Source: Holosporaceae bacterium (GTDB taxonomy: Bacteria > Pseudomonadota > Alphaproteobacteria > UBA3830). From it: DNA of 35,850 nucleotides. Positions 1 through 35,850 of the stretch are shown piece by piece (the first letter of the stretch is position 1; each line of letters begins with the position of its first letter). Under the pieces are notes generated by a model, which worked only from the letters and a program-made list of their open reading frames with translations, ran no database searches and was not told the origin of the DNA. The translations under genes were made by a program, and so were the position numbers. The DNA lies in assembly GCA_031267235.1 (NCBI GenBank), contig JAIRZM010000013.1, positions 1 to 35,850 of the forward strand, written 5' to 3'.

Positions 1-2
1 TA

Positions 3-2135
3 TCCTCCAGCGATAGAGCCGAAGCTATGCGCAACTCATCCTACGAAAAGTTCATGGATCCCTGCATCGGGTTGCAAGATGGCGCGTATAATACAACCAG
101 TGGCTGGTCTTTCTCCAGCAGCAATAATTTCAAAATACTGGCCTACGACTTCCAGCCCAATTGCTACGGCGTGCAGTACGGTAAATTCATCATGGCGGCC
201 AATTGGACTGGCGCCAGCGTAAGAAAAAGTTTACCCGGAGTAAGGAGTGATCTGGAACGATTTGAATATCGTTTTTTGGGTGTTGAGAATGCGGCTATAG
301 TCAACTTATTTTTGTCTATAGAATCCCTGGCAATACACTTAGCTACATCACCAACTAATGAGGGTCTAAAAACAGAATTTTCAAGGGCTCTTGCGCGGCT
401 GTCGCCGTATTCAATATCTAAATCTCAGGAAGCTGTAGACATAGGCTCAATAAGCGGTGGCAACAAATATAATGTATTCGATTTTTTTCTGCCATCAGCG
501 AGATACTCGCAGAACCCATTATATTATATACTCTACGTCTACTATCCGCCAAGTACTGTTTATAGCCAAATATCCACCGGACATTTTAACTACAAATCGC
601 AGGAGGCGGTGACTGCGTCTTATACGTACAGTTGTGAAGCCAGTGATTCTAGAGTGGGCATATATGATGCTAAGAACACATGTAATGCCGGATATGGGAA
701 TACTGTCACTACAGACTTTAGAAACGGCATCTCAATAAGTTACTTTAAATGCTTTTGTGATCAGTCTTGCGCGTCAGGCTGGACATACGAAGGCAATGGA
801 ACCTCATTTTTCAATCATACTGCCACTGAAGGTTGCAATTGCAATTATACGTTCTCAAGAGCATGCTACAATTATTTCGACACCAATGGAACAAAAACAG
901 GCAGCTCTTGCCCTTCCGACATAACGCAGAATGTTACAGCTAGCACATACTCACCCTACCGCTACGATCTCAACAATTTTTTCTTTGTTAATGGAGAAAC
1001 CAAAAGCTACGACTCTTCTAAAACCTATGCCAATGCTGTGAAGAATGAATGCATTGCTTCGGTGACCAGCGGCTCCGATACGTGGCTGTGCTTCTGCGGC
1101 GACGGGCAGTTGAATATCTCCATTCGCCCAACTGGCGTGATTTCCGGAACAATGACATATAAAAATGCATCAAACGCCACCGTTTCGACTTCAGTCACCA
1201 ATCTTAGTAATCAGACCATCAATATAGATCCGTCAACGCATCTGTACGAAGCGCAAGGAGACGGAACCTATAAAATCACTCTGACATTAACAAACGTTCA
1301 GATATCGAATCCGAAAATGTCAAATATCACAAGTACAATCCGGCATTCGCATATAAATATAGTAGCAGACAATCTGAAAAACACGAATATCGTGGATTTC
1401 AACAAAAATGTAAGCGGCAAACCTCAATACTACGGAAGTATTACTTTCGGCAATGATGGCAACGGTGGCAGCCTGTCAACCTCGAGCTATTCTTATTCAA
1501 ATATTGATCATCTGAAATATTGGACAAACAACAGCAGCGCCATAAACGGATTCTACCACCAAAACATCGTTGGCGATTTTTTTGCGATTATCTGGGACTA
1601 CAATAATCTTTCTCCCAGCATTAACTGGAGTTTAAATACTGGCACGGATTTTGGAACCTACAATAACTCCTACTCTTTCTCCGGATTCCATCGCAGTTTT
1701 TTCCCTTGGGGCGTGTTTACAAATCAATCTCAAAAATACGCCAATTTCACCAGTGGTAACGTAGCGCTTATTTTGGGTGGATTCACATTGCCCCTGAACT
1801 ATGCGCTCTGCAACAACGGATACCAAGCCTCTGCCAGCACCGCAGTTCCTTCGTCTACGCTCGATCCAGACGCCGCAGTGATATCAGTCGCCGGCGACGC
1901 CTGCGATAAACTCAAGGCCGTTGCCGACGCCAGAGTTTACCTAATAAAGTATAGAACAACGGACACGAATCTAGGCAACAGCAAAACGGCGCTCAGCAAG
2001 TGCGCCTATGGCTCGTCCTCTCCCTACATACAAACGGCATCAAACAGAGACGAACTAGTGTCCGCCCTAAACGCCGTCGCCAAGGATATAAAAGAATTCG
2101 CCAACCATGAAGATCAGTATGTGGAAGAGAAATAG
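3..2135 (+). CDS. TadG-like modular adhesin paralogue (5'-partial)
   Basis: The frame is open to the left edge of the window, so this is the C-terminal ~710 residues of a longer protein; the first ATG (27) is not a convincing start. It is a paralogue of the TadG-like giant at 23724-29309. Shared parts are a DPCI block near the left edge, an NFFFVN...NEC...CFCGDG block (about 960-1110), and the last ~380 residues with THLYEAQGDGTYKI, NIVDFNKN, HLKYW and FFPWG blocks (about 1230-2135). The end (ARVYLIKYRTTD ... ELVSALNAVAKDI) resembles the last strand and helix of the VWA-like domain that closes TadG proteins. A cysteine-rich part at about 630-920 keeps C-x-C-x3-C (KCFCDQSC) but is otherwise diverged. 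A cell-surface or pilus-associated adhesin is an inference from the family. The gene is convergent with ugpC, 13 bp away. Confidence 0.7.
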   Translation, partial: SSSDRAEAMRNSSYEKFMDPCIGLQDGAYNTTSGWSFSSSNNFKILAYDFQPNCYGVQYGKFIMAANWTGASVRKSLPGVRSDLERFEYRFLGVENAAIVNLFLSIESLAIHLATSPTNEGLKTEFSRALARLSPYSISKSQEAVDIGSISGGNKYNVFDFFLPSARYSQNPLYYILYVYYPPSTVYSQISTGHFNYKSQEAVTASYTYSCEASDSRVGIYDAKNTCNAGYGNTVTTDFRNGISISYFKCFCDQSCASGWTYEGNGTSFFNHTATEGCNCNYTFSRACYNYFDTNGTKTGSSCPSDITQNVTASTYSPYRYDLNNFFFVNGETKSYDSSKTYANAVKNECIASVTSGSDTWLCFCGDGQLNISIRPTGVISGTMTYKNASNATVSTSVTNLSNQTINIDPSTHLYEAQGDGTYKITLTLTNVQISNPKMSNITSTIRHSHINIVADNLKNTNIVDFNKNVSGKPQYYGSITFGNDGNGGSLSTSSYSYSNIDHLKYWTNNSSAINGFYHQNIVGDFFAIIWDYNNLSPSINWSLNTGTDFGTYNNSYSFSGFHRSFFPWGVFTNQSQKYANFTSGNVALILGGFTLPLNYALCNNGYQASASTAVPSSTLDPDAAVISVAGDACDKLKAVADARVYLIKYRTTDTNLGNSKTALSKCAYGSSSPYIQTASNRDELVSALNAVAKDIKEFANHEDQYVEEK

Positions 2136-2148
2136 TGCGTAATTTGGG

Positions 2149-3279
2149 CTAGATATGCGACGGTGGCGCAGAGGTATTTATGCCCACCAGCGTGTTGCCG
2201 TTTTCACCGAAGAGATAGCTTCTTTCGATGTGAAATCCCAGCTTCACTTCACGGAGAGTAGATTCGCCGATGGGTTTTTTGGATTTCACGGTAATGGGGT
2301 TTCCATCCTTCAGAGATATGTGAATAATTCCTTCTCCGCCAAGATTTTCCGACAAAAAAACGCTGCCATCTAGCTTGTTTCCAAAAAATAGACCATCCTT
2401 GGGCAGAATTTCTATGTCTTCGGGGCGAATTCCCAGATAATATTTCGCCTCTTGGGCAAAGCTCGCGTATCCCTTATGAATAATGGACACTTTTTCTCCG
2501 GTGGGAAGTCGAAAAACTGACAATTTACCGGATTTTTCAAGAAAAGAGACCTCAAAGATGTTTATTTCGCTGGAGCCAATGAATTTTGCCACAAACATGT
2601 TGACGGGAGAGTTGTAGAGCTCAATGGGAGTACCAACCTGCTCCACTGCTCCATCCCGCATAACCACTATCTTATCCGCCAGCGTCATGGCTTCCGCTTG
2701 ATCGTGGGTGACGTAGACCATGGTGGTTTTCAGCTGAGCCTTCAGTTTGGCCAACTCGTATCTCATTTGGGATCTCAGCGCCGTATCTAAATTTGAAAGC
2801 GGCTCGTCAAATAGAAACGCGTACGGATTCCGAACTATGGCGCGCCCTATGGCCACGCGCTGCTTCTGCCCTCCGGAAAGCTCCTTCGGCTTCCGGTGTA
2901 GGAGATGATCTATTCTCAATATGCTCGCTATGCCCAGAACTCTCTCTTCGATTTCTTCTTTCTTCATCTTGCGAACTCGGAGAGCGAAGGCCATATTTTC
3001 AAAAACCGTCATGTGGGGATAAAGCGCGTAGGATTGAAATACCATCGCGATTCCTCGGCTGGCGGGCGGAATGTCATTCACGTACCTGTCGCCGATGAAA
3101 ATCTCGCCGACGTCAGCGTCTTCCAGTCCGCATATCAACCTCAACACCGTGGATTTGCCGCAGCCGGATGGACCAACCAAGACCGTGCACTCGCCATCTT
3201 CCATGACCAAATTAACATTCTTTATGATATTGCTATCCTGGAACGATTTACTGACATTCTTCAGAACTATGGAGGCCAT
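2149..3279 (-). CDS. ugpC: ABC transporter ATP-binding protein, UgpC/MalK type
   Basis: A 376-residue cytoplasmic ATPase of the carbohydrate-uptake (CUT1) class. Visible motifs are Walker A GPSGCGKS (36-43), Q-loop Gln82, signature LSGGQ (134-138), Walker B ending FLFDEP (155-160), D-loop SNLD (162-165) and the switch His192. After about residue 235 comes the TOBE/MalK-like regulatory region (LGIRPEDIEIL), which separates it from short exporter ATPases. It starts with ATG 14 bp after gyrA and probably shares its transcript. No permease or solute-binding protein gene is present nearby, so the substrate (glycerol-3-phosphate, a sugar or another solute) cannot be read from context; in this family one ATPase can serve several permeases. 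The symbol reflects family similarity, not a proven substrate. Confidence 0.85.
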   Translation of the reverse strand: MASIVLKNVSKSFQDSNIIKNVNLVMEDGECTVLVGPSGCGKSTVLRLICGLEDADVGEIFIGDRYVNDIPPASRGIAMVFQSYALYPHMTVFENMAFALRVRKMKKEEIEERVLGIASILRIDHLLHRKPKELSGGQKQRVAIGRAIVRNPYAFLFDEPLSNLDTALRSQMRYELAKLKAQLKTTMVYVTHDQAEAMTLADKIVVMRDGAVEQVGTPIELYNSPVNMFVAKFIGSSEINIFEVSFLEKSGKLSVFRLPTGEKVSIIHKGYASFAQEAKYYLGIRPEDIEILPKDGLFFGNKLDGSVFLSENLGGEGIIHISLKDGNPITVKSKKPIGESTLREVKLGFHIERSYLFGENGNTLVGINTSAPPSHI

Positions 3280-3293
3280 TATCTATCTCATAA

Positions 3294-5936
3294 CTATTCG
3301 CTGTCTACTAATCTCGCCGCCGACACAACCTTTTCGCCTTTTTCTACCCGGAACAGTATAACGCCCTGGGTTGCTCTGCCGGTGATTCTTACGCTGTTTA
3401 CCGGACAACGAATTAGCTTTCCGTTGTTGGTTACCAGCATAACGTCATCGCTCTCATCGACAGGAAAGACGGCCACAACGGCGCCATTGCGAGAGTTCAT
3501 GTCTATATTTTTTACTCCCTGAGTACCGCGACTGCAAGTTCTATATTCAAAAGAGGAAGTTTTCTTGGCAAAGCCATTTTCTGTTATGGTGAGGAGAGTT
3601 TGATCCAGCGCCTTCATTTCCTCAAATTTAGCGGGAGCTTCAAACTGCTGATCCGACAGCATTTCTTCGCTACTTCTTCGGATCCAATTGGAGTAGCGGA
3701 TGTACTCTTCGCGTTCGTCAACGCTGAAGATTCCGTTATTCAAAACAGCCAACGATATGACCACATCGTCTCCCAGCAACTTGATGGCGCGCACTCCGGT
3801 GGATCTGCTGCTGCCGAAAACACGCAAATCGCTTGTCGGAAATCTAACACATTTGCCAAGTTTGGAGGAGATGAGTATGTCCATGTCTTCCTTGCAGAGC
3901 GCAACAGAAATCAATTTCTCACCTTCGTCGAGTTTCATGGCTATTTTGCCATTGGATCTTATGTTGATGAAATCGCTCAGTTTATTCCGCCGGATGGTGC
4001 CATGGGAAGTGGCGAATATGATGTCATAGGAGTTCCAGGTAGAATCGTCGTCCGGCAATGCCAAAACCGTAGAAAGAGCTTCATTTTCTTTGATGGGGAA
4101 GAGATTAATCAGCGCTTTCCCTTTGGACTGAGGATTGGAAAGAGGCAATTTATATACCTTCATCTGGTACACTATGCCCAGAGTCGAGAAAAATAACACC
4201 GGAGTGTGGGTACTGGCCACAAACAGATCGTGAACGAAATCTTCGTCCTTGGTGGTCATGCCGGTTTTTCCTTTGCCGCCACGCTTTTGAGCTCTATAGG
4301 CATTCAGGGGAACGCGCTTAATGTATCCGCTGTGACTTACGGTCACGACCATATCTTCTTTCTGGATGAAATCTTCATCTTCCAGAGCCATCCCATCATC
4401 TTCGATGAGCGTCTTGCGCGGAGTGGAGAATTCTGTCTTTAGCGCTATCAACTCGCTGCGAATTATCTCTAAAACGCGCTCTTTGGAAGAAAGAATGGCA
4501 AGGAAATCTTTGATTTTATTGGCTAGTTGGGTCAGCTCATCGGAAATTTTCGTTCTCTCCAGCCCCGTCAGACGATGAAGTCTCAAATCCAGAATGGCCT
4601 GCGCCTGAGCATCAGTCAACCGGCATCGACCATTGGCGTAGATGCTCAGCGGATCATCCACCAGGCGCATCAGTGGCTCCACATCTTCTGCCGGCCATTC
4701 CCTTTCCAGGAGCACAGCTTTAGCGGCTGCGTAGTCGTGACTGGATCTAATAATTCCAATTACTTCGTCGATGTTGGAGACGGCGATCGCCAAACCAATC
4801 AGCAAATGAGCACGATCTCGAGTTTTATTCAGCTCAAAGCGCGTTCGACGTAGCACAATCTCCTTGCGAAACTCGATGAAGGCATTGAGAATTTCCATCA
4901 AATTCATGAGCTTAGGGCGGCCATTGTGAAGCGCCAGCATATTAACGCCAAAAGAAGTTTGCAGCGGAGAATTCTTATACAGCTGATTTAATATAACATC
5001 GCTGTTGGCGTCTTTTTTCAACTCTATGACTACGCGCACGCCATCACGGTCGGATTCATCTCGTAAATCAGATATCCCCTCCACTATCTTTTCATTAACT
5101 AGGCTTGCAATTTTCTCCAGCAGTTTTGCCTTATTAACCTGATAGGGAATTTCTGTGACAATGATCGCCTGGCGATCTTTGCGTACTTGTTCGGTCTTGG
5201 TGCAGGATCGCAGCAGAATCGAACCACGCCCCGTTTTAAAGGCGTTCAATATGCCGCTTCGTCCAAGAATATGACCACCGGTGGGAAAATCAGGCCCCTG
5301 CAATACGGTAATCAGCTGTTCCAACGGAGTGTCCGCATCGTCTATCAGCATCATGCAGGCGTCTATGACCTCTCCGAGATTGTGAGTCGGAATATTGGTT
5401 GCCATGCCAACGGCTATTCCACCGGCGCCATTTACCAAAAGATTTGGAAAACGCGCCGGAAGCAACGTTGGCTCCTGAAGCGATTCATCGTAGTTTGGTT
5501 GAAAGTCGACCGTATCACAGTAGAGATCTTCGGTTAGGGTATGGGCAATTTTCGAAAGCCTGGCCTCCGTATAGCGCATTGCCGCAGCTGGATCGCCATC
5601 CATGGATCCAAAATTTCCTTGACCATTCACCAAAACTTCCCGCATCGAAAATGGCTGAGCCATGCGAACCATTGATTCGTAGATGGCTGAATCTCCATGC
5701 GGGTGGTATTTTCCTATTACATCACCGACGATGCGCGCAGATTTGCGAAATGGTTTGTTATGATCGTAGCCGCATTCCACCATGCTGTATATGATGCGCC
5801 GATGAACCGGCTTTAATCCGTCACGAACGTCCGGAAGAGCCCTTGAGACAATTACGCTCATGGCATAATCCAAGTATGAACGCTTCATTTCATCTTCGAG
5901 AGATACAGAAACTATACCTTCATCTTCGGTAGTCAA
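3294..5936 (-). CDS. gyrA: DNA gyrase subunit A
   Basis: An 880-residue type IIA topoisomerase subunit that, with GyrB, introduces negative supercoils. The catalytic tyrosine is Tyr122 in RYTEARLS, the same number as in E. coli. The quinolone-determining stretch reads [19 protein letters not shown], with Ser83 and Glu87 (Asp in E. coli); Ser83 is the quinolone-susceptible type. A GyrA box (QKRGGKG, about residue 549) marks it as gyrase rather than ParC and is followed by the beta-pinwheel repeats. The start is TTG, with GGGGA four bases upstream (5941-5945); the next ATG is residue 17 and would cut into the conserved [14 protein letters not shown] start. ssb lies 42 bp upstream, a common alphaproteobacterial arrangement, so the two are probably co-transcribed. 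Confidence 0.97.
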
Positions 5937-5978
5937 AAAATCCCCACGTTATTTTCTTTAAGCAATGTCATCGCAATA

Positions 5979-6413
5979 TTAGAATGGAATGTCGTCATCT
6001 GTCACTGATAACTCCGGCTTGTCGCCAGCCGATGGATCAACACTTGCGGAACCCTCAGAAGATTTCGGATCTAACATCGTTAATTCCCCACGGAATCGAG
6101 AAAGAATAACCTCTGTCGTGTATTTTTCGATGCCACTTTGATCCTGCCAACGCCTAGTCTGCAGTTGCCCTTCCACATACACTTTGGATCCCTTATGCAA
6201 ATACTTTTCGCAGATTTCAGCTAAATTCGGATTAAAAACCACCACCCGATGCCACTCGGTGCGATCCTTTCTTTCTCCCGATACCTTATCTCTCCAGGAC
6301 TCTGAGGTAGCAACGGAAAAGCTCACTATTTTTGAACCATCCTGAGCCGACCTTACCTCCGGATCTTTGCCAAGATTGCCAACTAAAATTACCTTATTAA
6401 TGCTGCCTGCCAT
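5979..6413 (-). CDS. ssb: Single-stranded DNA-binding protein
   Basis: A 144-residue SSB, which coats single-stranded DNA in replication, repair and recombination. The N-terminal OB fold (about 1-110) shows the family start [16 protein letters not shown], the block [36 protein letters not shown], and TTEVIL. A short acidic, Ser/Asp-rich linker ends in the protein-interaction tip DDDIPF. Length is slightly below the usual 150-180 because of the short linker. It is the first gene of the ssb-gyrA-ugpC group, and a plausible sigma-70-like promoter lies directly upstream. Confidence 0.97.
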
Positions 6414-6440
6414 AATAAAAACCCATCACTCTTTCGATGG

Positions 6441-6469
6441 ACTCTACACGCTAAGAAACAAAAATTCAA
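6441..6469 (-). promoter_or_regulatory. Candidate promoter of ssb(-gyrA-ugpC)
   Basis: Read on the minus strand: TTGAAT (6464-6469), a 17-bp spacer, TAGAGT (6441-6446). The expected transcript would start near 6434 and give a leader of about 20 bases before the ssb ATG. Four of six positions match in the -10 box. The call is based on consensus and position only. Confidence 0.4.
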
Positions 6470-6543
6470 CGAATATTTAAGAAACATAAGCGGCCATAAT
6501 GACCCAAGGCATATGCCCTTGCATACATTTTTCCAGTTTTATG

Positions 6544-6552
6544 TGCTATGAT
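6544..6552 (+). promoter_or_regulatory. Candidate extended -10 promoter of mutS
   Basis: TGCTATGAT fits an extended -10 element (TGn-TATGAT) 22 bp before the mutS ATG. No -35 box stands at the standard distance, which is usual for extended -10 promoters. It lies in the 161-bp divergent region shared with ssb. Confidence 0.4.
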
Positions 6553-6574
6553 TCCTGCTAACTAGAGATAAAAA

Positions 6575-9211
6575 ATGGAAGAGAATAGCCTGTTCTACAG
6601 TTCCGCCAAAGATGTTACTCCTATGATGTCTCAGTATCTTAGCGCGAAATCCCAATATCCAGGATGTTTGCTATTGTTTCGACTGGGTGATTTCTACGAA
6701 TTATTTTTTGAAGACGCCAAAATAGCTTCCTCTATTCTAAACATAGCCCTCACACATAGAGGAAAGCACATGAGCGAGAATGTTCCCATGTGTGGAATTC
6801 CTGTGGCAACGCTGGATAATTATCTGGGAAGATTGGTGAAATACGGCCAAAAAGTGGCCATTTGTGATCAGACAGAAGATCCTCAGGAGGCGAAAAAACG
6901 TGGTCATGGAGCCATAGTAAAACGAGAAGTGACAAGAATCTTGACTGCCGGAACGCTCGTTGAAGAGTCTCTGCTGAGCGCAAAGCGGAATAATTTTCTC
7001 ATGGCAATTGTTCCGGGGGTATACAAGAGGACAGCCCAGATCAAAACGCTGAGCTTTGCCGCTATAGACATATCCACCGGAGATTTTTTCCTAAACACCG
7101 TAGTAAAGGATGAATTCCCAGCTGTTGCGGAGATATGCCAAGTGAGCGAGATATTACTTTCCTCCAGCTACGATGGGACAGAATTCGCGGAGTATATAAT
7201 GTCTGTTTGCAATATTTCTCCGACGTTTTTGCCGGAATCCAAGTTCAATCCAATAGTTGAGAAAGAGAGGCTAGAGCGCTATTTCAAGGTGAGTGCTCTG
7301 GATAGTTTCGGCATAGTTTTAAACGAAGAACTTGCCTCCTGTGGCGCGGTATTGGAATATTTGCTAATAACACAACGCGGCAATCTCTCCACCTTGCCGA
7401 TTCCCAAAAGAATTCAGCAAAGCAATCATATGATAGTGGACCCGTCCACCAGCAAAAGCCTGGAGCTAATGTCTTCCTGCCGTGGAGAGCACGAATACAG
7501 CCTTCTAGGAGCAATTGATCGCACCAAAACGCCCTTTGGCGCACGAAATTTGGCAGCACGAGTGTCTTCACCTCTTGTTGATATGGAGCTGCTCAAAAGA
7601 CGCTTGGATTGCATTAATTTTTTTTTGAAAAACGAAAAAATCCGAAAGCTGCTACGAGAAGCTCTAACAAACTGTTCGGATTTCGAGCGAGCAATTGGCA
7701 GGATTAAGTTTAATAAGTTTTCTCCTCGCGACGTTGGAGATATTAGGGAGCTGTTGCGCCTAATTGTCATCGTAAAATCAATTCTAAACGATATTTTCGT
7801 TCCCTCCGAAGGCGAATATTCTCTGGAGAATCTGCGGGATTTTTCTACTTTACAACAACTGCTGGAATCTGCGTTGGAGGAGAAACTGCCGGCTAATAAC
7901 CAGAGCGGAAGCCTGATCTCCAACGGCTATTCCCGAGAGTTGGATCAGTTAAAACACATGAAAGACCATAGTGGAGAACTGATTTCTGATCTGCAGGAGA
8001 GATATATAGCGGAAACAGGCATCGGCACGTTAAGAATTAAAAATAATGCCATCATTGGCTGGTATATTGAGGTTTCGCTTGCTCAAAAATCCAAAGTCAC
8101 CGACAAATTCATTCATCGTCAAACTTTAGTAAACGGCATTAGGTATACCACCGAAGAACTGATGAATCTGCAATCTAAATTCGCAAAAGCATTCGAAGAG
8201 TGGAGTCAGTTGGAACAAAAACTTTATGGAGAAATTGTTTCGGAAATAATTAGACATAGCGACGCTATTTCCTATGCCGTAAAAATGCTGGCTTGTTTTG
8301 ATGTTTATGTTAATTTTGCTCACATCGCCGAGGAGCGCAATTATGTGCGTCCGGAAATTTCATCTGATTCTATATTAAAAATAGAGGGAGGCAGACATCC
8401 TGTCTTGGAAATACATCAAAAGGAATTTATCCACAACGATTGCAACCTAAATCTTCAGGAAAGAATCTGCCTCCTAACGGGACCAAATATGGCCGGCAAA
8501 AGCACATATTTGCGCCAAAATGCCCTAATAGTGATCCTTGCTCAAATTGGCTGCTACGTTCCCGCCAAAAGTGCAACTCTCGGCATTGTCGATAGATTGT
8601 TTTCTCGAATAGGAGCTTCCGACGATATCGCGCGGGGACGGTCAACTTTCATGGTTGAAATGATAGAAACTGCCACCATATTGAACCAAGCCACCGAGAA
8701 ATCATTTGTTATTTTGGATGAAGTGGGACGTGGCACTTCCACCTACGATGGCCTTTCCATAGCTTGGGCTGTGGTGGAAAATCTTCACAGAGCAAACAAA
8801 TGTAGAGTCCTCTTCGCAACGCACTATCGAGAACTTGCGTCGCTGCGCAAGTCATTAAAAAATCTTCAATGCATGACTCTAAAAGTACAAGAATGGAACG
8901 GCGATGTAATTTTTTATCATAAAATCATCGATGGAGTCGCCGACAAATCCTATGGAATTTATGTTGCCGGCATCGCTGGCGTTCCTAAATCAGTTATAAA
9001 ACGCGCTTCTGAGCTTTTAAAAAAACTTGAATCTCCGACCGACAACGAGGCAAACTTTATGGATTTTGTAAACGGATGCCAGGATCAAATGGAACTCAAT
9101 TATTGGGAAACAGAGCATAAATTAAAGCAAAAAATTGAGGCCATCGATATTAACAATATCTCCCCCAAAGATGCACTGGACATTCTCTACGAGCTGAAAG
9201 GACTGATCTAA
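6575..9211 (+). CDS. mutS: DNA mismatch repair protein MutS
   Basis: An 878-residue MutS that recognises base mismatches and small loops and recruits MutL using ATP. The mismatch-contacting Phe-X-Glu motif is F40-Y41-E42 in LGDFYELFFEDA. The connector, lever and clamp regions follow, then the ATPase domain with Walker A GPNMAGKST (about 636-644), Walker B FVILDEVGRGTSTYDG (about 710-725) and a FATHYREL switch region. Length is normal for the family. The ATG follows the sequence AGAGATAAAAA; no strong ribosome site is seen. It is convergent with tadC (22 bp gap). A nine-T run lies inside the gene at 7618-7626. Confidence 0.97.
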   Translation: MEENSLFYSSAKDVTPMMSQYLSAKSQYPGCLLLFRLGDFYELFFEDAKIASSILNIALTHRGKHMSENVPMCGIPVATLDNYLGRLVKYGQKVAICDQTEDPQEAKKRGHGAIVKREVTRILTAGTLVEESLLSAKRNNFLMAIVPGVYKRTAQIKTLSFAAIDISTGDFFLNTVVKDEFPAVAEICQVSEILLSSSYDGTEFAEYIMSVCNISPTFLPESKFNPIVEKERLERYFKVSALDSFGIVLNEELASCGAVLEYLLITQRGNLSTLPIPKRIQQSNHMIVDPSTSKSLELMSSCRGEHEYSLLGAIDRTKTPFGARNLAARVSSPLVDMELLKRRLDCINFFLKNEKIRKLLREALTNCSDFERAIGRIKFNKFSPRDVGDIRELLRLIVIVKSILNDIFVPSEGEYSLENLRDFSTLQQLLESALEEKLPANNQSGSLISNGYSRELDQLKHMKDHSGELISDLQERYIAETGIGTLRIKNNAIIGWYIEVSLAQKSKVTDKFIHRQTLVNGIRYTTEELMNLQSKFAKAFEEWSQLEQKLYGEIVSEIIRHSDAISYAVKMLACFDVYVNFAHIAEERNYVRPEISSDSILKIEGGRHPVLEIHQKEFIHNDCNLNLQERICLLTGPNMAGKSTYLRQNALIVILAQIGCYVPAKSATLGIVDRLFSRIGASDDIARGRSTFMVEMIETATILNQATEKSFVILDEVGRGTSTYDGLSIAWAVVENLHRANKCRVLFATHYRELASLRKSLKNLQCMTLKVQEWNGDVIFYHKIIDGVADKSYGIYVAGIAGVPKSVIKRASELLKKLESPTDNEANFMDFVNGCQDQMELNYWETEHKLKQKIEAIDINNISPKDALDILYELKGLI
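7618..7626 (+). repeat. T9 homopolymer inside mutS
   Basis: Nine consecutive T bases encode the Asn-Phe-Phe-Leu stretch near MutS residue 350. Slippage by one base would truncate MutS. Whether it varies is not visible here. Confidence 0.6.
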
Positions 9212-9233
9212 ATGATATGATAGACTGCTATTA

Positions 9234-10190
9234 CTAGCTGTTGAACGATTTTATCATGCCGACAATTACTGGACCTAGCATGACTATGAACAGGCATGGC
9301 ATGATGAAAAACATCATAGGCAGTGTGAGTAGGGTAGGCGCTTGGGCTGCTCTTGCTTCTGCTTCAAGCATCCTTCTCTGCCTTGATTCTACTGCTAGAT
9401 CCCTCAGGGAAGTGGAAAGTGAAGATCCGTATTCTATGGATTGGCTCAAGGTTTTGGATATGGTTTTAATCTCCAAACAGTCCGTTCTATTTTCCAAATT
9501 CTCGAAAACCTGACGATGATCCGGAATCATTTCTAATTCTATGGAGGTTAAGCTGAGTTCATCGGCCAGCAACGGATTGGAAGTTCTCAATTCGCGAGCA
9601 ATTCTTCTGATGGCTCGATTGAGGTCAAGTCCAGACTCAGTGCAAATAACCAGTAGGTCAATCAAGTCAGGAACACCGTGTTCTATGGCCTCTTTCCTTC
9701 TATTGGCCATTATTTGCAGATTTAGGTTGGTTAATTTATGTCCTCCCAATATGGCGCCTATTAGGCTAATTAACATGCAGAGTGGCAGTGGAATATCAAA
9801 ATCATTTGTGGCTAAAGTTATCAGAGCAATAAAGAATATGGCTATTGCCGATATGAGCTTTGACTTCATGAACTCTTCCAAAGCATTTCTGTGACGAATG
9901 CCCGTTTTCATCAAAAGTTCCTGCATTTCTGCTATAAGATCTTTGTTTTTTGTAGCTATGAAGTGCAGTATGCCACTAGTTCCAATGGATGGCCCGTTGT
10001 GGCTCAATCCTAAATCTCCAGTTTCTTCCTCTATGCTCTGGGTTGTGGTGGAATGTACATCTTTTCTTCTTTTGGACAATTTATAATCGCTCATGATTTG
10101 AATAGCTATTCTTGTAGCAGAATCCTTTACGGCGAATAAAGTTACAAAAGTTACCAGAAAAGTAATGATATCTATTCCAATGCCGCCCAT
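9234..10190 (-). CDS. tadC: Tad pilus inner-membrane platform protein TadC
   Basis: A 318-residue T2SSF-domain membrane protein, a partner of TadB in the pilus assembly platform that works with the CpaF ATPase. An N-terminal membrane segment is followed by a hydrophilic region, a mid-protein segment (FFIALITLATNDFDIPLPLCMLISLIGAILGG), the characteristic PDLIDLLVICTESGLDLNRAIRRIA block, a QSIEYGSSLSTSLRDLA block, and a C-terminal membrane segment (LPMMFFIMPCLFIVMLGPVIV). Its ATG comes one base after the tadB stop. It is the last gene of the cpaA-to-tadC operon; no TadD-like TPR gene follows. Confidence 0.92.
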   Translation of the reverse strand: MGGIGIDIITFLVTFVTLFAVKDSATRIAIQIMSDYKLSKRRKDVHSTTTQSIEEETGDLGLSHNGPSIGTSGILHFIATKNKDLIAEMQELLMKTGIRHRNALEEFMKSKLISAIAIFFIALITLATNDFDIPLPLCMLISLIGAILGGHKLTNLNLQIMANRRKEAIEHGVPDLIDLLVICTESGLDLNRAIRRIARELRTSNPLLADELSLTSIELEMIPDHRQVFENLENRTDCLEIKTISKTLSQSIEYGSSLSTSLRDLAVESRQRRMLEAEARAAQAPTLLTLPMMFFIMPCLFIVMLGPVIVGMIKSFNS

Positions 10191-10191
10191 A

Positions 10192-11187
10192 TTACACCTT
10201 TATTTTAGTTGCCTTGATCATCATAAATGTGCCTATGCTAAATAAGGTAACGGCTACCTTCAGTAAGGTTTGGCCAGTTCCTGGAGTAACAAATTCTTTC
10301 AAATGGTTTGGATTAATCACGGCCATAATGCCGGCAAACACAAATGGCAGTACGCTTATGACTATGGCTGACATTCTAGCTTCTGCGGACATGGCCTTCA
10401 GCTTTAGATTCAACTCCAATCTTTTACGGATTATGGAAGATAGATTTTGCAAGATTTCAGCCAGAACGCCACCATTTTCCATCTGTAAAATGAGGGCAAC
10501 AACCAAGAATCTAAATTCTTCTATGTCAATTTTATCGGCGGCCTCCAGCAAGACCTTTTCCGGCTCTATGCCGAGATCAAATTTCTGACTGATGATTCTA
10601 TATTCTGAGGCAATCGGGTCTTTAGCCTCCATACTAACGAGCTTCACTATGCGAGCTATATTTAACCCAGCCTTAACGCCGCGAATCATCATGTCAATGG
10701 CGTCTGGAAATTGCTTAAGGAATTCGGTCTTTTTCTTCTCAGCTTGACTTGCCAACAGCGTATAGGCTAAGTAGGATCCGACGCACATTCCTATGGGAAT
10801 TCCAGTGAGCGCATTCAAAAATTTAAAATGCACTATGCCGGCTGACAACATTGCTCCACCTCCACAGCATATGGCTATAAAAGCATTGACGCTTATCTCG
10901 GTGATGCCGGATTTTTTCATTATAAGCTTTATGCGATCTAGCAACTGCTGCCCTGATTCGAAATCTTGACCAAACTCCTTCATTTCCACTTGCATAAAGG
11001 TGGAGATATGATTGTTGGCCGTTTCCAATAGCTCATCCTGCTGTTTCGATAATGATTTGATGCGGGCTTCAAGTTTTTGGGATTTTCCATCGTCTTCGAT
11101 CGTTGGCTTGCTTACTTGCTTATACGCAATAAAAAAGCTGACAAACGATAACGCAAAAATCAACATACTATCAATAGCTGGTGGCAT
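10192..11187 (-). CDS. tadB: Tad pilus inner-membrane platform protein TadB
   Basis: A 331-residue T2SSF-domain protein. It has an N-terminal membrane segment, a charged, probably helical cytoplasmic region (about 30-85), two central membrane segments, the block FLKQFPDAIDMMIRGVKAGLNIARIVKLVSMEAKDPIA and a second block MENGGVLAEILQNLSSIIRKR typical of TadB, then two C-terminal membrane segments. With TadC it forms the platform that couples CpaF ATP hydrolysis to pilin extraction. The ATG overlaps the cpaF end by 17 bp, implying coupled translation; a second ATG at residue 8 is possible. Confidence 0.92.
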   Translation of the reverse strand: MPPAIDSMLIFALSFVSFFIAYKQVSKPTIEDDGKSQKLEARIKSLSKQQDELLETANNHISTFMQVEMKEFGQDFESGQQLLDRIKLIMKKSGITEISVNAFIAICCGGGAMLSAGIVHFKFLNALTGIPIGMCVGSYLAYTLLASQAEKKKTEFLKQFPDAIDMMIRGVKAGLNIARIVKLVSMEAKDPIASEYRIISQKFDLGIEPEKVLLEAADKIDIEEFRFLVVALILQMENGGVLAEILQNLSSIIRKRLELNLKLKAMSAEARMSAIVISVLPFVFAGIMAVINPNHLKEFVTPGTGQTLLKVAVTLFSIGTFMMIKATKIKV

Positions 11188-12535
11188 TTTCAGACCTATC
11201 TAAATTTTTTTCCATTGCGCCTTTCATCAGAGTCAGCAATTCTTTGTCCAGGCCGTAGGTAATGGCTTTTTCTAAAAACGCTGGTTTATCAGTTCCAGCG
11301 TCAAATCTTCCGAATACCTTATGATCCGGAGTTTCTCCCATTGGCACAAACTTGAAGAGATGCTGAAAATCGATATCGCCCCTTTCATTTATGCCCTTTA
11401 CTTCCACGATTTCTGTGAGTTTTCTTGATCCATCGTGGAGACGCTCCGTTTGCACCACGAGATTTACGGCTCCAGCGATCTGGGCTCTAACAATTTCACT
11501 GGGAAGGTCAAAACCAGACATGGCAACCATATTTTCTAGACGAATGAATGCTTCTCTGGCTTTGTTGGCGTGAATTGTGGACATTGAACCGTCGTGACCG
11601 GTGTTCATGGCCTGCAACATATCGATGCATTCTGATCCGCGGACTTCTCCGATGACGATGCGGTCCGGACGCATACGCAGGGCGTTTTTTACCAGGTCTC
11701 GAATGGTAATTTCTCCCTTTCCTTCAATGTTGGGAGGGCGACTTTCCAGCCTAACAACATGCGGCTGTTGTAATTTTAATTCTGCTGCGTCTTCGCAGGT
11801 TACTATGCGCTCTCGCGGATCGATAAGTTGGGAAAGAGCGTTAAGTAGAGTTGTTTTTCCAGAACCCGTACCTCCGGAAACTACGATATTCAATCCACAT
11901 GTCGATGCTATCTGCAGCACACGGACCATATCTTCCGTGAGAGCTCCATGTTTGGCCAATGCGTGTAAATCTAGTGCTTTTTTCGAAAATTTACGAATGG
12001 AAATGGATGCTCCATCCAGGGCAATTGGCGGAGCAACAATGTTTACGCGGCTACCATCCGGCAAGCGAGCGTCACAGAGAGGACTTGAAGTGTCAACGCG
12101 TCTTCCAACGCGATGGGCAATTCTTTGGGCTATCTGCAGCAGATGGGAATCATCTCTGAATTTTACCGGAGCCAGCTGCATTAGTCCTCTCTGCTCGATA
12201 TATATTTGGTATGGGCCATTAACGACAATGTCGGATATGGTGTCATCCTCCAGAAGAATTTCCAGCGGACCTAGCCCTATCATATCATCAACCAATTCGC
12301 GGGCAATTCCTATTTGTTCGCGTTTGGTAATTTGCGCTCTTCTTTCCTGAGCATAATCGAAGACGAACTTTTCAATTTCAGCGCGCAACTCCTGTGGACT
12401 TAGCTTGAACGCTGAAGCTAGGTTGATGCGATTAAGCATCGTTTCGTGAGCTTCCTTACGGAAAACCGTCAGTAGCGGAGATTCTTCCGCAATTTCTGGA
12501 TTCTGAGTTTGTGAAGATCCGCTTTCGGTAGCCAT
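11171..12535 (-). CDS. cpaF: Tad pilus assembly ATPase CpaF/TadA
   Basis: A 454-residue hexameric secretion ATPase of the CpaF/TadA/VirB11 class that powers pilus assembly at the cytoplasmic face. An N-terminal helical domain (IGLGPLEILLEDDTISDIVVNG, about 86-107) is followed by RLPDGSRVNIV, Walker A GGTGSGKTT (221-229), an Asp-box region VTCEDAAEL, Walker B DRIVIGEVRG (291-300) and His-box residues GHDGSMSTIHA (313-323). All catalytic motifs look intact. It lies 17 bp after cpaE and overlaps tadB. Confidence 0.96.
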   Translation of the reverse strand: MATESGSSQTQNPEIAEESPLLTVFRKEAHETMLNRINLASAFKLSPQELRAEIEKFVFDYAQERRAQITKREQIGIARELVDDMIGLGPLEILLEDDTISDIVVNGPYQIYIEQRGLMQLAPVKFRDDSHLLQIAQRIAHRVGRRVDTSSPLCDARLPDGSRVNIVAPPIALDGASISIRKFSKKALDLHALAKHGALTEDMVRVLQIASTCGLNIVVSGGTGSGKTTLLNALSQLIDPRERIVTCEDAAELKLQQPHVVRLESRPPNIEGKGEITIRDLVKNALRMRPDRIVIGEVRGSECIDMLQAMNTGHDGSMSTIHANKAREAFIRLENMVAMSGFDLPSEIVRAQIAGAVNLVVQTERLHDGSRKLTEIVEVKGINERGDIDFQHLFKFVPMGETPDHKVFGRFDAGTDKPAFLEKAITYGLDKELLTLMKGAMEKNLDRSENATSY

Positions 12536-12552
12536 TTCTACACCTCGTTAGA

Positions 12553-13803
12553 CTATGTTTTCATAAAATTTTCGGCTTTTTTCAAAAAGCTGAAGAAAGT
12601 TCCTTTGACTTTATCCATTGGCGTTTGCGTTTGTTTAAGTATTGCTTCTTCGATATGTTGATTATCTTTTTTACCCAAAATGTCTTCGGCAATAAATTCT
12701 AGTGTGTCTGTTATGGGACAATTAGATAACGCTAGCGGTTGACCTATGTTAGCGGCTGCCAAGGTTATCTGTTCGTCCAATGGCATAATGTAATCGATTT
12801 TGCTATCAATTACTCTTTCAAATGACTCTTCGCTTAGAGCTCCACTTCTGGATAATCCCACCTTATTAGCTACTATTATTATCTTCTTACCTGGTTGGGT
12901 AACATTTAAAAAATCCATCAGGCGCACGGTATTTTGGGCAGAAGTAAAACTCATCTCAACCATAATTATGAAGATATCGGTCTTGCCCATGGCCACTTTA
13001 TTTGTTTCAGAAATATCACGCTGCGAATCAATCAAAATGTAGTTGAATTGCTTTTTAACCATGCCTATGAGGGCGTCAAAAGTATTTAAATCAACGTGAA
13101 CGCCTCTCACAAGATCCACCAATCCGCCCAAATAATACAATCTTTGATCATACTTCTTTAAAATTGTCTCCACGAAATAATCATCTATTTTATCTGGTGA
13201 TTCCAGGATATCCAGGTACGCATTTTCGGCCCTAATATCCAGCATTAGATTGGCGGTACCGTATAGAAAATCCACATCCATGATAACTGCACGCTTAAAG
13301 TGCCTATTTGCCAACAGCCATCCTACATTTACAGCCGTAGTTGTGGCTCCAGCTCCGCCAACAGAGCTGATGACCTGTATCATTTTACCGGTTTTTTCTG
13401 TTACTAGCTTTTTTCCCTTTAGAGCTTCCTCCAGAGTTTGTTTTAAGAGGCTGACTCCCAATGGTTTCACAATATAATCTGAAACTCCAAGCGCTATTAG
13501 ATCCCTAAATAATCCAACTTCATTGCGACTACCGATTACCACAATGTTCATGTTGGGAGTACCTAGTTCTTTAATTTTTATTATATCGCTCAGTGGTAAT
13601 TCTGAATCTGAAATATCCACCATAAGAACCTTTGGTGTTCTATTATTTTTCAAAAAATCTATGACATCGGAAATCCTTCCCTGTTTCGCTTCGGAATAGG
13701 CCATTCCCATATCCTTAATTACGTCCAGAATAATCTGTTCTGACACTGGATCGTTGACTAAACCCATGAGGTTGTGAGGCAAATCAGCATTGGTGTTGGC
13801 CAT
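12553..13803 (-). CDS. cpaE: Tad pilus localisation ATPase-like protein CpaE/TadZ
   Basis: A 416-residue protein with an N-terminal receiver-like domain (about 10-130; ends in SDYIVKPLGVSLLKQTLEEAL) and a C-terminal MinD/ParA-like domain. The P-loop reads GGAGATT (149-155): the usual lysine is alanine, a deviation seen in many CpaE/TadZ proteins, so it may bind ATP without strong hydrolysis. Other blocks are AVIMDVDFLYGTANLMLDI and NYILIDSQRDISETNKVAM. In characterised alphaproteobacteria this protein positions the Tad machine at the pole. The ~50-residue Lys/Gln-rich tail has no assigned role. Confidence 0.93.
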   Translation of the reverse strand: MANTNADLPHNLMGLVNDPVSEQIILDVIKDMGMAYSEAKQGRISDVIDFLKNNRTPKVLMVDISDSELPLSDIIKIKELGTPNMNIVVIGSRNEVGLFRDLIALGVSDYIVKPLGVSLLKQTLEEALKGKKLVTEKTGKMIQVISSVGGAGATTTAVNVGWLLANRHFKRAVIMDVDFLYGTANLMLDIRAENAYLDILESPDKIDDYFVETILKKYDQRLYYLGGLVDLVRGVHVDLNTFDALIGMVKKQFNYILIDSQRDISETNKVAMGKTDIFIIMVEMSFTSAQNTVRLMDFLNVTQPGKKIIIVANKVGLSRSGALSEESFERVIDSKIDYIMPLDEQITLAAANIGQPLALSNCPITDTLEFIAEDILGKKDNQHIEEAILKQTQTPMDKVKGTFFSFLKKAENFMKT

Positions 13804-13821
13804 AATAAACTCCCGCCATAT

Positions 13822-14529
13822 TTAAAAAGAGCTGCCGCTTGATGAGCTACCGCTGGAGCTCATCGAGCCGCTACTACCGCTGCTGCCGCTGCTGCCGGAT
13901 GATCCAGACCCGCTGCCATTGGCTGCTGCAAGAGCATCAATGGATGACTTTGCTTCAGGTCCATTGTATTTTCGAGGAGCGACAAAATCTGCTTTATTGG
14001 CTATCATTTCCACAAGATTGTAGGCCATGGATGCGCCAAATTTTGGTATATGCTTATTAGTATCTACGTCTCCGATGTATTCTGACCATGTGTCGCAATT
14101 GGGACCTTTTGCTTCGTACTTCAATACGTCTATGCGAACTCCAATTTGAGCATCTTTGTAGACACAAATTCCGGAATTAACCACTCGGCTATCCATGAAT
14201 CCGTTTTGGCGAGTTAGATTATAAATTTGCTTTTGAGCTCCTTCCTGCAATTTTAAGGGAATGAGTTTGTTGGATACCAACATAAAGGCAATGTTTTCAA
14301 TACCTTTGCTACGGGTCTCTCTCAGTATTTTGTTCAGCTTATCGAGAGTGCTTTCGGAAAAACCAAAGTCATGATTTGTGTTGAAAAAATGTACACATTT
14401 ATGTTCTTTTGCATCTACTTCATTGTCTTCTGACGTATGTCCGTCGTCGGGCAAGTATTGCTTTTCGCATCCTCCGCAGAGAAGAAGCCAGATCGCTGCT
14501 GCATTGCAAAATTTTGTTGTTCTTAGCAT
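13822..14529 (-). CDS. cpaD: CpaD-like Tad pilus lipoprotein with Gly/Ser tail
   Basis: Assigned to CpaD by operon position and by the C-terminal block KFGASMAYNLVEMIANKADF, which fits the family's FGCATQxNLAxMVADPxDL pattern. The N-terminus is a signal peptide ending in a CGGC box, an imperfect lipobox. The last ~30 residues are almost pure Gly and Ser (about 13828-13918), unusual for CpaD. In the family the protein supports the CpaC secretin. Start choice: a GTG at 14547 overlaps the cpaC stop by one base, but the ATG at 14529 has GGGG eight bases upstream and gives a clean signal peptide, so I prefer the ATG. Confidence 0.8.
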   Translation of the reverse strand: MLRTTKFCNAAAIWLLLCGGCEKQYLPDDGHTSEDNEVDAKEHKCVHFFNTNHDFGFSESTLDKLNKILRETRSKGIENIAFMLVSNKLIPLKLQEGAQKQIYNLTRQNGFMDSRVVNSGICVYKDAQIGVRIDVLKYEAKGPNCDTWSEYIGDVDTNKHIPKFGASMAYNLVEMIANKADFVAPRKYNGPEAKSSIDALAAANGSGSGSSGSSGSSGSSGSMSSSGSSSSGSSF

Positions 14530-14546
14530 GTTTATAACCCCTAACA

Positions 14547-16052
14547 CTATCTAATCATAAAACCAGCGCTATGCCTTCTCTTAACGTTCTTATGAAATTT
14601 TCGCGTAAGAATAGACTCAAGAGGAGAATACATTCTGGGAACCAAATCCACAGGTGTTTTTAACGGTTTTGAGGATGGCTTTATGATGTAAGGCGTTATG
14701 ATTATTATGAGCTCTTTTTCCACTAAATTAATATCTGAATTACGAAACAGACTTCCCACTAACGGTAGATCTGACAAAAATGGAGTTTCATAGGAAGAGG
14801 TGCTTTTGTTCGTTTGTATCAATCCGGCGATGGCTAAGCTTTGGCCGCTTCCGAGTTCTACTGTTGTTTCAGCTTCTTTGGTAGTTAGGGAAGGTATATT
14901 GGACTTTGCATTTTCGAAAGATACAGTGCTAACCACCGGCTTAACGGTAATATTTATTCTATCCTCGGATATTACGACCGGCGTAAACTCAATGGACGTG
15001 CCCCAGGATTTAAATTCAGTTGTATTGGAGTCGGTTCCCGATTGTTTTACTTCATACCCCTGCTCGCCACCGGACTTGAATGTGGCCGTTTTTCCAGATA
15101 GTGCGATTAAAGTTGGTTCAGCTAAAACTAGGGCGAACGATTCGCTAGCAAGAGCTTCTATGAGGCCAGAAAGCCCGTTAGATGCTCCGCCGCCATGAAC
15201 GAGCCAACGTCCTCCGGAAAGCGTTTTCCCCATGATACCACCTTGCTCCGTGATAGCCGTTTGCACTGCAGAAATTTCTGTAGCAAATACCGGAAAAGCC
15301 TGGCTATCACCATGCATAAATCCATAGGTAAGACCACTAATATCTTTGTTGTGGGACAATACACGCCAATTTATTCCTAAGCTTTTGGTTAAATTTCTTG
15401 ATACTTCAGCTATTTTCACCTTTAGCATAACCTGTGTTGCGGTTTCAATAGACAATTTATTGATAATTTTAGCGCTCTCGACGAATCTTCCGACTATATC
15501 CTGCACATCCGATGCAACTTCTGGAGATGGGACTTTTCCCCTAAGTATTATAGAGTCATCCACCGACACTATGCTGACTTCTATGCCCGGATACATCTTA
15601 TCCATGGCTTCCTTAATGGCCTTGATTGGATAGGTAACTTTTATCCGATAATCCGCTATCACTACCCCGTCTTTGCCGTGCACAACTAGAGGCGTAACGC
15701 CGGGCGCTAGTCCCATTAGATACAGCGAACTATCATTCAGCATATCAACGTCAGCTACTTCTGGATTAGGGATAAAAATTTCCTGCGGTTTATTTTTCAG
15801 TTTAATGAAGTTTACGGAATTTACCTCTATAATCTTTTCATTGCCATCGAGTCGCTGCCCGGCCACGGTTTGCTGCATACTGTCGGCATTTTTCCCAGCA
15901 TCTTTAGGTTTGGCGTTTTTTTTATCATTTCCGGAGACCTGTTTATTTTTGACGTATTTCTGCGCATGCTTAGGTTTTTGCGCAGCGCTTGCTGCATCAA
16001 TAAAAGCAAGACATGTCAAAAAAAACAAACCTACAAGACTACTATTCCTCAT
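14547..16052 (-). CDS. cpaC: Tad pilus secretin CpaC/RcpA
   Basis: A 501-residue outer-membrane secretin. The signal peptide ends near ASAA (residue 23). A Lys/Asn-rich linker precedes the N0-like domain (EIFIPNPEVADVDMLNDSSLYLMGLAPGVTPLVV), then a BON-type domain (IEVSIVSVDDSIILRGKVPSPEVASDVQDI), then the secretin domain containing VMLKVKIAEVSRN, GQSLAIAGLIQ and FLSDLPLVGSLFR, with terminal strands KELIIIITPYII. It should form the pore through which the pilus or its secreted parts leave the cell. Length and domain order are normal; it lies between cpaB (87-bp gap) and cpaD. Confidence 0.95.
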   Translation of the reverse strand: MRNSSLVGLFFLTCLAFIDAASAAQKPKHAQKYVKNKQVSGNDKKNAKPKDAGKNADSMQQTVAGQRLDGNEKIIEVNSVNFIKLKNKPQEIFIPNPEVADVDMLNDSSLYLMGLAPGVTPLVVHGKDGVVIADYRIKVTYPIKAIKEAMDKMYPGIEVSIVSVDDSIILRGKVPSPEVASDVQDIVGRFVESAKIINKLSIETATQVMLKVKIAEVSRNLTKSLGINWRVLSHNKDISGLTYGFMHGDSQAFPVFATEISAVQTAITEQGGIMGKTLSGGRWLVHGGGASNGLSGLIEALASESFALVLAEPTLIALSGKTATFKSGGEQGYEVKQSGTDSNTTEFKSWGTSIEFTPVVISEDRINITVKPVVSTVSFENAKSNIPSLTTKEAETTVELGSGQSLAIAGLIQTNKSTSSYETPFLSDLPLVGSLFRNSDINLVEKELIIIITPYIIKPSSKPLKTPVDLVPRMYSPLESILTRKFHKNVKRRHSAGFMIR

Positions 16053-16139
16053 ACTACACTCTCCACATCCGCATGAATGCTACAACCACTGCCCAAATCA
16101 CATCAGCCTGCTACCTATTTCGTATACTTCGCCGCTCCT

Positions 16140-17537
16140 CTACTTAGATGATCTTCGTGAAGATGAGGCTGCACTACTAGAGCCTGCCTTCGCTTCACCA
16201 TCTGAAGCAGATGCAGACCTGCCGCTCGAGGCAGAATCTAACTTATCCCCATTGCTATTAAACTCTACTTCATTGGGGGTTAATTTTCTGTATAAACGAA
16301 CAGATCTTTTCTCGGGCTCCTCTTCTCCAACGGCTTTTCCACTGACAAACTCTATTTTCCCTGTTCTTGGATTTTTTACATTTCCACCGGAGCCTTTGCC
16401 ATTTGAGTTTCCTTTTTCCGAAAGAGAGTTGCCAAGCTCAGGTGAATCTCCACCATTGAGCGAATTTATATTCCTTATGAGCATATCTAACTCTTTTTCT
16501 TCAGTTTCTTTGGCTTCCTTAGCTGATATTATGGCCTCGGCTGCACTATGCTTATTCATGTTCATGATGTGCTGCAGCACTGCGTCCCGGACTAGCACAT
16601 CTTCGGCTTCAGCTTTTTCTTTTCCCGCTTCCTCAGGCGAAATGCCTTCTTCCTGGTTACGTATGGATAATGTTACGCCACCGTTTCCAAGCTGTTTCAA
16701 CATAATGTCCACCAGCTCCTCGCGAACTTCTAGAGTTACATTTTTAGGCATGAGCAACCCGCCAACTGCTGATCCTAGATTGATATTTCCCAGCAATCCT
16801 TCGTCCTTTTTTTCTGTTTCTTCAAATTTTTTTTCGAATTTAGTTATGCCGTCGATGGCCAATATTTTTATAGCAACATATTTATGACTTTTAATTTTTT
16901 CTCCTCTCTGTTCCATGATGAGAACATCCACTATGTTGCCAGGTTCCATCATGCTGGAGGAACTGGCTGTTTTCTGATCTATTGGAAATGTTATGGCCCT
17001 CATCCCTTTCTTAACGGATATGGTTCTGCTTTCCTGTTCTTCTTTTAACTTCCTTTGCTGTTCTTTTTTGCGTGCTTCTTCTTTCTTTTTGCGCTCTTCT
17101 TCTGCTTTTTTCTGAGGATCTTCGTTGGTCAACATGCGCATTGTTAGCGGGATTCCAGATTGAATGTTGCTGATGGCCCACATTTTCATGGCATTAGCGT
17201 AATCAGATCCGTTGTTCAAAGCGACTCCCTGCTCGTCTTTAGCTATAAAGTACGGTTGCAGAGCCGCTTCTGGCCATTTTTTCCAGGCAAGACTATCCAT
17301 TTGTATTTTTCCATCTTTTTTGATGTCTTTGGTGACCATGAGAACCTGAACATCTTTAGCTCTTCTGATTTCTTTGGCCATCAGGGGAATATCTGGCATT
17401 GATAGTTCTTTGGTGACTGCCGCTTGATTAGAGGATTCGGAATCACCTGGTCCGAACAGAAGTCTTACAACTATTGTGATTACAAGCGCTATAGCGGATG
17501 CTATCACTATAGGAAGTGTATTAGTCTTGTCTTTCAT
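16140..17537 (-). CDS. cpaB: Tad pilus protein CpaB/RcpC with extended tail
   Basis: A periplasmic, inner-membrane-anchored SAF-domain protein. One N-terminal membrane helix (LPIVIASAIALVITIVVRLLF) is followed by VLMVTKDIKKDGKI, an IQSGIPLT block, and the MRAITFPIDQKT ... GNIVDVLIMEQ block of the family. At 465 residues it is longer than the usual 250-300. The extra length comes from a Lys/Glu/Gln-rich, probably coiled-coil insert (about 140-170) that splits the SAF region, and a C-terminal tail from about residue 320 rich in Gly, Asn, Ser and charges ending in Ser/Ala/Arg repeats. AGGTGG precedes the ATG. It lies 8 bp after cpaA. Confidence 0.9.
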   Translation of the reverse strand: MKDKTNTLPIVIASAIALVITIVVRLLFGPGDSESSNQAAVTKELSMPDIPLMAKEIRRAKDVQVLMVTKDIKKDGKIQMDSLAWKKWPEAALQPYFIAKDEQGVALNNGSDYANAMKMWAISNIQSGIPLTMRMLTNEDPQKKAEEERKKKEEARKKEQQRKLKEEQESRTISVKKGMRAITFPIDQKTASSSSMMEPGNIVDVLIMEQRGEKIKSHKYVAIKILAIDGITKFEKKFEETEKKDEGLLGNINLGSAVGGLLMPKNVTLEVREELVDIMLKQLGNGGVTLSIRNQEEGISPEEAGKEKAEAEDVLVRDAVLQHIMNMNKHSAAEAIISAKEAKETEEKELDMLIRNINSLNGGDSPELGNSLSEKGNSNGKGSGGNVKNPRTGKIEFVSGKAVGEEEPEKRSVRLYRKLTPNEVEFNSNGDKLDSASSGRSASASDGEAKAGSSSAASSSRRSSK

Positions 17538-17545
17538 ACTACCAC

Positions 17546-18115
17546 CTAACCACTCAATCTCTCAATCATCACATAAAAACCACCGCACGATAATGCGACC
17601 CCGTATGGTATTTCCTGCTTCATCGTACCGGTGATGCATCGCTTTAGCGCCACCATTCTTTTGTCGATCCTACTCAATGAAAGTAAAACAATATTTAAAA
17701 AAAATGATTTATGTCGGTTTTTATTTGAAATGTATAATGAAATTACTATGGTTCTGCGCCAAAAAAAGATTCGTTGACCTAGGGCCAGGTAAAAGCATGA
17801 TAGAACTAAGCCGCCAATGGAAACTCCTAGCAAAAATTCCTGAGCATTATTTTCCGAAAACAATAGCAAAGGACAAAGCAATTTTACGTCGCCTCCGCCG
17901 ATTAGGTTATATCTATTAAAAATCAACGTGATAGCAAAAATTGCGATGAAAACCTCCAGCGCATTCCAAAAGTTATTGCCGGATATTCCGAGAGCGCAGG
18001 ATAATAGATACAGGCTGAGTAAAAACAGTGTGTATTCGTTTTCTATGCGAAAAAAAAGAAAATCATTTGCGCTGATTATCAGTAAAACTACGCCAAATAC
18101 TAACCAAACAGCCAC
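17546..18115 (-). CDS. cpaA: Prepilin peptidase CpaA/TadV
   Basis: A 189-residue polytopic membrane aspartyl protease (A24 family). The two catalytic aspartates are visible: Asp18 in ISANDFLFFRIEN and Asp76 in GGGDVKLL. The family cleaves class III signals of Flp pilin and of TadE/TadF pseudopilins; TadE at 19349 carries such a site. The GTG start is supported by AGGAGG seven bases upstream (18123-18128). It is the first gene of the operon, where pilA would precede it in Caulobacter; here it is divergent from the ATPase zeta gene instead. An 8-bp palindrome, CGTTAACG, sits just upstream at 18139-18146. Confidence 0.93.
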   Translation of the reverse strand: MAVWLVFGVVLLIISANDFLFFRIENEYTLFLLSLYLLSCALGISGNNFWNALEVFIAIFAITLIFNRYNLIGGGDVKLLCPLLLFSENNAQEFLLGVSIGGLVLSCFYLALGQRIFFWRRTIVISLYISNKNRHKSFFLNIVLLSLSRIDKRMVALKRCITGTMKQEIPYGVALSCGGFYVMIERLSG

Positions 18116-18250
18116 AACAAATCCTCCTATTTTTCTAACGTTAACGGATAGATAGTAAAAATTGCGTTAATTACTACACGATAGTGAAAAAATACTTTGT
18201 TTTGGCTCAAAAATACGCTAGGCTGGGGCCGTATGTAGTATGGAGTTGTT

Positions 18251-18586
18251 TTGATAGTGCCTATGTTCTCTTTTGGTAAATCATCGTACGAAATGAAATT
18301 AATGAAGCTGCTTCAGGAAAAGTTTTTCAAGACAGCTCGCAGAAATAAAATTTTGGCGCAATGGGCTGGAGGGAGATTGGGCTACAAAGATACCGTCTTT
18401 AGCAGCTACGTTCGCAGGAAGATTCTTAGTTATTTGTTAAGTCCAGATGATGAAAGAATGATCTCCGGTATTCTTGATGATTTTAGAAACGAAAATATCA
18501 GCATGACGGAGGAAATAATCAAGAAAAAAATTCGAGCTATTGAAACAAGAATCAGAAATAAGGCGGAGTTGAGAAATGTCGATTAG
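18251..18586 (+). CDS. F1-ATPase inhibitor subunit zeta (DUF1476 family)
   Basis: A 107-111-residue soluble protein. The core FFKTARRNKILAQWAGGRLG closely follows the family signature FKxTARRNKLLGLWAAExLG, and the rest (DDERMISGILDDFRNENISMTEEIIKKKIRAIE) matches the helical tail. In Paracoccus and relatives this subunit blocks ATP hydrolysis by F1. Starts: TTG at 18251 has GGAG five bases upstream, but the ATG at 18263 aligns better with the family's N-terminus. The tail is diverged, so the inhibitory function is inferred. It overlaps the next gene by 11 bp, so the two are probably one operon. Confidence 0.8.
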   Translation: MIVPMFSFGKSSYEMKLMKLLQEKFFKTARRNKILAQWAGGRLGYKDTVFSSYVRRKILSYLLSPDDERMISGILDDFRNENISMTEEIIKKKIRAIETRIRNKAELRNVD

Positions 18587-19322
18587 TCTATCCATACAAG
18601 ATTCGATTGCAACCATAATCATGGACAATCCATCAAAGTTAAATGCCCTATCGGATAGCGTAATGGGTGAACTGAATGAAAAGTTATTAAATATAGAGCA
18701 GCGAGCTTCTGTATTGGTTATTACGGGATGCGAGAAGGCTTTCGCTGCTGGAGTGGAAGTTGGAGAGATTAACGCTCGCTCCTATGAAGGCGCACATATT
18801 GATGAGTTTATAGATTATCGCTGGGAGAGAGTTTTTGATGTAAAAATTCCAGTAATAGCAGCAGTTTCTGGTTATGCTTTGGGGGGAGGATTCGAGTTGG
18901 CATTAATGTGCGACATCATTATTGCTTCCAGGAGCGCTGTTTTTGGATTCCCGGAGGTAAATCTTGGAATTATGCCTGGCATGGGCGGCACTCAGTTGCT
19001 TACTAGTATTGTAGGCCCAAAGGTTGCCAGTGAAATAATTATGACCGGCGAATTTTTTTCTGCTATGAAGGCATTGGATCTGCACATAATCTCTCAAATC
19101 GTTGCGGAAGAAGATCTAATGAAAGCAACCATGCTGTTGGCGAAAAACATCTCTCAAAAATCATCCATGAGTACGAGGTTAATAAAAGAAGCAATCAGAG
19201 TCGCTCAAAATCAGGGGCTGAATTCTGGTATACGAACAGAAAGAATAATGTTCAGGTCTATGTTCTCCACGGATTCGAAGAGGAACGGCATTCGCGATTT
19301 TCTCCAAAAGAAAAAGCACTAA
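18576..19322 (+). CDS. Enoyl-CoA hydratase (crotonase family)
   Basis: A 248-residue crotonase-fold enzyme that should add water across the double bond of trans-2-enoyl-CoA in fatty-acid oxidation. Both catalytic glutamates of rat mitochondrial enoyl-CoA hydratase are conserved with the same 20-residue spacing: Glu107 in ALGGGFELALMCD and Glu127 in FGFPEVNLGIMPGMGGTQ. The oxyanion-hole block is KAFAAGVEV. Presence of both glutamates favours a true hydratase over isomerase-type family members. The ATG lies inside the end of the zeta gene, with GGAG upstream, suggesting coupled translation. No other beta-oxidation gene is in the window. Confidence 0.93.
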   Translation: MSISLSIQDSIATIIMDNPSKLNALSDSVMGELNEKLLNIEQRASVLVITGCEKAFAAGVEVGEINARSYEGAHIDEFIDYRWERVFDVKIPVIAAVSGYALGGGFELALMCDIIIASRSAVFGFPEVNLGIMPGMGGTQLLTSIVGPKVASEIIMTGEFFSAMKALDLHIISQIVAEEDLMKATMLLAKNISQKSSMSTRLIKEAIRVAQNQGLNSGIRTERIMFRSMFSTDSKRNGIRDFLQKKKH

Positions 19323-19348
19323 CTACCTATTCCCTGGTGCGGAGTTGT

Positions 19349-20137
19349 CTACTTAGGCGGGTCGTCGCTGAATAACCCTGGGTTAGGAATAAAGGTTACG
19401 GTGTTGCGAAAAAGAATGTTATCTCCGGATAATGGCAATTGCAGCGGCAACATGTGAAATCCAAATAATTTCCTGGGATTATCGGAGACATTTTTCTGAT
19501 CCGCATACTTAAACTCTTTTTTGGTGAAAAAAGCAGTCATCAGCAGCATTTTTATCTCATTTATTTGTATTTTCAAGTCCGGATGAAGTGACGTCGATGC
19601 TAAGTCTTGTCCATGCTGGTATGACTTCCCAGTCCAAGTGCGAAAATCAGCGATAGTTAGTTCTGATGAAGAAGTGTTCTTTTCGTCCAACGATCCACCG
19701 CTGCCAATCGGAGAAGTGGCGTTTTCTCCGGAAACAAACAAGCTCCATACGACTTTACAGTAGTTATTTCCCGTTCCTTTTACATAAATGAGTACCGTAA
19801 TCGGAAGATGTCCAAGCGGAAGCGTGTCCGCTTTAGTTAACTGCTGCTGTCCAGAATAATAATTAATAAAAGCAGAATAGTTTATTCTTTTAACGTCTTC
19901 CAGTGATATCCTCTTGTTCTCTCGGTTTTTGCTAACATTTTGAATCATGCTGATGGCCATTAGGGCAGAATTTTTTGTTTTTAGCTTCATGCGCGCGTAA
20001 TTTGGATAATCAAGGACGTAATATAATATTATTAGCAAAACTGGTATTGAGAAGGCGAACTCCACCATAATGGAGCCACGTGGTCCGCCAAAATTGATGC
20101 GGAACTGTGGTTTTTTTTCTCTCTGCAGCGCGTTCAT
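19349..20137 (-). CDS. tadE: TadE-like pseudopilin
   Basis: About 262 residues, longer than most TadE proteins (~150-200). It has a class III prepilin signal: a positively charged leader ending PRG, then SIMVEF with Glu at +5 (Gly21|Ser22, Glu26), followed by one membrane helix (IPVLLIILYYVLDY). CpaA should cleave after Gly21. The rest is periplasmic and of unknown fold. Start choice: a strong promoter places the transcript start near 20155, so the first ATG (20152) would be nearly leaderless; the ATG at 20137 has AGGA six bases upstream and is preferred. An A8 run lies at codons about 7-9. Confidence 0.85.
   Translation of the reverse strand: MNALQREKKPQFRINFGGPRGSIMVEFAFSIPVLLIILYYVLDYPNYARMKLKTKNSALMAISMIQNVSKNRENKRISLEDVKRINYSAFINYYSGQQQLTKADTLPLGHLPITVLIYVKGTGNNYCKVVWSLFVSGENATSPIGSGGSLDEKNTSSSELTIADFRTWTGKSYQHGQDLASTSLHPDLKIQINEIKMLLMTAFFTKKEFKYADQKNVSDNPRKLFGFHMLPLQLPLSGDNILFRNTVTFIPNPGLFSDDPPK
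20111..20118 (-). repeat. A8 homopolymer near the 5' end of tadE
   Basis: Eight A bases on the coding strand encode Glu-Lys-Lys shortly after the start. A one-base slip would stop TadE synthesis. Variation is not shown by one sequence. Confidence 0.5.
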
Positions 20138-20161
20138 CATTTGTCCTGACATTTAAGGCAA

Positions 20162-20190
20162 ACTATACATTATTATTGCGCAAATGTCAA
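20162..20190 (-). promoter_or_regulatory. Strong sigma-70-like promoter of tadE
   Basis: On the minus strand: a perfect TTGACA (20185-20190), a 17-bp spacer, TATAGT (20162-20167). This is the best promoter match in the window. Its start near 20155 decides in favour of the ATG at 20137 for tadE. Confidence 0.7.
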
Positions 20191-20304
20191 ACAATTTGAT
20201 AATTTATTTCCCATGGGCGTGCTTCTTCGACCTGCGGTTTTAACCTTGATGCACTTCGTTTCTGAAATGACGCTTCATTCTTTAATGGGCGTTCCCGAAC
20301 AGAG

Positions 20305-23300
20305 TTATTCTTGATTAGGCGGCCCCATCGTGGATAGGCTAACATTGCCAGAAGCCTTAAAGGCTCCATTATAATGCGGCAGAAATACGTACTTGTAATA
20401 CAGTTCCAAGATTTCTCTCAAAATGTTTATGCCCTTCATAAGATCTTTTCCTCCTAGTGCGTCAACATTGATGACATCTTCGTTGATGATTTTCTCAACA
20501 TCCGAGAGAACGGAGCCGTCTGCTGGCTCTTCATTTGCCGCTGTCGCCGCTGCTTTCTCTTCATTCGCTACTGTCGCCGTTGCTTTAACCTCGGAAAACT
20601 GATTGGAGCCTGCTTCTTCTGCTCCTGGCGCGTTGGCATTGGGATCCTCCACTAGTTCCGATTCCTTTTCCGCTGCTGTTCCCACTGCTGTTGCTTTAGC
20701 GTCGGAAAACGGACTATCAATAGCCCCTTTGACCTTGGAAAACGGGTTGTCAACGTCACCTTTGGCGTCGCCAAACACTCCACCCAAATCCGCAGGTTTT
20801 AGCTTGTCCAACTGAATAGTATACAATGCTTTACAGCATTTTATCAATTCCTTGAATTTATTCTTCACAATATCTTTCTCTCCAGATGGCGTCGCAGGCA
20901 GAAGCTCGCTGAATATCTGCTGCAGTTCATATGCTTCGTTAGCGCCAGCGCTTATCTTCCTGAAAATCTTAAATAATTGGGCACTTTGTCCTTTCAAGAG
21001 TGACTTGATTGCTGTGCTTTCGCCGCTCTGATGATCATCAATGCCCAGCAAAAGCGCACATAATTTTGATAGTATAATGCGCAGCGACCAGAACATGGTA
21101 ACCCGATCTCCTCGTAAGATGGCAACCTTTACTCCAACGGGTACTGAAGAAGATGCGCTTACGCTGAATCCTAAGGTTTTATTCCCGTAGATGATAACAG
21201 AATCCATGGTCCACTTACCGCTTTTTTCTGCAAGATCCATTCCATCCAGCTGTTCCTGGTCAGCAGAGCCTTTAGGCATTTTGTAAAGTCCAATCTTGAT
21301 TACAGTGGTTCCGCTTGCCGCCAAGCCGCCCACTTTACTGAGAACGGACTTTTTCACAATTTCGGTGGCCATGCGGCCCCCGACGTCAACGCACAGGGCT
21401 TTGGCTACTTCGGCAAAATCTTTCAATCCGCTCTTTTTGGAGGAATCATTCACGAATTTCCCCAAGATCTGTTTGACAATTTTCATTCCAATTACTCCGG
21501 TTGAAGCAATGGGTAATGTGATTTCCACAAGCATGCTGGATATATTTTCTAACTTAAACGGGCTCCCAGTCACTTTTTGCATTTTAAAAAGAATGCTTAC
21601 ATCTCCGAGCGGAGTAGTCGCCTTAAGTGTCAGTTGACCCTCCGTGATGGAGGCGTTCACCTGGCCAACGACGATGTTCTTTTTCCCGTAGTTTAGCGTC
21701 TTGCGGATGCCGGTTTTGTTTTTGGAGAATTCCTCTAATTTCGCTAGCACACATAGCTGTTCGTAAATTTTTTTCGTGATTATGGCATAATTCGGATTGT
21801 CTTTGAGCATATCAGCCAAGCGCACTGCTATCGCCATGAACGCCCGTAACATTCCGCCGCGTCCGTAGCTTCCCAAGAGCTTTTTAGGCATCCAACGACT
21901 TTCCAGGGCATGTTTCTTCTTGGTGAAGATGCCTCTATTTACCTTGGATAGTTCATCGTCAGCTAAGTTTACAAGTATGATGATGTAGCTGGTAAGATCT
22001 TTCAGCAACAATCTCAAATAAGTTTCATTGGAAAACTCTGCTTTGTCAAATTCTTTTCCGATAATCTTCAAAAACTCTTCTTTAGTCATACCCCCACCGA
22101 GAGAACAGTCGCTATTGAGCATGCCCAGCGGAGAGAAATCTTTGAGGTAAGTTTTACGTGAGGCGCTCGCCCTCGCCGAAGCGGTTATACCGGCAACGTC
22201 CAGATCGGCAGTGATTCCAGCGTCAGCAAATGATGTGTATGTTTTGCTCCGGATCGAGGAGTCGCTCCTGCTCAAATCCGTCACTTCTACAACAACGGAT
22301 TGTGGCAAAGCATTTAGGGCTTTTAAGTAAAACACAAACTTCGTGGTAAACTTTTGGACCTCTTTCTCTTTATTCTGCATATTTCTTCTATCGTCGGCAA
22401 CTTTCTTGATTTCATTGTAGTTTGGCAGAATTCTCTTCAGATCCGCAGAAGCATTGCTGATGGCCTTGTCCACCAAGCCTTCAAGAGAAAAAAATATATC
22501 AGAGGAGACCGTCTTTGCTCCTATTTTGCCGGAAAATAGAACTTTTAACTTTGGCAAATTTATGCCAATGGTGACACCTCCGCTTGTCTCGGCGCTTTTG
22601 GAAACCGTTAAGAAAGACTCGGCGCTGGTTTCAGCATGCTGACCGATGCCGAAAGTGGATTCAACATTAGCAAACGATGCCGGCGTCGGTAGGTTGACGG
22701 TTAAAGTGGCGGATTTATCGGAAACTTGTCCCTGCATAGCCTCAATAGCGGATCTTATCATGGAAAGAACATGCTCTGTGCTGTGGCGCACCCAAATTAA
22801 TTGGATAAATTTTATCCCAAAAGTAAAAAATCCTCGAAAATAATCAATTTCTTTGGCTATGTCATTGCTTTCCAAGAGAGAGATAATTTTCAGGAATTCA
22901 TCCACTGCCTCCGAGTAGACGGAGAAAAATTCTTCATCTTCGAAACAGACATAACCATAGGAGCTAAGGTCTGCTAGATGAGAGCGCAAATCTTTCAGGC
23001 TCTGCTTCAATTCGGCATTGCTATTAATTTGATCCATCAATTTCTGTCCGGCTTCGCTTTGGTCTTTCTCCATAGCGTCGAGGAAATCTCTCATAAGAAT
23101 AAATAGGTTGACTCCCTCGAATAAATCAATTTTAACGATGGCCCCCTCGGGATTTTCTTTTAAATTATCCAACGTATCATACGTAACAATGACTGATCGC
23201 TCTGTGAGTCCTTCTATAGTTTTTTTGACGGGAAGAGATTTCTTGCAAGCTTGCAGTACATTTTCCTGCTCCTCTAACTCTGGGGATTTGCTAGAAATTT

Positions 23301-23595
23301 TCTCCAGATCTTCGGGATTTAAATCTAAGGCACCTTTCAATGAATCCGACTCTTTTTGTGGGAAATCCTCTGAATCCTTCTCAGTGGAATCTGAGTCATT
23401 TATGGTCGGCTCCTCATGTGAACTCATCTCAGTGTAAGCTGGGTCATCTGGGGTCAGCTCCCCCTTTGAAAATGAACCTTCATTTTCTATTTCCGAAAGC
23501 GGCGCCGTATCTTTCGCTACATTCAATAAGGCGTAGACGTTGAATTCCAATGTTCCTATAACCGCCAAAGAGGCAAAAAAAATGTTCTTTTTCAT
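20305..23595 (-). CDS. Secreted 1096-aa protein of unknown family
   Basis: I do not recognise this protein. It starts with a signal peptide (MKKNIFFASLAVIGTLEFNVYA), followed by an acidic Ser/Glu/Asp-rich region (about 33-112). The middle (about 120-930) mixes helical charged stretches with strand-like parts such as KSATLTVNLPTPASFANVESTFG, GGVTIGINLPKLKVLFSGKIG and LGFSVSASSSVPVGVKVAIL. Residues about 936-1035 hold degenerate [PVQ]FS-x-[AV]-K repeats and a tandem ten-residue repeat (KATATVANEE / KAAATAANEE). The C-terminal ~65 residues are again helical. GGGGA precedes the ATG. It sits between the TadG-like giant and tadE on the same strand, so a role in surface assembly or attachment is inferred from position only. 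Few cysteines, unlike its neighbour. Confidence 0.85.
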   Translation of the reverse strand: MKKNIFFASLAVIGTLEFNVYALLNVAKDTAPLSEIENEGSFSKGELTPDDPAYTEMSSHEEPTINDSDSTEKDSEDFPQKESDSLKGALDLNPEDLEKISSKSPELEEQENVLQACKKSLPVKKTIEGLTERSVIVTYDTLDNLKENPEGAIVKIDLFEGVNLFILMRDFLDAMEKDQSEAGQKLMDQINSNAELKQSLKDLRSHLADLSSYGYVCFEDEEFFSVYSEAVDEFLKIISLLESNDIAKEIDYFRGFFTFGIKFIQLIWVRHSTEHVLSMIRSAIEAMQGQVSDKSATLTVNLPTPASFANVESTFGIGQHAETSAESFLTVSKSAETSGGVTIGINLPKLKVLFSGKIGAKTVSSDIFFSLEGLVDKAISNASADLKRILPNYNEIKKVADDRRNMQNKEKEVQKFTTKFVFYLKALNALPQSVVVEVTDLSRSDSSIRSKTYTSFADAGITADLDVAGITASARASASRKTYLKDFSPLGMLNSDCSLGGGMTKEEFLKIIGKEFDKAEFSNETYLRLLLKDLTSYIIILVNLADDELSKVNRGIFTKKKHALESRWMPKKLLGSYGRGGMLRAFMAIAVRLADMLKDNPNYAIITKKIYEQLCVLAKLEEFSKNKTGIRKTLNYGKKNIVVGQVNASITEGQLTLKATTPLGDVSILFKMQKVTGSPFKLENISSMLVEITLPIASTGVIGMKIVKQILGKFVNDSSKKSGLKDFAEVAKALCVDVGGRMATEIVKKSVLSKVGGLAASGTTVIKIGLYKMPKGSADQEQLDGMDLAEKSGKWTMDSVIIYGNKTLGFSVSASSSVPVGVKVAILRGDRVTMFWSLRIILSKLCALLLGIDDHQSGESTAIKSLLKGQSAQLFKIFRKISAGANEAYELQQIFSELLPATPSGEKDIVKNKFKELIKCCKALYTIQLDKLKPADLGGVFGDAKGDVDNPFSKVKGAIDSPFSDAKATAVGTAAEKESELVEDPNANAPGAEEAGSNQFSEVKATATVANEEKAAATAANEEPADGSVLSDVEKIINEDVINVDALGGKDLMKGINILREILELYYKYVFLPHYNGAFKASGNVSLSTMGPPNQE
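20529..20588 (-). repeat. 30-bp tandem repeat (two copies)
   Basis: Two adjacent 30-bp units (20529-20558 and 20559-20588), differing at about six positions, encode the ten-residue units KAAATAANEE and KATATVANEE in the C-terminal part of the 1096-residue protein. Copy number could vary between strains. Confidence 0.6.
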
Positions 23596-23622
23596 AAGTT
23601 GTTTCCCCGAATATATGCAGTA

Positions 23623-23628
23623 ATTATA
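23623..23628 (-). promoter_or_regulatory. Candidate -10 box of the 1096-aa gene
   Basis: A perfect TATAAT on the minus strand in a 128-bp AT-rich gap, 28 bp before the ATG at 23595. TTAACA stands upstream, but at 20 bp spacing, longer than optimal, so the -35 is uncertain. It indicates the gene need not depend on read-through from the giant upstream. Confidence 0.45.
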
Positions 23629-23723
23629 TTCCCTTTTGGTAAAAATAATGTTAACATAATAAAAAAATATAAGATTTTTTGTTAGCCAAGAGAGATTAGC
23701 TTGAGAAAATCATAAATGGCGAC

Positions 23724-26700
23724 TCATTCTTCCACGCGAGCGTCTAGATGTGCGGCGAATGATTTTATGTCGGCTGCGATTTCCTGTAGTTTTGCCAGCA
23801 GATCAGCTTCGGACGTCGCAGAGTACGTTTTTACATCGCTGCCGCAGGAGTTAAGCGTGTTGTCTGTCGTGTTATATTTGATTACGTAGACGCGAGTATT
23901 CGTCGGAAAGGATGACTTGAATTTTGAGCAGGCTACACTGGTGACATTTGCGGCGGCCATGTCCGAAGCTGTGTTTAATGTTGAGTTTAGAGTCCCAGAC
24001 GTTACCTGCAATCCGCTATTTTGCAAAACATGATTGATGGGAAGGGTATAGCCGCTAAAAACTAAAGCTACGCTGGCGCTTTTCACATCGAAGCGAGCTC
24101 TGTCGGTTTCGAACTTTCCCCATGGCAGAAATACACGATGCAATCCCGTAAAAAAGTAGGTTCCGCTTGGATAATTGCCATAATCGACCGTCGCGGACGG
24201 ATAAAACCAGGAAATGCTAGGATTATTACTATTCCAGTTCATCATTTGCATAAAATAATCTCCGGCAACGGCGTCCGTCCTGTACAATTGATTGTTGGCG
24301 CCGGCGCTTGTCCAATATTTTAGGTGATCTATCAATTCATATTTATGATGGGACTCCAGACTGCCGCCTATGTCTTTTCCGAAAGTAACATTCCCATAGG
24401 TCTTCGGTCTACTGCTCTCGTTTTTGTTGAAATCAACAATGCGTACATTTTTTAGCTGATCGTCAATTATGTTGGGATGCTTATGGCGTATAATTTTTGA
24501 CATATTTGTCATTGCTACTTCTGAAATTATGATATCCGTTAGAGAAAGATTGATCTTATAGGTTCCGTCTCCCTGCGGTTCATATAAATGGGATGACGGA
24601 TCTATGCTAACAGTCTGGTAATCATAGCCAGTTACTGTGGTTGAAGCGCTTCCATTAGATGCAGTTGTATATTTTATTGTTCCGGATGGCTCAAGAGTTG
24701 GAGCTACGGTTACGCTAAGGCTTCCATCGCCGCAGAAGGCGAGCCAGTCGCCTCCGCTCGACAACTTTCCGACGCATTCATTGTTTTTGATCTGACTTGC
24801 AGTCGCGGATGAACTATAGGATTTTGTACCCAGATTTGCGAAGAAGAAATTGTAGATGCGATATTTCAAAGATGAGCAAGGTATGCACTTTCTATAGCAC
24901 CCGCAACTTAAATCCTTCATGAAACAGCTATAATAACTTCCATCATTATGGGTGGTTCCTTCTGGACAGTTGCTAACTCTTCCCTGACAATAGTAAATCT
25001 CCGAATGTGAGCCCACTGTCGTCTCATATGATGCGCCAAGCTGTCTAAATCTTCCGGTAAAAATGACGATTTTGTCTGCGGCCGCGGGCGAGTAACTTCC
25101 GAAGTTTGCAATGTTATAATTGCTTGTGCTTGTTATTTTACTTGCTAATGGCCAATCGCCGCTGGGAGGCTCCATCGAGATATACGTATCAACCGACTCG
25201 TGGGCATGGTCGCCAAATGGACCGCCGCCATGCATGAGAAATCTAGAATTTTTTGTGAGACCATGGCAAACCACGAAAAAATTAAAGGCTTCGACTTGAC
25301 CTGACGAAAGCGGCGAGTAAACGCTTCCTGAGTTGTGTACAGTCCTGGTGTCGATGCAGGGATCCCAATATTTGCTGTCTGTATAGTATCCATCGTTTGT
25401 TATAAGCGTTTTTAATCCGGAGGATCCATAGCCGTAATATCCATAACCTCGGAGAATTTGGTTCGAGAGCGTAGTGGAGGATATACTTGCGTAATTTAGA
25501 CTATATTTAAGCTTGTAAAGAGAAAGATTATGGCCAAAATTTACTCCGCCGGTGGTGGCGTTGCCGGAAGCAGCTACATTATTGTGAGCCCAGTTCCACA
25601 TGGTTTTCGTTGGACCACTGAAGGTGAAGGTCGTAGTCTTTTCCAAAAGATAGGGAGTATCTAGAGGAACTGTTATGCCGCCGGTTTTGCAATCAGATAC
25701 GCCATTGCTGCTGTAAAATGTGACGTTGCTTCTGGCGCTCCCCTTTGCTTTAATAGTAAGGGGAGCTTTTACATTGGTTGTGATAACGGCGCTTTGGTTG
25801 CTTTTTCCCAGAGCGTTTGTGGTTCCTGATATGCTGCATGTCGGCGTGATGGTCTCACAGGGCAGGTTTGTGATTTCCGCGGAAATGATCTTAAGATTGG
25901 ACGTCTGGAAGGATATCGTGTAATTGCCGTAGGCGTCCTTGGTATCCGATATTTGCTCCGGCACAATGTAGAATGTTTGTTGACCTTCAAGCTTATACTC
26001 TACATTATTTTGGAATGGCTCTTTATTTCCAACAAATTCAAACGTTGCGCCCGCTTGGCTACCGCTTAGATTGTTGATATTTGTGAATTTAATGTAACCA
26101 TTACTAGAGTTCGGAGCGACAGTCACGTCCAGTTTCCCATCGCCGCAGAAGGCAAGCCAGTCTCCACCACTCGACAACTTTCCGATGCATTCGTTATTTT
26201 TGATCTGAGTTTCCGTTGCGGATGAACTGTAGAATTTGGTATCCAGATTTACAAAGAAGAAATTGTAGAGGCGGTATCTATAATCGCATAGGGTTGTTTC
26301 CCGGCACATCCTTTTGCACTGGCAGCTGCCGCCGTTAAGGCCACAGCTATAAGCATCTCCCTCATTTGAGTAGCCGTGTGAACAGTCATTAACGCCGCCA
26401 CAACCACAACCACATGCGCCGCTGCTATGTTTACACCCAGAAGTACACCCTGAGTATGCCCCCACAGTCTGCTCCTTTATTACATCGCACGTACTTTTAA
26501 ACCTACCGGTAAAAACTACGATTCGGTCGGTAGCTATCAGTTTCCGGCACATCCTTTTGCATTCGCAGCTGTTGCCGTTAAGGCCACAGCTATAAGGATT
26601 TCCCTCATTTGAGTAGCCGGGTGAACAGTCATTAACGCCGTTACCGCCACATCCACCTTTAAATGGATTAAAGTATGCCCCTACTGTCTGCTGTTCCACA

Positions 26701-29309
26701 ATATTATTAGATTCATTCAAATAACTTGCGAAATCTGCAATGTTATACTTGCTTGTGCTTGTGATTTTGCTTACTTGAGGCCAGTTGCCGCTCGGAGGTT
26801 CCACTGAAATATATGGATCAACCGGATCTGCAGTGTCGTATTTACTGAATGATCCGCCCCCATACAGGAGGAATCTCGAATTTTTCGTGAGGCCATAGCA
26901 AACCACAAAGAAGTTATAGGCGTCGACTTGACCTGAGGAAAGCGGCGAGTAGCTGCCTCCTGAGTTGTGTCCAGTTTTTGTGTCGATGCAGGGATCCCAA
27001 TAGGAACTGCTATTGGTGACGTAGTTATTGTTTTTTATCAGGGTTTTTGATCCATCATAATTTCCATACCCTCGGAGAATTTGATTCGTTAGCGTAGCAG
27101 AGGATATATCTGCGTAATTAAAGCTGTATCTCAGCTTATAGAGAGAAAGATTGTGGCCAAAATTTACTCCGCCGGTGTTGGCGTTACCGGAAACAGCTAC
27201 ACTATTGTGAGCCCAATTCCACATGGTTTTCGTCGGACCGCTAAAGGTGAACGTTGTCATCTTTTCCAAAGGATATGGTGTGTCAAGTGCAACCGCTGTG
27301 CTGCCAACCTTGCAATCGGACACCTGATTGCTGCTGTAAAAGGTAACAAATGAGTTCGTATTCACGACAATTTTGACTAGTCCCTTTTTGGGAAATGTCA
27401 GGTTACAGGTGGCGCTATCGGGAGAAATATAGCATCCGCTGACGGAGTTATAGGCAACGGAGCCGGAAGTTACGCTGAAGGTAATGGCGCCCTTTATGCC
27501 TTTGAGCGGAGTAGTAAGAGCGTTGTTGGTGGGCGCGCCGTAGTTGCGGCTAAAATCTATATTATCGGCTTCAAACATAGGAATTTCTGAAGCGTCGTTA
27601 TTGAATCCGAGGTAGGTGAGCTCCTGCGGTTCAAAGTGATCAGGAGCGTTAACGACAAGGATTACGGCACGCTTTTTTGAGCTGCGGGCTGGATGGGCAA
27701 ACTTTTGACCACTTTTGAATGCCATTTCCGGATGTGCAGTCCAACTACTGAGGAGATTATGCGCCCACTGCACCGCTAAAAATAGGAAATTCGATTTATT
27801 TTTAGGATCATTGATGGGTCTGATGAGGCTGAGATCGTAGATTACGTTTTCCAAATCGTCGGTGAGCTCGGTGATGAAATAGGGATTGGCCATGTAAGTG
27901 GGGCATGTCCTTTCGCAGGCCCCAGCCAATATGTTGCAGTGCCCAAGATAGCAGGGATTGAGATTCATGCGAAGAAACCTTTTTGCTCCAGTTGGTTCTT
28001 CATTAGATATAAGGAGCGAGCTGAGTCTGGTGGAATCAGTGGAAGGAATTGACGTGCTGGCGGATCCCCTATAAATATTCACGCCTCTGTAGGATTCCGT
28101 TATACCGCAGCGAAACATGATCGGAAAACCTACATCAACGCTTTTCCGTCCCCATTCGTATAGAACATCAATGGTGGCGATGTCTCCGCCCATATGTCCA
28201 TCGGTGCCGTAGGCAGCAGCCTGTTTTATGTATGGTGGATTTGGTACAGCCTCCTTAAGCGAGCTTCCAGATCCTGTTGTCATCGCCGGAATAGCTATGG
28301 TCCAATCTTCGCGATTGGGCGGAATCGAGATTTTTGCAGAGTATGGCACAACGCCAACGGCTACTCCGGCAACACGAGAAAAATTACTTTTCAAAAAAGT
28401 CTGATAGGAGCGCGCTATTGCCACAATTGGCGTCAACGTGGTTGAATTTGGAGCAATGAGCGTCCCAGAATTGCTGTTGTTAGAGGTGCAGGCGGCATGA
28501 TTCGTTGGCAAAGTCAAAATTATGTCCACATCACAGCGAGCGGGATATGCTCTGACCGTCTTGCCCAAGCATTTAACTTCGCATTTTATGTAATTGCTTG
28601 CATTATTGCTGCTGGTATTTAGGGAAAGGAGGAGATTCTTGCTGTTTTCGTTTAGGGCAGGATCATAATAGACGGTGCTGTAAGCTTCTGTCGAGCCGGA
28701 TAATGTTCGCATTTTAAAGGAAAGCTTGCCGCCGGAGGGATTAAAGACAGCATTAATTAGTGGAAAATCATCGCAAAATAAGGAAGAATTCGTTATTGGC
28801 GTTGTGTCTCTATGGACGTACTCCGCGAAAAATGTTCTGGAGTCAGCTAGATTGTTCAGTCCGTAAGAGGATAGAGCAATGTACATTTTTGCCAGGGTGA
28901 ATGAGTCGTTATCGGCAGAGGTCAGGGAAGAAATGTCGGCGCTCAAGTTTTTCTCCAGATTATAGACCGTCTGATAAGCTGCTGCGATGTGCATATCATG
29001 TTTGAGTTCGAAAGCTCGATCATTAAGAGCCTGTGCTGCAGCGGAGTATACTTTGTCTTTTTGTTTGTCCCAGGTTTTTGCCGGATTATATTTTCTCAGC
29101 GCCGCCTGTCCAATTGCCAGCGAAGCGCTGGTCTTAATTGTTGAGCTATGAGATAATTTCAGTTTCTTTACGCTATAATCTATCGACATTAGCACTATGG
29201 GTATCATGAGGGCCACCAGAATCAGCACGTAGCCGGATTTTTGGCGCGAGAAATACTGAAATTTTAGAATTTTTTGGAATTGCAGAAGCTTTTTAAATTT
29301 ATTGATCAT
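23724..29309 (-). CDS. Giant TadG-like protein with duplicated Cys-rich modules
   Basis: An 1861-residue envelope protein. The N-terminus has the TadG anchor: a basic stretch, then SGYVLILVALMIPIVLMSIDYS, lacking the Glu+5 pilin signal. A VWA-like domain follows, but degenerate: strand VDIILTLPTNHAA (about 261-272) lacks the metal-binding DxSxS, and RAVILVVNAPDHF (about 547-559) replaces the usual TDG strand. Its last strand and helix (RVYVIKYNTTD ... LLAKLQEIAADI) appear only at about 1806-1850, so some 1,230 residues are inserted. The insert holds two copies of a ~210-residue module (654-864 and 1195-1407), three six-cysteine motifs, two YNFFFxN...CGDG blocks and a C-terminal part shared with the gene at 3-2135. 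Start: the ATG at 29309 has GGAG seven bases upstream, better than TTG at 29330. Probable surface adhesin, by inference. Confidence 0.8.
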   Translation of the reverse strand: MINKFKKLLQFQKILKFQYFSRQKSGYVLILVALMIPIVLMSIDYSVKKLKLSHSSTIKTSASLAIGQAALRKYNPAKTWDKQKDKVYSAAAQALNDRAFELKHDMHIAAAYQTVYNLEKNLSADISSLTSADNDSFTLAKMYIALSSYGLNNLADSRTFFAEYVHRDTTPITNSSLFCDDFPLINAVFNPSGGKLSFKMRTLSGSTEAYSTVYYDPALNENSKNLLLSLNTSSNNASNYIKCEVKCLGKTVRAYPARCDVDIILTLPTNHAACTSNNSNSGTLIAPNSTTLTPIVAIARSYQTFLKSNFSRVAGVAVGVVPYSAKISIPPNREDWTIAIPAMTTGSGSSLKEAVPNPPYIKQAAAYGTDGHMGGDIATIDVLYEWGRKSVDVGFPIMFRCGITESYRGVNIYRGSASTSIPSTDSTRLSSLLISNEEPTGAKRFLRMNLNPCYLGHCNILAGACERTCPTYMANPYFITELTDDLENVIYDLSLIRPINDPKNKSNFLFLAVQWAHNLLSSWTAHPEMAFKSGQKFAHPARSSKKRAVILVVNAPDHFEPQELTYLGFNNDASEIPMFEADNIDFSRNYGAPTNNALTTPLKGIKGAITFSVTSGSVAYNSVSGCYISPDSATCNLTFPKKGLVKIVVNTNSFVTFYSSNQVSDCKVGSTAVALDTPYPLEKMTTFTFSGPTKTMWNWAHNSVAVSGNANTGGVNFGHNLSLYKLRYSFNYADISSATLTNQILRGYGNYDGSKTLIKNNNYVTNSSSYWDPCIDTKTGHNSGGSYSPLSSGQVDAYNFFVVCYGLTKNSRFLLYGGGSFSKYDTADPVDPYISVEPPSGNWPQVSKITSTSKYNIADFASYLNESNNIVEQQTVGAYFNPFKGGCGGNGVNDCSPGYSNEGNPYSCGLNGNSCECKRMCRKLIATDRIVVFTGRFKSTCDVIKEQTVGAYSGCTSGCKHSSGACGCGCGGVNDCSHGYSNEGDAYSCGLNGGSCQCKRMCRETTLCDYRYRLYNFFFVNLDTKFYSSSATETQIKNNECIGKLSSGGDWLAFCGDGKLDVTVAPNSSNGYIKFTNINNLSGSQAGATFEFVGNKEPFQNNVEYKLEGQQTFYIVPEQISDTKDAYGNYTISFQTSNLKIISAEITNLPCETITPTCSISGTTNALGKSNQSAVITTNVKAPLTIKAKGSARSNVTFYSSNGVSDCKTGGITVPLDTPYLLEKTTTFTFSGPTKTMWNWAHNNVAASGNATTGGVNFGHNLSLYKLKYSLNYASISSTTLSNQILRGYGYYGYGSSGLKTLITNDGYYTDSKYWDPCIDTRTVHNSGSVYSPLSSGQVEAFNFFVVCHGLTKNSRFLMHGGGPFGDHAHESVDTYISMEPPSGDWPLASKITSTSNYNIANFGSYSPAAADKIVIFTGRFRQLGASYETTVGSHSEIYYCQGRVSNCPEGTTHNDGSYYSCFMKDLSCGCYRKCIPCSSLKYRIYNFFFANLGTKSYSSSATASQIKNNECVGKLSSGGDWLAFCGDGSLSVTVAPTLEPSGTIKYTTASNGSASTTVTGYDYQTVSIDPSSHLYEPQGDGTYKINLSLTDIIISEVAMTNMSKIIRHKHPNIIDDQLKNVRIVDFNKNESSRPKTYGNVTFGKDIGGSLESHHKYELIDHLKYWTSAGANNQLYRTDAVAGDYFMQMMNWNSNNPSISWFYPSATVDYGNYPSGTYFFTGLHRVFLPWGKFETDRARFDVKSASVALVFSGYTLPINHVLQNSGLQVTSGTLNSTLNTASDMAAANVTSVACSKFKSSFPTNTRVYVIKYNTTDNTLNSCGSDVKTYSATSEADLLAKLQEIAADIKSFAAHLDARVEE
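24873..24998 (-). repeat. Cys-rich motif, copy 3
   Basis: Encodes C-x6-C-x13-C-x6-C-x-C-x3-C followed by CSSLKYRIYNFFF. It is diverged from copies 1 and 2 in sequence but keeps the cysteine spacing, which suggests a conserved disulfide-bonded fold. Confidence 0.7.
25089..25727 (-). repeat. Large module, copy 2 (~210 codons)
   Basis: Encodes VTFYSSNGVSDCK ... FSGPTKTMWNWAHN ... GGVNFGHNLSLYKL ... YWDPCID ... SPLSSGQV ... FFVVCHGLTKNSRFL ... KITSTSNYNIANF. It lines up along its whole length with 26720-27350, with most residues identical. Confidence 0.85.
26301..26397 (-). repeat. 97-bp direct repeat, Cys motif (unit b)
   Basis: Matches 26544-26640 at 90 of 97 positions, without gaps, at an offset of 243 bp (81 codons). 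It encodes most of the C-x5-C-x12-C-x6-C-x-C-x3-C motif (GVNDCSHGYSNEG ... CQCKRMCR). Confidence 0.9.
26544..26640 (-). repeat. 97-bp direct repeat, Cys motif (unit a)
   Basis: Partner of 26301-26397. It encodes most of the C-x7-C-x12-C-x6-C-x-C-x3-C motif (GVNDCSPGYSNEG ... CECKRMCR). Each unit is preceded in the protein by EQ(Q)TVGAY, so the duplicated unit is about 81 codons long. Confidence 0.9.
26720..27350 (-). repeat. Large module, copy 1 (~210 codons)
   Basis: Encodes VTFYSSNQVSDCK ... FSGPTKTMWNWAHN ... GGVNFGHNLSLYKL ... YWDPCID ... SPLSSGQV ... FFVVCYGLTKNSRFL ... KITSTSKYNIADF, the partner of 25089-25727. The duplication is intragenic and in frame. Confidence 0.85.
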
Positions 29310-29407
29310 CGGAAATCTCCGGATGACCAAGAAAAATCAAATTTATTTTTAAAATTTGCCAAACGCGCAGCAATAAGGCGCCTAAATTTTCTGAAATTCC
29401 AGGGGTA

Positions 29408-29417
29408 CCCCCCCCCC
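29408..29417. repeat. C10 homopolymer (G10 on minus strand)
   Basis: Ten consecutive C bases, about 100 bp upstream of the ATG of the giant TadG-like gene and 230 bp upstream of the dsbA-like GTG. It is the only C/G run of this length noticed in the window. Such tracts commonly vary in length by slippage and, near promoters, can change expression. Confidence 0.8.
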
Positions 29418-29621
29418 ATTAAGACAAATAGTCAAAGCATCATTCGAGACAATTGAGGGGAATAGCGCAAAAATATCTGTTCCAGCGATCATACCTAAAC
29501 CACAAAAACAACAAAACAAATTTTAACGGCCAAACTAAAAGATAAAGTACATCTTGAAGAAAAACAATGTAATAAAATTTATAAAAAATTGTAGATTTGC
29601 TGGTGCGTTTTTGCTTATACT

Positions 29622-29637
29622 TCCGATCATAATCGGA
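29622..29637 (+). promoter_or_regulatory. Small hairpin overlapping the dsbA-like ribosome site
   Basis: TCCGAT-CATA-ATCGGA has perfect 6-bp arms and a 4-base loop. The right arm includes the first bases of the GGAGG (29635-29639) that serves the GTG at 29647, so folding could limit translation. The stem is short and mostly A/T, so it may be weak. Confidence 0.35.
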
Positions 29638-29646
29638 GGTGTTTCC

Positions 29647-30402
29647 GTGAGACCAGACGTGCGATCGCTATCAATTTTTGCGCTGTGCGCGATATTATCT
29701 GTTCTGTTAGAGAGCGTTGTCCATGGCGCGGAAACGCGAATTTTCAGAAAAAAAAGCGTTTCAACGGTGGGCGGTCCTTCCAAACTCAGCAATGAACGAA
29801 AGACTGGTCTGGATGAATCGTTTCAGGAAAGTTTAGCGAAGCTGCGCATTCCAGATAATTATCGATTAAATGAAGTAATTATTGGGAATAAGCACGCGCC
29901 ACGCACCATCATCGTATATTTATCCTTCACCTGCGGTCATTGTAAAGATTTTTTCAACAATGAACTTCCAAAAATCCGGAAAAAGTACATTGATTCAGGA
30001 AAAATTAGGATATATCTAAGGAATTATCTGGATGATCTCGGGGCGCTGGAAGCCGCCGTTCTGGTCCGATGTCTGGGAGGAGAATCCTTGAGCACAACCC
30101 TTGAGTTATTTCAAAAAGTGTTCGATAATCAAAAGGAATGGCAAAAATCAAAGGAGCCTCGAAAGTTTCTAGAAAATATTTTCAAGGCCTACGGCAAGAA
30201 CAAAATTGACGTCTGCACCAAGAAAACGAAAATCTCTGCCGGATTAATGAAAGAGCAACAACGAGCGCACGAGTTGGAAATAATGCAGGTTCCGGCCTTT
30301 GTGATTGACGGTAAGATTTATCAGGGCAATCTGACCTGTGAAAAGCTGGAAGAAATTCTAATGCTAAATCTCACTTTAAAGTTGCCAGAATCACCGAAAT
30401 AA
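29647..30402 (+). CDS. DsbA-like thiol:disulfide oxidoreductase
   Basis: A 251-residue periplasmic thioredoxin-fold protein. The signal peptide is MRPDVRSLSIFALCAILSVLLESVVHGA, cleaved near residue 28. The active site is C96-G-H-C99 in SFTCGHCKDFF, with a helical insert and the cis-proline Pro216 in QVPAFVIDG. This is the DsbA/thioredoxin_4 layout; it should introduce or rearrange disulfides in exported proteins. Start: the GTG at 29647 has GGAGG seven bases upstream and gives a clean signal peptide; an upstream TTG at 29554 would add 31 residues and has no ribosome site. It is divergent from the cysteine-rich TadG-like giant, a likely client. No dsbB is in the window. Confidence 0.88.
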   Translation: MRPDVRSLSIFALCAILSVLLESVVHGAETRIFRKKSVSTVGGPSKLSNERKTGLDESFQESLAKLRIPDNYRLNEVIIGNKHAPRTIIVYLSFTCGHCKDFFNNELPKIRKKYIDSGKIRIYLRNYLDDLGALEAAVLVRCLGGESLSTTLELFQKVFDNQKEWQKSKEPRKFLENIFKAYGKNKIDVCTKKTKISAGLMKEQQRAHELEIMQVPAFVIDGKIYQGNLTCEKLEEILMLNLTLKLPESPK

Positions 30403-30550
30403 AGATAGAAATTATCGAACAAGCACTCTGAATTTCCAGCAACTTCTAGGAGATCTGTCCCCATCATCAATATTCTCTCCAAAGCATGAAAATTCAATGT
30501 GTTATTTTTGGAATTTCTATTTTTATTAGGCCAATCTCCCCAAAACATAA

Positions 30551-30579
30551 TTGTAATTATTTTAAAAGAAAGCTAGAAT
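30551..30579 (+). promoter_or_regulatory. Candidate promoter of the MFS gene
   Basis: TTGTAA (30551-30556), a 17-bp spacer, TAGAAT (30574-30579). The start near 30586 gives a ~22-base leader before the ATG at 30608. The 205-bp gap upstream holds no gene that I can support. Confidence 0.5.
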
Positions 30580-30607
30580 ACATCTTGGGTTTGAGTAATG
30601 GGGTTTT

Positions 30608-31873
30608 ATGGCAAATAATAAAAAGAATAATGACGCGTCGCCAATGCTTATATGGTCTATTTTATCGCTGTTTTTCTTTTATCAGTTTATAGCAAGATCT
30701 TCATTTCCGACGGTTCTTATGGATCAATTCATGAGATATTTCCATCTGGATGCAACTGGTATAGGGGCGCTAACGAGTTGCTACTATTTCATTTACACAT
30801 TCATGCAAATTCCGGTTGGAATTATTGTGGATAAGTTCGGAGTTAGAACAGTTGCATCCCTAGCAAGCGCGTTTTGCGCAGTGGGGGTATTCATATTTAT
30901 CGGCACATCAAATTATTATATTGCGGGAATTGGCCAAATGTTGATAGGTTTCGGCGCTGCCTTTGCCTTCGTACAAACTTTGAAGAGTATTGTCACCTGG
31001 TTCCCCGTTAAAAAGGTTGCCATGATGTCTTCTTTTACGATATCAATCGGATGCCTTGGACCAGTGATAGGAGGGCCGGCAGTATCGCAGATTGTGGAAA
31101 AATTCGAATGGAAAAGTCTGTTGGAAGTATTCTCTTTGGTTGGATTATGTATATCTGTTTTGATTTGGTTAATTGTGAGAGACAAAAAAATGCCAGTCAA
31201 GGTGAAGCATAGCGGCGAGATATCTTTGCTTGATTCTTTAAAAGTAGTAATAACTTCCCGACAAGCTTGGATACTGGGATTTTTTACCATGATGCTCTAC
31301 GCTCCCCTGAGTGCGCTGGGAGATCTGTGGGGCGTTTCGTTCATAAAAAAAGCATACAATGTGGATTCAGGAATTGCTGCCTTTGCCAACAATATGCTTT
31401 ACGTTGGAGTTGTGATAGGATCCCCTGCATTCGCTTATTTGGCAACCATATTGGATAGCTATAAAAAACCCATGATTGGCGCCACCGCTGCATCTGTAAT
31501 ACTAATGGCTATGGCGATTTTTTGCACCGGAATGCCGGTGGAGGCAATTTTCTCATTGTTTCTAGCTATTGGGATTTGCTGCGGAGCTATGCTGACTTAT
31601 CCGCTTGCCATGAGAATTTTTCCGGAATCCGTTAGCGGAACGGCGAGTAGTTTTATTAACGCCATGAGCATGGTGAGTGGGATTATATTGATGCCTTTGG
31701 TGGGATATATGATGAATCTTTCTTGGGATGGAACCATGGAGAATGGAGTCAAATTCTATAGCCTCGGCGACTATCAGCGCGGCGTAACGGCGGTTCTGAT
31801 CTTTCTGGTAATCGGCGTAGCTTTATCTCTGCTAATAGAGGATAGATCTCCCAAAGGGACCGCTGCTAAATAA
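30608..31873 (+). CDS. MFS transporter
   Basis: A 421-residue inner-membrane protein with about 12 hydrophobic segments. The A-loop motif between helices 2 and 3 is GIIVDKFGVRT, matching the G-x3-D-x2-G-x-R major facilitator signature. A long cytoplasmic loop (RDKKMPVKVKHSGEISLLDSLK) divides the two halves. The substrate cannot be told from sequence; the general look is like MFS proteins of intracellular gammaproteobacteria and alphaproteobacteria, which often carry nutrients. The ATG follows GGGG by four bases. Its end overlaps the convergent GT2 gene by 8 bp. Confidence 0.88.
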   Translation: MANNKKNNDASPMLIWSILSLFFFYQFIARSSFPTVLMDQFMRYFHLDATGIGALTSCYYFIYTFMQIPVGIIVDKFGVRTVASLASAFCAVGVFIFIGTSNYYIAGIGQMLIGFGAAFAFVQTLKSIVTWFPVKKVAMMSSFTISIGCLGPVIGGPAVSQIVEKFEWKSLLEVFSLVGLCISVLIWLIVRDKKMPVKVKHSGEISLLDSLKVVITSRQAWILGFFTMMLYAPLSALGDLWGVSFIKKAYNVDSGIAAFANNMLYVGVVIGSPAFAYLATILDSYKKPMIGATAASVILMAMAIFCTGMPVEAIFSLFLAIGICCGAMLTYPLAMRIFPESVSGTASSFINAMSMVSGIILMPLVGYMMNLSWDGTMENGVKFYSLGDYQRGVTAVLIFLVIGVALSLLIEDRSPKGTAAK

Positions 31874-32786
31874 TGTCCCTTACAATGTAAATGGGGCGTT
31901 TTTTAGATTCATTGTATATGCGACCAATGTATTCTCCGATTACTCCAAGACTCATCAATTGCACGCCTCCCAGAAGCAAAAGGGTAACTGTGGTGGAGGC
32001 GTATCCTGGAACTTCAACGCCGTAGAATGCAGTTCTAAAAAATATCCATAGACCACGGGAAAATGCCAAGAAAGTCACAAGCATTCCCAAATAAATGGAA
32101 ATTCTCAAAGGAAAAATCGAAAATGAAATAATTCCATCAATGGCGTAGTTCCATAGTTTACAGTAGGACCATTTGGAGGACCCTTTGCTCCTTGCGGGAC
32201 GTTTGTATTCTATAACAGTGGTCTTAAAACCAGTGAAGGCAAATAATCCCTTCATAAATCGTTTGCGTTCGGGAAAAGTTCTTAGAGCATCAATAACTTT
32301 TCTGTCCATAAGACGGAAGTCACCGACATTTTCCGGCAATTCCGTATCTGATAATATATTGTATACTTTATAAAACATATCAGCAGTTAGGCGCTTAAAT
32401 GAAGAGTCTTCTGATCTGTCGCTGCGCTTGGCCAAAACCATGTCGAATCCTTCCTTCCACCTTTGCACCATGCTTACAATCAAGTCTGGAGGATCTTGAA
32501 GATCGCAATCAATGGGAATGGCGCAACTGCCTTCAGCAAAGTCAATTCCTGCTGTAATGGCGGCATCCTTTCCGAAATTACGGGAAAAATTTATGATCTT
32601 CAGCTGTGGAAATTTCTTTTTTTTCAGCATCAATCGCTCCAGCGTATCGTCTTTACTTCCATCGTTTATGCATAAAATTTCAAATGAAAGCTTCAGACGT
32701 TTCAGGATTGGCATGATGTTACTGAAAAATTCATCTAGGGAGTCGGATTCATTATAAAAAGGAACTATAATGCTAATGTCTATCAT
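31866..32786 (-). CDS. GtrB/ArnC-like polyprenyl-phosphate glycosyltransferase (GT2)
   Basis: A 306-residue membrane-anchored GT-A enzyme. The catalytic domain (about 1-220) shows IIVPFYNE, NDGSKDDT (41-48) and the metal-binding D93-C-D95 in PIDCDLQDPPD. Two C-terminal membrane segments and the ending GVIGEYIGRIYNESKKRPIYIV are typical of GtrB/DPMS-type proteins, which load a sugar from a nucleotide donor onto undecaprenyl or dolichyl phosphate on the cytoplasmic face. The sugar is unknown. Its ATG overlaps the TGA of the upstream GT39 gene (ATGA), so the two are translationally coupled and likely act in sequence. Confidence 0.9.
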   Translation of the reverse strand: MIDISIIVPFYNESDSLDEFFSNIMPILKRLKLSFEILCINDGSKDDTLERLMLKKKKFPQLKIINFSRNFGKDAAITAGIDFAEGSCAIPIDCDLQDPPDLIVSMVQRWKEGFDMVLAKRSDRSEDSSFKRLTADMFYKVYNILSDTELPENVGDFRLMDRKVIDALRTFPERKRFMKGLFAFTGFKTTVIEYKRPARSKGSSKWSYCKLWNYAIDGIISFSIFPLRISIYLGMLVTFLAFSRGLWIFFRTAFYGVEVPGYASTTVTLLLLGGVQLMSLGVIGEYIGRIYNESKKRPIYIVRDII

Positions 32787-34321
32787 GGTCTCCTCATTGG
32801 TTGCGCGCTTTTTATATTCAGAAAAGCGTAATATACAAAGTAGTCATCGATTATGTGAGTCATATTAGCAAACAAAATGCTTTTCCCGTAAAATTTTTTA
32901 AAATGCGCTATCTGATCGTCATTTTTGTTGCATAAAAACGCTACGGCTAGATTGATAGCCGTTGGATATTCATCACAAATGCGAAATAGATCATTGTGCT
33001 TGATATCATAGGACGATGGAGAGTCTTTCAGGCGAATATGTAGTTCCGCCATCGCTTTGTCTGTTTTCAAAATGGCCATTTTTTGATCGCCGAAACGGCG
33101 ATGCCAGTCCTCATCCATAAGGGAGGAAATTCTGCATATGTCAAGTGCATTCGTGGGGTCGTAGTGCCTCAAAAAATACCTGGCTATTCCTAATTTAGCA
33201 AGCAAAATGATGGCGAATAGCCAAGAAATTCGTTGTACAAAAACTAGCAGCCTATCGCAATTGAGATCTTGTTGGTTAATTATCAATAGATAAGCTCCGA
33301 TCATCATAAGCATGTTTGTTCCCCAAAAGCTTCCTATCCTCATTCCAAATATGAGAGAAGCAAAAAATAAAATAACATTAGGAGCGATGGTGATAAATAT
33401 GATGAACTTTTCTTCTCTAGAAAAGTCGTCATTCGCTCCTGGAAGTAAATTCATTTTTGAACCATATGAATAATGAAATGCCAGCAATGATGTCGAAAAG
33501 AATATAACTTGCATGAGGATAAAATTGAATGGAGCTAGAAAATTTCGCTCCGCATTTATGGATTTGCCGAGAGCATATTTTAGCGCCACAAAATCGCTGC
33601 CATAGAGCCACAACAAATGCCAACCTATGCATAACAAGAACGTTATAACTGCGAGATACACCGGCGGCGCTTTCCAAATGTGCCTGCATTCGCGATTGAC
33701 AATTAAGAATAAACCTAGGCATCCAAGATACAAAAGCGCGAAATATTTTCCTAAAAAAGCCAAAGCAGAGGCAATGCCTAGCGCTATGGCATCTCTGGTG
33801 CTATTAAATTTTATTAGGCGAAGAAAAAAATAAAACACCAGCGGAAATAGCGACATAAGAATTGTGCTGGCATTAAACTTCTCATTGCCAAAAACTGCAG
33901 AAACTGAAGCTATGAAAATCAACACTGCGGCGTAGGATTTTTTTTCTTCTTCGAAAATTAACTGTGAAGTTTTAAAAATAAAAAATAATCCCAGCAATAA
34001 ATTCAATTGAGTCAAAATATATAAAGATTTCGGGCAGGAGAGCGATAATTTATAGAAAAAAAAGGAAATCCACGCAAATAGTGGTGGATGCTTGGAATAT
34101 CCCAACTGAAATTCTTTTCCCCAATAGAGATTTTCTATCATATCGTAGGGAAGAATGTTTCTGAAAATTATTGGTATCAGAGAAAACGCCAATACATAAG
34201 CGAAAACAAAACGGCTATAGCGATTTTTTATCGTATTCATATTTGTCGTGGCCACTTTCACAAACCTAACTTTCATTTTGTGCTTTACGAACTGATTGCA
34301 CGGCCTACCCAAAGGACACAT
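32783..34321 (-). CDS. GT39/PMT-like membrane glycosyltransferase
   Basis: A polytopic GT-C glycosyltransferase, 512 residues from the first ATG. After the first membrane helix it has an acidic loop YDMIENLYWGKEF and the HPPLFAW block typical of PMT_2/ArnT-like enzymes, which use polyprenyl-phosphate sugars made by the kind of enzyme encoded next to it. About 10-11 membrane segments are followed by a periplasmic C-terminal region (~130 residues). The start is uncertain: no good ribosome site precedes the ATG codons at 34321, 34276 or 34240, and the last fits best with the position of the first helix. The acceptor could be lipid A, another envelope glycan or a protein. Confidence 0.78.
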   Translation of the reverse strand: MCPLGRPCNQFVKHKMKVRFVKVATTNMNTIKNRYSRFVFAYVLAFSLIPIIFRNILPYDMIENLYWGKEFQLGYSKHPPLFAWISFFFYKLSLSCPKSLYILTQLNLLLGLFFIFKTSQLIFEEEKKSYAAVLIFIASVSAVFGNEKFNASTILMSLFPLVFYFFLRLIKFNSTRDAIALGIASALAFLGKYFALLYLGCLGLFLIVNRECRHIWKAPPVYLAVITFLLCIGWHLLWLYGSDFVALKYALGKSINAERNFLAPFNFILMQVIFFSTSLLAFHYSYGSKMNLLPGANDDFSREEKFIIFITIAPNVILFFASLIFGMRIGSFWGTNMLMMIGAYLLIINQQDLNCDRLLVFVQRISWLFAIILLAKLGIARYFLRHYDPTNALDICRISSLMDEDWHRRFGDQKMAILKTDKAMAELHIRLKDSPSSYDIKHNDLFRICDEYPTAINLAVAFLCNKNDDQIAHFKKFYGKSILFANMTHIIDDYFVYYAFLNIKSAQPMRRP

Positions 34322-34425
34322 TATTTCAGGAATGAAAAGAAATCAATAATGAGCCTGTTGAGAACGCTATCCCAAAGATCTTAAAAGAAGGGGCAAGTTG
34401 GCTAGTACCAATTTATGCCAAAGAG

Positions 34426-35847
34426 CTAATCATGAGCGAAGACGATTGCTCCAGAAGCCGAGCCATTGAACTCCTTAACTTTTTTGAATCCTAATTTCGT
34501 TAATTTGTCGTAAATTCTCTGGAATTGATCACTTTGAACCGTTTTGGTTCCGCATATAATCAGCGAATTTTTATTAAATTTATTGAAATCGAACACTCTT
34601 TCTATTTTGCATGCGAATCCGCTGTAATAGTCAATAAAATGTTGATATCTGTCTAACTGCAGTGCATCGTCAATGTCATATTCATCATCTGTTTCTTGCA
34701 TTTTATCGCTCAACCAAAATAGTCTTTTTCCGGATTTGTCTTGATTCACCAAATATTCAAAAAAGAAATGATCGCTTTTGCGATGTTCCCATACGTCCAA
34801 CACCAAATTTTTAGAATAACCCACTGAATTCCAGGCACATATGGCCACAGCTGCTACGCTAATGCAGCGCGTCAGTCTTTTGCTATTGGATAAAAATACG
34901 GCAAACGCAGGAATAAATAGCAGGATAGTCGGAACCAAATAGTAATTGGACGTTAGGTTTAAAAGCGCGTAGGCGAAAGCGTATCCTCCGCCGGCAAATA
35001 ACAAAGAATCTGTCTCTGTCATAGACTCCTTTTTTATCAATATCTTGTGTGCTCTCGTTAGCATAAGCAGCAGAACCAAATATAATAAGGGCTCCGCATC
35101 GAACTGGCGAAGAGGAAAGTCCGAAATGTTTGTAACCATCGTCGCATAGGCCTTTTCATGCGTTTTGAAAAATAACCGATAAATGTAGATGGCAATAAAA
35201 ACTACAGAATTCAAGAGCAGAGCATAATTAAAGATTTTATCCTTTCGAGATAAATTATCCGATAGTAAACTTACAATTGCGATAATAGCTATGGCTCCGA
35301 AAACCGGCTCCTTTAGATAAGTTGCATAAGCGGCTGCCAGGAATGCTAATGCGTAATATCCTGTAGACTGCTCCGCATGAGCTTTATGTCTGCATAGCAT
35401 AAAAGCGCTCAGCATGAAAAAAATCATTCGCTCGCTGTAAAAACAATTCATGTGAATTCGCATAAAGCCTGAAGCTGCAAATAATGTCAGCAGAGAAAAT
35501 AGGGAAAACAGGTAGTTATTGGTAATTTTATGGAGAAAAGCAAATAGCATCAGGCTGGCTAATATCATCATAACGCATGTGTAAGCATAATGAGCAAAAG
35601 CCGTACTTCCATAGGGAAACAACAGCAGAATCGAATAATCTCCCAAACCCAACGGCCAAAATCTGGCACTCCAGGTGCTGGCGTGTGATGGCTTTCCAAT
35701 GGCGGTGGTCATTAAAAGTTGGTAATCGTCACCGGATAAAACGTTGTGAAAAACCCAATTAGCTTCCCATAAAATACAACAACATATCAGCAAAAGACCT
35801 GAAGCTAACACAAAGTAGCTAATTGTTTTTTGGTGAACGTTTTTCAT
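34426..35847 (-). CDS. Polytopic membrane protein, GT-C glycosyltransferase-like
   Basis: A 473-residue protein with an N-terminal membrane helix, a short loop with SGDDYQLL (acidic pair after helix 1, as in GT-C enzymes), about ten further membrane segments, a YLKEPVFG loop, and a ~110-residue C-terminal soluble part. I do not recognise the exact family; a GT-C-type envelope sugar transferase is the best guess from topology, the acidic motif and the neighbouring GT39 and GT2 genes. The ATG lies three bases from the right edge, so an upstream start cannot be excluded. It ends 104 bp before the GT39 gene; that gap contains nothing recognisable. Confidence 0.6.
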   Translation of the reverse strand: MKNVHQKTISYFVLASGLLLICCCILWEANWVFHNVLSGDDYQLLMTTAIGKPSHASTWSARFWPLGLGDYSILLLFPYGSTAFAHYAYTCVMMILASLMLFAFLHKITNNYLFSLFSLLTLFAASGFMRIHMNCFYSERMIFFMLSAFMLCRHKAHAEQSTGYYALAFLAAAYATYLKEPVFGAIAIIAIVSLLSDNLSRKDKIFNYALLLNSVVFIAIYIYRLFFKTHEKAYATMVTNISDFPLRQFDAEPLLYLVLLLMLTRAHKILIKKESMTETDSLLFAGGGYAFAYALLNLTSNYYLVPTILLFIPAFAVFLSNSKRLTRCISVAAVAICAWNSVGYSKNLVLDVWEHRKSDHFFFEYLVNQDKSGKRLFWLSDKMQETDDEYDIDDALQLDRYQHFIDYYSGFACKIERVFDFNKFNKNSLIICGTKTVQSDQFQRIYDKLTKLGFKKVKEFNGSASGAIVFAHD

Positions 35848-35850
35848 GGA

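Follow-up and report, generated by a model that had tools for sequence, protein, structure and literature searches.

To our knowledge, the targets of Tad pilus tips are mostly unknown, although Tad pili themselves are widespread. CpaL and the Kil TadG-like proteins have been placed at the tip of the Tad pilus by structural modelling (PMC12607857, PMC12075869), and genetic evidence indicates that Kil tips decide prey recognition (PMC12075869). In Caulobacter, cpaL is an orphan gene, located away from the tad operon (PMC12607857). Deletion of the insert in the VWA domain of ComC impairs adhesion-related functions (PMC10374093). Here we describe a giant TadG-like protein encoded in the window (the whole stretch of 35,850 nucleotides that was analysed, contig JAIRZM010000013.1 of assembly GCA_031267235.1, Holosporaceae bacterium). 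The explanation that we favour, with a probability of roughly 0.74, is that the giant is a TadG/CpaL-type minor pilin of the Tad pilus, with predicted processing and predicted presence in the pilus, and that it would act as a tip adhesin in which an inserted head sets the specificity and the VWA serves as its socket; the tip location and the adhesion are extrapolated from the known systems.

The gene lies on the minus strand, from an ATG at 29309 to a stop codon ending at 23724, and encodes 1861 aa, exactly as the sequence-only reading had it. The mechanical open reading frame call begins at a TTG seven codons before this ATG (1868 aa); all residue numbers given here refer to the 1868-aa frame, those of the sequence-only reading being 7 lower. 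The gene and its main parts are as follows:

23724..29309, minus strand: putative giant TadG-type minor pilin, whole gene (open reading frame; relatives in 24 of 25 genomes of the GTDB family)
28956..29309, minus strand: N-terminal leader, hydrophobic pilin-type helix and start of the pilin-like module (residues 8-125; TadG profile match, conserved SGYvLIL anchor)
27606..28562, minus strand: predicted first half of the VWA, beta1 to beta4, MIDAS residues replaced (residues 257-575; alpha1-beta2 match to TadG, fold of an insert-less relative, motif columns)
23976..27605, minus strand: insert (putative head) of about 1,210 residues in the beta4-alpha5 loop (residues 576-1785; length variation at the same site, unlike TadG)
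23745..23975, minus strand: predicted second half of the VWA, with alpha5, beta5 and the last strand and helix (residues 1786-1862; match to the TadG end, pairing in the model of a relative)

Relatives of the giant were found in 24 of the 25 searched genomes of its GTDB family (its own included) and in none of 16 genomes from other families. TadB is encoded in all 25 family genomes and RcpA in 23 of them, and eight genomes of the same order (families f2 and f3) have neither TadB nor a giant relative. One family genome with tad gave no match to the giant (G011), and none was found in an order-mate with a tad locus (G027). A search of the genome contigs with the giant alone as query retrieved no relatives; scanning with the family profile yielded 56 loci, spread over 35 assemblies, and 14 assemblies carry at least two copies. 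A chance open reading frame was rejected because of the family-wide conservation, and an insertion unique to the window's genome was rejected as well. Named relatives come from Holosporaceae or from unplaced alphaproteobacterial MAGs, many of them with titles that mention roe deer, red deer, water buffalo or yak; the rest, with codes such as Cd354 or Nc350, we take to be of termite-gut origin, which is read from the codes and absent from the records. The carriers, found in the guts of termites and of ruminants, probably reside within protist hosts, as deduced for the relatives from the known biology of Holosporales (PMC11909080). Three giants are disrupted by a frameshift or an in-frame stop (L107:8916-14875, L091:4161-9346 and L082:9011-14371), and L107 seems to have lost a short beta1 stretch; decay, assembly error or switching may be the cause.

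To assess descent from TadG, we fetched and aligned ten ordinary alphaproteobacterial TadG proteins (532 columns) and compared profile with profile. Three regions of the giant family matched, namely, the N-terminal anchor (39-128 of the family profile against TadG 38-115; Prob 93.8, E = 1.7e-7), alpha1-beta2 of the VWA (Prob 31, E = 5e-4) and the C-terminal end (TadG columns 437-524 of 532; Prob 96.3, E = 1.9e-9). The three matches are collinear, whereas the inserts, used as a control, gave no match to the TadG profile (E = 0.69). The elements that the sequence-only reading had picked out by eye, a TadG anchor (about 29-125), the first VWA strands (about 257-575), the last VWA strands and helices (about 1786-1862) and a large modular insert between the two halves (about 576-1785), are all present. 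The ordinary TadG profile in turn reaches the solved VWA pilus protein Mfa5 in the PDB (E = 2.8e-9). HMMER searches of the PDB with the family profiles retrieved no VWA, and the window protein has no match at E ≤ 1 in Pfam, including its VWA models, so the recognition by eye went further than HMMER did; nor does the protein match NCBIfam or PHROGs. Pfam Tad (PF13400) stays under threshold throughout the window's genome, which reflects a database threshold and not a biological trait. Judged by sequence, the giant family is too diverged for recognition by the single Tad profile of Pfam. The N-terminal hydrophobic helix is of pilin type and homologous to that of TadG; a Gly-Tyr motif precedes it, and Glu5 is absent, likewise in the ordinary TadG rows of the alignment. 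It counts against the tip-adhesin explanation that TadG profiles match only in pieces and that Pfam Tad stays under threshold.

The relationship between the two ends could be addressed with two complete relatives in which a large insert is missing: L117, of 688 aa, has none, and L114, of 667 aa, has one of 69 residues. Both align to the two ends of the giant and skip the middle. In place of a head, L114 (L114:2568-4568) carries a low-complexity, mostly Asp/Ser repeat some 70 residues long. A structure prediction for the VWA portion of L117, which drew on 57 natural sequences and involved no splicing of ends (pTM 0.83), shows a complete VWA fold built from both ends. The N2 VWA of collagen VI matches this model with Z = 20.0 and an rmsd of 2.4, 184 of its 188 residues being aligned within model range 39-384, and Z = 18-20 is reached by Mfa5, SpaC and integrin I domains; PilB, SpaC, Mfa5 and PitA are all among the structural matches. 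The matched ranges, such as 39-384, span the insertion point of the giants, which falls between the model's strand 257-264 (beta4) and helix 294-316 (alpha5). In the classical VWA topology the beta4-alpha5 loop borders the MIDAS face. As shown on these relatives, the VWA of the giant would thus comprise residues of about 257-575 and 1786-1862. The sequence-only reading had staked itself on the two ends pairing, and in L117 they form one VWA; its description of the VWA as degenerate fits the metal site, where five ligands are replaced, but not the fold, which is complete in the L117 model.

At this one site, the insert varies in length from −3, 69, 126, 371 and 395 up to 1628 aa among the 32 relatives that have both halves. 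The copies L093 and L095, encoded in one genome (JAGCFW), are 62% identical over the 775 residues up to the insert; within the insert, similarity is confined to two short stretches (99 and 74 residues) of about 30% identity. Heads have been exchanged between copies. In L103 the insert of 371 aa is predicted to form a six-bladed propeller-like head at residues 638-886 (mean pLDDT 77.9), with a fold match of Z = 23.7 over 243 residues, and strands from modules X and B (see below) lie on either side of the propeller; the fold search with L103 was filled by propeller matches and says nothing on the VWA of that protein. Other relatives match BNR-type propeller families. The earlier proposal of a VWA base carrying a new head in one loop agrees with the single VWA formed by the ends of L117 and with the separate beta-propeller of L103, the display role itself being presumed. 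Propeller-like stretches in the inserts of L104, L094 and L080 match phrog_8700, a phage family, with E-values down to 1.8e-42. The insert of one relative matches Pfam Macin, an invertebrate Cys-rich antimicrobial peptide (1.4e-10); this insert was not located among about two dozen inserts checked. In the tree of the VWA first half, L117 and L114 fall into separate giant clades (SH-aLRT 96 and 97), so that the head has been lost at least twice, and their nesting among giants indicates loss of the head rather than an ancestral headless state. Both have intact open reading frames but, given their long branches, may be under relaxed constraint.

The head in the window is modular:

27369..27533, minus strand: neck module X (residues 600-654; recurs in relatives with other heads)
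26691..27368, minus strand: head module A, copy 1 (residues 655-880; 73% identical to copy 2 over 213 aa)
26283..26690, minus strand: two Cys-rich modules (residues 881-1016; mutual identity 55-60%)
25851..26282, minus strand: module B, copy 1 (residues 1017-1160; 45% identical to copy 2; last neck element in L083, L103, L105 and L110)
25035..25745, minus strand: head module A, copy 2 (residues 1196-1432)
24870..25034, minus strand: third Cys-rich module (residues 1433-1487)
24495..24869, minus strand: module B, copy 2 (residues 1488-1612)
23976..24494, minus strand: module D (residues 1613-1785; common to the second giant at 27-2135)

Measured module by module, this head contains modules duplicated in tandem (A1 and A2 share 73% identity as protein and 78% as DNA, B1 and B2 45% as protein), and 39 of the 51 cysteines of the protein lie within residues 600-1780. 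No match was found for the head in Pfam or PHROGs, including none of propeller type. Modules X and B, which recur around different heads, may form a neck. The second giant is represented in the window by its C-terminal part (27-2135, plus strand), cut off by the contig start; residues 1486-1868 of the first giant match it at 43%. The N-terminal half of a giant (L044:13835-15526), cut off by the end of contig C16, has the same orientation, and the two pieces may be one gene split by a contig gap.

At the five MIDAS positions, ordinary TadG proteins have D, T/S, S, T and D, whereas the same columns of the giant family are occupied by P (53 of 53), N (50 of 52), A (45), N (53 of 54) and N (51 of 53). 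The columns of the two alignments were paired by eye around conserved strands and not by profile-profile comparison, and the fourth position is the least certain. The ligand set DxS/TxS, T and D of the PilB, SpaC and RrgA type is thus missing, as the sequence-only reading had noticed for DxSxS, and the VWA should no longer bind a ligand through a metal. The former MIDAS looks like a rebuilt, conserved site rather than a product of drift, and such uniform replacement suggests that a VWA can stay under selection as a scaffold. The near-invariance of the replacements, in the part of the protein that is by far the best conserved, could also imply a retained role, in which case the VWA would still be the working part (a force sensor or metal-free binder, as has been suggested for CpaL and PilY1) and the insert would chiefly act as a spacer or a shield. 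That two lineages have retained the VWA while carrying hardly any head, or none, would fit such a role. However, every metal ligand has been lost, and the inserts are of great size, have moved between copies and contain whole folded domains, the propeller among them, features that a mere spacer would not need; we regard this alternative as unlikely.

Under the tip-adhesin explanation, the N-terminal helix and the pilin-like module would place the giant, together with TadE, at the pilus tip, as extrapolated from the published models of TadG, CpaL and Kil. Above the pilin-like module, the complete VWA would form a rigid, metal-free two-strand socket. The loop that holds the head follows the strand of the last metal ligand, so that the head, whose site is established, presumably takes over the outer, ligand-binding face. 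Since copies have traded heads with one another, a single pilus platform can bear tips that differ in specificity. The beta-rich and Cys-rich tandem duplication of the window's head is probably closed by disulphides, possibly with the help of the DsbA-like protein encoded next to the giant, and would most likely bind surfaces of the host protist or of neighbouring cells.

The genomic setting bears on the pilus role, and the features around the giant are:

9234..18115, minus strand: tad machinery, with two TadB/TadC-type proteins, CpaF, CpaE, CpaD, RcpA, RcpC/CpaB and a prepilin peptidase (Pfam matches)
19349..20152, minus strand: TadE-like minor pilin (Pfam TadE E = 0.0012, below the curated cut-off; anchor related to that of the giant)
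29554..30402, plus strand: DsbA-like thiol-disulfide protein, divergent neighbour of the giant (NCBIfam NF041057 E = 1e-15, below the curated cut-off)

A complete tad locus, with RcpA as its secretin, ends with the genes for the TadE-like protein, a protein of 1096 aa and, last, the giant; the same genome, of reduced, Holosporaceae type (0.71 Mb, about 80% complete), encodes a major Flp pilin, on contig C15, as well as the tad pilus machine. The 1096-aa protein (20305-23595, minus strand) has a signal-like start and no family match in Pfam or NCBIfam; its relatives occur in 18 of 41 family genomes, and one adjoins another giant (L109:1871-5005). An enoyl-CoA hydratase gene lies on the opposite strand within the locus (18576-19322, plus strand). 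Nearly all relatives of the giant are located away from the tad operon, which also speaks against the tip-adhesin explanation, though cpaL is an orphan too. The two tad-bearing genomes that gave no giant relative (G011 and G027), and the lack of a Pfam or PHROG match for the window's head, count on the same side. This dispersal, along with a sequence beyond the reach of Pfam Tad, would suit a large surface or periplasmic descendant of TadG that has abandoned its role in the pilus. Against such a change stand the conserved pilin-type anchor, the co-occurrence of the copies with tad machinery and the position of the window's giant in a tad locus with TadE, and we consider it somewhat less probable even than a working VWA. 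That the C-terminal end has a different fold, or that the gene arose by fusion, the VWA being incomplete, is very improbable and the former was rejected, since, although no Pfam VWA model matches any part of the protein, this end matches the VWA end of TadG and completes the VWA in the insert-less relative L117.

A more specific form of the tip-adhesin explanation, which we put forward tentatively, is an exchangeable-tip system with a metal-free P-x-N...N...N latch socket, where unrelated folded heads of up to about 1,600 residues, among them propellers and Cys-rich beta modules, would be swapped into one loop by recombination between paralogues, giving obligate symbionts of guts and protists a repertoire of Tad tips. 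As the family combines a single conserved socket with many heads and includes two lineages that have become headless, a role of the head in setting the target can be put to the test. The family is also a way into the question of how reduced Holosporaceae could attach to their hosts in the guts of termites and ruminants, and related bacteria could grip different targets with the same pilus.

Among known systems, CpaL of Caulobacter crescentus is alike in its pilin-like module, its C-terminal VWA split by an insert, its predicted position at the Tad tip and, like most giant relatives, its orphan gene (PMC12607857). It differs in an intact MIDAS and in an insert of 180 residues with two beta-barrels, located after the first 56 VWA residues and facing away from the MIDAS (PMC12607857). 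In the giant family the MIDAS is gone, and the main insert, rather than lying early in the VWA (behind some 56 residues) as in CpaL, follows beta4, beside the old MIDAS; it can be as long as about 1,630 residues and has been exchanged between copies. The KilN/TadG tips of Myxococcus and other bacteria are likewise large TadG-like minor pilins with a variable domain, several paralogous tips per genome and many predicted disulphides, but their variable domain is terminal and has no known fold, whereas the heads of the giants are nested inside a VWA conserved across copies (PMC12075869). In ComC of Acinetobacter baumannii, a pilus-tip VWA is a scaffold for lineage-specific adhesion insertions, as shown by deletion; ComC belongs, however, to the PilY1 family and a type IVa pilus, its insertion is of about 110 residues (deleted 156-266) and its MIDAS is present (PMC10374093). 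The adhesins PilB (Streptococcus sanguinis), SpaC, Mfa5 and PitA share a VWA fold on a pilus subunit, as seen in solved structures, but adhere, at least in the case of PilB, through a metal-dependent MIDAS, the ligands of which the giant family lacks. A VWA split by a domain in a pilus-tip protein is therefore known. The sequence-only reading had set the architecture against the usual intact-length VWA of TadG proteins; a split VWA is already published for CpaL and, on a smaller scale, for ComC. The size, the different loop, the uniform, metal-free and apparently rebuilt site and the family-wide exchange of heads are not found in the papers cited here, and set the giant family apart from these systems.
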